A stretch of DNA of 64,000 bases from Cladocopium goreaui (Eukaryota; Sar; Dinophyceae; Suessiales; Symbiodiniaceae): assembly GCA_947184155.2 (NCBI GenBank), contig CAMXCT020001868.1, positions 388,411-452,410 of the forward strand, read 5' to 3'. The notes beneath the pieces are model-generated. The model was not told the origin of the DNA and did not search any database. It worked only from the letters and a program-made list of their open reading frames with translations. A program made the translations under genes and the position numbers. Below, one piece after another: positions 1-64,000 of this stretch; position 1 is the first letter of the stretch; each line of letters begins with the position of its first letter.

Positions 1-2
1 GG

Positions 3-263
3 GAGAACTACGTACTCATGTATGAGGTGACCTCGAAAATGGCCGCTGACATTCACACCAAAGGTTTCAAGAACCCGTTGGCATGGAAAAGAGCATGTAT
101 GCTCATCAACCTGTTGGACCCTGGTGACATCGGTACGAAAGATCTGCTCGATATGGTCTCACCTACCACGGATGTTGATACCACTGTCCGACAAGTGTTT
201 CAAACCAAAACTCAAGATGTTCCAAATTTTTCCGTACACCGAAATACCTATTCTACCACCTGA
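3..263 (+). CDS. Ty1/copia RNase H C-terminus (partial, frameshifted end)
   Basis: This frame is open from the window edge, so the gene starts outside. It contains an ADIHTKGF motif followed by a short helical tail ending in LLDPGDIG. ADI-TK is the usual terminal signature of the RNase H domain of Ty1/copia Pol, which degrades the RNA strand during reverse transcription. The reading stays sensible up to a run of five T at 227-231. Beyond it the frame (stop at 261-263) loses sense, while the +1 frame continues with PYTEIPILPPEVYQ. The rest of Pol (integrase, reverse transcriptase) should lie upstream of the window. The family call rests on the short motif only. Confidence 0.6.
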   Translation, partial: ENYVLMYEVTSKMAADIHTKGFKNPLAWKRACMLINLLDPGDIGTKDLLDMVSPTTDVDTTVRQVFQTKTQDVPNFSVHRNTYSTT

Positions 264-1194
264 GGTGTATCAGAAGGGTCTTTCTGGTAAAGAACAAGTA
301 CAACAACTACCCGGTATGGATCCCATATTGGTTGTTAAGACGCCAACTTTCTTCAGAAAGCGACCACCCGGTGTATCATTGCCTCATGATTGTTTGAGAA
401 GTACCTGGATACTATCTCATGGCAAATGGATCAAGGTTGAGGATCGAGTTCCACCCGTTCAACAACAAGACCGTTTTGATCAATGGGTAGAACGAGCTTG
501 TTTCCAATACCATCCGTGTCAATTTAGTATATCACCGTCGGTGATTACTAGGCAATCAGCTGGTGTTGTCTCACCGGGACACCTGGCGTCAACAGCACGA
601 CAAGGGCTCCATGCTGCTGCGGTGCCGACTCGTCAGACTACAGTCCTGAAGTATCCTCAGTTAACTGTGGGGGTAGGTCAACTATTTTGTCATCAATCCC
701 ATGGAAACGAACCCACAACCATTCATGCAGCTCCATGTGGTACTGCTCGGGTGATCAACACGCTCCTTCGAGTTGTTCATGGGGGGAGTTCTGGATGGGG
801 TAGTCTTCCAATGGGATTTCCTCCGACGGGGGACCCCGATGATGATCCATATCCCACAGAAAACAAAGATCCCAATCGACGACGAATTGTATTCGCCGGT
901 GGTGACGTGATTGCTGGTAGGGTGTCAAAAGACAAAGCCTATAACCCATCAATGTCATCAAGAAAGGGAAAGAAAATATCCAAAAATGAAAGTGATCAAG
1001 ATGAGTGGATATGGAAGGATGAAACAACATTGATGAGAGTGCACAAAGTACCAAGAAGAAAGATGTTTACCCCCAAAGAGGCTGACTTTCTGCCATGTAA
1101 GCTGAGACGGTTTAGAGATGAACGGGAAACCAACCAAGTGTTTCAGTCAAGTGGGAGATTGATCCACGACTCATGGAGATTGGTGGGGAAATAA
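232..1194 (+). pseudogene. Retroelement pol-downstream segment, frame 1
   Basis: This continues the retroelement reading after the T-run frameshift near 230 and stops at a TAA at 1192-1194. No enzyme is recognised. Visible features are LRSTWILSHGKWIKVED near 390-450, a Gly/Pro/Asp-rich part with GDPDDDPYPTENKD around 820-870, and a basic Lys/Arg-rich part around 940-1060. At a GGGGAAAT run (1185-1192) sense passes to the next frame, which continues NNIEKTNKRNEFWTG. I treat it as one ancestral coding region broken by single-base shifts, though programmed shifting or base-calling error in homopolymers is possible. Like its neighbours it is on the + strand. Confidence 0.45.
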
Positions 1195-2224
1195 CATCGA
1201 GAAGACCAATAAAAGAAATGAATTTTGGACAGGGACCACTACCTTCAAGATCATATCCAATGCAGACATCAAAGATGTGATGGACAGCGGGTCTGACGTG
1301 GAGGACAGGGCATCGTGCCAGGACACTGTGGTCACCTGTATCCTTGATGGGAACATGAAAATCATTCCGTTGGATGACATGTTTATAGCCCATCATTACA
1401 AGTTGAAGCATGAGACCAGAAAACAAAATGATTGGGATATTCAGATGAATTTGCATCGAAAGAATGGGAAGATCCTGACATATCATTTCAAGCAATCCTA
1501 TGCTGATTTTCTCGGGAAGATACTCAATGACGTTACCATATCACTCAACGTCTATGAGATGAAGGATGATGTCCCATGCTTGCTCCTTATGTGTGCCGAA
1601 ACGCAAAGTATCATCACCAAGATTCACAAACAGAGTCGGTTTAGGATGATGCATGTGGTCACAATCACCGAAGATGACAACCTCATGTCCAACTACGGAA
1701 GGGCAAAATGGAGACGTTGCATCAGGGGTCCTAGTGACTGCGTGTTCTTTGCGGGACCTTGCACCGGTGGTTCACCGTGGAATCGGTTAAACAAAAACGT
1801 GAGTGAGGTCACAGCACACAACATCAGAATGAAAGCACTTCTTTATTGGGAGCTATGGGAAGAGTTCACATTGTGTCTGCAGCGTGTACATGTTTTGCAT
1901 GCAATGGCATTGTTGGAACTACCTCGAGGATGCGATTATTGGAATGATGAGAGAATGAAGTTTCTGATCAATGGGACCCAATCAACTGTGCATGACTTTG
2001 ATGGATGCATGTATGGTTTGAAGTCACAATTCAAAGATGTTGGGACCGCAATCAAGAAACCGTGGAGGATCGTATCATGGGGGGTTAAGTTCTTTGACTT
2101 GCATGCGAAATGTGATGGCTCACACACTCACGGTCATGTGCGGGCAGAGAAACACGTGCAACACAATTATATACCGAGAAGATTGTCAGATCTATCCTTC
2201 GAGGTGTCACCAATCAAATGTTGA
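1190..2224 (+). pseudogene. Retroelement methyltransferase-like segment, frame 2
   Basis: The frame reads from about 1190 and ends at TGA 2222-2224. In order it shows FFAGPCTGGSPWNRLN (about 1747-1794), LELPRGCDYWND (1915-1950), DFDGCMYGL (1996-2022), KKPWRIVSWG (2056-2085) and KCDGSHTHGHV (2107-2139). The PC..S, E-P..C.YW, D-C-fGl, KPW and C..H.H series resembles a domain I associate with retroelement polyproteins of algae and plants, which I infer to be SAM-methyltransferase-like. The PC motif recalls motif IV of cytosine methyltransferases, but no ENV-type motif is visible, so activity is not claimed. Near 2165-2172 sense returns to frame 1 (YTEKIVRSILRGVTNQ), which then runs unbroken into the long ORF. 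Confidence 0.45.
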
Positions 2225-5200
2225 TCAACAACGCTTACGGAAGGAGATATCGACCAAAAGTTCCAGATGATATGAACGACCATAAATCGAAGTCATGTGC
2301 ATGCATCATTGTGAGTGACCTTGAACTTGAGGTTAATGAGAAGACCATCAATGAACAATTATTCATTAACTTCATCACCCAACGAGGCGGTGTGAAGGTG
2401 AAGCTGAGGTTGTATCCACGACGTGGATCAATATTGGCGGATCCGGATCCCGTTAGAGGTGGATTGAAGGTGAAGTCGGGCTGCTACCTGCGTCGTTGGT
2501 GCGCCTTGACGGATCCGGATTCCGCGTACCTCACTTCGGTCTTCGCAATGGCTGGAACTGACCTTGTGATCCCTTCAGCGGCCAAAGGCATTAGTTTGCT
2601 GAAATCAACTCTGTCCCTCATCCAAGAGAAGAAACAAGAGCACAACCTTCCTGCTCCATTCTCAACCTATGAGGAGGCAAACTTCAGGGGCTACAAGGAC
2701 AAGGACCTCGACGAATGGTTGGATCGAGTGAAGATTTCTCCTCCTGTCGTTGTGGCCTTAGCTTTTGTCATGGATAGAAGTGGCAGGGCATTCGTAACGC
2801 ATGCAATCAGGTTGCTCATGAAAATGCTGTCAAAAGTGACCAACGAAAATGAGTTGACGATGTCTGCCATTAGTTTCATCGACAAAGGGGCCCGATTATC
2901 AAAGTTGGTGGAAGGGGCTGCTAGAAATCCAGATGAGAAGAGCATCATGCAGATGTTGTGCACCTTCGAGTGCGCAATCAGAATAGATGAACTATGGGAT
3001 ACCCTCAAAGACCACTATACTGGGCAAAACAGTATGATCAACAAGGAGATCACAGTCAAAGACTTGCGCGACAAGATCGCAAATACTAGCCCAGCAAACC
3101 TCGGATCATTGAACCAGACGTATCCTCCGTATGGAAGTCCTTGCTACCAAATCCGAAAGAGGACGAACTTCGAGGAGATTGCACGTCGGAAATGGGAGAA
3201 GTGGTCGTTTGAAGTGATGCGGAGAGAAGAACCTGAACCATATGAAGTTGAGAACCGCATCCAGTATCTGGTCAACATCATGTACGAGGAGAGCTACAGC
3301 CTTGGCTACGCACTCCGACGTCACAATGCAAGAGCGACCAGCAGCCAGGGTAAAACCATCATCGTCCAGAATGTCCTGGAAGACTGGATGTCAATGAGTT
3401 ATGATCTCAGCTTGGAGCGGACGGCAGCTGTTGTCCATTTGCAAACCATTCTCATGATCTCCAAGATGCTACATGAGTGGATGACAAAATTGGAAAACTT
3501 TAAATCAATGTCATACCTGAGCGGGATCATCAAGACTGATCTGGTCAGAATGAAACAGGCCATTGACCTCCGTGACGACCTATGGGAGTTGGGGGGTTAC
3601 AACATTGAGAGGGCCGACCAGGGCATGTTTGAGGAGGTGGAGAAACGGAACAGGACATTTTCCTGTATCCGCGACTATGTGACGACCACTGCCACTACAC
3701 AGATGGGCCAAGGGGCCACAGAGGTCTCCCACATTGATGGCTGGGACATTCCGCTGATGCCGAGAGACGGCAGAAACCCTCCAAGTCAACCGGATCATCC
3801 AGGTTGGGATCCTTCACCTATCAGAATGATGAATGACAAGCAACAGAGGGAAGCCGATGCACAGCGGGCACAACAGCAACAACAACAGACTGGGCCTAGT
3901 AGTTCCACCGCCGGTGGACACGATGGTTACAGCTCTGCAGCTGGGAGTGCACCACCACCAAAAGCTCCACCATCGAAGGCAAGGCCATCTACACCTCCTG
4001 CAAGAAAGGACTGGGTGATTCCTCGGGTACCGAATGGATATCTTTTCAGAACTTCATCAATGCCCGATCAAAGGAACTCCGAGTTCATCACTTCAGCATG
4101 GATGGACGAGCGGGATCACTTTCTTCTATCAATCGTCCAAGGACCCGCAGCTCAAGCAGCCAGCACATTGGGATCAGCACCTTGGGCACAATATTTGAGG
4201 AGAGTGACCGCATATGCCTGCATGATCTTCGGAGTTTGCAATCCGGGGGTCGTAACCGAGGACACTGCATCCACTATATCCGAGAAGGATTGGCTCAGGT
4301 GCTACAGCCACATCGTCCGCAAGTACATGCTGACGCGGACCGGATGCTATTTGTCGACAGCAGGTATGCTCATGATGCTAGGGCATCACGACGTGAACGT
4401 CGCCAACCAGTCCGACCTGGGCCGCATCAAGAAGATGATCACCAACCCACTTGCTTGCAGGATCATCGAAGCACCAAGCGGTCCAAGAGATCATGACATG
4501 TTGGCAGGTGATTTCAGGGCTGGAACAACCATCCTCATCACCGACCTGATGTTCCGCGTGGGAACCCAAAGTGGGACGCATGGCATCCAAATGGGATTAG
4601 CTGACATGGGATGGGAAAGTGTCGAGGTGTTCAAAATCCATGATTCCGAAGCAGAACGACCCCTTGAGCAATTCCTCGACACCCTTGACAAAGTCAAGCA
4701 GCATCTCAGCACGGATACCGTCGACGATGGTTTGATAACTGTGCACCTTTGGTTGTCATTGCAGTTCCTACATGCACCAAAACCACCTCATTGTGTTATG
4801 CTTGAGAACGACTTCAAGCATCAGTTTGTCAAAGGGGTGCTCGATCTTGATCAAGTCACGTCCCGACCCCTGATGGTCGCCATCAACAATGACTCCATGT
4901 TCAACGGAATGGACTCTGTCACGTCCAGGATCGCAGATGAGCTGATTGAGAAGATGAGGCTCCAAGGGATCCTGGTGACATCGGACCAGAGAATGTGGCG
5001 GTCAATGTATTCACAATTTGGGAAACAATATCCAATTTTGAGTACAACCAAGAAGGGGACTTTGGGAAAGACGGCAATTTGGTCTGTCATCGAGAAGAAT
5101 CTATTTCGCCAAAGGGTCTTCCTCATGTGTGCCACGAACAGGGAATATGTATCAGTTCTCAATGAGGGAGCGTTCAAACCTGATGAATCGGGCATCATCG

Positions 5201-8200
5201 CCAAAGTTCTGGAGGATATGACCGGACCAACTGAGGCGTTCAAGATCGCAGGCGGCGAAATGACCCCTGGTGACTATGCAAATGACGACACCACAATCTT
5301 CCAGCGAGGCCCTGGAACCGCCGTGAACAGATTCACCAAAGACAAAAGGTTCAAGACCAGTTGGGTCGAACCGGTGGTCGGCACCCATGAGCTGGAACCA
5401 GTGGTTTCCGATCGATGCATGTGGTTCACCATTGACAAGGAGAACAACGACATCCTATGCGGAAGCTGTAGAGGCGCAGTGACAATGGATGAGATCGAGA
5501 CGTGCCAGTCGAGACCAACCCATTGCATTAATTGCTCCGCCAACACCCAGGACCATTACAAGCGTTCAGCTCCCACATTGGAGGCCAGGAAGTCCGTACT
5601 ACTCCTTGCAGCCAGATTGAAGGTTGCATTCGAGGATCTTGGTGTTGACATTGTTGACATCAATCAAGGATTCCAAACATGGCTCACATTTACTGCGTCT
5701 TCGTTGATTTCAAATGCATCGTTGGCGTATGGGGAGCACTTGATGAAATCTCTATCTCACATGGGAGGAGTCAGAATTTCGAAGAGGCAAGCCCTGGAAA
5801 TTTTCCGGAACGGACGCGGCAAGCAATTCAGCATATATCGCGAAAGAGTTTTCGATGATGTTGCAAAGAAGTGGCTCTTGATCTACAGAGTCACAAAGGA
5901 TTGCGGAAATGTCGCATACAAAGACTTCTTCGAAAAGGTTGCCGTTCCCGAGGTGAAGGAGAGGAACGAGATCTTTGGATTCTCCCGTGCATCTGCCGAG
6001 AAAACTGGAGATATCATCGAGTTCTGGCTTGGTGTCTTGGACGTGGCCAATATGGCCAAAGGAGTCGTGGATGTTTTCAATGCCAGTGTCGATCCAGCAG
6101 AGTATCTCAATGGATTGGAAAAGGCATTGGCTCAATTCACATCGACCTCCAGAACCTCAAGCACCATCAATGACAAGAGACGGGGATCCTTCGACTGCAC
6201 GCTGCAAACCGCAGAAGCTGAAAGGGTCATGAAGATCATCCATGCAATCCCCGGATATGATTCACTGGCCAACTTCTGCTGCCTCACGGAGTGGGAGAAG
6301 GATCAGGTGTTTTCTCATTATCGGAGGAAGAACAACATCACAGGGGGTGACGCTAGCATGGGCGCTGATGCCGATGCCAAGCCAGGTGACGAGTCGTCGG
6401 CTCACCCTGGGGAGGAGGAAGCTGATGAGCCAGCAAATGATCCCACCGATGTTGTCAGGGACTCAGAGATTTCCGGGAAACAACAACTTTTGGATGCATT
6501 GGGAAAACTCTTTACCGTCTCTGAGGATGTCAATGTGTGCTTGTATTGTGGTAGCACCAAACATGGCCATCTTGAATGTGGACATGAGAAGAGGGATGAA
6601 GTCAGAAAGGTGCTAAAGGCCGTCCGAGCGTCGCTCGAGGCTGATAGTCCAACATCTGATGACGTCGACATGGAGCCTCCCGAGCACAAGAAGGACGGTT
6701 CAGGTGCTACTGATGGGTCGGGGCAAACGGATGAACCTACAAAATCGAGGTTTAGTGAACACCAATGGTACGACAGCATCAGGACTATGTCTGAAGTTGG
6801 TGACCTTGATGAGTTTGGTAGATTCTGCATAGAAGGACGTGATGTTACAAAGCTAGGACCACAGAACATTGTTGACCTCAACGAAGTGATCCGAGACGCT
6901 ATCGTCAGAGGAGGAGGTGACTCCTGGTCTGTGCCAGACTTCATGGCAAGCTACTCTGATAACAACATCAGGAAGCCCTTCTACAAGAGAGTCGAAGCGC
7001 CGCAAGATGGTTTCTTGAAAATCATCCCAACAACGGGGGCACATTTCTTCAACTGCTCCTACTTTGGCGGTGTCGAATATGCAGCCAACTACCGCTTCGA
7101 GACTGGCAACCGACTCAATCCCTACGAGGACAAGGTGAGTACCTCACTAAACAGGATCTTGCGGCACAACGTGGGGAAGGTATCAGAACAACAGAGTCTG
7201 TCATGTGATGACGCCGGCTGGGTGCCCATCGACGAGGTGCTCAAATGTGAATCCATCTGGAGGCACGAGTACGCACGCTGGCCACATGTATTCCTTGCCC
7301 CAAAAGGGAGAGCAAATGATCAGAATGCCTGGAATGTCAATGAGGCAAACTACCGCATGACATTGCTCTTCAAGATCATGTTCCACTGTGCCCGGTACGG
7401 ACGTCGTGTTCGTGAACAAGTCTTGGCATTTGGTATCAACAAGGACATTGAGCGCACCAGCCTGACATGCATTGACAACAAGGTCGATGCGGACACGAAC
7501 ATCCCCGATGAAGGTCTACTGCTCTACCCAGTGGCGGTCCGTGCTCCTACGGGGCACAAAGAAGGATCTTCAAGGGACGACGTCTCATTGCTGTCCTCAT
7601 TACTTTCACATCCAATCGCGCCCAACACCATTTTGTCGTTACCGGTCTGTTTCCACATCACCAAGAAGACCAACCTTCGAAGCATTTGGAGGCAGGGATT
7701 AATTCCGGGAGGTCTTGGAGAAGGTCATCGGATGTTCACGTTCTTCAACCCGTATGTGCCATGGGATCACAGATCATGGACCATCACGAAGAGCGTTGAT
7801 ACGCGAAGGGGGGACTACATATGCTTGTTCGTCCCGACCGAGACCTTGATGGTGGAATATGGCGGTCGACTGACTGACTCGGGACAGATCGTTTCACCAA
7901 AGATCATCCCGTTCTCGGCAATCAAAGGAGGATGGATTCAGGACCCCAAGGACCAAAACAATAAGACATGGCTCAGGTTGTTCGTCCCGTCGGGCGACGA
8001 CCAGGTAGTCCGGTCTGGAACTATCAAATCAAGAACGGTAGCCACCAAGGAGTCCATCTTGAGAGTTGCAAGTCAGTGCATCGACGCCGAAGACCAACCG
8101 TTTGACGAAACCGCCATGGATGCCATGAACATCGTCAACCAATTCAAGAGCAACCTCATTGAGCCTGGCGGACAAGAGCAATACCTGGCCCGCATCAAGC

Positions 8201-9726
8201 TGATTGACTACATAGTCGAACGCAAAAGGGTGCAAACATCAGGTTGCCGCCATTGTCCTCACTGTCTCAATGAGACGCCGACAAAGCTAGCAGTGTGTCT
8301 AGTTTGCTGGACGGAACTTGAAAGCTGTGGAATTCGTCCATATCGGCTACAAGCTCCTGAAGACGATGAAGATGAGGCCACAAAGAAAGAGATCGATGAA
8401 GAAGTTCGTCGACAAGAAGAATCGTTGTTCAAGGATACGGTCAATCAAGCACAAGAAAACGTATCCGAATCCAACGACTATGGCTTCAATCCTGACGAGG
8501 TCGACTACAATGAAGGCGATGATGAGGAAATGGATCAGGAGGAGGAAGCTCAACAAGAGGACGACGAAATCGTTGAAGAAGACGACGATGAAATGGACGT
8601 CGAACCTGAAGATGAACCCTCTTCCAAACTTCCAGCATGGACCAAGAACCTCGAGAGCGGCAGCAAGGGTATGCCAGAAGACGGACTTATCAACAATGAT
8701 GTATCCGAGGCCGCGGCTCACTTGTATGACAACGCAGTCATGTCAAAGGTCATCACAATGTTCAGGTTTTACTATAAACAGAGAGTCACTATGACCCCAG
8801 AGGAGTACCATGAGATGATGACGGAAACCAAGCGAGTCCGGCTGGACCTGGACGACTTCTGCCCTTACACAGGAGAAGACCAGGATGGCAACCTCAAGCG
8901 ACCGACGGAGCTGGAGCTGGACGAACTCTTTCAGGAGAAAGGGAAGAGGAATTCATGGTCAGAAGGAGAGAAGCTGTACTCAGGACGACCAAGAAACATG
9001 ATGATGCCTGTCATCAAGACTTTAGAGATCTATGAGAAGATGATGGAATTTCTAGTACGCGCCGGGTACACTCCAGAGTCATTAGGCTTCCTCATGCCAA
9101 TGAACCGAATGCAGGCTGATGCCCAAGGGAAACAGGAGATGCGAGTGACAATCAGCAATTTCCTTCGGCGACTGCTCAAAGGGACCTTTCCAGAGCACGA
9201 GTCGTACACCTTCTTTCGCTCCGGGAGCCACGGCTTCCCCAACTGCATCGAACTTCCAGCCTTCTCAGTATATCTGAGCCTAAGGGAGAAAGAACAGAGA
9301 GTAGAACTGCTCTTTGCCGCCCAACAATGTGGCATTCCTTTACCCCAAAATTTTGTCAGCAAGATGGCATATGCTATTCAGCTGGCTGAGGCCGAGGCGC
9401 AGAGGGGAAAGACCGAGATGAAAACGAAGATGGCTCCAACCCTTGGCGACGAAGTGGTGAGTGAAGTGTTCAAAGCGGTTGGACATACTGCAGCTTCTAA
9501 GTTTGCCAAACCACCCGCACAACCTTCACAGAAACCTGAAGGCACTGGTTCGGCATCATCCTCATCGGCCAGCGCACCAAAGGCTAAGACTATGCCGAAA
9601 TCCCATGAACCATCAAAGGCACCGCCTGCAAAGCCTTCATCGCCGAAAGCTGCTCCGAAACGTGCGGCAGGATGGGAGAGAACTCCAACAGCACCTCAAT
9701 GGAAGAAAGTCCGCCGTGAGCAGTAA
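2218..9726 (+). CDS. Giant retroelement-linked protein with Tpt1/KptA-like domain
   Basis: This 2502-codon frame has no internal stop. The frame is already open from about 2173, so its N-terminus may be fused to the methyltransferase-like segment. The ATG at 2548 (MAGTDLVIPS, residue 111) is an alternative start after a short repeat. Domains in order: helical N-terminal region (111-500); Q/P/S-rich linker (540-600); four-Cys zinc ribbon C1081, C1084, C1103, C1106; CCHC zinc knuckle C1441-C1444-H1449-C1454; Tpt1/KptA-like domain about 1640-1890; second ribbon C2013, C2016, C2027, C2030; very acidic stretch 2040-2145; Ala/Pro/Lys-rich tail. The Tpt1 signatures are LRHN (R1649, H1650) with DDAGWVPIDEVL, VRAPTGH (R1775, H1780), FHIT (H1813) with GLIPGG, and TRRGDY (R1863/R1864). 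Tpt1 removes a 2'-phosphate from RNA using NAD+. The real substrate here is unknown. Confidence 0.8.
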   Translation: MLINNAYGRRYRPKVPDDMNDHKSKSCACIIVSDLELEVNEKTINEQLFINFITQRGGVKVKLRLYPRRGSILADPDPVRGGLKVKSGCYLRRWCALTDPDSAYLTSVFAMAGTDLVIPSAAKGISLLKSTLSLIQEKKQEHNLPAPFSTYEEANFRGYKDKDLDEWLDRVKISPPVVVALAFVMDRSGRAFVTHAIRLLMKMLSKVTNENELTMSAISFIDKGARLSKLVEGAARNPDEKSIMQMLCTFECAIRIDELWDTLKDHYTGQNSMINKEITVKDLRDKIANTSPANLGSLNQTYPPYGSPCYQIRKRTNFEEIARRKWEKWSFEVMRREEPEPYEVENRIQYLVNIMYEESYSLGYALRRHNARATSSQGKTIIVQNVLEDWMSMSYDLSLERTAAVVHLQTILMISKMLHEWMTKLENFKSMSYLSGIIKTDLVRMKQAIDLRDDLWELGGYNIERADQGMFEEVEKRNRTFSCIRDYVTTTATTQMGQGATEVSHIDGWDIPLMPRDGRNPPSQPDHPGWDPSPIRMMNDKQQREADAQRAQQQQQQTGPSSSTAGGHDGYSSAAGSAPPPKAPPSKARPSTPPARKDWVIPRVPNGYLFRTSSMPDQRNSEFITSAWMDERDHFLLSIVQGPAAQAASTLGSAPWAQYLRRVTAYACMIFGVCNPGVVTEDTASTISEKDWLRCYSHIVRKYMLTRTGCYLSTAGMLMMLGHHDVNVANQSDLGRIKKMITNPLACRIIEAPSGPRDHDMLAGDFRAGTTILITDLMFRVGTQSGTHGIQMGLADMGWESVEVFKIHDSEAERPLEQFLDTLDKVKQHLSTDTVDDGLITVHLWLSLQFLHAPKPPHCVMLENDFKHQFVKGVLDLDQVTSRPLMVAINNDSMFNGMDSVTSRIADELIEKMRLQGILVTSDQRMWRSMYSQFGKQYPILSTTKKGTLGKTAIWSVIEKNLFRQRVFLMCATNREYVSVLNEGAFKPDESGIIAKVLEDMTGPTEAFKIAGGEMTPGDYANDDTTIFQRGPGTAVNRFTKDKRFKTSWVEPVVGTHELEPVVSDRCMWFTIDKENNDILCGSCRGAVTMDEIETCQSRPTHCINCSANTQDHYKRSAPTLEARKSVLLLAARLKVAFEDLGVDIVDINQGFQTWLTFTASSLISNASLAYGEHLMKSLSHMGGVRISKRQALEIFRNGRGKQFSIYRERVFDDVAKKWLLIYRVTKDCGNVAYKDFFEKVAVPEVKERNEIFGFSRASAEKTGDIIEFWLGVLDVANMAKGVVDVFNASVDPAEYLNGLEKALAQFTSTSRTSSTINDKRRGSFDCTLQTAEAERVMKIIHAIPGYDSLANFCCLTEWEKDQVFSHYRRKNNITGGDASMGADADAKPGDESSAHPGEEEADEPANDPTDVVRDSEISGKQQLLDALGKLFTVSEDVNVCLYCGSTKHGHLECGHEKRDEVRKVLKAVRASLEADSPTSDDVDMEPPEHKKDGSGATDGSGQTDEPTKSRFSEHQWYDSIRTMSEVGDLDEFGRFCIEGRDVTKLGPQNIVDLNEVIRDAIVRGGGDSWSVPDFMASYSDNNIRKPFYKRVEAPQDGFLKIIPTTGAHFFNCSYFGGVEYAANYRFETGNRLNPYEDKVSTSLNRILRHNVGKVSEQQSLSCDDAGWVPIDEVLKCESIWRHEYARWPHVFLAPKGRANDQNAWNVNEANYRMTLLFKIMFHCARYGRRVREQVLAFGINKDIERTSLTCIDNKVDADTNIPDEGLLLYPVAVRAPTGHKEGSSRDDVSLLSSLLSHPIAPNTILSLPVCFHITKKTNLRSIWRQGLIPGGLGEGHRMFTFFNPYVPWDHRSWTITKSVDTRRGDYICLFVPTETLMVEYGGRLTDSGQIVSPKIIPFSAIKGGWIQDPKDQNNKTWLRLFVPSGDDQVVRSGTIKSRTVATKESILRVASQCIDAEDQPFDETAMDAMNIVNQFKSNLIEPGGQEQYLARIKLIDYIVERKRVQTSGCRHCPHCLNETPTKLAVCLVCWTELESCGIRPYRLQAPEDDEDEATKKEIDEEVRRQEESLFKDTVNQAQENVSESNDYGFNPDEVDYNEGDDEEMDQEEEAQQEDDEIVEEDDDEMDVEPEDEPSSKLPAWTKNLESGSKGMPEDGLINNDVSEAAAHLYDNAVMSKVITMFRFYYKQRVTMTPEEYHEMMTETKRVRLDLDDFCPYTGEDQDGNLKRPTELELDELFQEKGKRNSWSEGEKLYSGRPRNMMMPVIKTLEIYEKMMEFLVRAGYTPESLGFLMPMNRMQADAQGKQEMRVTISNFLRRLLKGTFPEHESYTFFRSGSHGFPNCIELPAFSVYLSLREKEQRVELLFAAQQCGIPLPQNFVSKMAYAIQLAEAEAQRGKTEMKTKMAPTLGDEVVSEVFKAVGHTAASKFAKPPAQPSQKPEGTGSASSSSASAPKAKTMPKSHEPSKAPPAKPSSPKAAPKRAAGWERTPTAPQWKKVRREQ
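2384..2522 (+). repeat. Two imperfect ~69-bp direct repeats at ORF start
   Basis: Two adjacent copies (about 2384-2451 and 2454-2522) share the reading RGG-KVK near their starts and GCGGATCCGGAT-like ends (ADPDP and TDPDS). They lie between the end of the methyltransferase-like motifs and the ATG at 2548. They may mark the junction where the large ORF was joined to the older pol region. Confidence 0.5.
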
Positions 9727-10220
9727 ACCAATTACCTCTACCCATCAAAATGATCACTGACCTATAAGATGTGTATCGTCTTTGTGAACAGATGATCAGG
9801 AAAAGACCAACTGAGTGGACTCTGAGCGAGGCAGTAGACTAATTCGCTTAGGTTCAAGACTTTTGATATTCCCAATCTGCATGTGATTCTGCACAGTGCA
9901 CGTGAATTCGTTAGTTAGCATCGTAAATCTTTGGTAGCGAAGCGATCCATTTCTCCCGACGGGTGAGTGGTATGCCTAGCCAACGTAGAAAAGTAGGTGC
10001 TAGCTAGCAATAATTCGCGCTGTACAGCTTGATGGAGCGCCGATGCATCGACAGCCAAGGAGTAGGCGAACCCCGAACCATTATTCCCGACGGGAATGTG
10101 GGGAAGGGAGAGCCGAATGGCATGTTTATGTAGATAGGCGTAATTCAAGTAGCAGAACCATCTTAATTCAAAGTTCCCTCTCTCGTGTCCGTGGTTCGAA
10201 GATACCACGGGCATGGGGGG
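9727..10220 (+). other. 3' untranslated part of the retroelement
   Basis: No convincing ORF is present between the TAA of the giant ORF and the putative LTR. The segment contains two CCCGACGGG motifs (near 9956 and 10086). It ends in a purine-rich run GGGCATGGGGGG (10209-10220), which would serve as the polypurine tract priming plus-strand synthesis in a Ty1/copia element. Confidence 0.4.
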
Positions 10221-10388
10221 TGTTAAAGGGAATGAAGTGAAACAACATGTACAGCATGCAGTGTTAACACAACATGCTGTGACCGCCAAACATTGGCTCA
10301 AGCGTATGGAGAAAAGGGACGCGTCGTGTTGCTCCGCATGTCAGTTGCCGGCTACCACTAGCAAGAGTACCACAGGTCTGAAATAACA
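10221..10388 (+). mobile_element. Candidate 3' LTR (TGTTA...TAACA)
   Basis: The segment starts TGTTAAAGGG directly after a G-run, the typical polypurine tract and LTR junction of Ty1/copia elements. It could end at TAACA (10384-10388), giving 5-bp inverted termini and a 168-bp length. The 5' LTR is outside the window, so neither identity between LTRs nor target-site duplication can be tested. The 3' boundary is a guess. A 10-nt match to the end of the dinoflagellate spliced leader (TTGGCTCAAG, 10293-10302) lies inside. Confidence 0.4.
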
Positions 10389-10416
10389 TCCAGGACAAGG
10401 ATTCATTTGTTCGCAA

Positions 10417-10530
10417 TATGATATAATATAATGTAATATAATATAACATCATGTAATATAATATAATATAATATGATATAATATAAAATAATATATTATA
10501 ATATAATATAATAGATGTATATATGTTTAT
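10417..10530. repeat. TATAA-type AT microsatellite
   Basis: A run of ATAAT/TATAA units with small changes follows the retroelement directly. Similar tracts recur at 21078-21230 and elsewhere. Confidence 0.85.
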
Positions 10531-11060
10531 AATATTAATCGCACATCCCATAAAAAAATATCAGGAAGCATCCCCTAATGTTTTTGAGCCCAATGTTTAA
10601 TGGTTACACAACAATGTTCAATCCCCTAATGTTTAACTCAACAATCCCGAATGTTCAATGGTCTGGGCAAGTTATAATGACCTCACTACAATCTCACTAT
10701 AACATACTATAACGGTGGTTTTTAATTCGGATATTTTTTTTCCCACAATAGCCCTAATTCAGCTTAGTTAAATATTATAATTCATCCAATAAATGGACAT
10801 ATATATATATGTATATATGCATATATGCATATATTTAACCATAATTATAGAGGTAATGTCCCAATTTATGTGGGTTAAAATCCCATGGCTATACCCTAAG
10901 CCAGTCGCATCATGAACGTCACCCGACTCGCCAGCTCCTCCAAGTGCGCGACTGGATCCGCTCAGACTACTTCGCCGGAAGGTGCTGCGCCTTTTTGCTG
11001 TCGTGAGATGGTGGGATTGTCGGTGAACTGGGTGATTTTCTGATGATTTTACGTGGGTTT
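10531..11060. other. AT-rich non-coding stretch
   Basis: There is no supported ORF. It holds repeated AATGTTYAAT-like words (10575-10660) and an alternating AT tract at 10798-10835. Confidence 0.5.
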
Positions 11061-11110
11061 ATCATGGTTAAGCATGGTTAAGCATGGTTAAGCATGGTTA
11101 AGCATGGTTT
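11061..11110 (+). repeat. 10-bp tandem repeat (GCATGGTTAA)
   Basis: About five head-to-tail copies of a 10-mer containing CATGGTTAAG lie immediately before a hairpin element. Confidence 0.85.
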
Positions 11111-11130
11111 ATCCCACTCATAAATGGGTA

Positions 11131-11221
11131 TGGGTCAATACCTATTAATACCATTTTTAGTGGGGTGAACATCCATTTACCAGCTATTTTGGTGTTCACT
11201 AGGTACCAGGGTTTTGACCCA
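11131..11221. mobile_element. MITE-like element, TGGGTCAA family, copy 1
   Basis: A 91-bp unit with ends TGGGTCAA and TTGACCCA, internal ACCTATTAATACC and a shared ACCAGGGTTTTGACCC end. A second copy lies at 11805-11900 and an inverted copy at 52799-52900. No coding capacity is seen, so it is a non-autonomous short repeat. Confidence 0.6.
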
Positions 11222-11804
11222 TCCCACTTATATGACTGAAAGAAGCACGGAATCATCAGCCTTAACGGGGGATGCACATCGCGCTACGCGGAGCTATTTG
11301 ACTCCTCGCAATTGCTTCGAGTAGCTTCATACTTAATCCTACTGACCCAAGTTTTTTGTTTGCAGATACAGATCCACTAATTCCTTATCCACATTTTTCG
11401 ACATTGAATATCTTGCAGCCCTTGATTTGCCAGGCCCATGTTGCCATTACGTTTAATCCAGAGGCGGCTTCCATCGGGGGTCGATGGCTGGATGTGTCTT
11501 TTTGTGGTTCTGAAAATGGGGATTCCCATGAAAATGGCCGTGTTTTCATGGGGAAAATTTGGGGATTTTTCGAAGGAACATGGGGATAAAAGCAATGGAA
11601 TGTTAGGTTAACATATTTTCAGACAAGCCCATTTGACGAAACCTGGGGAACAGCCCAATTTTGGCCATCCATCCCAAAAAAGTGTCATTTTTTGTGGCAT
11701 TTTGCGGCTGCTTTGAGGTGCCCCAAATGCTCGTCCCCGAGATGGGACAACACATTTCGCTAATTTGTTTATAACATCAATGGTCCCATACTTAGTGATT
11801 TGGC

Positions 11805-11900
11805 TATGGATCAATACCTATTAATACCATTTTTAGTGGGATGAACATCCATAAATCCCAGCTATTTTGGGGTTCACTAGGTACCAGGGTTTTGACCCAT
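11805..11900. mobile_element. MITE-like element, TGGGTCAA family, copy 2
   Basis: It is near-identical to 11131-11221 across its length, including ATACCTATTAATACC and the GGTTCACTAGGTACCAGGG end, with slightly altered left terminus TATGGATCAA. Confidence 0.6.
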
Positions 11901-12071
11901 CCCCATTTAGTGAGTGGGAAAATACGGGATTTCCCTGTTACATATCTTGTTTTTTGCTCTTCCGTGTCGAAGAATGGGGATGCAAAGCCAGCAGATGGCT
12001 ACCTGGTGACTCTCATAGATGCTCACTGATAGCGGCGAGCAAGTCCCGTGGGGCGACCATCAATCATTGGG

Positions 12072-12176
12072 TACCCTCTGGTTATGTCAAAATAGCTATT
12101 GAAAATGGCCATTTATAGTGGATTTACCCATTAAAAATGGTGATTTTCCATAGTTACGTTAAATTACCAGAGGGTA
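12072..12176. mobile_element. Hairpin MITE, TACCCTCTGG family
   Basis: A 105-bp nearly complete inverted repeat, with left end TACCCTCTGGTTATG and right end TACCAGAGGGTA. The centre carries GGCCATTTATAGTGG and its partner AAAAATGGTGATTTTCC. At least eleven related copies occur in the window. TA at both outer ends suggests TA target duplication. Confidence 0.75.
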
Positions 12177-13075
12177 AGGTGTAGCCTCTGGAAATTTGAC
12201 AGTTTGAATTGGAAAATCACAATTTTCGAAAGCCAAATCATCATGGCGTCCACAGCAAACACATTTCGATTACCAGAGAGGTAGCTTATTACGAACGACT
12301 TATCCCCCTTTCTTCATCCAATTTTGAACACGAGCTCAGCAGCACCAATCCCTTCCCTATCTTACTAGATGGAGCCTCAGAACGGTCGAGCGCTGGATCG
12401 ATGCAGTTAAGATTGCCATTCAGGTGGGTTTAAATATTGGGAATGGGATGAACGATGATTATGCTTTCCCACGGATTCAGTTGTTGAACTATAGATCATT
12501 ATGATATATATATATATAATATAATGTGTATATTATATACATATATACACATAATGTATATATATAATATGTATATTAGATAATTCTTTGGTACCTTCCC
12601 AGAGAGCCTATATGGTCACACCATTATGGTCACACCATATATGATGTAGAAATTTTGGTCGCTCCAGGTGTCGTACCATTCGCGAACTGGCGGCCCACGT
12701 CACTGTCATGCCACTGGGACGCCCATCGAGTCGATCGGGGATGCGTTCCCAACAAATTTTGGATGAATCCTATAGATCAATCCTACAAAATCAAAGAAAA
12801 AAAAATTAATTGCCTTCGGCAAGCCCGCCGGCCACAGGTCTTAGAGAGGTGGCCCCAAGGGAGTTTGATGTGCACTCTAGGTGGTTGATCGTTTACCAAC
12901 CGAGTACAGGCCCCAGCAAAGGAGCGCCAGGTACTATATATGATTATATATGAGCCTTTGGCTTGAAAGCAGACCGCTGCATGGAAGGGGACAGAGTGGA
13001 AGCGGAGAGAGGTTGCCCCAAGGGAGGTTGATGAGCACACTAGGTGGAAGCCTGAGAGAGAAGCAGAAGATAACA
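12177..13075. other. Non-coding stretch with AT microsatellite
   Basis: Nothing is recognised as a gene. An alternating AT tract lies at 12503-12575. The part from 12655 to 12900 is of mixed composition but shows no exon-like reading. Confidence 0.4.
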
Positions 13076-13380
13076 CAAGAGGAAGAGGAAGAGGAAGAGG
13101 AAGAAGAAGAGGAAAAGAAGAAGAAGACGAAGAAAAAGAAGAAGAAGAAGAAGAAGAATAATATGGAAAGAAGAAGAAGAAGAAGAATATGGAAAGAAGA
13201 AGAAGATGGAAAAAAGAAGAAGAAGAAGAAGAACAATAATAAGAAGAAGAATAAGAAGAAAAAAAATAATAATCATAAGAAGAAGAATAAGAAGAACAAG
13301 AAAAAGAAGAAAAAGAAGAAGAAGAAGAAGAAGAAGAAGATGGAAAAAAAGAAGAAGATGGAAAAAAAGAATAATAATAA
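13076..13380 (+). repeat. AAG/GAA-rich purine tract
   Basis: About 300 bp of imperfect AAG, GAGGAA and AAT triplets, all purine on the + strand. It opens long artefact ORFs in several frames (poly-Lys/Glu on +, poly-Ser/Phe/Leu on -). Confidence 0.9.
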
Positions 13381-13516
13381 GTAGTAGTAGTAGTCGTCGT
13401 CGTCGTCGTCGCAGTAGTCGTCGCAGTAGTCGTAGTAGTCGTATTAGTCGTAGTCATCGCAGTGGTCGTAGTCCTAGAAGTAGTAATAGTAGTAGTAGTA
13501 GTAGTAGTAGTAATAG
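13381..13516 (+). repeat. AGT/CGT triplet repeat
   Basis: Tandem AGT and CGT triplets continue directly from the AAG tract. The period is three, with interspersions. Confidence 0.85.
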
Positions 13517-15960
13517 TACTCGTTCCAGGGTGCTGCAACAGCTAGCACCTAAATTTGCAGAGACGCCTGGATGCCGGATTACCAAGAGCTGCGCTGACAT
13601 TTGGTACCTGAATTCGAGAATATGCAGTTGCGGCAAAGGCCAGACCTTTAGATGCAGTGAAAGTGAAAAAGTGACAAGTGATCTTAGCATATCATATCTC
13701 TCCCTCTCTCTCTCTATATATATATTTATGCAATACACATAAGTACATACAGAATATAATATGTGTATATATGTATATAATTAATTATAGAGGCTGCACT
13801 TTTGTTTGGTTCAATCTGGCCATCATAGTCAGGTTGTATCAGATACATCGCTAAATCCCACTTTTCGTTTTGTTAAACCAGTTGGTTCTGAGTTTTTGAT
13901 CTCGAGGTCCGACTGCTTCGCGAAGAGGCGACAACGCGCAAGAGTGGCTGGGCAGATGTTGTTAAAACGAACCAAAATTAGAATACAACCTGCAACAATG
14001 ATGTTAAATCACAGTATATAGTAAAATATGTATGTAAATGTTGTTCTTGTTGTTCTTCTTGTTGTTGTTGTTGTTGTTTTTTTGAATGCATATATGCACA
14101 TACACTTAAAGTGTTTAAGACCTTCAACCGCAGATGGGGATGGGTCTAAACTTGGGATTTTCCCACGGTGGGTACAAAGATCCAGCCGTACCAGCTGTTT
14201 TGGATCTGAAGATGTGAGCTGAAGGGTGCCAGGGTTTTGAAACTGTGAAGTACAGGCTACCAACACATACTGCAACCCCCATTTTGGACGGTTAATCCAT
14301 GTTAATCCCCTATGTACTTGAAGGCCTATAAGGCGAAATTCACAACTTGGATACAGGATGGGTAAGCAACTCACTAGGTCCTTTCCGCCCGTGGCAAGAT
14401 TGACCTTTGAAAAATATCAGGATCATGGTGGGCAGCCCATGTCATCCGTTCTGAAGGTGGAACGATCCATATACCCATGTCATCAGATGCATTATAATTA
14501 TAACTAATTAAAACTCATATTATAACTGGTTTCTGCCGAATCTGTAGCGCGATAAAGGTCAAATTTTTGAATCGCACCATTGGTCAGTTTGCAAGACTTC
14601 CATCCTGGGCCTGCACTGCCGAGGTTTGGTACCGCTCAACTTTCCGCAACCTTTTGGAGCCGATGCTCACTGGTCTGGCATGTTCCCCCGAGTCCCGAAT
14701 GATTTCAATTGGATGGTCAAACTCCAGCTGCTCCCAGCTATTGATATTTTATGATATTTGTTAAAATGTTATAGGGACTTCATCCTCTGGTCGGCTTTGA
14801 ATCGTTACTGCCCTATTTTATAATTGAGAAGCGAAATTTTCAGCAAAACACCCACTGACCATTGGATCGGTCGAGTTTAACAAAACCCTGGTGATCGTAA
14901 GTCCCCATTCAGTGGGTTATACCATCAATGGATTAGCGAACTATCTACGACTATCATGGATAAGTGTTCAAGATACACAAAAACGGGTGGACAAGCCGTG
15001 CGGAGGCCCAACAAAAACATGAAAAAAGAAAAAATCAGGTAGTTGATGTGGGGGGGTCAAAGATCACACCTAAAGATGAGATTCTTGGCGCCACATTTAC
15101 ACCAATTGTAGACCCCCGCCTCCATGCCACCCTCCCCGGCCTCCGAGTAGCAGTTTTCCTGGGGCTTAGCAGTCACTGATCCTACCAGCGACTATGGTCA
15201 TTAAGCTATTGATTACATCTATAAATGGATTGTAACTATGGTCATCCCATCTATAGAACTATGGCGTAACTATGGTTATTCCCAGAACGAGAATCGTGAT
15301 CCTCCAGATCTACGTTGCGCAGGAGCATGTGCCTTCGGACATCACTCGCTTCCAACCCTTTGTGGCCAAAGGCGCTGCGGTGTCGTTGCGGTTTTGCCAC
15401 AAAAAAACACAGAACACCTTGAGGTTTCGTGATGCTTTCCTTACCCAAATGGGACCATTGTCTTCGTTTCGACTTTTGAGTTTGTGAGATGAAGTTCTTT
15501 TGACCTTCATTTTAAACAACGGCCCGAAATTTAGAGTCCCTGTATTATGGATGAGTCTGTCACAATGGGCATCAACTCGAGGGCTATTTCTACGTACTGA
15601 ACAATGCAAGGCGCAGAAGCGCGTATGTTTAGGTAGAACTTTAGGGAACTAGGAGCCACATGATTTACCTGGTCCCTTGAGAATGCCTGAGACCTTCCCT
15701 CATTTTTAGGGAACTGAATTGACTCTGACTCCTCCCCTGCCACAGAAACATAGGAATCCAATGTTTTGGTATTTCTCGAGCTGTACGGGCCAAAATTACC
15801 CCTAGAATTGGATGGTTAATACTCGAAATTTTCGCAGAATCTGTGTGTTGCTGAGCCTTTAACTTTGACCCATTCCCAATATCACCTGGCAACGGTCAGG
15901 CTTAAATCCACGATGAGGGTCAAGGCTGGAGTGATGGTCCTGTGACCAGCACAAGAAGGA
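13517..15960. other. Non-coding stretch
   Basis: No supported gene. It has short CT and AT tracts near 13700-13790 and a TTG/TTC triplet run at 14040-14080. Isolated short ORFs lack composition or context that would support coding. Confidence 0.4.
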
Positions 15961-15984
15961 TGTACATGTATTGTATTGTGTATA

Positions 15985-16750
15985 TTTATATATACATGAT
16001 ATATACATTATACATAATATATACATAATGTATACATAATATATACATAATATATACATACATAATGTATACATAATGTATACATAATATATACATAATA
16101 TATACATAATATATACATAATATATACATAATATATACATAATGTATACATAATGTATACATAATATATAAATAATATATACATGATATATACATAATAT
16201 ATACATAATATATACATAATATATACATAATATATACATAATATATACATAATATATACATTATACATAATATATACATAATATATACATAATATATACA
16301 TAATATATACATAATATATACATAATAATTACATAATGTATACATAATGTATACATAATTTATACATAATATATACATGATATATACATAATATATACAT
16401 AATATATACATAATATATACATGATATATACATGATATATACATAATATATACATAATATATACATTATATATACATTATATGTACATAATATATACATA
16501 ATATATACATAATATATACATAATATAGACATAATATATACATAATATATACATGATATATACATAATATATACATCATATATACATAATATATACATAA
16601 TATATACATAGTATATACATAATATATACATAATATATACATAATAGATGCATAGTATATACATAATATATACATAATATATACATAATATATACATAAT
16701 AAATACATAATATATACATAATATATACATAATATATACATTATATATAT
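15985..16750. repeat. 11-bp AT satellite (ATACATAATAT)
   Basis: About 70 copies of an 11-bp unit with point variants. Eleven is not a multiple of three, so all three minus frames translate into the same Tyr/Ile/Met/Cys-rich 11-residue repeat. The long minus-strand ORFs here are artefacts. Confidence 0.95.
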
Positions 16751-17183
16751 ATACGTATTCATACATACAACCCCCCGAGAAGGATAGAAGAGAACCATCC
16801 CACCAAAATAGTGGTAAACTACTCTTCGGTAGTTTTTTTGGTTCTCCTATGAGCAAGAAAGCATGTTCTACATATATATATATATATTATAACATATATA
16901 TATATATATATAACAAACACAGCAGGTAACTGAAAGAGATGGGGATTCATACAAGACACGGGGGTATGTATCCAACAGAAGTAAGGAGATGTGGTAAATT
17001 GGCGGTACCAAACGATGAGTTGATTATACTGTAGTTCCTCCAGCCGGGAATGTAGATGCTTAATTTCATTGCCATATCTCAACTACTGTGGATTGTCTCC
17101 CAATGATTGCTGCTATATCGTTCCATTCGTGAAAGATTTCATATCGCTCAAACTTTTCGTCGCCCTGACCTCCTTTTCGGCCC
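16746..17183. other. Upstream region of the LHC gene
   Basis: An AT tract lies at 16875-16912, followed by ordinary-composition sequence running to the ATG at 17184. No TATA box is expected in dinoflagellates and none is claimed. A trans-splice acceptor AG should lie in the last 100 bp, but several AGs are possible. Confidence 0.3.
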
Positions 17184-20100
17184 ATGGCGCCTGCTGCCTC
17201 CCGACTGCTTGGAACAGGAGTCGCCCTTGGCCTCGCAACCACTTTCGTGGCCCCCGGCCACCCCAATGCCCAGAGTGCTACCTTGCGAGGTTCCAAGGTG
17301 GACACTGCAGCCACGCAGAGCAACAGCATCAACAGCCACCTTGCAACCTTGGCCGCAGCTGGAGTGAGCCTGGCAGCAATTGGTACAGCCACTAGCCGCA
17401 ACCGTGTGCAGCTGAAGTCAGCATCTCAAGTTGCAGAGACTGCAACACCTCCACCATTCCAGCCATCAGAGCAGTTTGGTGCAACCGAACCCTTGGGATT
17501 TTTCGATCCCCTAGGCTTTACTGCCGTCGGAGATGAGAAAGGCTTCCGGAAGTTGCGTGTCTCTGAAATCAAACACGGACGAGTAGCTTGATGACGATTG
17601 GATGTCTGTCATTTTTGTCATTTGCTCATTTATTTTGATGATCTTGTCTTGCTCTTTGAGAATGAAACCAGCGCAGCAACACAACAACATGTTTCATTGA
17701 ACATGACTCTTCATCACTTGGATATAATTGAAAAGACTTGAAACTACTTTTCATCTGAAGACTTAGTCAAGTTGTGGTTCCACACAGAGCCGCCAGGTAG
17801 CAATGATGGCATCCGTTGGACTTGTGGGTCAGCATTTCCTGAAGTTCCCTGGCTTCGAAAATTCACCGGCTGGTTTCTCCATCATGGGCAGGGGAGAAGG
17901 TGTGCTTGGCTTCTTCGCCATCTTCCTTTTGTCCGGAGTCTTGGAGCTGGCATGGAGGGAGGACCCAAGTGGTGAGAAGGAGCCTGGCAACTATGGCGAC
18001 CCCTTCGGTGTTCAGATGTACAATGACGAGATGAGAATGAAGGAGCTCAACAACGGACGTATGGCTATGATCTCTGTGCTCGGTATCTTCGCGGCAGAAT
18101 GTGCAACTGGCAAAGATGCGATTCAGCAGTTTGGTCTTCCAGCACTGGGTGCCGGCAGGTTTGTTTCCGCTTCTTCACGCACCAGCTTCACAGGAAAGAC
18201 ATCCTTGCGAGGAAATGCTCAGCAATCCGTGATGCGTAGGGCTGAAGCAGTTGTGGAGGATGTGCCCCCACCACCATTCCAGCCATCAGAGCAGTTTGGT
18301 GCAACCGAGCCCTTGGGATTTTTTGATCCCCTAGGCTTTACTGCCGTCGGAGATGAGAAAGGCTTCCGGAAGTTGCGTGTCTCTGAAATCAAACACGGAC
18401 GAGTAGCTTGATGACGATTGGATGTCTGTCATTTTTGTCATTTGCTCATTTATTTTGATGATCTTGTCTTGCTCTTTGAGAATGAAACCAGCGCAGCAAC
18501 ACAACAACATGTTTCATTGAACATTACTCTTCATCACTTGAATATAATTGAAAAGACTTGAAACTACTTTTCATCTGAAGACTTAGTCAAGTTGTTGTTC
18601 CACACAAAGCCGCCAGGTAGCAATGATGGCATCCGTTGGACTTGTGGGTCAGCATTTCCTGAAGTTCCCTGGCTTCGAAAATTCACCGGCTGGTTTCTCC
18701 ATCATGGGCAGGGGAGAAGGTGTGCTTGGCTTCTTCGCCATCTTCCTTTTGTCCGGAGTCTTGGAGCTGGCATGGAGGGAGGACCCAAGTGGTGAGAAGG
18801 AGCCTGGCAACTATGGCGACCCCTTCGGTGTTCAGATGTACAATGACGAGATGAGAATGAAGGAGCTCAACAACGGACGCATGGCTATGATCTCTGTGCT
18901 CGGTATCTTCGCGGCAGAATGTGCAACTGGCAAAGATGCGATTCAGCAGTTTGGTCTTCCAGCACTGGGTGCCGGCAGGTTTGTTTCCGCTTCTTCACGC
19001 ACCACCAGCTTCACAGGAAAGACATCCTTGCGAGGAAATGCTCAGCAATCCGTGATGCGCAGGGCTGAAGCAGTTGTGGAGGATGTGCCCCCACCACCAT
19101 TCCAGCCATCAGAGCAGTTTGGTGCAACCGAGCCCTTGGGATTTTTTGATCCCCTAGGCTTTACTGCCGTCGGAGATGAGAAAGGCTTCCGGAAGTTGCG
19201 TGTCTCTGAAATCAAACACGGACGAGTAGCTTGATGACGATTGGATGTCTGTCATTTTTGTCATTTGCTCATTTATTTTGATGATCCTGTCTTGCTCTTT
19301 GAGAATGAAACCAGCGCAGCAACACAACAACATGTTTCATTGAACATTACTCTTCATCACTTGAATATAATTGAAAAGACTTGAAACTACTTTTCATCTG
19401 AAGACTTAGTCAAGTTGTTGTTCCACACAAAGCCGCCAGGTAGCAATGATGGCATCCGTTGGACTTGTGGGTCAGCATTTCCTGAAGTTCCCTGGCTTCG
19501 AAAATTCACCGGCTGGTTTCTCCATCATGGGCAGGGGAGAAGGTGTGCTTGGCTTCTTCATCTTCCTTTTGTCCGGAGTCTTGGAGCTGGCATGGAGGGA
19601 GGACCCAAGTGGTGAGAAGGAGCCTGGCAACTATGGCGACCCCTTCGGTGTTCAGATGTACAATGACGAGATGAGAATGAAGGAGCTCAACAACGGACGC
19701 ATGGCTATGATCTCTGTGCTCGGTATCTTCGCGGCTATGATCTCTGTGCTCGGTATCTTCGCGGCAGAATGTGCAACTGGCAAAGATGCGATTCAGCAGT
19801 TTGGTCTTCCAGCACTGGGTGCCGGCAGGTTTGTTTCCGCTTCTTCACGCACCACCAGCTTCACAGGAAAGACATCCTTGCGAGGAAATGCTCAGCAATC
19901 CGTGATGCGCAGGGCTGAAGCAGTTGTGGAGGATGTGCCCCCACCACCATTCCAGCCATCAGAGCAGTTTGGTGCAACCGAGCCCTTGGGATTTTTTGAT
20001 CCCCTAGGCTTTACTGCCGTCGGAGATGAGAAAGGCTTCCGGAAGTTGCGTGTCTCTGAAATCAAGCATGGACGAGTAGCTTGATGACGATTGGATGTCT

Positions 20101-20634
20101 GTCATTTTTGTCATTTGCTCATTTATTTTGATGATCTTGTCTCGCTCTTTGAGAATGAAACCCGCGCAGCAACACAACAACATGTTTCATTGAACATGAC
20201 TCTTCATCACTTGCATATAATTGAAAAGACTCGAAACTACTTTTCATCTGAAGACTTAGTCAAGTTGTTGTTCCACACAAAGCCGCCAGGTAGCAATGAT
20301 GGCATCCGTTGGACTTGTGGGTCAGCATTTCCTGAAGTTCCCTGGCTTCGAAAATTCACCGGCTGGTTTCTCCATCATGGGCAGGGGAGAAGGTGTGCTT
20401 GGCTTCTTCACCATCTTCCTTTTGTCCGGAGTCTTGGAGCTGGCATGGAGGGAGGACCCAAGTGGTGAGAAGGAGCCTGGCAACTATGGCGACCCCTTCG
20501 GTGTTCAGATGTACAATGACGAGATGAGAATGAAGGAGCTCAACAACGGACGCATGGCTATGATCTCTGTGCTCGGTATCTTCGCGGCAGAATGTGCAAC
20601 TGGCAAAGATGCGATTCAGCAGTTCGGCTTTTGA
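17184..20634 (+). CDS. Peridinin-type chlorophyll a/c LHC polyprotein, 4 units, 5 exons
   Basis: Exons are 17184-17582, 17797-18402, 18617-19225, 19440-20075 and 20290-20634. All junctions are GT-AG and phase 0, giving about 864 residues. The leader has a hydrophobic signal (1-20), FVAP at 21-24, a Ser/Thr-rich part and a second hydrophobic segment (52-68), which is a dinoflagellate class I plastid leader. Each unit has three transmembrane helices: SEIKHGRVAMMASVG (helix 1, with Glu and Arg as chlorophyll-binding and ion-pair residues), GEGVLGFFAIFLLSGVLE (helix 2) and MKELNNGRMAMISVLG (helix 3). Units follow one another without a stop through an S/T/R-rich linker beginning GLPALGAGRFVSASS. 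The protein should be cut into antenna proteins of the thylakoid. The last unit ends QQFGF and TGA. Exon 4 has a 10-residue duplication in helix 3 and lacks one residue in helix 2. Confidence 0.93.
17583..17796 (+). other. LHC intron 1 (214 bp)
   Basis: Donor GTAGCTTGATG, acceptor CCGCCAG. The first bases of the intron and of the next exon are both GTAGC, so the exact cut is ambiguous by up to 5 nt. It splits the helix 1 motif HGR/VAM. Confidence 0.85.
18403..18616 (+). other. LHC intron 2 (214 bp)
   Basis: Almost identical to intron 1, with the same length, position and phase and only a few substitutions, such as GTTGTTGTTCC for GTTGTGGTTCC near its end. Confidence 0.85.
19226..19439 (+). 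other. LHC intron 3 (214 bp)
   Basis: The same 214-bp sequence again. A GATCCTGTC variant replaces GATCTTGTC near its middle. Confidence 0.85.
19704..19763 (+). repeat. 30-bp tandem duplication inside LHC exon 4
   Basis: Two perfect 30-bp copies (19704-19733 and 19734-19763) encode AMISVLGIFA twice in a row. The frame is kept, and helix 3 of unit 3 becomes ten residues longer than in the other units. Confidence 0.97.
20076..20289 (+). other. LHC intron 4 (214 bp)
   Basis: Fourth copy, slightly more diverged (AACCCGCGCAG, TTGCATATAATTG). Its open reading across the intron is an artefact. Confidence 0.85.
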
Positions 20635-20677
20635 GTTACTTGACGCTTTTCTCTTCCATTCATTGTACAGTGTTGCA

Positions 20678-21920
20678 TCATCTCAGGGACAGTTTGTGCG
20701 AATTTCGTCCATGCAGAATCGCATGTAGACCTTCTTTTACTTCAGCTGAAACCAGCTCCATATAGTTAGGGATAGTTCCAGACTTCCAGACCTGGCAAGA
20801 AAAGAGCCCATTCATCCTCTCGTTGATATGCCCCACGCCTGTGACATCCCCCCCCATTTCCATTTGCCACGCCAATTCCACCCGGCGCAGGGTGCTGTCC
20901 CGATGTCTCACAAAGCTGTAAAAGTTGGGGGGGGGGCGCTGGTGGTGCTAGGGTGACTTGGAGGATCTGGGAATTATCGTCTTTTCAAACAAATCCTTGA
21001 CAGATATTGGCTGGAAAGATGTATGACATGTAATTTTTTAGGTAATGCAAGGTAATGCAATGCCATGTCACGCGATTCTGCATAATATAATATAATATAA
21101 TATAATATAGTATAATATAATATAATATAAAATAAGATAGTATAAGATAATATAACATAATATAATGTTATATTACATAATATAATATAATATAATATAA
21201 TATGATTTAATATAATATAATATAATATATATATATATACACATTTATACACACCTCACATATGTACATATGGTGACTTTTTCTTGACGGTCAATCTGTA
21301 GCAGTGGTTGGTCATACATTCCTTTGCCATTTTGAACATTGTTACACTGGAACAAAACCCAATGTGCGAATCATGTCAACTCGCCGACAACATCTTCTGT
21401 CAGTCCTGCAGCCGCGATCCTTTGACCGCAGACGTGGGTAGCTTCCACCAGTTCCCAACATTTCCCAGGGAGGTGTGTCAGCTGACATTCACTATCACTG
21501 TGCTAGCCAAGCACTCATAGTGGCAGGGGATACTTGGGCAGACTGCTTTAGTATTTGTATGTCTTGCAGCCATACTCCGTGTGGAGAGCCCCAAAATGCA
21601 CGCCGAACAGAGTCTTGCACGAAAAGTTGTAGCCTATCTCGTAGGACGACGGCTGCCAGAACAGTCCTGATAAGCACCTCTTGTGCGAAGGGCACTACCT
21701 TCCAATCAGTAGCTCGCGGTATTTCAGCCCAGATGTGGATTTCAGAAGGATATCGAAGTTGAAGCAGATCAAACCAACAGCTCACCAGTGCCCCTAGAGA
21801 GGTGTCCATAATGTTGTCATCTGGGCATCCAGACAAACGGGCTTGGATATACATCGTGTCAATATTAACATGAAAACTGTATTGCAGATACACTGACAGA
21901 GGCAGTGTAAGAGGCATCAA
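20678..21920 (-). CDS. Unknown protein, two exons, convergent to LHC gene
   Basis: The 3' exon (20915-20678) follows a strong acceptor on the minus strand (pyrimidine-rich run ending TTTTACAG) and reads FVRHRDSTLRRVELAWQ to LHGRNSHKLSLR and a stop. The 5' exon (about 21920-21499) reads SGCPDDNIMDTSLGALVS to SPATMSAWLA and can end at a GT donor (ACA/GTGATAG). The phases match (two bases left, one supplied). I do not recognise a family. The intron holds the AT microsatellite at 21078-21230. The true 5' end is not defined, because an acceptor-like GCAATACAG lies near 21885 and further exons may lie upstream. The stop is only 43 bp from the LHC stop, so the two transcripts would overlap at their 3' ends. 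Confidence 0.45.
21078..21245. repeat. TATAA microsatellite
   Basis: Imperfect ATAAT/TATAA repeat similar to 10417-10530. It falls within the likely intron of the minus-strand gene. Confidence 0.9.
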
Positions 21921-22069
21921 CTAGTTCTCGTTGGTCAGACTCGTAGCCTGTGACTAGATACCAAAGCTATTGCCTGTTCGACAAGGAAAAAACTGAGCCT
22001 AGTACCCATAGATTCGCCCAGTCATCTTGTGGCACTAACATATGAGTGATTTTGAACTGAAAAATCATG

Positions 22070-22330
22070 ACTGTCCCACATGTTTTCTCGATTTCGGCTC
22101 AGACACATCACGACACATCACAGACTTTTCCCTCGTCTCGGCTGCTCCTCCCTTGTCTTGTTCTTCTGTGTCGATCATCTTCTTTTTGCCCCTCGTGTTG
22201 ATTTTCTGTGTTGCGTCTCTGTCCTTGTGTTGTTGTTTCCTTCTCTGGCTTTTCTCTGTCTTTGCGCTCTTCTCTTCTGTCCTCCTCACTCGTTTCTCTC
22301 TTCCTGTTCCTCGCGATGCCCCTCATGCTG
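22070..22330 (+). repeat. Pyrimidine-rich tract
   Basis: About 260 bp strongly enriched in T and C on the + strand, with many TCTTC, CTCTG and TTGTG words but no fixed period. Long open frames on both strands (Leu/Phe/Cys-rich on +, Arg/Glu-rich on -) reflect composition. A charged RNA-binding-like protein on the minus strand cannot be excluded. Confidence 0.5.
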
Positions 22331-24001
22331 GGCATCCCAGAGCTATAGAAAGTAGTCAAATGCAGGTTGAGGATTAGTTGATGTTGATGAATTGATTAAT
22401 GTCAAATGATGATTCATAGTTGGTTAATGAATCCAATCTGGAAACTGCATGATGAACTATGAAACCTTCAGAAGGTACTCAGGTTTTGGTCAAACGGCCC
22501 TAGGCTGGACGACCAAATAAATATACCAAATTCTGTGGCCTCCCGGATTTCCAAATTGGTATTGTGACATATCCAAGTCTTGTGCATACGTATATAAACA
22601 TAAAAATAAATAAATAAATATATATATATATAAAGATAAATAAATATATATATATAATATATATATATAATGTATATATATATATATATACACATTATGT
22701 ATATATATATATATACACACATAAATAACAACACATACAGTACATGTATATTGTCGGCATCCCCTTTTTGAGTCAGACTCATTTGGGATGAGAAGAGGTG
22801 GTCAGCAGGGTTCTTTTCTGGGAATGGACGCGGCTCGTCCTTTTTCGTTAAATCGTTGGGTTCATCTTGGAACGACTCCCCAAAAAGATGCCGGAACTTT
22901 TCCACATCTCTTTGGGGTTTGCGAGACAAAAAAAAACCATTTGGAATGCTGGAATTCTGTTTCAGATTCTGGCGATGATTGGATTTCTTGTCGATTCTAT
23001 GAGTCTTCGAACTCGAGTGTGATGTGTATGTGTATGCCAGTTAGTAAGTGCTTAATGGTGTACATATCTGAATACTTTACAGCGACGTCGCTAAGATTTT
23101 AGGATTAGTCAGGGGAATCATCAATCATCCCCAAAATTCGCTTACAGCACATCTGGTTTGAGACTTATGAAAGAATATTAAAGATTAGCGTATCCAGCCA
23201 AAGACACACACACACACAAGCACCATCATCTATGCTGGGCTCTAACCATGTTGTCAACCACTTACTTCGGATGCTAAGCCTTCAGAACTTCTTGAGGTCG
23301 AGCACCGTCTACTCACCTGTGCCAACGAATTGCCGCTTTGCCCCAGATGTGGATGTTTTCCATCTGGGCAATTTGTTTTTTGGGAAATTGGGCAAGCACT
23401 AAGAAAAACATGGAGGTGGATTTTTGAGTTGTGGCCACATCATGGATGTGGATCAAGATCATTAAAGTTATTGATCTCCTAAATGACCAATTTCGCATGG
23501 CTTGATACCAGAAATGACCAATTTTCTGACGCAGGGCCGGTCAGGGCGGCCAAAGAAAATGACGATTTGACATCCGCGACCTCACTTCTAAATGACAGCT
23601 CACATACGGGGTAACTCCATGTAACCATCCCCAAACCCGGCTTTGTTAAAGGTTCTTCTTTGTTTTCCCAATGGAGCATTCCCTATTTCAGCGGGAATCT
23701 ATAGGGATTTTCTGTCTTTTGGAACCTCGGAATGACTTGAGCGGTTTTCAGGTTGCCGAGTTATTGCGCCTTCCCAGTCCAGTGATAGATCTCCACAGGA
23801 AAGTCTTGGTCCGATCTGAGCAACAGACACTATGTATATATATATGCATATATACGTAGATCTATAGAGACTATGGTTTCAAATATATCCGTAGTAGGTT
23901 TATAGTCATCGATGACCAATGGAGACATGTAGAGACTCACTAACCCTGGAAACACCCGATGCTGTGCTGTCTGATGCATCCCCATGAACTTCGGTGCTCG
24001 C
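22331..24001. other. Non-coding stretch with AT microsatellites
   Basis: AT/GTATA tracts occur at 22598-22735. An ATG-like open stretch at 22788-23102 has no other support. Nothing else is recognised. Confidence 0.35.
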
Positions 24002-24124
24002 TAGCCTCTGGTAATGACTGTTACATAGCTATTGAACATGGCCCATAGAAATAGTGGATTTGCCCAGCTGGAAAATGGTGATTTTCTTGCCAGTTCGTTA
24101 TTAGTAAACGTTTACCAGAGGGTA
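24002..24124. mobile_element. Hairpin MITE, TACCCTCTGG family (diverged)
   Basis: Left end TAGCCTCTGGTAATG, right end TTTACCAGAGGGTA. The core has TAGTGGATTTGCCC and AAAATGGTGATTTTC. It closely matches the copy at 47243-47354, which shares an expanded AAACGTTTACCAGAGGGTA end. Confidence 0.65.
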
Positions 24125-25178
24125 AACTCCCATTAGATCCCATTAAACCACCGTAAATCCCACTAAATCACCAACTATGGGTAAACTCCCAAGGGCAGTT
24201 TTCAACGAAACAACATCTGTGGGATTTTCCCATGCAGCGCTGCGTCGTTGAGGCCCTCAAGAACGCAGCAACTCCAAGGAGATGGTGATGGCGGCGTCAA
24301 GGGCCGATCTAAAAAACCAATGGATGATGATCATGGAATATACTGTCAACCCTGGATTAATCAACCCCCTAATTAGATTATATAACTATTAGATTATGAC
24401 TATTGGAGGAGTACCCCCCTAATTAATAAACCATGGTTTATTAATCCGGGGTTGACATTACCATATATCATGTAGAATATATCGAGTGTTTGCAGGGGAA
24501 CTATAAGTTTTTTTTGCCCTAGTATGGGGTTCAGGAAATCACAGGGCTGGGTTTCTTCATGGCCTTTCACTCTTCGACTGACAGGTCGTTTGGCAACTTT
24601 CGAGTCGTTTGGACCATACCAGGAATTGCTTGGTAGCCATGGCAGCTGTATCATTTCCCCCCGGATTGGGGACCCCCAGACTTGGATGCTTTTCAATCGG
24701 AGGTTTTCGGGGATGGTGATTTTTTTCCATGAAATCAAGGACCTTGCTATATATCACTTATAGACTTATATCAGGGGGTTTCTTAAGATAAGGGATCCAC
24801 AAGTCACCATGGTTGTTTCAATACTAAGTCATGGTCGATTTGGGTACTCTCATGACCAGCCTCCAGGATTCAGAGGGAAGCAAGATGGGTGACCCCTACC
24901 CACCGCGCAGGTGGCTGCTTGGGGTGGGCTTCCGCAGTGCGATTGGGGCACAATGAGTGGATGGGGATGGGGTGAAACGTAGCCCATGGGTGAGAGGGAT
25001 TCAAGCTGGGTTGTACATTTTCGTTTTTAAACAACAATAACAACAGCAACTGCCAGGAACTGCTTGAAACTTGGGTCCCAGTCCCACTTCGAAATCCGCA
25101 AAGTCAGATCTCTGTGGTGAAGAACGTCACCTTTTGCATGTCCCATTTTCTCGAATTCACAAAAGGTGAACTATGAAA
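24125..25178. other. Non-coding stretch with diverged hairpins
   Basis: Short segments near 24235-24290 and 24841-24930 are GC-richer but too short to call exons. A diverged ACTTGGGGTACCCC-type hairpin lies around 24790-24870. Confidence 0.3.
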
Positions 25179-25285
25179 TACCCTCTGGTAAACTAACATA
25201 GCAATGGAAAATCACCATTTTTAATGGGAAAATCCACTATAAATGGCCATTTTCAATAGCAAACTGTTGACATAACCAGAGGGTA
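25179..25285. mobile_element. Hairpin MITE, TACCCTCTGG family
   Basis: 107 bp, TACCCTCTGGTAAACTAAC to TAACCAGAGGGTA, with long complementary arms around ATTTTTAATGGG / CTATAAATGG. Confidence 0.8.
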
Positions 25286-28075
25286 CTGGGAATTCCCATG
25301 GAATTCATAGAAGATCTCTGAAGCCTGGAAATATCCACGGCTCCAAATAACCGCCAGAATGATTTGAACACAATTAACGATATAGCATGATATAGCATGA
25401 CATAACATAACATAGCATATAGTTATAAAACTATATGACTGTAGACCTATATAACTATATACTATATAACATATGACATACAAACATACAAGATATAACA
25501 TAACATATGATGTTTACCCCATCTTGGTGGTTGCCATCCCCTTTTTTTGCGATCATTTTATGTATGTCTATCCTCGTTGCAGGACCATGTTGGTGGCGAG
25601 TGATGAGAGGCAATACAGCACGTCCAGCTGGTTGTCCAAGGTCCATTGCTGTTTTTTTTGGGAACGGGAGAAGGGCTACCCCCAAAATCATCCAAACTTG
25701 CACCAGTTGAGTATGGACACAAGCGTGGTGACTCGGGGATCCCCCATTTTTGAGACACCCCTACATCTATCTATACATATATAATATAATATGTATATAT
25801 ATATATAGAATTTATAATATATACATATATATATATATAGTAGAATTTATAATACATATATATATATATATACATACATTATACATACATATTAAATATA
25901 TACATATATATCACATAATATATATATATATATCATATATCATATATGTATATATCATATATAAATATACGATAGTACACGCATACATTATGTACAGAGT
26001 ATATACCTGCAGCATAAACATAGCATGTGATGGTCCACATATATATATATATGCCGATGAAGAGTAAAGCACTTCGTTTGCCCATTGAATTTCCACATGT
26101 GAACCACCAAGAGAGAGGGGCACGCACTCACAAAGGTGCATTTTTCTTGACAATCAAAATTGTGGAGTTATTCTGAGCCAATTCAGTGATGCTTTTAAAT
26201 TCAGAGCCAAATTTTCTTGAGCCAAATTCCGAGCCATTTTCTTGACCATTCAATTCAGTATACATCGATGATTTTCCCATTAAACTCTCCATCTACTTCG
26301 GTGATTTTCCATTGCCACCCTGCGCCGGATCGCAGGTTGAAGGTTTCCCTTGTGGCGCCAGCATCAAGGTGCAGCCCGAGTCATTGAACTCGATGAGTTT
26401 TCTTGTAGGAAGGCATTTCTAATTTGGCGGTTCCCAAGGAAAAGCAACATTATTCCCATTTAAACCCCTTAGTTTGACTATAAGTTCCTGAAAATTTCCC
26501 AGTCAATACCTGGAAAATCTTTGAAAATACGTGAAATTTTCCTATATATTTAAATCCTCAAATTTCCACAGCAAATCGCAAACTCAATGGCTGCTGGCTT
26601 CGACATCAACAACAAATTGCCTACACACCTATGTAAACAGTCCCAAAACCAATCCATTAAAACTACAAGATCGCAGCAAAACCCATTTAAACAATAATCT
26701 ATCATAATTGAATCAAACAAACTATTTGCTTTGAAACCATGGCAATTCCACTATTTGTTCTGTAGTTTTGGCAGTTACACTTTATCTATCTATCTATCTA
26801 CCTATCTACCTACCTACCTATCTATCTATCTATCGATCCATCCATCTGTCTATATGTATAAATATGTATATATATATGTATACGTATATATGTGTACTAT
26901 ATGTATACATACATGTAATATGCACAAAAGTAACTTTCTTAAACGCATATACAATTGCCTCGGCCATTTTTGGCTCTCCATCCGTGTTGTCATAGCTTCC
27001 ACCAAGCCACCAGCAAGAGCAACCCCAACACCCCAGGAGACCTATCACGGCATTTGCATCGTGATTTCGCTGCTTGGCTTATCATGATAGATTGGAGACA
27101 TTTACCAGCACTCATTCGGGACACGAGGATATAAAATGACATAAAATCATATAAACAATCAACAAAGATGTTGATAGCCATGGGGGATACCCCATTTCGT
27201 GACCGTCATGTCGTGGTGAACATCACTTTCTCAATCTCGAAGATGTAGAAATTTTCAGTCACTCGGAATGGTAAAAATTGCTTTGGGTCTACCACTGGTT
27301 GCCATTTGTTTGGCTCATTTGTGGCTTGTAGGGTGTTGCGTTTCGTTACCTTTTTTGGTAACTGGGGAAGCATCTATCGGAGATGAGGATTCTGGGGGAA
27401 AAAGATCCCGCCCAGGATCTTCTCAGATATGCCTTCGCGCCATATGATGCACTTCTTGCTGCTGGGTTTGTCAGTGGGGAAGGCCATACTGCATATTAAA
27501 TGTGCATTTTTTGGAAAAATCTGCTTTTTCATAGGGTACATAGTTGTATTGCTTAAAGGATTTCAAGTAGATGTGTAATTACGTATGTATATACATCATT
27601 GTAAAACATTGTAAAACTGCATTGATATCCAGATTGTGATATTCTACAGTATACACATGATCACAAATCCATACAAACATGTATATTTCCAAATATTGTT
27701 AGCCGCTTCCCCACTTGCATTCCCACGTTGCTCGCAACTGCACTTCTGAGTGGAGGTATGGCTGTTGTAGCTCTGGCTTAAAGTTAGTCTTCCAAAGAGT
27801 ACTCAAATCCTCTTAGAAGTGCCAGCCTTTTCTGGTTCCATAAGTCACCATAAGTCACCTGTTCTTGTGACCCATTTGGTCACCGACACGCGACTGAAAG
27901 GTTTGTCTTTATCTCCTACATGTTGGTGGTTCTTACTGGAGCGGCCCCTTGGACTTTTGGCCCCCCGGGCCCTATGGTGACAGGAATGACTGGAATAAAT
28001 CAGGGGTTCCAATGCACCCTGTTTGGATCCGTGGTGAGTTCCTTAGTTCAATAGTTCATCCATTTATAGATGGGA
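25286..28075. other. Non-coding stretch with microsatellites
   Basis: It holds TATAGCATGA/CATAACATA words (25380-25505), AT tracts (25775-26055) and CTAT/CTAC tetranucleotides (26783-26850). No convincing exon is seen. A faint one may lie at 26335-26400. Confidence 0.35.
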
Positions 28076-28180
28076 TACCCTCTGGTAAACTAACATAACT
28101 ATGGAAAATCACCATTTTTAATAGGGAAATCAACTATAAATGGCCATTTTCCATAGCTATTTTGACATAACCAGAGGGTA
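28076..28180. mobile_element. Hairpin MITE, TACCCTCTGG family
   Basis: 105 bp, TACCCTCTGGTAAACTAAC to TAACCAGAGGGTA, and very similar to 25179-25285. Confidence 0.8.
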
Positions 28181-28375
28181 ACCGATTTCAGGAACTTACT
28201 CACCGTCATTATCCACTTACTAAGTGGGATGATCCACCGCTGCCGAATCCCTATGATACAGGATGGCTCCGAGGTCGCTGAACGCCTGGAAAAGGCGCGA
28301 ATTCGATAGGATCTATGCACATAACTCTGAATATCTGGATTATCCCCACATGTATACATGTAATCATAAAGCCTT

Positions 28376-28610
28376 ATAGATATTCTTGTGTATATATAAT
28401 ATTACATGTATAATAATATAATATATATAATTACATATGTAATTATATATATATATGTAATTATATAAAGATATATATATACAATTATACATATGTAAGT
28501 ATATCATATACATACTCGTATATATATATATAATTATGTATATTATATGATTCATTTAAATATATTCACATATATGTATATACACATGTATACATATGTA
28601 TATTGTATAT
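28376..28610. repeat. AT/ATATGTA microsatellite
   Basis: Imperfect alternating AT sequence with TGTAATTATATA words. Confidence 0.8.
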
Positions 28611-29500
28611 GGTTTATCATCTCAACCAGTTCCCACCGATAAAAACATCTTTGATTCCCAGGTTCAAATGCAACTGGTGGACACCTCCTTCTTCCGCGCC
28701 GCTGGGGCGACAATTTCCCCGGCTTCTGTCCCAACTGACCGGAGTGAAGAACCGTTCGAAATGGTAAAATGAACGGGATATTCATGGGGACATAATGGGA
28801 GATATACTATTCACCATTCAAAATGGAATATTCATTGGGATATAATGGGATATCTATGATTGACAATTAAATATATCCGATTTGGGTGTGCCTGGGATAG
28901 ACTCATAGACCCCAAAATTTGAATAGGCACACTTATGATGCAGTACTGGATTTTGGGGTATCCAAATTTCAGGCCATCTCCCAACTCATTGGGGTTATCT
29001 CATTAAGTTCCAGGGACGACAACCTCAGTCCAACTGTCCAACTCAAAAATCCCCAATCATTGGTTTGTTCTTTGACCAATCCTTTCGGAAAGGGGGGGAA
29101 ACAAACATCCACAATTCAACATCTATTTTGGTGCAAACTGCGAGCTATTTGGGTGTCTAGCTATCTCTTTCTAAGGCCTACTGAGCAACCAATTAGTGAA
29201 TAGATAAATTACCGACCAGTGGTAGTCCGCACCACCCCAAACCTAACTTGCAATTAGCCTCCAGTAATCCGAACGCGCAATGGAAAATACCATGACTTTT
29301 TCGTGGTTTTCCCAGCTATGAACCTTCATTGATAGGGGGTTTCGAGGATTTCCCAGCCATGTTTGATTACCAGAGACTACATCCTAAAAAAAATATTGAT
29401 ATCCCATGAAAAACTTCAAAACCTCCATATATCCCATTCATATCCCATTAAGTCACTATAAAATCCCATCAAATCACTATAATGACCTCATCAAGGGAAC

Positions 29501-29611
29501 ATCGTTGCTGAGGCGGTCGGTTTGCTGCTGGCTGTGCTGCTATCCTTGCGCGCCAAGAATGCTGTCTCACGACGGCAGAAGCTGATGGCAGGACAGGGCA
29601 TCCGTGGTTGA
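29501..29611 (+). CDS. Possible exon (IVAEAVGLLLAVLLS...)
   Basis: A GC-richer island in AT-rich surroundings reads IVAEAVGLLLAVLLSLRAKN and then SRRQKLMAGQGIRG before a stop. It would be a hydrophobic segment followed by a basic stretch. There is no family match, and the splice ends are not clear. It is followed 22 bp later by a hairpin MITE. Confidence 0.25.
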   Translation: MVAEAVGLLLAVLLSLRAKNAVSRRQKLMAGQGIRG

Positions 29612-29632
29612 TATGATGACCTCATCAAGATA

Positions 29633-29745
29633 TACCCTCTGGCAAACTAATGTAGCTATGGAAAATTCCATTTTTTTTTTAATAGTCAAAGTAAATCAAT
29701 TGTAAATTGCCATTTTCAATAGCTATGTTAAATTACCAGAGGGTA
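29633..29745. mobile_element. Hairpin MITE, TACCCTCTGG family
   Basis: 113 bp, TACCCTCTGGCAAACTAATG to AAATTACCAGAGGGTA. It contains an A/T-run expansion in the middle. Confidence 0.75.
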
Positions 29746-30061
29746 TGGGATGGGTAAACATTTAAGCACTGTGGGATCACAGATTTTAGTATATGTTTAG
29801 TATTACTGTAACCATCTAATTATTGGGGTACCCAATTTTGACCTATACCCATGGTGATGGCCAGCAAAGCCCCAAAAAGTATAGAAGGCAATCCAATACA
29901 CTAAAGTATTAAGCTGTTCCAACTTTTTGGGCTATATTTATGCTGATGGTTATGTATATGATTATTCTCTGTATGTATACACGATCACACAATACTACTT
30001 GCAAGGGATTTCGAGGTTTCCCATAGTCTCTAAACGAGTGGGATGACAGAGGCTTACACCC

Positions 30062-30308
30062 AAAGGATTACAACGACAACGACAACGACAACGACAACAC
30101 TACCACCACCACCAACAACGACAACAACGACAACAGGGAACAACAGGGAACAACAGGGAACAACAAGGAACAACAAGGAACAACAGGGAACAACAGGGAA
30201 CAACAAGGAACAACAAGGAACAACAGGGAACAACAGGGAACAACAGGGAACAACAGGGAACAACAGGGAACAACAGGGAACAACAGGGAACAACAGGGAA
30301 CAACAGGG

Positions 30309-30339
<31 letters not shown>

Positions 30340-30350
30340 GGGAACAAGAA
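30062..30350 (+). repeat. 10-bp minisatellite (AACAACAGGG)
   Basis: About 19 copies of AACAACAGGG or AACAACAAGG (30131-30322) flanked by ACG/ACA triplet runs. Four dispersed AAGG variants form two pairs, suggesting block duplication. It creates artefact ORFs on both strands. Confidence 0.95.
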
Positions 30351-31156
30351 CCCTGCAGAACAGGGAAATCCTTGGAATCTTGCGCCATGGGAATCCAACG
30401 CCATGGAAAAATCAAGTCTTTAGGAAGTAGCATGGTGACATCTTGGTGGTACTGTACCATATAAGGCCATATTTTGGGGGTATATCCCCTTACATAGGCC
30501 TTACATAGGCCTTACATATGGTAGGTACCTCCAATTTAGGTTCCTGAAATGGCCATTGACAGAAACAATAATTAATACACAGTCCCTTATCTAACTTATC
30601 TGAGATCCTTCAAAACATCTTGTTAACTGTCACTGGCCTCGTCACCAGGAGTCTTGGACATGAAACCTGGCTGCAGATCAGTTTTTTTTCGGTCGCATTT
30701 TTGAAGATGCAGCGTTTTGTGGGTTGTTTCAGTACAGCTGAAGGGAGAATATTGCTATCCATCCAAATTATATACATAAATGAACATATATGAAAATATG
30801 GGTTCAGCAGATGGTGATCATCACCACAGCTAGAGAGTTCAATCATCAAAACACGGCCTGACTGATGGTGAGTTGCAGCTACTATACATGGATTCTTTCT
30901 AGCGGCTCGTGTTACTGCAAATCACTTGAGTCCTGGGACAGCACAGGAAAACTCAAAGACATTACTGGCTGGCGGGCTTTAGTTTGTGAAACTTCCAACA
31001 CCGTTGGGTAGTTGACAAAAAGTCACAAACCGGCTCTCAGGAAGAAATAGTTGAAATCGATCGGATTTGAGCAGTGGCGAAGACCTCTTCATGTAAAATC
31101 TCCTCTGCAGGCATCAGATTTCAACAGTCTTCCATCACTTTCCCCACTTTGTCCAG

Positions 31157-31275
31157 GTGGGTCGTCCCCGGTGGATCTAAGGATGAACTGTGCCAAGAAC
31201 CTGCTGTACTTGGTCCATTTTAATCCCAATAGTCGCGCCAAACTCCGCGGCGTGCTGGAGTTCGCATTCCTCGAG
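31157..31275 (+). CDS. Possible exon (NLLYLVHFNPNSRAKL...)
   Basis: After a TTTGTCCAG acceptor, the frame reads MNCAKNLLYLVHFNPNSR and AKLRGVLEFAFLE, and a GT follows CTCGAG at 31276. The composition is clearly richer in GC than its surroundings. It may belong to the same gene as 31498-31590. No family is recognised. Confidence 0.35.
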
Positions 31276-31497
31276 GTTGGACTGACACCCAAGGGCCACA
31301 ACCGGATGTAAAGGAATCGGCTGGGCCACCCGAGTTTAAAAAGTTCTAGCTGTCCGATTTCTGGAAGTTATGATACGCTCCATGATACTGCAGGTTCCAA
31401 CTAGTTCCAACCAGTTTGATACCATGTTTTTAAGCAGTTTTTCACCACTTTGAACCACTTCCAAGCAGTTCAAACCTCAATATCCGTCTTGCAACAG

Positions 31498-31590
31498 GCT
31501 GCTGCATGGGCATTGCCAGTGATGGAACAAGGAGAAGACGTGGCAGATTTGAACGACCTGCCTGAAGAGTACCGCGAGGCCTGCTGCTGA
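31498..31590 (+). CDS. Possible terminal exon (AAWALPVMEQGEDV...)
   Basis: After CTTGCAACAG the frame reads AAWALPVMEQGEDVADLNDL and PEEYREACC, then TGA at 31588-31590. The acidic, codon-biased reading supports coding. A vague resemblance to the D-LP--- segment before the first membrane domain of ABCC transporters is not enough for a call. Confidence 0.3.
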   Translation, partial: AAAWALPVMEQGEDVADLNDLPEEYREACC

Positions 31591-31639
31591 ATCTGGAAGG
31601 TGGTCGATGTACATCACTTATGTCAATATTATACTATTC

Positions 31640-31935
31640 TATGCTCTGCTATGCTTTACCATACCATACTAATCCATACTATACTATATTATATAATATT
31701 ATATACCATTGTATTAATTATAGCCTACTATGCAAACTATATACTATACACTACATACTATAGACTATATACTGTACAATATACGCTATGTACTAAGTAC
31801 TGTGTACTATATACTCTGTACTCCACACTCTGTACTCTGTACTATATACAGTTTCATTTGATATCACAGCTATCACATCATATCATATCATATTATATTA
31901 TATCATATCATATTATATTATCTCACATATTATAT
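31640..31935. repeat. ATACTAT / CATATCAT simple repeats
   Basis: Imperfect pentamer to heptamer repeats (TACTATA, GTACTCTGTACT, TATCATATCA). Confidence 0.7.
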
Positions 31936-32428
31936 TTTACCCATCCTTACCCATCCAGCTTTGATAGATAACTCATCAAATTTTCGTCATACACCAAATT
32001 TTCACCAATTGTCTTGTACAGAAATCTCACCTTAATCGGTTCTTCCAACCCTATTTGGCCGGGTCTATGTTGGTTAGGGGAAAAGTAGTTCCAAAATCAT
32101 GGACTTTTTGTTTTGACTGTGTGCCTACTTTGTTTTGCAAAGACGGTTACTGTTTTCACCAAGTCTGAATTACGAAATACGCGACTGATTTTCCAATGGA
32201 CCATTGCACGAGAATTGCAAATCCTTTTGTGAGACCGATGGTACCCCTAAACAGATTTGGAAGAGGTGAAGCTTACCAAAGTTGTGTCTTTAATTTTTGT
32301 ATATATGTATATATATATATATATATAAATATATTCTAATTTAATTCAATTCTCTTCTCTTCTCTTCTATTCTATTCTATCATAAATAGTATGCTTTCTT
32401 CTTTACAACTTTGTGCATTTTTTTTGGG

Positions 32429-32515
32429 GGTTGCCGACCTGAGCGCGGGTTGTCAGGTGGCCTTTGTGCTTCGTGCCAAGTCACATGGCTTTGGCAATGG
32501 CGAGACGAACCAAAG
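32429..32515 (+). CDS. Possible exon (GVADLSAGCQVAFVL...)
   Basis: The reading GVADLSAGCQVAFVLRAK and SHGFGNGET stands out from AT-rich flanks. No clear donor is seen. It may join 33144-33200 and 33691-33780, but the joining is not demonstrated. Confidence 0.25.
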
Positions 32516-32808
32516 CAAGGATTGGGATGGAATTTGCTATGTATTCCTGTATTCCATATTACCATCACATTATTGGGCTATAATATATACATATATATAT
32601 ATTTATATTATATAATATATAAGATATGTATATATATATATGATTATATATGTACTATATATATATATACATATTCCATATTACTGGGATGTATATTTCA
32701 CATTGAGATGTATATTCCATCTTATTCCATAGTTGACTGACATAATGACCTTGACCCTAGAGTTTCAGTTGAACGATATTACAACCAGTCAGATAGATGG
32801 AGCTTTCC

Positions 32809-32900
32809 TAAGTCATGGGGGTACCCCCAGTTACCATCCATTTTATTTTTGGATTTTCCATTATAAACAATGCAGCTATTGGGGTACCCACATGACTTGG
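32809..32900. mobile_element. Hairpin MITE, AAGTCATGGGGGTACCCC family
   Basis: Arms TAAGTCATGGGGGTACCCCC and GGGGTACCCACATGACTTGG enclose a Phe/Ile-type AT-rich centre with GGATTTTCCATTATAAA. Related copies lie at 48281-48384 and 61021-61110, with diverged ones at 40690-40790 and 45035-45130. Confidence 0.6.
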
Positions 32901-33143
32901 GAACCGCCATGTAGTTCCGACTTTCTTCAATAAGGGATAGAAATTGGATACGATTGGGATGTTTGCCAACAAAAAGTGAGGAAAGATACCGTGATGTAAC
33001 TTGATGGAAGCGGCAAGAATCTAGGCAAATCTATGCAAATCCGGGAATTCAACCAACACATAGAGGGAAATCAGATGGCGAATCCCTATTTATTTCCGCT
33101 TGTTATGTGGGAGATTCTAGACATCCCTTGAAATGGTGAACAG

Positions 33144-33200
33144 GGCCTGCCAAAGGCCCAAAGGCTTTGCTCAGCTTCGAGACCAAGTTCAACGGCAAAG
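33144..33200 (+). CDS. Possible exon (PAKGPKALLSFETKFNGK)
   Basis: After GAACAG the frame reads PAKGPKALLSFETKFNGK and ends at AAAG/TGTTAG, 8 bp before a hairpin MITE. There is no GT at this end, so the donor is uncertain and the MITE could have damaged it. Confidence 0.25.
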
Positions 33201-33208
33201 TGTTAGAT

Positions 33209-33322
33209 TACCCTCTGGTAATTTAACATAGCTATTGAAAACGGCCATTTATAGTGGGTTTTCCCATTAAAAATGGTGATTTTCCATAGTTACGTTAGTT
33301 TACCAGAGGGTACCAGAGGGTA
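33209..33322. mobile_element. Hairpin MITE, TACCCTCTGG family, with duplicated end
   Basis: TACCCTCTGGTAATTTAAC to GTTTACCAGAGGGTA (33209-33312), with the terminal TACCAGAGGG repeated once more to 33322. Confidence 0.8.
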
Positions 33323-33690
33323 CATGTGTTGAAAAGCAAGGCCACATATTTCATGTCCCACTTACAGAAATACCATCAAAGGGGTGGTCGGCCGCACTCC
33401 CATGGTCTATTACCCACTTCCCCCAGGAAACCGTGCTCAAAAAACGACTTGTGAAACATATATGATTTATGAACCACATCAGAAGTATTCTCATCATTCG
33501 TCAACCACCCATAATTTATTGCCAATTGACACACATTATACATATGTAGACATACACATATGTACACACACACACAAACACCTCTGTTAGCCATATATGA
33601 ACCGTATGTCAAGAACATGTCCATTTAACCATTTATAAACCATATATCAACCATATATCATCAGCCTTCAACCAGATAATCCCTCCAAGC

Positions 33691-33780
33691 TTTCTGAGGT
33701 ACGCTGCGCACATCTCCCCGCGGCCGCTCTTCATGTGGCTCCGTGAGCTTTGCGACGAGCCTGGGGGGCTCAGAGCATGA
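33691..33780 (+). CDS. Possible exon (FLRYAAHISPRPLFM...)
   Basis: A GC-rich island reads FLRYAAHISPRPLFMWLREL and CDEPGGLRA, then TGA at 33778-33780. It is among the clearest exon-like readings here. The family is unknown. Confidence 0.35.
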   Translation, partial: FLRYAAHISPRPLFMWLRELCDEPGGLRA

Positions 33781-34149
33781 AACCAGAGCCTGGTTCAGCA
33801 TGGTTCCTGGGGGCCATGGTTTTTCATGGGAACTGACGGGAGGAATATGATGGACTATTGACTATCTTCAAAATTCCCAGTTGTATAGTCAAAAACATGG
33901 GATATATATATAATTATGATGGACTATTGAAATTCAAGCAAGAATATTCCCAGTACTGGGGATGATCGTCCCCAAGGGACCACGATTTTTCAGTGGAGAA
34001 ACTACACGATATAAAAATCCGGTAATTTAAGTTGCAGTTTGCTATAGAAATGGCCCCCTAGAAATACCTGATTTACTGGGGTATATCATTTTCTAGTTCA
34101 CAAAGTGTTTCAGAAAGTATCAGAAACTATAGAAACCATTTCTTGTCAG

Positions 34150-34221
34150 TCCCTCGCCCCGTTCTGAGGCTGTTTGATCCCGCACTGGCCACGAAAAGTG
34201 CTGGGTTGCTGGGCAGAGTTG
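34150..34221 (+). CDS. Possible exon (VLRLFDPALATKSAG...)
   Basis: After CTTGTCAG the frame gives PRPVLRLFDPALATKSAGLL and GRVG. It is short, and the donor is unclear. Confidence 0.22.
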
Positions 34222-35524
34222 GGGGGATGGCTAACCATGGATCATTTGGGATTGATATGGGTGTCTTTGAAAATAGGGGGTGCCAAAAAATATGGCTGTT
34301 TGAATCAGAACATGATGACAATGATTGCTTGAAATGGATTTAGGGCTACAGTATTTTCCAGACAAACCTATATAGCCATTATGTTTGAAATTAGGGATTG
34401 ATATAGCAACGTATATTTGGAATTAGGGATTGATATAGCAAATTGTAGGCACACATAGGATCATTCCATACATGAGTCGACCGTGCTTAATAAGCCCATG
34501 CCCACACATTGCTGCGGGGGTCACCTTTGGCTGGCTTATCCCATGACATCCCATTACATCCCCATAAAAGGATTAAATGGCTGGCTTTAGCCACCATGGT
34601 TGGCACCATTTTCATTGCTGAGACCACCAATTTGGATGCAATTTCTGACTCCGAGACTTCCAAAACTTCCCCAGTTGCTGGCCACATGTAGGTGGGATGA
34701 CTCTCTGCATCCATATCCTAAGGCCAGAAAAGATGGACCAGAGCCATGGTCAAACGAGAGATGAGGAGGTCCACAGATTGTAAAGATATATGTATAATAT
34801 CTTATGTATTATATAGGATATAATGGGTATATGGTATTGTATAGTATATATATAGTATTTGTTTGAATTGGATGAATTACAATGACCTCATGTTGTGACG
34901 TCACTGAAGTGATGGTTAGTAATGGGAATCATCCCCAGATGGCCGAACTATTCAGCTATTTTCAGGTTAGTGAATTACTGCAATTCAGCCAGATGGATAT
35001 CTTGTGTATTCAGTATTACTATCATTAAATAGCACATATATGTACATTTGCAGATGACTCTATGAAGATAGATGTAAATACAGGAATGAAAATGAATATA
35101 GATAAATTAAACTATGAACACTAATGTACCTGTGTATAAATTCAAAACGAAGGTATAACTTATGAAGACACTTACTCATGCCTTCCAAAATCGCGATCTT
35201 ATTGAATATGTACGTGTATATATGTATAGGTATGGCCCGTAACCCAAACTTTGGGACCCCCAGACCAGGCCTTGATGCAATCTCCCTCAACTTTGTTCGC
35301 TTTATTTTCAAGATGCTTATTCTTCCTCCAACATGACCCCAGTGGAAAACAACAATGGACCCCGAAAAAAATGGCATTTGGAAGATTCTTGATAAATGTA
35401 CACATATTACAGTACCATGATAGGTCTTGTAACATAGTTTCACCATGTTTGACCATTTAATATCATTTAATCATGCTTTCCCTATTTCAAGAATCATTTC
35501 CCTGTCATTTCTGGTGGTTTTTAG

Positions 35525-35640
35525 AAGAAAACGGTGCGCCAAGGATCTCGATCATCCGCAGGTTCCACCGAAATGCGGAGGAGGAGCTTCACACACTGCG
35601 CCCCGGAGTAGACGTCCCCCCGGTGCGCAGTGGCACCTGA
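35525..35640 (+). CDS. Possible exon (GAPRISIIRRFHRNA...)
   Basis: After a GTTTTTAG acceptor, a frame with two leading bases reads ENGAPRISIIRRFHRNAEEE and LHTLRPGVDVPPVRSGT to TGA at 35638-35640. The family is unknown. Confidence 0.3.
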
Positions 35641-36082
35641 ATAAAACATAGGGAACAAAAACCACCCAAGGTCCGAAGAAAAATGACCAAGATCCGAAAA
35701 AAAAATAGGGGAACGCCATCCCGAAAATCTAAGATCCCATGGTTTTTCTGCTGATTTTCTCATTGAAAGGATGGAATTCATGTTGGGGGTACTGGAAACG
35801 TGATGGCAAATTTATGGAATAATTTGCCCAGATGTGGTGGATTAAAAGAAGACGGGTATTTGATGGTATTTGGGGATGAGTCAAGATCTTTTAATAAACA
35901 TATTTTGATGCTTTTTTGAATGAAAATCATATGATCATTTGGTACAAACTTGCTTTGGATCCATAGACAGTTCACTTCCCAATACATCGGGGATACCAGC
36001 TACTACATATGTCAACATAAACATGGCATAGACTGTGGGCTGGACAAGCATAGACAAAGAAAGGGCTTGATGGAAAGCAGCG

Positions 36083-36084
<2 letters not shown>

Positions 36085-36148
<64 letters not shown>
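36085..36148 (+). repeat. ATG/GAT triplet microsatellite
   Basis: About 20 GAT triplets in a row. It encodes poly-Met, poly-Asp or poly-Ser/His depending on frame and strand. No gene context is seen. Confidence 0.95.
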
Positions 36149-36762
36149 CAACGACGACGAACTGTTCATGCTTTTGAATGATTTTGATGTCATTTCCTAG
36201 GCGGTCTCAGAGAGTTGGCAGAAGTGAGTCCCTGAATTTATAAACAAGAACCCAAGAAGCGTAAACCCCTTGCTTCATTGGGACTTTTTTTGTTTTGATG
36301 GATGACTATTTGATATTAATATCCGGCTGAATGTTTACTTTACCTTGGTTGGGATATCCAAGGTTGGCCATGGTTGGGATCTTCAAAATACCTAACGTCC
36401 CCCTTGGTTTGCTATGCCAATGCGGCCCAGGTTTGCGAAGTTCGATTTCCTGCTGATGTATCTTGGCTGAGGGGTACACTGGTAATCTTTTGATACCATG
36501 CCCCCAACATCCCCAACTACTTTTTAGACCCTGAGAATCACGACTTTTTAGAGGAATGTAGCCATCCAAGCCCCTATTTGGCAGGGTTGATGTTCATTTG
36601 GGGATAGGATCTTTGGACTTGTCGGCAGAGCCCAGAAGAATTGGATGGTTGAACGCTCGAACTTGGCTCAATCGTTTCAAGATGTTTCAAAGTCATTCTT
36701 AGTTTCCCTATCCGCAATGATTTGGAACCACAGGGAACTGTATCCTGTATCCCAACTGACTC

Positions 36763-36873
36763 ATGACGAGTTCCTTGGTCATCACCAACCGGCGCAGGTT
36801 CCGAGAGAACTTTGTGACGGACCAGTTCCGTTGGATGCTGGAGACCGTGCCTTGGAACTGTCTATTGAGATGA
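36763..36873 (+). CDS. Possible exon (NFVTDQFRWMLETVP...)
   Basis: The reading is ITNRRRFRENFVTDQFRW and MLETVPWNCLLR to TGA at 36871-36873. A longer overlapping frame (36645-37013) is also open, so the frame is uncertain. Confidence 0.22.
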   Translation: MTSSLVITNRRRFRENFVTDQFRWMLETVPWNCLLR

Positions 36874-38209
36874 TGATCGCACGTGAATTTCTAGACGGTT
36901 TTTCAGGTGGTGCTCCCGCAGTGAAAGCACCACCAAAGTTAATATACAATCATATGCCTCCACTTATTGCTGGTTACACCATTACACCTGCATTATTGGT
37001 TGGGTCGCCATGATTGTTGGCATGTTGACTTGGGACAGTGACTCCATCGGATGAGGTGATTTTCATCTATGTGGTGCTCTATCCCTGGTGTGTGACCTGG
37101 CTGCAACATGAGACATCCCGGGAAGCTAACTTGGCCCAGCTGTGTTGCAGAAACTCTACCAATTGTATGGAAATTATGGAAAAAGAATCTCATGTACCTT
37201 AGCAATGTGTATGAAAATTCCAGATGGGAAAATCATGGAACATCAGTTATCGTAGGGATACATGATAGAATATGGATGAATACCGTAGATGGACGAAATA
37301 TTCAAACCCTTTCTATCCGATACAACCCCCTCGCCCCCAAAGTTCAATGTGAATGTAACCTGAGGTGCGTTAGCCCCAATGGACTGGACGAAAGAAATCA
37401 ACCCCCCAACATCACTTTTGCGAACACGTGCGCTGAAACATTGAGATTTGGGGGTGCGGGGGTTCAACAAAGTGTGTGCTGCAGGGTTTGAATATTTTGT
37501 CCATCTACTGTCTCGCTCTCTGATGTTTTCACATCTCTTGGCGTCTCTTGGTATCCAAATTTCTACTGTGTAAACACCCTTCTGCATGCTGCTGATCTTA
37601 TTCCAAACTGCGCAAAACATTACCTTTTCACAGGTCAATGCAACCTGTCTGTCTCCCGTCCAATTTTTTTCTTTTCCTTGATGTGCAACTGTTTGCAAAC
37701 TGCACTAGGCATTACCTTTTGACAAGTAAATGCAACCTGTGTGTCTGCGGTCCCATTTTTTATATTCCCTACGCATGCCAAAATGCGAAACACATTGCCT
37801 TTTGAAAGGTATAAGCTGCATGCGTCTCTCGTCCCATTTTTCCTATTCCTTCATTCGCAACTTATTCCAAAATGCAGCAGATATTGTCTTTTTAAAGGTA
37901 AATGCTGTATGTGTGATGTGTGGGCCTTTCTCGTTTTTCTCTATTCCCTACTTCACGGTGGCGTAATGGAAAGTCCTGTGTTTTTCCAGTTCCCTGTGTC
38001 CAGGGTGATGGAATGGCGTGTGTTTTTCCAGTTCCATTTGTCCGTCCCAGTTCCCTTCCGGTTCCTTTTCCAGTTCCTTTTGCGGATTTCCTGTGTTTTT
38101 CTAGGGTTTGTGTTGCAATCCTTCTATTATTTGGAAACAAAGTGACATGTTTTTCCCGAGAGCGTCTGAGCGAAGGGTTCTTCTAATAGTGGGGGTCTGT
38201 TTTACATCT

Positions 38210-38500
38210 GCACATCTTCACATCTTCATCTTCACGTCTACACAGATCATCTTCACATCTCCGCATCTTCACATCCTCAAATCTGCGCAACTTCACACAT
38301 AGTCTCTCCACATCTTCTCATCTTCTCATTTTCACATCTACACAGATCATCTTCACATCTTCACATCTTCACATCTTCACATCTTCACATCTTCACATCT
38401 CTCTCTCTCTCTACCTCTCTCTCTCTCTCTCTCCCCCCTCTCTCTCTCTCGCGCTCTCTTTCCCTCTCCCTCTCTCTCTCTCTCTCCTCTGTCACGGTCT
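38210..38500 (+). repeat. TCACATCT and CT simple repeats
   Basis: CATCTTCA-type units (38212-38400) run into CT dinucleotides (38400-38500), all inside the Foldback-like element. Confidence 0.9.
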
Positions 38501-38744
38501 CTCTCCTTCTTTTTCTTTTCTCTCTTAAGGCCGCGGGCGGTGCCGACGAGGCGCCACGAAATGGCCACCCTTTCGCGCGAAATGAGGTTCGATCGTCAAA
38601 AACTGTGGTAAAATTGCGATTTTGGCGCTTCCGCGGCAACCCTTTCGCACGAAATGAGATTCGATCTTCCAAAACTGAAGTGAAATTCCGATTTTGGCGC
38701 TTCGGCGGCAACCCGGTTCGAGTAAACAAACTGAGGTAAAAGCA

Positions 38745-39005
38745 TCTGTGTGTAAAAATGTCTGTGTGTAAAAGCTTCTGTGTGTAAAAGCTTCTGTGTG
38801 TAAAAACTTCTGTGTGTAAAAAGCTTGTGTGTAAAAACTTCTGTGTGTAAAAACGTCTGTGTGTAAAAGTTTCTGTGTGTAAAAACTTCTGTGTGTAAAA
38901 ACTTCTGTGTGTAAAAACTTTTGTGTGTAAACGCGTCAGTGTGTAAAAACTTTTGTGTGTACAGGCTTCTGTGTATAAAAAATCTGTATGTAAAAACTTC
39001 TGTGT
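38745..39005 (+). repeat. 15-bp minisatellite (TGTGTGTAAAAACTTC)
   Basis: About 16 copies of TCTGTGTGTAAAAAC with T/C and length variants. Confidence 0.9.
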
Positions 39006-39742
39006 GTGTGTGGGTTTGCGTATGTCTGTTTGTGTGTGTGTCTGTCTGTAAACATGTTTCTCTGCGTGTGTCTGTGTTTGAGAGCCTATCAACATATCAT
39101 ATCTGTATGTTTGTATTTTTCACATCTTCTATACAGCATACCTTGTCTGTCTCTTGCAACTAAAACCCTGACATTTTCACACCTTCATATCTTGACATCT
39201 ACACATCATGAACATATTCACATGATCTCAAATAACATTCTCATGAACATATTCATGTAAGTCTTTGGCATCTGCAAATCATACAAATACATAACACATC
39301 TGAGTACCTATACACCTACTCGCTCTCGGGCCAACCGTTGTCTAGTTTTTTTTGCGAAAAAAAGGATTGCAACACAAACCCTAGAAAAACACAGGAAATC
39401 CGCAAAAGGAACTGGAAAAGGAACTGGAAGGGAACTGGGACGGACAAATGGAACTGGAAAAACACACGCCATTCCATCACCCTGGACACAGGGAACTGGA
39501 AAAACACAGGACTTTAGCTGTTACGAGGGAAGGAAAAAAATTGGACGGGAGACACACAGGTTGCATAAACTGTGACAAGGTCGTGTTTTGCGCATTGGGA
39601 CACAGGTTGCATTTTGTTGTCAAAAGGGAATGTTTTGCTCAGATTGGAATCTGGAATAAGATCAGCAGCATGCAAAAGGGCATTTCCAAAGTAGAAATTT
39701 GGATGCCAAGAGATATGGAAACATCATAGAACGAGACGGCAC

Positions 39743-39778
39743 CAACTGGGGTGTGCGGCTTGCCGCACACCCCAGTTG
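39743..39778. repeat. Perfect 16-bp palindrome with 4-base loop
   Basis: CAACTGGGGTGTGCGG and CCGCACACCCCAGTTG are separated by CTTG, 17 bp beyond the Foldback-like element. The hairpin would be very stable. A third partial arm (CCCCAGTTGG) follows at 39779. Confidence 0.9.
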
Positions 39779-39936
39779 CCCCAGTTGGTACCTGTAGGAG
39801 GTTTTTTTTGATTTATTTGACCAGCACTTGTGGAAATATTCACCAGCATCGACAGTGCACACCCTTCAAGGTTCAGGTTCCTCCAAGAAAAAAAACTCAC
39901 ATGGTATACCCCCAATTTATGGAATTCCCCATAGGA

Positions 39937-40040
39937 TACCCTCTGGTAAACTAACATAGCCATGGAAAATCACCATTCTTATATAGAGGTAAATAATCTA
40001 TAAATGTGCAATTCTCTACAGCTATGTATGCTGGAGAGTA
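39937..40040. mobile_element. Hairpin MITE, TACCCTCTGG family (decayed right end)
   Basis: The left end TACCCTCTGGTAAACTAAC is intact. The right end is decayed to GCTGGAGAGTA. Confidence 0.6.
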
Positions 40041-40505
40041 GTCACTATGACAAACCATGATAAACCATCAAATTTGGAGGCGCTCTATTTTGAGAGAAAC
40101 TCACCAATGCAGATGAAATTTACCACACAACTTCCAAAATTTTATTTTATTTTTTTGAATATGCATCAAAAAGTGAACGTTGGTGCCACAGTTTGGTTAG
40201 CCTTACCTATTTTTTTGGCAACACACTCCAGAAATGGGTGAATCCCAGGTGGATCCCAGTAACTATGGGATATAATCAAAGCACAAAGAACTTGGTATCA
40301 GCTTACACCCGATATTTTTTTTCCGTAGACATGGACCACAAATGACCACCTATTTCCCCAAGAACTGATATCAAAGTGGTGGGGTTTTCCATGTGTGAAT
40401 TTGCTGCAGGGTATCAGCCATTATATATTGTACTATATATATATTATAATGTATATATATATCCCCATATTCTTATTCCATGAAGCCCCTATTTTGTATG
40501 ATTCT

Positions 40506-40610
40506 TACCCTCTGGTAATTTGACATAGCTATTGAACATGGCCCATTCATAGTGGATTTTGCAATTAAACTTGGTGACGTTCCATAGCTATGTTAGTTTA
40601 CCAAAGGGTA
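40506..40610. mobile_element. Hairpin MITE, TACCCTCTGG family
   Basis: 105 bp, TACCCTCTGGTAATTTGAC to GTTTACCAAAGGGTA. Confidence 0.78.
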
Positions 40611-40918
40611 ACCCCCATCAAGAGGGAATAAAACTACAAAAATACAAACCAGTAACTAACATTACTCTGGAAACATATGGGTGTTTCCCAAAAACGGGGT
40701 ACCCCCAATCATCCAAGTTACTAGACCATGACTTAGTATTGAAACCCATGGTGATTTGGGGTACCCCCATTCTATGGAAACCCCCTTTCTATGGACCCCC
40801 CCATATACTTGTTCATAGGTAAATCATCTATCAAAAAACTAACATTACTCTGGACACATATCATTTTTCATAGGTAAATCATCTATCATAGGTAAACAAC
40901 TATCAATGTTCATCTATT

Positions 40919-41030
40919 CTGGTTGGTGGTTTGGAACATTTGGATTATTTTTCCGTGCGTTGGGAATGTCATCATCCCAACTGTCGAACTCCATGATTTT
41001 TCAGAGGGGTAGGTTGAAACCACCAACCAG
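40919..41030. mobile_element. Hairpin MITE, CTGGTTGGTGG family, copy 1
   Basis: Inverted ends CTGGTTGGTGGTTT and AAACCACCAACCAG are about 112 bp apart. The centre has GGGAATGTCATCATCCCA and CGAACTCCATGATTTTTC, shared with 41976-42094. A diverged copy is at 51320-51409. Confidence 0.65.
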
Positions 41031-41174
41031 ATGCCATTAAAATTCCCATTAGATCCCAAAAAAAAACACCATTTTTCATGCCGTTAAACCACCATTTTTC
41101 ATGCCGTTAAGCCACCAACCAGTCATCTATGACCGTTAGCAAACATTCCTAGGCAAATCATCGATCCAACCTAG

Positions 41175-41248
41175 GTTTGTACCGAGTCCAACCTGGTGCT
41201 GGGCGCCACCACGGCAGCTTGGCGCTGGTCGAAAGTTCGGTTAGGTGA
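41175..41248 (+). CDS. Possible exon (YRVQPGAGRHHGSLA...)
   Basis: After AACCTAG the frame LYRVQPGAGRHHGSLALVES runs to TGA at 41246-41248. A second frame is also open, so the support is weak. Confidence 0.18.
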
Positions 41249-41975
41249 TGCACGTTCGGTTCGTTCGGTTCGACTTGACTCGAATGGTGTTTAGCAAGTC
41301 AAGTCACTAATTATAGTATATTATAGTATAGTACAATAATGAACTATAATGACTTTATATAGTATAGTATAGTAACTAATTATAGTACAATATAACTATA
41401 ATAAACTATAATGAGTTAATATAACTGCGAGCAGAACTAAGTATTCACTAGTGAGTATAACTGTAGTAAGTACAATAAGTATAATAAGAATTAATAAGAT
41501 ATAGTAAGTATGACAACTACGGGCAATAGACCAATCTATAGCTACGAGGCACCACCTTGTACCCAAATTGGGTGCTGCTCATACCACCATTGACAGGGAC
41601 TTATTCTGGCCGTTATAAGAACTGGTGTGATGACCATAACCCGCATACCATATTTGACTGGTACGCATGCCCCAAGTGATACGAAGTTTGGTAGGGAAAA
41701 TGTGAACGCATTGGATTTTTTTTGGCAGCCAATTTTTGGAGCAACTGATATTGACCCGTGCTGTCAATGCTTCACAAAACCATACAACACCAATATTTTG
41801 AAACGGGTGTTTTTCGGAGCCTTGTAGCACGGCCGTTTCCAGCGACCTTAGACGACCACCACTGATGATGGAGATTTATGAAGACATCAATGATGGCCGT
41901 ATTTACTAAAATCGATCATGTAATGTGGAGCCCCCAAACAGTAGCTAAGCTGGTGCCAATAACTCCAAGAACTAT

Positions 41976-42094
41976 CTGGTTGGTGGTTTCAAACATTTTT
42001 TATTTCCATTTCACATATGGAATGTCATCCTTCCCATTGACGAACTCCATCATTTTTCAAGATGGTTAAAACATGTTAGTCAACCACCAACCAG
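41976..42094. mobile_element. Hairpin MITE, CTGGTTGGTGG family, copy 2
   Basis: Ends CTGGTTGGTGGTTTC and CAACCACCAACCAG. The interior matches copy 1 (GGAATGTCATCCTTCCCA, CGAACTCCATCATTTTTC). Confidence 0.65.
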
Positions 42095-42678
42095 CTATGG
42101 TTCATGATACTTATAAGCATAGTATTCATTGGCTTGAGAAAACATCAGTCACGTCACTTGGGGGATGGTCGAAATTCAAGACCCTGATGCCCGTGGTTTT
42201 CCTGGTATAAAACCCGTGGAACTAACCGTGGAACATGTTGTGGACATTCTCCTCTTGACGTTGCAGTGAAACGTCACGTCTTCATTGATGATCATTTATG
42301 ATAAAAAGTGCAAAAAGTGTCTCCACGTGTTAAGATGTGAAGATTTCCATTGTTGCCGCATCGGTCTTACGGGATGATGCGGGATGATGCTTCCCCAATG
42401 ACAAATGTTTCTGGGATGGCTGAAACACCGGACACTGCGGGAAAAGCATTGGAACCTCGCGCTGACTCAAGTCACTTGGCAAGTGCTGTATGAAGTTCCA
42501 ACATTGATGGGATGTTGATTCTGAACTCCCATGGGATATCGCCAGTTGAAACAAGCCGTGTAATAACCCTCAAACAGATGATTTTTTAATGGGATTTGCT
42601 ATGATTTTCCACAAAAACCTAGTACATTTTTCCACTGACCCATGATTTCAGAGGTATTTGCCATGATTTTCCATTCAG

Positions 42679-42791
42679 CCACCCTGCCAGCCTTAGCCAA
42701 GGTGGGCATGGCCTGTGTCTTCTACGGCCTGAATTCCCTCACAGAACAGTTGGAGGAGACCGCCGACCGCTTCGGCGAAAAAACTGGGTGA
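42679..42791 (+). CDS. Possible exon (VGMACVFYGLNSLTE...)
   Basis: After CCATTCAG the frame reads TLPALAKVGMACVFYGLN and SLTEQLEETADRFGEKTG to TGA at 42789-42791. It is one of the strongest single-exon readings: an amphipathic or membrane-like helix followed by an acidic helix. The YGL---LE pattern faintly recalls bestrophin-type channels, but this is not enough to name it. Confidence 0.4.
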
Positions 42792-44041
42792 TTTCACCAT
42801 GAATAGTTGGGATTTCACTAATTTAACCGCAGATGAATGCATGGATTCAGAACATTTTTGGTGATCTAAAAAGATGGAACAGCAAGAACGATAGGGATTT
42901 AAGATGATTTAAGATGTTCACCATGAAGAGTTTTTGGATTTTCCGCGTGACTCAAACCACAGTTGCGATTGAAGATAAAATGGTGATATAAATAATCATG
43001 GATATTTCGGTGTGTCTGAAAATGGTGGAATTATGATGCAACATCGTGGTTTTTCTTGGGGACACGGTGACCAAGCGGTGGATTTAAAGCAATTTGCAGC
43101 GCTAGAGGCTTTGGCTAATTCTAGGTTTTGGAGCTTTAATACCCGACATTTGGAAGTGCAAATCATGGTGTCCTGTAGATTTTCCTTAAACCAATCCGTT
43201 GAAAGAGACAGTGATTTAGTGATTTATATGGGTTTGTCTCAAAAGTATTGGAACATTTGGAACCCCCAGGTTCCAGTTGCTTCTCATCGTTGTTCCCTCA
43301 AGAATTGCTGAAAATGCTGGGTTACTCAGTTTCTCCACCATTTTCAGACACATTTTTGGCGGCGATTGTGTGACCGGGTCCCAACTCCGGGGTTTTTCAT
43401 GAGCATTTTCGGCATTTTTTGGTGGCTCCGAGTCTTTTTGATCAACACGCGTTTTCAGAAGGGATTGCTATGAATCAATTTTCATGAGGCTTTTCGCAAT
43501 TGATCTGTGTGGCATAAACTCGCAGTTGCTAAGACTGAAAGGTCTGTCTCTAGATACCTCCAAGGGGCCAAGTCAGTGGAGAAAAAAACATGATCAACCA
43601 GGGCCTTCTTTTGTGGTCGCTCATTTGGGGACAACCCGACACCCCCACAGTTTTGAGTAGTACAGCTTGGACAGCATCGATACGCGCTTTGCTCATGGTT
43701 TTTTCTTGCTGAAAGGCTCAAAGCTGATCAGACTCTTCTGAGCTACAACCGTTTGCTTCAAAGACAGGAGTTTCAAGCTATACATGATAGAATATCATGG
43801 TTCAATCCTCTCTATATATACATATATATATATAGTCATATTTTATGATTCCTGTTTGAGCAAAAGTCCGGAATTCCCTAACAGGCTTTATCTAGGAGGT
43901 CTAACTTCCCAACTCTGAGATTTGAGCCGTGACCCCAAAAATTACGGGATCTCGAAGAATCCTTTCAAAGAAAAAACACGTTTTCAAGTTTCAAGCAGTT
44001 CACCTTCCCCTACCTTCCCCCTCCCTGGTGACATCGGTACC
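42792..44041. other. Non-coding stretch
   Basis: Short open frames (for example 43012-43311) lack coding-like composition. A small AT tract lies at 43810-43835. Nothing is recognised. Confidence 0.35.
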
Positions 44042-44939
44042 ATGCTGAGCCGCTCCCGGCTGCTGTGTGGCTTCCTCCTGTTGGCCGCGACGCGGCCGTG
44101 GGCCCTGGTGACGGGCCGGCTGGGCCAACGGCGCATGGCAGCGGTGCAGATGAGGGGCGTCAAAGGTGGACGTTGGTGGGAAAAAAACTTCAAGAGCGAT
44201 GGAAAATAGGTGATTTATTATAGATATTTAGAGTTGATTTACTTTTCAAACATGATGATTTTCAATAGCTATGTTAGTTTACTGGAGGGTATATGAAAAT
44301 CAGCAGTACATCATTCATCAACGAGCAATTTTCATCCATTTGCCATGGCTATGTTGAAGATACCCTCTGGTAATCTAACAGTTTTCCAATGGAAAACGGT
44401 TATGTTTACGTGACAGTCAAATTGCTGGAAGGCAATTGATATTTGTTTTTGAACATATTCCCCAACATAGGAAGGATGATTTAGAGAAGTTGTATTCAAG
44501 ATGTATTTCTTCGTTCGACATGCATTCACTGATATGTTTTGCACATAGGTTCCATTTGGATGTTCCATCCTTACCAAAAGAATGATCCCAAGTGACTTAC
44601 ATCGATGGGTGGTCCACAGGTTACTTTGCCATCCGGGACCTCTTGGTGGTGCAACGCAACGAAGAAGATGTAGCCGCCTTTCATGAATCGGAGAAGAAAC
44701 GCTGGCGTAAAGTGTATGATGAGGAATATGTGGAGACCCCTCAAGACTTCTATCCAGGTGATCGGGTGGAGGTCATTTCCGATGTGAGTGTGAACAAGGA
44801 CATCAAGAATGCCGAAGGCATGAGAGGAGTGGTGACTCATTTTGACTTTGATGATGGATATGAATCCTGTCAAACATGCCAATCTTCGTATCCTGTCACC
44901 GTACTGCTTGACGATCCAAAAGAGCTTGCCGGAGTTTGA
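44042..44939 (+). CDS. Small targeted protein, two exons (FTR-variable-like fold possible)
   Basis: Exon 1 (44042-44165) encodes MLSRSRLLCGFLLLAATRPW, a signal peptide, then a basic stretch GRLGQRRMAAVQMRGVK. The donor is AAAG/GTGGAC, phase 1. Exon 2 (44620-44939) follows CCACAG and supplies the remaining two bases (GGT, Gly), continuing YFAIRDLLVVQRNEEDVAAF to a TGA, about 147 residues. The C-terminal part has GDRVEVISDVSV, EGMRGVVTHFDFDD, CQTC and YPVTVLLDD. This G-rV-V...G--G-V...V-V layout is that of a small SH3-like barrel such as the ferredoxin-thioredoxin reductase variable chain. The signal plus basic leader suggests plastid or ER targeting. The intron holds two partial TACCCTCTGG MITEs. 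The family assignment is tentative; the splice model is firmer. Confidence 0.55.
44206..44291. mobile_element. Partial hairpin MITE, TACCCTCTGG family
   Basis: The right half (GATTTTCAATAGCTATGTT to TTTACTGGAGGGTA) is preserved and the left end is lost. It lies inside the intron of the 44042-44939 gene. Confidence 0.55.
44361..44440. mobile_element. Partial hairpin MITE, TACCCTCTGG family
   Basis: Left end TACCCTCTGGTAATCTAAC, with a decayed remainder ending near TTGCTGGAAGG. It lies in the same intron. Confidence 0.45.
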
Positions 44940-45544
44940 AAGAAAGACGGGGTCCACAAAACTGCGGCTGGCGTCGTGAAAAAAGCTGCGGTTAACTAGG
45001 TTACTTTTTTTAAAGGAAGATCTGAGGGGTTTCCTGAAATGGAGGTACTGTACACCCAAATCATCCAAAATTAGACAATTTTAGTATTGTTTCCCATGGT
45101 TTGGGGGGATCCCCCATTAAAGGAACCCCCCATTAGTATATGCCACTTATTACTATTTTAAATTGAGACGCCAGCACTCAGATCACACTTCCGGGTCCTG
45201 CTTTTAGAGTGAAGTTATCTCTTGGTCAATTGTTCCCTTTTTTGTACCGGGGTACAACATGGTACAACCGCGCTGAAACATTGGTCTGGGTGAAAAAAAC
45301 TGACCCAAGACGGACGCTTTGACACCAAGAATTTTCGAAAATTCGTGGGTCCGAACAGGTACTGAGGTGAAGCCAATGAGAAATCTCCAAATGAAACTTG
45401 TTTTCCCAATGATCATGGCCATTTCCGAGCTTGGCCGGCTTGGATGTTCCAACGGTCACCCCAAGGATGAGCGCCTCGTTGTTTTAGAGCCTTAGTTTCA
45501 ACTTTTTTGAATAGCCATAATTGGCTGAGTGAAAAATAATGTTG

Positions 45545-45635
45545 GAGGTATAGATACTATAGATACAGTATCTATAGATATCTATAGATATCTATAGATA
45601 TCTATATAGATATCTATAGATACTGATAAACCATG
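45545..45635. repeat. 10-bp palindromic tandem repeat (TATCTATAGA)
   Basis: About seven self-complementary 10-mers in tandem, able to form cruciform or slipped structures. Confidence 0.85.
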
Positions 45636-45772
45636 ATAAATCATGTCAACCCCAATAGTAGTGACTTAACCATCTGGGATGGCAGGAATTTCATGATGCC
45701 TTTCACCCGCATCAGGGCAACATTGCTGTCTCTACCTCTAGTCACTATCACCCTTGTCTTGTTGCAAAGCCA

Positions 45773-45879
45773 TACCCTCTGGTTTATTTAACACAGCCAT
45801 GGAAAATTGCCCATTTATAGATGGTTTACCTATTAAACAATGGGGATTTTCCATGGCTATGTTAAATAACCAGAGGCTA
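45773..45879. mobile_element. Hairpin MITE, TACCCTCTGG family (subtype with TTTAACACAGCCATGG)
   Basis: TACCCTCTGGTTTATTTAAC to TTAAATAACCAGAGGCTA, 107 bp. It is the closest relative of the interrupted copy at 46808-47118. Confidence 0.75.
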
Positions 45880-46005
45880 TTTCTGATGGTAAATCAACAT
45901 CTTGGCGCTTTGCCAATGGTTTATTCGGGGATCCCTTGCCTGGTGGCGCCCTTGACAGACGTCGCGCATCGCATTGCGGTAGGATCCGGTGCATCATCCT
46001 CAAGG

Positions 46006-46195
46006 AGTTGACCTCAAGAAAACGTTCAAGCGTCTTTTCGAGGAACCGAAGGGATTTTTGGAAAGTTTTTCACCGCGGATGTTGGTTGACACAGCGGGCG
46101 AAGACCAAGATGTTTTGAAACGAAGAACCGAATATGTGGTCGTCCAGCGAACTTGCGGATCAGAAGTATTTTATACATTTCCACGGCAAGTTTGA
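46006..46195 (+). CDS. Possible exon (LFEEPKGFLESFSPR...)
   Basis: The frame reads VDLKKTFKRLFEEPKGFLES, then FSPRMLVDTAGEDQDVLKRR and TEYVVVQRTCGSEVFYTF to a TGA at 46193-46195. It is a charged, soluble-looking reading that could join 46590-46654. No family is recognised. Confidence 0.35.
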
Positions 46196-46589
46196 GTAAT
46201 TTATATATATACAATTATATAATGATATGATGAGTATGCCTCGAAGTAATATCGCCACCCAAGAATTTGGATGGTTTCAGAAGTTTCAAATCCGATAAAC
46301 CACCAGCCATTTGCAGGTCCAACAGGTACACCAATTTTGACACATATGGATTCCCTCTAAATTGGACTGGCCATCGAGCGATTCTTGAGCATGTCAGGGG
46401 TCGCGATAGAGACGTCTTGAGACCTCAAAACCTGAGATTTTTTGGCAATTTCTGGCCATTTTACCATCCCAATTTACCATCCCATTATTCAACATTCACC
46501 ATCCCATTTTGTTTCCAATCCAAGTTGGATCACAATTTTCTTCAGCCGCGCCAGCCGCTCCGGTGCAACATTAAACATATTTTATTTTC

Positions 46590-46654
46590 GCCAGCCGCTC
46601 CAGGAGCTTGATCGTGACGATAAGATGAGAGAATGCGCCTTGGCAGCGATCTGA
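46590..46654 (+). CDS. Possible terminal exon (PLQELDRDDKMREC...)
   Basis: After TTTTCGCCAG the frame reads PLQELDRDDKMRECALAAI to a TGA at 46652-46654. The CGCCAGCCGCTCC motif also occurs 37 bp upstream, which could give a competing acceptor. Confidence 0.3.
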
Positions 46655-46807
46655 GTGACGCCCTGGAAGTATTTCTGGTCGAATTTCTGGGCCTATCGAA
46701 TGGCGACAAAACAATCGGTAAGGATGACACCCAAAAAATGTCAATTAAGGATGACACCCCCAATGTCAATGGAGTTCCATAGTCAAAACAGCTAGTCATG
46801 TATAGTT

Positions 46808-47118
46808 ACCCTCTGGTTATTTAACACAGCCATTAAAAAACAAGACAATCCGCGAACCCGAATGCCCCCGCCCACCCCACCCCCTCCCACCCTTCTTCCC
46901 GCCCCCGGACCCCCTTCGGCACCGTTCCCCAGCGGCCCTGCCATAGAGTCCTCGCGCGAACGTGGGCCGAAACAGCGGGTGAACACACCCCCGGCCCTCA
47001 GACCCCCACAGTTAAACGGGAACCCTTCGCTCCGCATTCGGGAAAAATGGCCCATCTATAGATGGTTTACCTATAAAAAATGATGATTTTCTATAGCTAT
47101 GTTAAATAACCAGATGGT
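46808..47118. mobile_element. Hairpin MITE, TACCCTCTGG family, interrupted
   Basis: The left part TACCCTCTGGTTATTTAAC...CAGCCAT (46808-46833) and the right part GGAAAAATGGCCCATC...AACCAGATGGTA (about 47041-47118) match the uninterrupted copy at 45773-45879 and are split by about 200 bp of GC-rich DNA. Confidence 0.75.
46838..47042. mobile_element. GC-rich insertion nested in a MITE
   Basis: A C-rich segment (CCCGCCCACC..., GGCCCTCAGACCC) differs sharply from its AT-rich host element. It carries 9-bp inverted repeats CCCGAATGC (46857-46865) and GCATTCGGG (47034-47042). The left boundary is unclear because 20 bases lie between the MITE sequence and the left repeat. Confidence 0.5.
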
Positions 47119-47242
47119 ATGTTTACTTTAGGTACTCAGGAGTGAACTCAGTGAAGCCTCAGAAGGATGGACCAAGATCTCAGTTGGAGACTACCCCAAA
47201 ATGGTATCCTAAAAGGTAATCTAATCTTGCAACTCAGAATAG

Positions 47243-47354
47243 TACCCTCTGGTAAACTAACAGTTTGCTATTGAAAATGGCCATAGAAATAGGTTTTACC
47301 CATCAAAAATGGTGGATCTTTCCAGTTCGCTATGTAAACGTTTACCAGAGGGTA
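47243..47354. mobile_element. Hairpin MITE, TACCCTCTGG family
   Basis: TACCCTCTGGTAAACTAAC to AAACGTTTACCAGAGGGTA, 112 bp, same subtype as 24002-24124. Confidence 0.78.
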
Positions 47355-47554
47355 TCCTATCTCCCAAATATGAAATCCCCAACTATTGGATCCGTTCATG
47401 TTGGAATGGATGGAATTGGATGATTTGAAAAACCAGCCAGTAGCTTTGGGAATGTCAATCCCATGGGCGTAAAAAATTCCCAATTTCATGGCCATAAAAA
47501 GGTGGCATCACCCATTCCAAAGGCAAAGATATGACAATGTCATTTTTGCCAGCA

Positions 47555-47795
47555 GATATATATATATATATGGTATGCCACTATGTAGAATAGAATTGAA
47601 GAGACACACACACACATATATATATATAAATAAATAAATATATTAGATATAGATATAAATATACATGTACATAAATAAAGAAATATATATATATATATAT
47701 CTTAAGTATATATATATATATTAAGTATATATATATATTAAGTATATATATATATATATATTAAGTATATATATATAGTATATATATATATGCCA
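47555..47795. repeat. AT microsatellite with TTAAGTATATA units
   Basis: Several TATATATTAAG units (47700-47775) lie within longer AT runs. Confidence 0.9.
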
Positions 47796-48233
47796 CGCTC
47801 CCCCCCACCGATACCCCCTCCAGATAAATTCAATCTATGCTTTTACATTGTTTGGACACATGGATTCAAAAAGTTTTCTGATAGCCTTGAATCTTGAATC
47901 TTGAACCTGTTTGTTTGACATTATCCTAAGGTTACATGATGGAGATCTAACTTGTTTATCGTTATTGGAGGGAGGGTACCGTACATATATATATATATCT
48001 GTGTGTGTAATGTCTGTGAGTGCGTTGTTTCCCTTTCAAAGAACTATTACAACAATAAACCAGCAAAATAGTATGAACACATTGCAAATACCAACAGATT
48101 CACATATTAGGGCTGGTATTCCAGGGGGGTTACCATATGTATATATATATACACATACATATACAGATCCATTGTGTTTTTGGCCACGGCTTTACGGGGC
48201 CGGGGCAGCCCTTTCCGTTCTCCCGTTCTGCAG

Positions 48234-48292
48234 ATTCCCGCGCCTGGCTCAATGATGCCAAGGTCGGGTGTCACGAGGTCATGGTGACTTAA
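48234..48292 (+). CDS. Possible terminal exon (SRAWLNDAKVGCHEV)
   Basis: After TTCTGCAG the frame reads (G/D)SRAWLNDAKVGCHEVMVT to TAA at 48290-48292. The reading overlaps the left end of a hairpin element (48281-48384), so the last residues would come from the repeat. Confidence 0.22.
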
Positions 48293-48384
48293 GGAACATG
48301 GGGGTGCCCCAATAGCTGGAGGGTTTATAAAGGAAAATCCAAAACCAAAATGGATGGTAACTGGGGGTACCACCATGACTTAGG
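48281..48384. mobile_element. Hairpin MITE, AAGTCATGGGGGTACCCC family
   Basis: Reverse-oriented relative of 32809-32900: ATGGTGACTTAAGGAAC..., internal GGAAAATCCAAAACCAAAATG, right end GGGGGTACCACCATGACTTA. Confidence 0.6.
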
Positions 48385-48469
48385 AAACCTCCAAAAAATG
48401 TATATATATATATATACATAATTGTGTATGTTTTTTTTGGTGATGTTTTATGGGATCTACAAAACCAAC

Positions 48470-48914
48470 GATACTGTCTATCTGTCTATCTACCTATCTA
48501 TCCGTCCACCTATCTATCCTATCCTATCTATCCTATCTATCCTATCTATTTTCTTCTCTATCTTCCCTATCTTCTCTATCTTATCTACCCTATCAATATT
48601 GTCAATCTTATCAATCGGTTCTATCTTATCAGTCTTATCTATTTTGTCTGTCTTGTCTATCTTTTCTATATTAATTAACTATCTAATCCATCTCATAAAT
48701 CTTATCGATCTTTAAGTCGTATCGATCCAATTGATTTAACGTATCTAATCTATCTAGTCAATCTCATCAATCTCATCTATCTCGTCTATCTAATCCATCG
48801 AATCTATATAATCCATCTAATCAGCCTATCTACCTATCTACCTATCTACCTATCTACCTATCTACCTATCTACCTATCTACCAATCTACCTGCCTACCTA
48901 CCTACCTACCTTCC

Positions 48915-48953
<39 letters not shown>

Positions 48954-49268
48954 GTCTGTCTATGTCTGTCTATATCTGTCTATATCTGTCTATATCTGTC
49001 TATATCTGTCTATATCTGTCTATATCTGTCTATATCTGTCTATATCTGTCTATATCTGTCTATATCTGTCTATATCTGTCTATTTGTCTATCTGTCTATC
49101 TGTTTATCTGTGTTTCTGTGTTTCTGTGTTTCCGTGTTTCTGTGTTTCTGTGTTTCTGTGTTTCTGTGTTTCTGTCTCTCTCTATCTATCTACCTACCTA
49201 CCTACCCATCCATCCATCCATCTATCCATCTATCTATCTATCTATCTATCTATCTCTCTCTCTCTCAA
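48470..49268 (+). repeat. CTAT / TCTG / TATATCTGTC tandem repeats
   Basis: A succession of CTAT-derived repeats (48475-48830), CTACCTAT (48830-48895), TCTG (48912-48955), a 10-bp TATATCTGTC block (48961-49080), a TTTCTGTG block (49110-49170) and CTAT/CCAT again. All ORFs over it are artefacts. Confidence 0.95.
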
Positions 49269-49401
49269 CCAGAAATAATCGAGGTATTAACCAGCAATCA
49301 CGGGGGTAGATGGGTACCGTATATCAACCATGATGGGCCATGATGGGTTAAGTCTTGATTTTCCAATATTTTCCATAGTTATGTTAGTTTACCAAAGGGG
49401 A

Positions 49402-50040
49402 TTCCACATGAAAACCCTTCGGGGATGGTAGTTGAGTGAGCCTTGGGCAGTAATTGGATTATCCCGACCAAGCTATGACGGATGGGGAACCAGTGGTAGC
49501 CAAGCCCAACAGCCTCCCCCCTTGGAAGTTCTACTTGATTTTACTATATTGTCTTATGCTGGTAGTTGTTTTAGTACATTGTACTCCTGAATGTATTGCG
49601 CAGTGTGATTGCACTAGACGAGATTCTAGCAAAATTTTAGGTCTTATCAAGTGTGTCAGTCGTATTCGATCGGATCATGTTCTTTACTTCTCTATCATAC
49701 TGCTTCTTCTTTGTCTGCAGTTGACCCAGTTGACCAGGCCATGTGTGTCGTAATATTCTTCCATATTCCCTGATTCAGTTAAACCAAATATGCTAAGGAG
49801 GCCTCCTGCGAGCCCAAAGTGAATTACAATATAAGCCAGCCCCAAGCAACCGGAATTTAGCGAGAGTGCAGCTAGTTCTAGCCCCATTTTCGACTGGTAG
49901 GGGCCCTTACTGAAAGTAGATACATTTGGATGAATGACCACATCCTCACAAATGGCATGGTTTGACCCCGAATTGACCAAGTGCCAAGTGCCAAATTACT
50001 GAAGCTTCATCCATATCCATCCCATCCCATCCCTGCGCAG
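49402..50040. other. Uncertain stretch
   Basis: An open frame from the ATG at 49475 to 49753 contains two hydrophobic stretches and several Cys, but has AT-rich composition and no context. I do not call it a gene. Confidence 0.3.
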
Positions 50041-50091
50041 AAAACGGGCGCCAGAGCCACAGAGGAGCCCCGGAACTTCGGTGGCTGGGAG
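50041..50091 (+). CDS. Possible exon (KTGARATEEPRNFGGWE)
   Basis: A 51-nt in-frame block lies between CCCTGCGCAG and a GGAG/GTGAAC donor and reads KTGARATEEPRNFGGWE. Both splice signals look good, but the exon is very short. Confidence 0.35.
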
Positions 50092-52574
50092 GTGAACTGT
50101 TTGGGAATTCATAAGGACTTGACAGCGACTTCGCAACGATGGTTGGTAGAAGGAATCGGCTGACCCAAAGCCGGTGTTACTTCGAATTTCTGAAATACTG
50201 CGGAATACTAAATATAAAGGTTTGCTTGATGATTTTGACTGGAACCACCCCAAATCCCCCTGGTTTACCATCAACTTTACCAACGGGACAAAGGTAATTT
50301 GAGGACAGACAACAATTTTTGGACAAACCGTACCGTATTTGTTTTTTTGGCCCTTTGTTGAAATGCAAGCAAATAATGAGGCAAGCCAAATGATAAAACT
50401 ATCCCTACTATTCCCTACTTATTTTGTTTGGGTATAAACCTATTCTTAGTTGGGGTTTGCCACACTACATTTTTTTTTGGCAACTCCCACGAAGACGGAA
50501 AAAGTAAAAATCCAAGTAAAACAGGGATACATTAATTTTTGACTAATTATTCATTGGATAAGTAGATTTATTGTTTACTGGATACAGTAGGTATAAACTT
50601 TGCTATGAAAATGCCATAATTAGGTAAGATTATTATTTTTTGGTATAATTATACCATAATTTTACCATAGTTGGTTATACCATTCTTTTTTTGGGGTTCT
50701 CACAATTTGCCCGAGCTAAAACCGGCAAAAACCGCGGTTTTTCGGTCAGGACCTTCACGGCAAATTCGAGGAGAATTTTCAAGTTTCGGAACCCGGGGGA
50801 AAGGGGAATCCAACGAGGACCCCTTGGGTAGTGAAAGCGTTGCTTCCTGGAAACCATCGCTCGATCACTTCAAGTTCGACATTCTTGAACGCATGTAGCA
50901 CATTTTGTAGATGGTACATTTTTTGGCATGGATTTGTCGCAAAACTATGGGTCTCCAAAATTCCCCCAACAGCCGAGTGTTATTTTAGAAAAAAATGAAG
51001 CTTGCGACCAACATCAGATCCTGAAATCTCCAGAACATTCCCCAGCAGGCAAAGGTCAGTGGACGAAATAGGTAAAAACTGATGGTGCCTCCCCAGCCGA
51101 TTCTTTTTTTTTGCGGAAGCTCACCAGGTGAATCATCACCACTTGGGTTCTGAACAGTGGCGAATCAGAAACCAACAGTCATATTCCATGAGGTGAATTT
51201 TGGTGAACTTTATTGTGCACTGTCTCCTTTCACGGCGCTTTCACGATAACCGATGACCTTGGCTGGAGGTTCCAAAAAGAGGACAAGTCTACGCTGACAT
51301 GGTGTAAAAAAGCAACAGTTCTGGTTGGTGGTTTCAAACTTTGTTTGATTTTCCCTTTGAGGATGATCCCTTTGGAAGAAAAGTCATAGTTTTTCGCTCT
51401 TCAAACCACCAAGTAGACTTAGCAGGCACGCTGATATGGTGAACAACACCATTTAGCAGGCATACTGATATGGTGTAAAAGCACCATACTGATATGGAAC
51501 AACTACAAGACCAATTGTCGCAGTGAGGTATGAGATCGGATCGGATAGTGGGGTCTTCCCGAAATCGAATTGGCCTTGTCAGTTTTCGTCACTTTACTTC
51601 AACTTTAAAAGGCTGGAGTCGGCTGGAGCTTCAGTTGCCGAGTCATGAGATATGTGGCACACAGGTTTCCATTTTTTCTAGTTCCAAAATCTAGTCTTTC
51701 GACCCAGAAGTAGAACTTGGCATTGAAACAACAACAGACCCTATTGTTGGGTAGGTTAGCTGTGTTTCTGCCAAAAGGGGAGACTATTCAATACTAAATG
51801 TACTATGTTCTTTGTGACATGGCTGGCATGGCGTCCAAGATTGGTTCTGGGGTGTCCAGAGAGGTGGTGCTTAGCCCAACAACACGTGGGAAGATAACCA
51901 ACATTTTTGGAAAGAACATCTCAGGGTCAACGAAGGGACCACTGGCACAGGGTTCATGTTCAAGTGAGTCGTTTTTTTAAATGGTGCGGCTCAATCGTGA
52001 CCCCATTCTGGCTCGCCATAATTATCTTGGTTTCTCTTGGAAACTCCATGAAGATCTCCCCATTTTTCCAATTTTTTTGAATCTTTTCACCTTACGTGTC
52101 TAACTGGCTCAGTCGAACGTAGCTTGGGGGTGCCCGGGGCCCCCCTTGGTGGGCTTTGACCTTGAGGTGCCGTCGGGAATTTGGAATCCAGCAGTTTAGA
52201 ACATCAATTTAATGTTCCAGAAATTGCTGTTTTAGATTGTTTTAGGATATACCGTAACATTTTTGGAAAACATCATTTTGGGATATCAAATCAGAAACGT
52301 GCTCGCATTGTGCAACTGCGATCCATGTTGTTCCTCTGATCTGGTGAGCCCCAAAAGATCAGCAACGGGTCCACAATTTCCAAGATGGATCCTGGTACCG
52401 AATGTTAATGTCAAGGTTACTTCAGGTTGCCGCATTGGGCGGCGAGCACTTCAGGTGTGCAATTTCTCCGCTAATCATCCACAGAAGACTGGGAACGGAA
52501 GCCTGCTTTCGCCCCAAAACAAAAGTCGGATTCAGCAACAACCTCAGGTTTCTTGGCTCTTCCAACTAGGTACA
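50092..52574. other. Mostly non-coding stretch
   Basis: A weak exon-like reading ending DPLGSESVASWKPSLDHF occurs near 50800-50898. A diverged CTGGTTGGTGG hairpin lies at 51320-51409. The rest shows nothing recognisable. Confidence 0.3.
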
Positions 52575-53631
52575 ATGGATGCAATTTCTTCCCGAAATTC
52601 CAACATCGGCGTTGTGGCCGTTCGCGGCAGGTCAGGCTTCGCCATGACGTGGAAACTGATGGCGCTGGTTTCCATCGCTGCTGCCATGCACGGACGGATC
52701 CAATGCCCAGGAGCCCACGGTGATAGCGGTGAATCCACTGCTGTGGCAAAGTGTGGGTAATTCATGATTCATGATGTTTATATGATATTTATATGGGGAT
52801 GGGTCAAAACCCTGGTACCCCTGTAGTTCACATCAAAATAGCTGGGATTTATGGATGTGAATAACCCCCTAAAAATGGTATGTATAGGTATTGATCCATA
52901 GCCATATATATTTATCGTATGGATGAAATATGATGAAGATCTATCTGTGCCTGTCAGATGTCTGTGTTTTTGGTTTGATGATCATTGATGGTTCTTTTAA
53001 CTTCAAAGATGTACAGCTCCAGGTCCATAGAGGATACGAGTACGCGACAGATGACTATTGCAGTGGTAAGGTTTTGAACGCCCCCTTGTCAGGCCTTGTT
53101 TGGAACTCGGGACGGATCTGATTGATCCTGATTCTGTGGATTTGGAGGCCAAGTTGCATCTCTGCAACTACGTTCAGGTCACCTAACTTCTCATTCCTAG
53201 GAATGTCCATTCCCGACACAGGAACCAAAAACAAATCCCGCGCGGATTGCCAGCCTGGCCATTGCCTTTGGCGCTGGAAACTCGCTGCAGGAACTGGAGG
53301 AACTTGCCATTGTAACTGCAAGATGGCTCAACAGAGCCTTGGCATGAGATACTTCAAACTGAACCATGTTTCAAGCTTGGGAGACACTATTCCCACTGGA
53401 AGATTCACAATATTGACAATATCCAAAAAACGAGGAACATCTTTTTGCTCTGACGGAATGCCAGGTTGTGTCTGTTTTCATAGGCATTTCATCAAATCCT
53501 TTGTCCTGCAAGTATTTGGAGATGGATGGCATCTTCCAAGAATCATAAGCTGTAGCCTGCCAATCTGCATTTGCCCAACTATTTTTTTGCACATCGGGTT
53601 CATACATCACCTACAACCTGAGGAGTTTTGA
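52575..53631 (+). CDS. Cys-rich, probably secreted protein, three exons
   Basis: Exon 1 (52575-52719) starts MDAISSRNSNIGVV and contains an internal Met (52644) followed by a good signal peptide, MTWKLMALVSIAAAMHGRIQ. It ends CCCACG/GTGATA with one base over. Exon 2 (53009-53065) follows CTTCAAAG, reads (D)VQLQVHRGYEYATDDYCS and ends AGTG/GTAAGG with one base over. Exon 3 begins after TTCCTAG at 53201 with GA, completing Gly, then MSIPDTGTKNKSRADCQPGH and CLWRW...CHCNC. The three phases agree. The frame stays open to 53631, but only the first part of exon 3 (to about 53325) looks coding, so another donor is likely. No family is recognised. The start at 52644 would give the more typical secretory N-terminus. 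Confidence 0.45.
52799..52900. mobile_element. MITE-like element, TGGGTCAA family, copy 3 (inverted)
   Basis: Reverse complement of the 11131 and 11805 copies: ATGGGTCAAAACCCTGGTAC to GGTATTGATCCATA. It lies inside the first intron of the 52575 gene. Confidence 0.65.
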
Positions 53632-53754
53632 AGAATTTCCTTTGGATATTAGATCCGAACTATCCTTTCAACTTCAAGAAATCTCAAGTTTAAAAAAACG
53701 CATCTTTTTTTTTGGTTCATTTTTCCGAATCAATCCCCCAATTCTCAAAATCAG

Positions 53755-53963
53755 CTTCTCCCCAAGGATGCCCATGGCGCCAATGACCCCCATGACCCCG
53801 GGCCTTCCACCGCCGCCCCCGGCCGCCCCGGTGGTGCCGCCGCTGCCGCCGCCCGCCGCGCCCCTGGTGGCGCTGCCGCCGCCGCCGGAGGCGCTGCCGG
53901 CGCAGCCGCTGGTGCAACTGCCACCGTTGCCGGAGATCTCACACCTGGGGCCGGAGGAGATTG
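53755..53963 (+). CDS. Possible proline-rich exon
   Basis: After CTCAAAATCAG the frame reads FSPRMPMAPMTPMTPGLPPP and then PP/AP-rich sequence to LPEISHLGPEEIG, with a donor at ATTG/GTGATG (53964). It is strongly GC-rich with alternating Pro/Ala/Leu/Val. It could be a low-complexity linker exon. The minus frame is also open, so strand is inferred from the splice signals. Confidence 0.4.
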
Positions 53964-54604
53964 GTGATGGGGGTTGATATCCACAATCGTTGGGGATTTT
54001 AATGGTTACAATGGTTATATATAGTTAGTGGATGTTCGTGGATATGGATATTGATGGATATTATTACATATTAATAGACTAATCCCATCCCCATTCATAT
54101 TCAACACCCCCCCATGGTCCCAAATAAGTGGTTTCAGCATCCCCTACTAAACCATGGTTTCTGGTTTTTTTGGGCATTTTGAATCATTTTGTCCATGGCT
54201 AAAAATCCCGCTGGTTTATAGATCTGGATGAGTAATGACGCCCTCACGGTACTGGAATGATGGGATCGGACTCGGAGAAATCATTCCCAAAGCGTCTTAT
54301 TTCAGCTATTTTAAATGAGTGAATTACACTGAATTACTATATAATTCAGCCAGATAGATGGATAGCTAAGGATTTGTTTTGGCATTTTTTCATGGTTACA
54401 CCATGAAATCTCCATTGTTCAATCCAAATTGCATGAAGTTTTTATAGTCACCCCAAAAAAGATAGAAAAGGCCAATACGATTCTAAAGTAGCATGGTCAA
54501 TTTATGTAGCCACAGTTTCTATCTATTTTGGAGGGCTACTATAGAAAAGACCGGGAACGGTGATTGATAATCGGTGTCTTAACCAGCAATGCCCTTCGGC
54601 AATC

Positions 54605-54690
54605 TGGTGCGAGGACATCCCGAAACTTACCACGCCTCCACCACCGCCATCCCCCATGTCTGAAGATGACGTCAAAAAGGCTGGTGATTG
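54605..54690 (+). CDS. Possible exon (CEDIPKLTTPPPPPS)
   Basis: The reading is IWCEDIPKLTTPPPPPSPMS and EDDVKKAGD, then TGA (54689-54691). The same frame continues after the TGA with GSTSKSETQGDVDDADSW, also coding-like. A donor at AAGGCTG/GTGATT just before the TGA would avoid it. Confidence 0.3.
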
Positions 54691-55169
54691 AGGATCCACT
54701 TCCAAATCGGAAACACAAGGTGATGTGGATGATGCGGACTCGTGGACCTTCCAAGAAATCTGGGTCCAAATTTGGTACCTTCTCAGCATGTGTTTTTTGA
54801 ACATGTATGTGATATGAGCATTTTATGTAAATTTTCGATGGGTTGGGCCCGGAGTTTGGAATCTTGGAACAGATTTGATTGAGAACCTGAGCTGAGGACA
54901 ATGTCCAATAGCTGAACCATTCAACAGTTTGTATCCCCCAAAGACAATGTCATTCTTTTGGGCCTATTGTTCGAAATTTTTGTACCCCATGGGAGCATGG
55001 TCCTTCTTCCGCTGTCGACAACACCTGTGAAGCGCGACAAAAATCAAGCCTCAAGCGTATTATGTTTTCCATGTCAGTTGTTGTTGATTGTAACAGTGAT
55101 AGACAGTCATAATCCCTTATGTAGATGAGATTTCTGTATATTTCCTGAATCCGATTTCCAGCTTTCCAA

Positions 55170-55352
55170 CTTGTCCATGATTTTCCATGATTTTTCCAAC
55201 TTTTTCCATATTTTTCCAACTTTTTCCATATTTTGCCTAACTTTTTCCATATTTTGCACAACTTTTTCCATATTTTGCACAACTTTTTCCATATTTTCCC
55301 AACTTTTTCCATATTTTCCCAACTTTTTCCATATTTTCCCAACTTTTTCCAT
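55170..55352 (+). repeat. 20-21-bp minisatellite (AACTTTTTCCATATTTTCCC)
   Basis: About eight copies with TTTTGCAC and TTTTCCC variants. It directly precedes an exon-like island at 55371. Confidence 0.93.
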
Positions 55353-55370
55353 AAATAGATGATTGAGGGG

Positions 55371-55480
55371 GTTGTCCCTCAAAGTGTCCGCGCGGCACGG
55401 GACCGGTCTGCTGAAGGCGATGTTGAAGTGGTTGAGCCCTGGAGAACTGGATCAGAGGCGGCGGTGGCTCGTTGTGAAAG
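55371..55480 (+). CDS. Possible exon (RSAEGDVEVVEPWRT)
   Basis: The frame VVPQSVRAARDRSAEGDVEV, VEPWRTGSEAAVARCER ends at GAAAG/GTAACC, a good donor. It is GC-rich in an AT-rich setting. The acceptor is not obvious. The family is unknown. Confidence 0.35.
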
Positions 55481-55573
55481 GTAACCCATGATATGAACGA
55501 AACTGGAGTTACCTTCATGTGGATATGTTATATATAAATGTTATATATACATATGTTATATAAGCTATATATA

Positions 55574-55605
<32 letters not shown>

Positions 55606-56100
55606 TCGATCTACCCCCCGCCCAGTAACAGCAGATAAATTATTTTCCTTTAACCTACCCTTTCAAAACGAGCACAAGGAAATTGCTCCAAAAATCTCGG
55701 CTAGGAGGTGCCCAAAAAAAAACGTCAAGCTGCCCTCCAAACCTCTGATACAGAATTCAGAATTCAAGACAGGGGCTTCACTTTCAAGATCTTTCAAGCA
55801 TATCAGTTGCATTCCAACATTGAGAAAAGAAGAGCGCAGACTACAGACAATACATTCATGTGTTACCCTGAGAAGGTGCGAGCAAGGCGTCTGCATCGAA
55901 GCAAGGACTAGAACATATTGTGAAAGGATTTGGCCGCTTGATGCAACTGGCACAATGCACCGTAATGTGCTCAACCATGGAGTCAGATTGGCCATGTGGG
56001 AAAATGGAAATGTTATATACTTGGCATCCATCCTAAACTTTAAATTCTAAACCCCGAGCCCATTCGAACCCTAAATCGCAAAACTTCATTGACGCGTAAG
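55481..56100. other. Uncertain stretch
   Basis: An AT tract lies at 55527-55600. From 55616 to 56045 both strands have long open frames of ordinary composition, which may be a decayed coding fragment. Neither gives a recognisable motif. Confidence 0.3.
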
Positions 56101-56300
56101 TACCAACCGCCAAAACCAGCACAAGCTAGACACAAAAAGAGCACAAAAAAACACAAAAAAAAAATTAAAAAACACAGAAAAAAGCACAAAAACACACCAA
56201 AAAAAGCACAAAAAAAACACCAAAAAAAGCACAAAAAAAGCACAAAAAAAAACACAAAAAAAGCACAAAAAAAGCACAAGGAGACTGCAAAAATAATTGC
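56100..56300 (+). repeat. A-rich minisatellite (GCACAAAAAAAC)
   Basis: About 15 units of CACAAAAAAAGCA with variable A-run length lead into the 22-bp satellite. Confidence 0.85.
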
Positions 56301-56384
56301 GAAAAAAATGAAAAAAACTAGCCCGGGCAAGGAAAGGTCCAAAGGGACGACAAAACGAGCACCAGAGGGACCACAAGAAAAGCA

Positions 56385-57180
56385 CAATTTGAGCACCAGC
56401 CGAGCACAATTTGAGCACCAGCCGGGCACAATTTGAGCACCAGCGGAGCACAATTTGAGCACCAGCCGAGCACAATTTGAGCACCAGCCGAGCACAATTT
56501 GAGTACCAGCCAAGCACAATTTGAGCACCAGCCGAGCACAATTTGAGCACCAGCCGGGCACAATTTGAGCACCAGCCGGGCACAATTTGAGCACCAGCCG
56601 AGCACAATTTGAGCACCAGCCGAGCACAATTTGAGGCAAATCAGAAATGACCAAAAATCAATGCAAAGCAGCTGAGGGACCACAAGAAAAGCACAATTCG
56701 AGCACCAGCCGAGCACAATTCGAGCACCAGCCGAGCACAATTTGAGCACCAGCCGAGCACAATTTGAGCACCAGCGGAGCACAATTTGAGCACCAGCCGA
56801 GCACAATTTGAGCACCAGCCGAGCACAATTTGAGCACCAGCCGAGCACAATTTGAGCACCAGCCGAGCACAATTTGAGCACCAGCCGAGCACAATTTGAG
56901 CACCAGCCGAGCACAATTTGAGCACCAGCCGAGCACAATTTGAGCACCAGCCGAGCACAATTCGAGCACCAGCCGAGCACAATTTGAGCACCAGCCGAGC
57001 ACAATTTGAGCACCAGCCGAGCACAATTTGAGCACCAGCCGAGCACAATTTGAGCACCAGCCGAGCACAATTTGAGCACCAGCCGAGCACAATTTGAGCA
57101 CCAGCCGAGCACAATTTGAGCACCAGCCGAGCACAATTTGAGCACCAGCCGGGCACAATTTGAGCACCAGCCGAGCACAA
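56385..57180 (+). repeat. 22-bp satellite (GAGCACAATTTGAGCACCAG)
   Basis: Two blocks, about 11 copies at 56388-56637 and about 22 copies at 56690-57178, of a 22-bp unit that itself contains GAGCAC twice. Both blocks are preceded by AGGGACCACAAGAAAAGCAC, so the second block probably arose by segmental duplication. None of the minus frames contains a stop, which creates ORFs of 230-286 codons that repeat every 22 residues. Confidence 0.96.
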
Positions 57181-57204
57181 AAAACCGAAAACAGTAAAAC
57201 CAAA

Positions 57205-57445
57205 AAAGTCAACTGCGCCAGCCCCAGCCCCAGCCCCAGCGCCACGCCCAGCCCCAGCCCCCCAGGCCCAACCCAACCACACCAGCCCCCAGCACCCCAG
57301 CCCAGCCAAGCCCAGCCCCAGGCCCAGCCCCAACCCCCCACCCTTGCGTTTGGTGGTGGTGGTTGTTGTGGTGGTGGTGGTGCTGCTGCTGCCGCCGCTG
57401 CTGGTACTGCTGGTTGTAGTGGTCGTGGTGGTGCTCTCGCTGGTG
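57205..57445 (+). repeat. CCCAGC and GGTGGT low-complexity tracts
   Basis: A cytosine-rich CCCAGC tract (57210-57335) is followed by GGTGGT/GCTGCT triplets (57350-57445), a sharp strand switch in G versus C. Confidence 0.8.
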
Positions 57446-57816
57446 GGGGGCGGTTGTTGTTATTGTTGCTAGTTGTCACATTGCTAAGCTGTCGTAGTTA
57501 CTAAGAATTGGTAAGGTTTCCAACGGAATGTTGGTGATAAGTTGGCCAGTTCCTAGCAAATCTGTAGCAACCAGAGCCGAGAAGAGAGAAACATACACCT
57601 GTGCAGCTTGATTCCTTCCGATTCACATGAAACATTTTTCAACCATTTGATGATTTACATATTCATGGTGTCTACCTGATCCATTGTTTGGTTTTGGTAA
57701 AAGAATTTATCCGTATCATATCACCAGATTAGACCCTTATTTTCTGCATTTGGCTGGTGCTCATTTTGTGCCCCTGGCTTGTGCTCACTGTTACTGCCCC
57801 GGGGGTAGATCAAATG

Positions 57817-57850
<34 letters not shown>

Positions 57851-58787
57851 CATATTTTGTATATATATATATATTTTACAGAATGGGTTACCTTATGATA
57901 TGTCGTGATGTTACCAAAATGTTGCAGTGATGCAACATGGTTAAACCTTAATATTATATATATATACTAATTGGGATATGTACATATATATATATATGTA
58001 TGTATGTATGTATGTATATCGATGTATAATATACATATACAGCATGGTGTATGCCATAATATTACTGGATTCCAAGACGTTCTTACTAGAACCATATATG
58101 ATCATATATAATATATGTGAAACGGGTATAATTGTCTATCCTATATAACACAGTGTTTCAAGATGTTCTCACAGCCACTTCGTGGCTGGGAAGCACATCC
58201 AAGTGTGAATACCAGCAATCATGGAGATGCAGGACACCAAGAATGCGGTTAAAGAGGGTCCAACCAGTAACAACTTGGTCACTTGAAGCCAGTAATGAAC
58301 TAGCACCATTTCTGTTAAACACCAACAATGATGTGGGTATATAAAAACGAGAAGCAGTTTTGATATTATCCAAACACAGGGCAAATGCTGTACCCGGTGT
58401 AGCAAGTATGTGATATTCAGAAGGAAAATCATGTGGATCTGTATCACCAAGACTGAGGAACTCATATGAAATCTCTGGTGACTGTACAACAATTGCAGCC
58501 GAAAGATCAGCCGGTTCTTAGCAGATGCAAATCTTCAAGGAGCGGTCAACTGTAGCTTTGATCTTCAAGATCTAAGGATCTGATTCTGAGGCAACCCTTT
58601 AGATATGTTTGTACATGATATATTATCTGATATATCTATACATATATGTACATCCATGTAAATAAATAAATATATATATATATATATGTAATATGTATAT
58701 ATATATAGGTATCCAAATCATCCTATATCATATTTAAGAAAACATCTTGGAATCCAGTGATTATGGTTGAAAGCCCAACGTTTTGAG
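57446..58787. other. Non-coding stretch with AT microsatellites
   Basis: AT tracts occur at 57813-57880, 57955-58020 and 58610-58710. The part 58140-58500 is of ordinary composition without a convincing exon. Confidence 0.35.
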
Positions 58788-58879
58788 GATCTGATTCCTT
58801 TGATTTTTCTTTGGCGAGGCAGCAACAACTTGAAGACTTGAAAGAGATGCAGAAGAGCACTCGCGAAGAAATGGCCAAG
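58788..58879 (+). CDS. Possible exon (coiled-coil-like, LARQQQLEDLKEMQK)
   Basis: The frame SDSFDFSLARQQQLEDLKEM, QKSTREEMAK ends at AAG/GTGCGG, a good donor. It is a charged helix with heptad-like Leu/Met spacing. The family is unknown. Confidence 0.35.
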
Positions 58880-58904
58880 GTGCGGACTGGCGATTTATCC
58901 CACT

Positions 58905-58992
58905 CCTCTGGCAATTCAACGTCGCGAACTGGAAAATCATCCCTTTTCATAGGTAAATCACGATTCATCCATGGTTGAATGACCAGAGGGCA
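58905..58992. mobile_element. Decayed hairpin MITE, TACCCTCTGG family
   Basis: TCTGGCAATTCAACG... and ...TTGAATGACCAGAGGGCA are the remaining arms. Confidence 0.45.
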
Positions 58993-59555
58993 CAGTAGGT
59001 ACGTTAATTCACAGTTATAGGTGGACTAACCCTACTGCAACCGCAACCAAGGTTATAACATGCTATAACCTACTAAGTGGGATGAACCACCAATAGAAGG
59101 TCCAGGCTTGTAAACACCTCGGGTAGGTCACTAGAACTCAACTACAGATGAAGTCTTTGCTAATGAGTGCCTGGGTACATACCCTGCTATGCATACTGAA
59201 GGCACAAACAGATGGGCCAATGAATTTTCTCATTGGCACGGTTTTGTTGGAGGAAGATTGGCAGACACAAACAGTGGCTAGAACCATCCAAATATCCAGG
59301 ATGCATTTTTTGTCGTCCAGAATGTCAACCCCCGCATTTCAAAGGCAAGGGCTCTCCTTCTTTAACGGCATTCTCAATCAAATGAGCAGTGTTCAAAACC
59401 CCTGTTGGTGAATTATGATACAGGGTTATACTATCCAATTTATTGAGGAATATCTAATCAAATCAATGCAAGTTTGGTAATCTGAGGTTGACATGTCCAA
59501 CAAAATCCAACAAAATCAACCAAGAATCCACCAGAATCCTCCTATCTGCCATCAG

Positions 59556-59662
59556 GCGTTGACGGCGGCAGGCACGTCGATGGCTGACCATGCCATGCAG
59601 CAGCAGATCATCAAACATCAGACGGCTGCCGCTGCGATGGCAGGCGCCCGCTATTTGTGCAG
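59556..59662 (+). CDS. Possible exon (ALTAAGTSMADHAMQ)
   Basis: After TGCCATCAG the frame reads ALTAAGTSMADHAMQQQIIK and HQTAAAAMAGARYLC. It is Ala/Gln-rich and GC-rich compared with its flanks. The donor is not clear. Confidence 0.3.
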
Positions 59663-59890
59663 AAATAGATATGGGGATTTCCTAAAATGGGGATACCCCA
59701 ACATGGAAGGTTTATAAAGATGATTTGGGGTACAGCGGAACCGTTAGATAAGAACCGATCCAGAATTTTCCAGCCTACCCTGGGGTTCTTAAGTGCTATA
59801 GGTGGAAAATAAGGGAATTATGAACGAGGGTACCCTCAAGTTCTTAACGTTTTAGTTCTTAAGGGGTTGATATGGTGAGGGTTTTGCCAA

Positions 59891-60106
59891 TTCATTTTGG
59901 CGTGGTATTAGGTTGCAAAGGAGGCGGGGGGAAGAAAAACACATTTTTAGGTCCCGAAAAGTTTTTTCAGGCGAAGGCATTCCAAACAGAGCTATAGGCC
60001 AGATATTCCATCATGCCAGGGCTTGAAAGTTTTATTTGGCGTGGCATTAGGTTGCAAAGGAGGCGGGAGGAAGAAACAACTTTTTAGGCGCCGACAAGTT
60101 TTTTCT
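59891..60106 (+). repeat. Two ~80-bp direct repeats
   Basis: Copies at 59891-59970 and 60029-60106 share TTTGGCGTGG, ATTAGGTTGCAAAGGAGGCG, GGAAGAAA and AAGTTTTTTC with about 15% differences. Confidence 0.8.
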
Positions 60107-60218
60107 TTGATTTAGGGGCCCGAAACAAGGCAGCGGGCAAGACAAGCCAAGACAAAGCAAACACAAGCCAAGGACAGCACCTGAAGTCAGATGGCCTCTA
60201 GATGCCTCTAGTTAGTCC

Positions 60219-60610
60219 GGCTGGTGGGTTGGGGCCTCGGTAGTGCACGCGAAAACCGACTCGGATGTGCACGCGAGAAACCAACTCAGTTGTGCGCGCG
60301 GATGCTGGTGTCCTTAGTATGGTGATGACGGTGATGATGATGATGATGACGATGATGACGATCATGGTGTTGGCCACATGATGATGATGTTGATAATGAT
60401 GATGGCCAAATGATGGTAACTCATCATGAATGAGCAGTGCCTGTGTCTGCTGGACAGCAAGAAAGATAATGACGTTAACGAGCTCCACCCCATCCCCCGA
60501 AGGCTCTGTGTGCACAACTGAGACACTTTTGTGTGCGCAAGTGAGTCAGAATCCTGTGTGCGCAGCTGAGTCAATTTTGTGTGCGCAAGTGAGTCGCCGT
60601 CCGGCTGGTG
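60219..60610. repeat. GTGCGC-rich arms around an ATG/GAT tract
   Basis: TGTGCACGCGAGAAACCAAC-like units (60240-60305) and inversely oriented TGTGTGCGCAAGTGAGTC units (60508-60598) flank a GATGATGAC microsatellite (60325-60410). Confidence 0.55.
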
Positions 60611-61020
60611 TCAAGCTCAGACTGTTGTGTTCAAACGTGCTACTCGTATTGGGGTTCGAGTCCCTGTGGCGCTGGTAATTTGCTTGCTTGTTGCGTGCTT
60701 GCTGCTTGGTTTCAGATATCAATAATCAATGTTTGGTATATTGATACCCGCTAAATGGGAAGAAGAATCAGTGTTCGAGGGTACCCTAGGGTTCTAATCT
60801 CAATTAGCTGACAGAAAGGGTTGAATCCAGCAATCCAGCCCCTGAAGTTCTTATTGCAGTAGGCTCTTAAACAGTGGTTTCACTGTACCCCTATTTTAGG
60901 AAACCTCTATATGGGTTTGTCCGAAAATAGTGCACCCCTAAATCCATTGTTCAATCATCATTATCCCTATTGAAATAGCCATATTTGGGGGTATTCCTCA
61001 TTTTTAGACCCTAATGTGAT

Positions 61021-61110
61021 TTTTTCTGAGTCATGGGGGTACCCCCAAATCATCCACTCATCATGGATGACCATGACTTTGTGTTCAAACAACCATGACG
61101 ACTTGGGGAT
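61021..61110. mobile_element. Hairpin MITE, AAGTCATGGGGGTACCCC family
   Basis: GAGTCATGGGGGTACCCCC...CATGACGACTTGGGGATCC. It contains an additional internal ATCATCCACTCATCATGGAT hairpin. Confidence 0.5.
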
Positions 61111-62118
61111 CCACCATTTTAATCCATTTTAAGAAACCCAATACTGGGTATATGGTGTGGGTATAACAAAAAAACACCTTTGGGTCCAAGGTCGGAATAT
61201 GTCGGCATGGGGGGAATGAAGAAAATGAAGATCCGTAAATTCCCGTCATTTTGGGGTGAACAGAAGGACACCAGGGTTTTGATTCATAGCCATGAATACA
61301 TAATAATACACGCACACACATATATAGATGTATACATACATTTATACACGTCTAAAAAAGAATCGAACAACATATACAAACATATCTGCATCGTACCAAA
61401 CCGGAAATTGATTGAACCCTGTTTAACTTTGGATATTGGATGATTGCCTTGATCATCCTAAATTCGGAACCCAGATTCCGGATCTTTATCCCGGCGGTCC
61501 GATGGATTTCCAACCATCTCGGTCGGACAATTGCAATGGGAAATCCCCATAAATCAATGGAGGTTCTAATGGGAATACGATCTAAATCTGGTGGATTTTC
61601 CATGGAACACGGCCGTTTTTTTTTTTCATTTCTTCTTTGGTTCTAAGTGAAATGTGTGTGGTACCCTTGGACATTCTTTCTTGGTAATTAACCGCTTGTG
61701 CAGGATCGAGGAAATCGCAAGTGGATATGACCCTGGTCAAAAAACTTCCTAGTGGGATTCTCCATGATCACATCTGTAAGGCGGGACACTAATAATAGTT
61801 TCCTGCCATCCATGCCCGTCATTGGTTACATCACCAGATTGTTGGTTCAAGCACCCCGTTTTCTGGCTTGGCATTCCGATTTTGGTTGTCTCAGCCACCA
61901 CACACGAACAGGACACGTGCCAAGGCTGCCAAGGTATCTACAATTGCCGTTGACATGACCCCAAATTGATAAATTGGTCTTTTTGTCCGTCAATCTATCA
62001 ATCAATCGATCCATCCATCTATCTATCCATCTATCCATCTATCTAGATGGTTTGTACATGTACAAATTTCCACTCTTTATCGGTTCCATCTATGCCATCC
62101 ATCCATCTGCCCATGTAG

Positions 62119-62168
62119 AGGTGCACCAGCTCCAGCCCCTGCGCCGGCAGCCAAAGGAGTCCGATAGG
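62119..62168 (+). CDS. Possible exon (VHQLQPLRRQPKESD)
   Basis: A short GC-rich block follows CCATGTAG and ends GATAGG/GTGATG, reading (E)VHQLQPLRRQPKESDR. Another frame (GAPAPAPAPAAKGV) is also open. Confidence 0.22.
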
Positions 62169-62214
62169 GTGATGAGTATCACTACGTTACTATTGATTGT
62201 ATATATATATACAT

Positions 62215-63343
62215 ACATACATGTTACTATATTATTGCGCGCTGCGGAGGGGTCTCCACGTCAATTGGCTCGGACGCAGATGGTCAGAACCGAATTGGCT
62301 AAAACAAGGCCAAGGGCCGGCGAAGCAGACATCACCAGACAGGTGGAGAAGATTACCTCCACCTAACTTCCAACAAGGTCCGCTAAACGTGGGAACATTA
62401 ACTTTGACAACAGATTGTGCCATCTGTTCAGACAGTGTATGTCATGGACAAGATCAATACAGTGTGCTAGGGTTGTTGCCTAGACGCTGGACCAACAAAA
62501 TCAAAACAGAAACCGATCACCTGCAAATCCGTCTCTGCAAGCACCTGACACTTTGTGCATGCCCGGCACATAGAAAAAAGGCAGCCATTGGATTCAAACC
62601 GATCAAACTTTTGGCAAGAAGCAGACAGCGGGTGGGCCATTGAGTCACCGCGCAACGTTGCATCTTTGCTTTATGCCCTGAGCCACGCCAGAAGTCACAA
62701 GCACATCTTTACTCCTTGTTCTCGTTTGGGATTGGAAAGTTTGCCCGGAGCCAAGCCATCCGTAGCACGATCTCCCAAGCAGCCTGCCGCATCCCGAAAT
62801 GTTAGTTTCAAAGCCCCTTCGCCTTTTGCCACTGAAGGTTGCTAAGAGTCCGCAACGAACAACAAGCAAGTGATGCAAGCCATTAGGAAAACAACTCCAG
62901 GACTGCAAGTGCCAATTTGTAAAGATGTGAGCTTCCAAACTCAGCAAGGACTGGCAGTTTGCCGCTGGTAGCGGACGCAAGCCGGCACCAAACAGAGTGA
63001 ATAGCAAAAAGTGCAGCGGGTCAATCAATCTGTGTCTCATCCTAGAAAATTCGTCCCATGCCAGCTGGATCCCCGCCCGAAATCCATCCACACCAGGCAT
63101 CGTCGCTAGTGGAAACAACTCCTTGAGATTGCCACGGAGGCATCTGCCAATCATCCCAAATCCAACCGCAAATCCCACCACTGAGGCGGGAAGCCACACG
63201 GGCACGGGTAGAATCAGAAATAGTAAGACCAGGAGGTCCACAAAGAAGATTGTCCATGGCGTTGCGACAAGCTCCCGAGGTTCCGCTGACACAGCCGCAC
63301 TACTGGTAAGACTCGGGCCCACGGCTACATACATGTTACTATA
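62215..63343. mobile_element. 1.1 kb insertion flanked by 17-bp direct repeats
   Basis: ACATACATGTTACTATA occurs at 62215-62231 and again at 63327-63343. The enclosed DNA is GC-richer than both sides and has almost no simple repeats. A 17-bp target-site duplication is in the range made by LINE-type target-primed integration. No poly-A tail or terminal repeat is seen. It encloses the minus-strand ORF at 62645-63334. Confidence 0.5.
62645..63334 (-). CDS. Hypothetical membrane protein ORF inside the 1.1 kb insertion
   Basis: An intronless frame of 229 codons starts at an ATG that lies inside the right 17-bp repeat. It has a strongly hydrophobic segment near residues 29-60 (TIFFVDLLVLLFLILPVPVW, then VVGFAVGFGMIG), a middle part with GIQLAWDEFSRMRHRLIDPL and a hydrophobic LHFLLFTLFGAGL, then Cys- and Arg-rich sequence that looks less coding. 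No family is recognised. It may be a retrocopied gene fragment. The + strand over 62997-63344 is also open, so coding is not certain. Confidence 0.33.
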   Translation of the reverse strand: MYVAVGPSLTSSAAVSAEPRELVATPWTIFFVDLLVLLFLILPVPVWLPASVVGFAVGFGMIGRCLRGNLKELFPLATMPGVDGFRAGIQLAWDEFSRMRHRLIDPLHFLLFTLFGAGLRPLPAANCQSLLSLEAHIFTNWHLQSWSCFPNGLHHLLVVRCGLLATFSGKRRRGFETNISGCGRLLGRSCYGWLGSGQTFQSQTRTRSKDVLVTSGVAQGIKQRCNVAR

Positions 63344-63841
63344 GTTTTACGAATGTTTTATGATAAGTTATGTGTTTTTTCTATGTGTAAATTCATGTGA
63401 CTTGTTGTTTTCACATATTAATATCATGAAGCTTCGGAACCTGAAATTGGAGGATGCGAACTTCGATCCGAACTTGAAGGGAAACATGATCCACAGATGA
63501 TGTTCCCATGGAACATAGGGGATTTCCAAATTTCGTCCTTGTTTCACACTATGGGCCCAGATTGAAGATGTTGAAGACTCCGCAAATCCAGGTTTAGACG
63601 AAGTTTCATGCAGATTCTCCCGCCATGTCCATGATTTGTCCATAGTTCTCTCATAGTTTTCCCAGAAATATATATATATATATATCCCTTAAATCTTGTT
63701 GTTTTCTTTTCGATCTTGGATATCCCGACTCATCATGTTTCCAGCATTTTCCGGGGCGAAGTTGGACAAAAAAGGAGCCTTGCTGGAAGTCGCCCCTCGG
63801 CGATCTGTGGATTTGATGTTCAAAACGACCTGGCCACATGT

Positions 63842-63956
63842 TACCCTCTGGTTATGACTAACATAGCCATGGTATAGATGGCCCATTGAAATAGATGGTT
63901 TACCGTTCTTAAAAATGGTGATTTTCCATGGCTATGTTAGTCATAACCAGAGGGTA
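63842..63956. mobile_element. Hairpin MITE, TACCCTCTGG family
   Basis: 115 bp, TACCCTCTGGTTATGACTAA to TTAGTCATAACCAGAGGGTA. The arms are almost perfectly complementary over 45 bp each, the best-preserved copy in the window. Confidence 0.85.
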
Positions 63957-64000
63957 TGGTTGATATTGGAGCAACCTCGAACATTGCGTACAAATTTGAA

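Follow-up and report, generated by a model that had tools for sequence, protein, structure and literature searches.

Ty1/copia retrotransposons (Pseudoviridae) are usually several kilobases in length. Half-tRNA priming is known for copia and Ty5, and half-tRNA primed elements start reverse transcription from nucleotide 40 of the tRNA (PMC1181622, in excerpt). Dinoflagellate retroelements that have captured a nucleic-acid-modifying enzyme have also been described: SymbioLINE-Dnmt and SymbioDIRS-Dnmt3 are LINE and DIRS elements with cytosine methyltransferases, and the excerpted text of the same source gives the Symbiodinium copia elements as being without any DNMT domain (PMC5890265). KptA occurs within the polyprotein of a mobile genetic element in Beihai picorna-like virus and Botrylloides leachii nidovirus, both RNA viruses and cases that are called rare; the word "retrotransposon" is absent from the excerpted text on KptA (PMC9503650).

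The locus described here lies in a 64,000-nucleotide stretch of Cladocopium goreaui DNA (the window), which contains the 3' half of a Ty1/copia LTR retrotransposon 19.1 kb in length (Table 1). The element starts upstream of the window, at about position -8690, and an 8 kb frame of 2,803 codons just upstream, encoding gag, protease, reverse transcriptase and RNase H, in that order, runs into the window. Among the Pfam matches of this upstream frame, zf-CCCH_4 is over its cut-off, RVT_2 scores 30.3 bits (E 3.9e-7) against a cut-off of 31.6, and the aspartic protease match is weak; integrase and RNase H were recognized by eye, the latter also by homology to the relative P0003, a cluster of 822 member sequences. 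The domain order, the short LTRs and the 5-bp target duplications are those of Ty1/copia elements, including the half-tRNA primed copia and Ty5, from which this element differs in its length and in the approximately 3,200 codons that follow RNase H.

Table 1. Features of the element within the window.
Feature	Position	Strand	Basis or remark
Copia RNase H, C-terminal tail	3..200	+	tblastn of P0003, 98.5%; continues the upstream frame of 2,803 codons
"post1" polyprotein region, no known domain	223..1191	+	tblastn of P0003 280-602, 96.6%; frame changes on both sides in the window copy
"post2" polyprotein region	1187..2137	+	tblastn of P0003 601-916, 97.5%; frame changes on both sides in the window copy
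Domain with C5-cytosine DNA methyltransferase-like fold (predicted)	1550..2134	+	invariant Cys after Pro, invariant Glu
Open frame, 2,502 aa: regions A, B, C, Tpt1-like domain, C-terminal region E	2218..9726	+	
Tpt1/KptA-like domain, modelled stretch, residues 1600-2000	7015..8217	+	
PF01885 (PTS_2-RNA) match, residues 1638-1830	7129..7707	+	
Predicted catalytic Arg-His (LRH) = CthTpt1 Arg18-His19	7162..7167	+	invariant in alignment A1; residue roles from PMC6333775, in excerpt
Predicted catalytic Arg (VRAPTGH) = CthTpt1 Arg68	7540..7542	+	alignment to published tetrad
HxT motif (HIT) = NAD-binding HGT motif	7654..7662	+	alignment
Predicted catalytic Arg (GHRMFTFF) = CthTpt1 Arg121	7729..7731	+	alignment to published tetrad
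Polypurine tract GGGCATGGGGGG, before 3' LTR	10209..10220	+	similar stretch before 16 of 30 LTR loci, the window's included
3' LTR, 195 bp, TGTTAAAGGG...TTTGTTCGCA	10221..10415	+	boundaries by comparison of other LTR copies and flanks

The sequence-only reading of this DNA had described an intact frame of about 7.5 kb following copia RNase H on the same strand. The frame was found, as was the RNase H tail on the same strand, but the two are not joined in one frame in the window copy, where tblastn of P0003 revealed three reading-frame changes between them. The LTR-like TGTTA start noted after a G-run likewise proved to be a 3' LTR preceded by a polypurine tract, although the flanks of 30 LTR loci placed the LTR end 27 bases beyond the one first given. 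Between the two LTRs of the window copy, only 145 of 217 aligned columns agree, and no clear target duplication is seen; paired LTRs, the polypurine tract and 5-bp target duplications are present in other copies of the element.

The frame changes in the window copy would suit a Tpt1 frame that is an independent host gene lying by chance beside a copia remnant. This is highly improbable, and for this Tpt1-bearing copia family it is refuted, based on relatives in which RNase H and Tpt1 share one frame and on other copies in which the unit is enclosed by LTRs and target duplications. In P0003 a single frame links RNase H to the first half of the Tpt1 domain, after which this sequence also goes off frame, and both domains are found within one protein in P0019, P0033, P0041, P0046, P0048 and P0081. 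P0086 combines RNase H with a PF01885 match of 95 bits (its zinc-finger and RVT_2 matches are weak and below their cut-offs). In addition, the assembly includes L022, a Tpt1 frame of host-like type that is separate from these. Capture of a Tpt1-like domain by a copia element, as proposed earlier, is supported by the profile and fold matches, the same-strand linked pol, the LTRs with target duplications in other copies and the large number of copies. We regard this anatomy, a copia LTR element with a Tpt1-like domain in the polyprotein downstream of pol, as virtually certain.

The assignment of the domain itself is based on profile, fold and residues. The suggested PF01885 search did give a match (E 2.7e-5); its score of 24.7 bits is, however, 1.3 bits below the curated cut-off of 26. 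Two relatives score above this value (P0002, 28.3 bits; P0006, 28.1 bits) and two below it (P0003, 17.4 bits; P0004, 25.1 bits). In Foldseek searches with the structure model, ranks 1–19 were all Tpt1/KptA, and the model, which keeps both the winged-helix RNA lobe and the ART-type NAD lobe joined to it, shows the Tpt1/KptA fold. The fold match covers about 290 model residues versus about 180–200 in solved chains, owing to insertions.

All four of the Tpt1 signatures previously read from the frame are present, and the Arg-His-Arg-Arg tetrad is complete by alignment. The Arg of TRRGDY was considered as the fourth catalytic Arg and rejected, as the tetrad alignment places that residue in GHRMFTFF. 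The tetrad (R50, H51, R176 and R239 in A1 numbering) is invariant in 12/12 rows of A1, which have 23–64% identity to the window, and is identical in the window and 11 element copies. The H and T of the HGT motif are also invariant in A1, and its G is replaced in the window family. Compared with Tpt1/KptA/TRPT1 proteins (PF01885; e.g., Clostridium thermocellum Tpt1), the domain thus shares the two-lobe fold, the tetrad and the H and T of HGT, and differs in its greater length, its location inside a retrotransposon polyprotein and the replaced middle residue of HGT.

Among the window and the 11 copies, dN/dS ranged from 0.03 to 0.23 in the 55 of 66 pairs listed, showing purifying selection across copies. 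Selection by itself does not separate catalysis from binding, and the replaced G of HGT, along with an altered LRH in one related clade, would suit a catalytically dead domain kept just to bind RNA or NAD within the particle. We consider this quite improbable, since invariance of the four tetrad residues and of the H and T of HGT in every row of A1, at the identities given above, is beyond expectation for binding alone; the domain is probably an active RNA-directed enzyme. The related clade consists of copia elements with frames of ~4,026 aa, in which RGQ (RGH in L017) replaces LRH and the tetrad is therefore altered.

The second domain, in post2, has a predicted C5-methyltransferase fold, with Cys71 and Glu123, invariant in 23/23 rows of an alignment, as candidate catalytic residues. 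As modelled, then, the polyprotein downstream of pol has two domains of nucleic-acid-modifying type, this C5-methyltransferase-like fold and the Tpt1/KptA-like domain, a combination in copia elements that sets them apart from the retroelements described previously (PMC5890265, in excerpt).

A putative function for the Tpt1-like domain is suggested by the primer-binding site. GGTTATCAGCCGTA abuts the LTR without a gap in 14 of 30 LTR loci, the remaining 16 being 3' LTRs, and at the window element's own 5' end. The families C1597 and C2768 also have it at the LTR edge, and three Tpt1-bearing copia families share a primer-binding site with half-tRNA geometry. The complement of GGTTATCAGCCGTA reads as a stem TACGG, a loop CTGATAA and then CC, ending at nucleotide 40 in our own tRNA numbering. 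As in copia and Ty5, the site would match an anticodon arm, with the difference that the apparent primer anticodon is GAU rather than that of initiator Met. KptA has been described as a cleaner of terminal 2'-phosphates on cut RNA (PMC9503650, in excerpt). We propose that a host tRNA, expected to have anticodon GAU and the stretch TACGGCTGATAACCGTA, would be cut in its anticodon arm, leaving a phosphate; that the element's Tpt1-like enzyme would remove this phosphate to give a free 3'-OH; and that reverse transcription would start from the healed tRNA at about nucleotide 40. The enzyme is presumably active and made for the element's own cycle, and among the roles offered by the sequence-only reading, processing of the element's own RNA, by way of primer healing, would fit best.

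Primer healing specifically is a tentative proposal. Against it, the ~4,026 aa copia clade shares the primer-binding site yet has the altered tetrad; half-tRNA primed copia and Ty5 are, to our knowledge, without Tpt1; and non-copia retroelements, where a half-tRNA primer is unexpected, seem to carry Tpt1. The broken frames and divergent LTRs of the window copy, the replaced G of HGT and the sub-cut-off Pfam score also weigh against the overall explanation, a copia element with a Tpt1-like enzyme whose likeliest job is healing a cut-tRNA primer, which we judge to be evenly balanced between right and wrong.

Two other activities were considered. The enzyme could add ADP-ribose to 5'-phosphate ends of the element's RNA or cDNA, protecting or marking them with no removal of a 2'-phosphate, as Tpt1 enzymes and human TRPT1 ADP-ribosylate RNA 5'-phosphate ends, and Tpt1 also those of single-stranded DNA, in vitro (PMC8883491, PMC9458441, both in excerpt). 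Retention of both lobes is consistent with such capping, but the tetrad residues that contact the 2'-phosphate and the junction phosphate (PMC6333775, in excerpt) are invariant and no pointer to 5' ends was seen in the element, making it unlikely. Alternatively, the domain could mend RNA or tRNA that a host response to the element has cut or tagged with phosphate, as is thought for phage KptA; genomes of phage, and a few of eukaryotic viruses, carry KptA in RNA-repair settings (PMC9503650, in excerpt). Such a general role would suit the presence of Tpt1 across several retroelement types, but no RNA ligase or cyclic phosphodiesterase was found in the Pfam-scanned parts of the element or P0003. 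Nor are we aware of a host system for such tagging here, and we rate counter-defence as improbable to the same degree as capping.

In the 1.17 Gb assembly there were 150 scored PF01885 matches, 114 of them within frames of at least 1,000 codons, and gene calls of "RNA 2'-phosphotransferase" in such genomes therefore need a check for mobile elements. Tpt1 seemingly also occurs in retroelements with non-copia reverse transcriptases. That Tpt1-bearing copia elements form a large lineage in dinoflagellates, with their own primer-healing, NAD+-dependent RNA-repair enzyme, is a speculative extension that we hold to be rather doubtful. How half-tRNA primed elements come by a tRNA whose 3'-OH is free at nucleotide 40 would become directly testable with an element that encodes a 2'-phosphate-removing enzyme itself. 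If primer healing is true, these would be the first retroelements known to us that heal their own primer with an enzyme they encode, in one polyprotein with a divergent cytosine-methyltransferase-like domain, and Tpt1 would gain a biological setting beyond fungal tRNA splicing. Our findings suggest that dinoflagellate retroelements have acquired not just DNA-methylating but also RNA-repair enzymes.

The sequence-only reading had placed a Tpt1/KptA-like domain within a copia element, and this was borne out by the pol region upstream of it, by relatives that join it to RNase H in one protein, and by LTR-bounded copies. The Tpt1-bearing copia element is real, and ordinary explanations for it fail. 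A single open frame of 2,803 codons adjoins the window on its upstream side, and in the 2,666 codons read Pfam returned a CCCH zinc finger (27.1 bits, above cut-off), an aspartyl protease (weak match) and RVT_2 (E 3.9e-7, 30.3 bits vs. a cut-off of 31.6). The integrase and RNase H motifs of this frame were recognized by eye, neither being listed by the Pfam scan of it. In the window copy, three frame changes lie between the end of the RNase H tail and the start of the Tpt1-like frame, whose protein matched PF01885 at residues 1638-1830 (E 2.7e-5, 24.7 bits, 1.3 bits below the curated cut-off).

Four relatives of the element protein were also scanned with Pfam: P0002 (28.3 bits) and P0006 (28.1 bits) scored above the PF01885 cut-off, and P0003 (17.4 bits) and P0004 (25.1 bits) below it. 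P0003 (~95-98% identity), which stands for a cluster of 822 sequences, has RNase H, the five regions that follow it (post1, post2, A, B, and C) and the first half of Tpt1 in a single frame, which is lost inside Tpt1 after that half. RNase H and Tpt1 are found within one protein in P0019, P0033, P0041, P0046, P0048, and P0081; in P0086 RNase H is present and PF01885 scores 95 bits, with a zinc finger (22.8 bits) and RVT_2 (17 bits) below their cut-offs. Symbiodinium is named for four of the 82 relatives (P0047, P0048, P0051, and P0053), and on these names the source is taken to be a dinoflagellate. In P0008, a predicted protein of 3,711 aa, fragments of a Tpt1 domain of the window type come after RVT_1, perhaps through the merging of gene models. 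The predicted methyltransferase-like domain in post2 contrasts with Symbiodinium copia as described, without a DNMT, in PMC5890265.

Features of the window and its upstream flank (negative positions are bases upstream of the window)
Feature	Position	Remarks
5' LTR	-8690 to -8490	abutted by the primer-binding site of related copies
RNase H tail	3-200	continuation of the 2,803-codon upstream frame
Predicted C5-cytosine methyltransferase-like fold	1550-2134	within these copia polyproteins
Tpt1-like frame	2218-9726	2,502 residues
3' LTR	10221-10415	extent given by the flanks of 30 LTR loci
Tandem array	17448-20630	~820-base unit, 96-98% identity between copies
Inverted repeats	37970-39515	154 bp, 99.4% identity, spanning ~1.5 kb overall; resemble the termini of a small DNA transposon
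Satellite-like array	56358-57180	~22-base step
Dispersed ~105-base repeat	12072-12176, 25178-25285, 28075-28180, 33208-33312, 40505-40610, 45772-45880, 63842-63957	both orientations

The window is 388411-452410 on contig C1868 of an assembly of 1,165,616,438 bases and 6,202 contigs, which was searched with the 3' LTR; 40 of 53 candidates were scored and 30 were taken as loci. A polypurine tract precedes the LTR in 16 of these and GGTTATCAGCCGTA directly follows it in 14. The expectation of linked full-length copies within LTRs elsewhere held, as other loci have paired LTRs and 5-bp duplications. The latter were clear by eye on five of the seven contigs having both LTRs among the loci (TTGAA, TAATA, CATGT, TTTGG, and CATTC); in the remaining two the insertion lies within AT repeats. 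The LTR-to-LTR span is ~18-19 kb on six contigs (C5872, C5860, C5948, C516, C585, and C6078); five further contigs with two LTR matches have spans of 22-39 kb. Seven LTR pairs were compared: five were identical, one agreed at 193/195 positions and one at 187/192, the latter difference coming partly from a match shortened at one end. Since these pairs are identical or nearly so, some insertions are recent. The window element totals 19,106 bases, its own LTRs agree at only 145/217 columns, and no clear target duplication was seen in its AT-rich flanks, so this copy is a mosaic or otherwise altered; the alignment suggests that its LTRs may combine two LTR subfamilies.

The Tpt1 stretch was taken from 12 further LTR-defined copies, ten of which show no stop anywhere in the piece. 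In L065 a stop occurs only ahead of the compared part, and the frame-broken L068 was left out, leaving the window and 11 copies. Nei-Gojobori dN/dS was 0.03-0.23 among the 55 of 66 pairs listed (0.07-0.19 for listed pairs involving the window), and the catalytic Arg-His-Arg-Arg tetrad and the H and T of the HGT motif are the same in all 12. Judged from these ratios, the domain is evidently under strong purifying selection during element multiplication.

At least 150 PF01885 matches, all above cut-off, occur in the assembly, 150 having been scored out of 1,496 first-look candidates; the window family is absent from this list on account of its low scores. The surrounding frames reach at least 1,000 codons in 114 cases, at least 2,000 in 63 and 4,000-4,050 in 14, with pol domains examined for a few. 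Contig C1597 has a 4,028-codon frame (PF01885 49.3 bits) with a zinc finger and Torus above cut-offs, weak hits to gag protease and RVT_2, LTRs identical over all 173 aligned bases and a GAAAG duplication. C2768 has zinc fingers, weak RVT_2 (E 1.6e-4), PF01885 at 44.9 bits, LTRs 99.3% identical over 135 bases and a GTATT duplication. Non-copia elements also seem to carry the domain: on C691 (L016) RVT_1 (21.3 bits, below cut-off) occupies a frame lying just upstream of PF01885, and on C251 (L009/L010) PF01885 (95 bits) lies downstream of a reverse transcriptase and RNase H judged non-copia by eye. Identical 73-bp direct repeats bound the C251 element. Three matches stand alone at 174-180 bits; L022 is a host-like Tpt1, and L002 (C5523) and L021 (C1, 7.377 Mb) are KptA genes on bacterial-looking contigs, so the assembly may hold bacterial sequence. 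A 25-domain tree gave support of 100 to each of two clades, that of the window and the C1597/C2768-type one, with 25-51 at the between-group nodes that would count captures. LRH, which holds the first two tetrad residues, is RGQ in the C1597 clade (RGH in L017).

The primer-binding site abuts the 5' LTR without a gap at 14 window-family loci and in C1597 and C2768; across these 16 the site has 14 invariant bases and a 15th that varies in L029 only. Its complement reads as a stem, TACGG, a loop, CTGATAA, and then CC, which by our assignment in standard tRNA numbering would put its end at nucleotide 40 in a tRNA whose anticodon is GAU. Some Tpt1 enzymes reportedly remove terminal 2' and 3' phosphates, according to a 2019 paper. 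According to PMC1181622, cDNA of half-tRNA primed copia elements starts at the 3'-OH of nucleotide 40, and PMC9503650 describes KptA as clearing the cyclic and 2'-phosphate ends that metal-independent RNases leave behind. The element's domain might then heal a cut tRNA, yielding a primer for half-tRNA priming. Because of this geometry and the clearing of terminal phosphates by KptA, primer healing would be the likeliest single job of the domain, albeit a rather doubtful one. Against it stand the altered LRH in a clade having the same primer site and the presence of Tpt1 in apparent non-copia elements; moreover, to our knowledge, some half-tRNA primed elements lack Tpt1.

No earlier description of a Tpt1-bearing retrotransposon was found in the literature searched, as far as its text was available. 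Retrotransposons with captured nucleic-acid-modifying enzymes are already known, and the window element is such a case with Tpt1.
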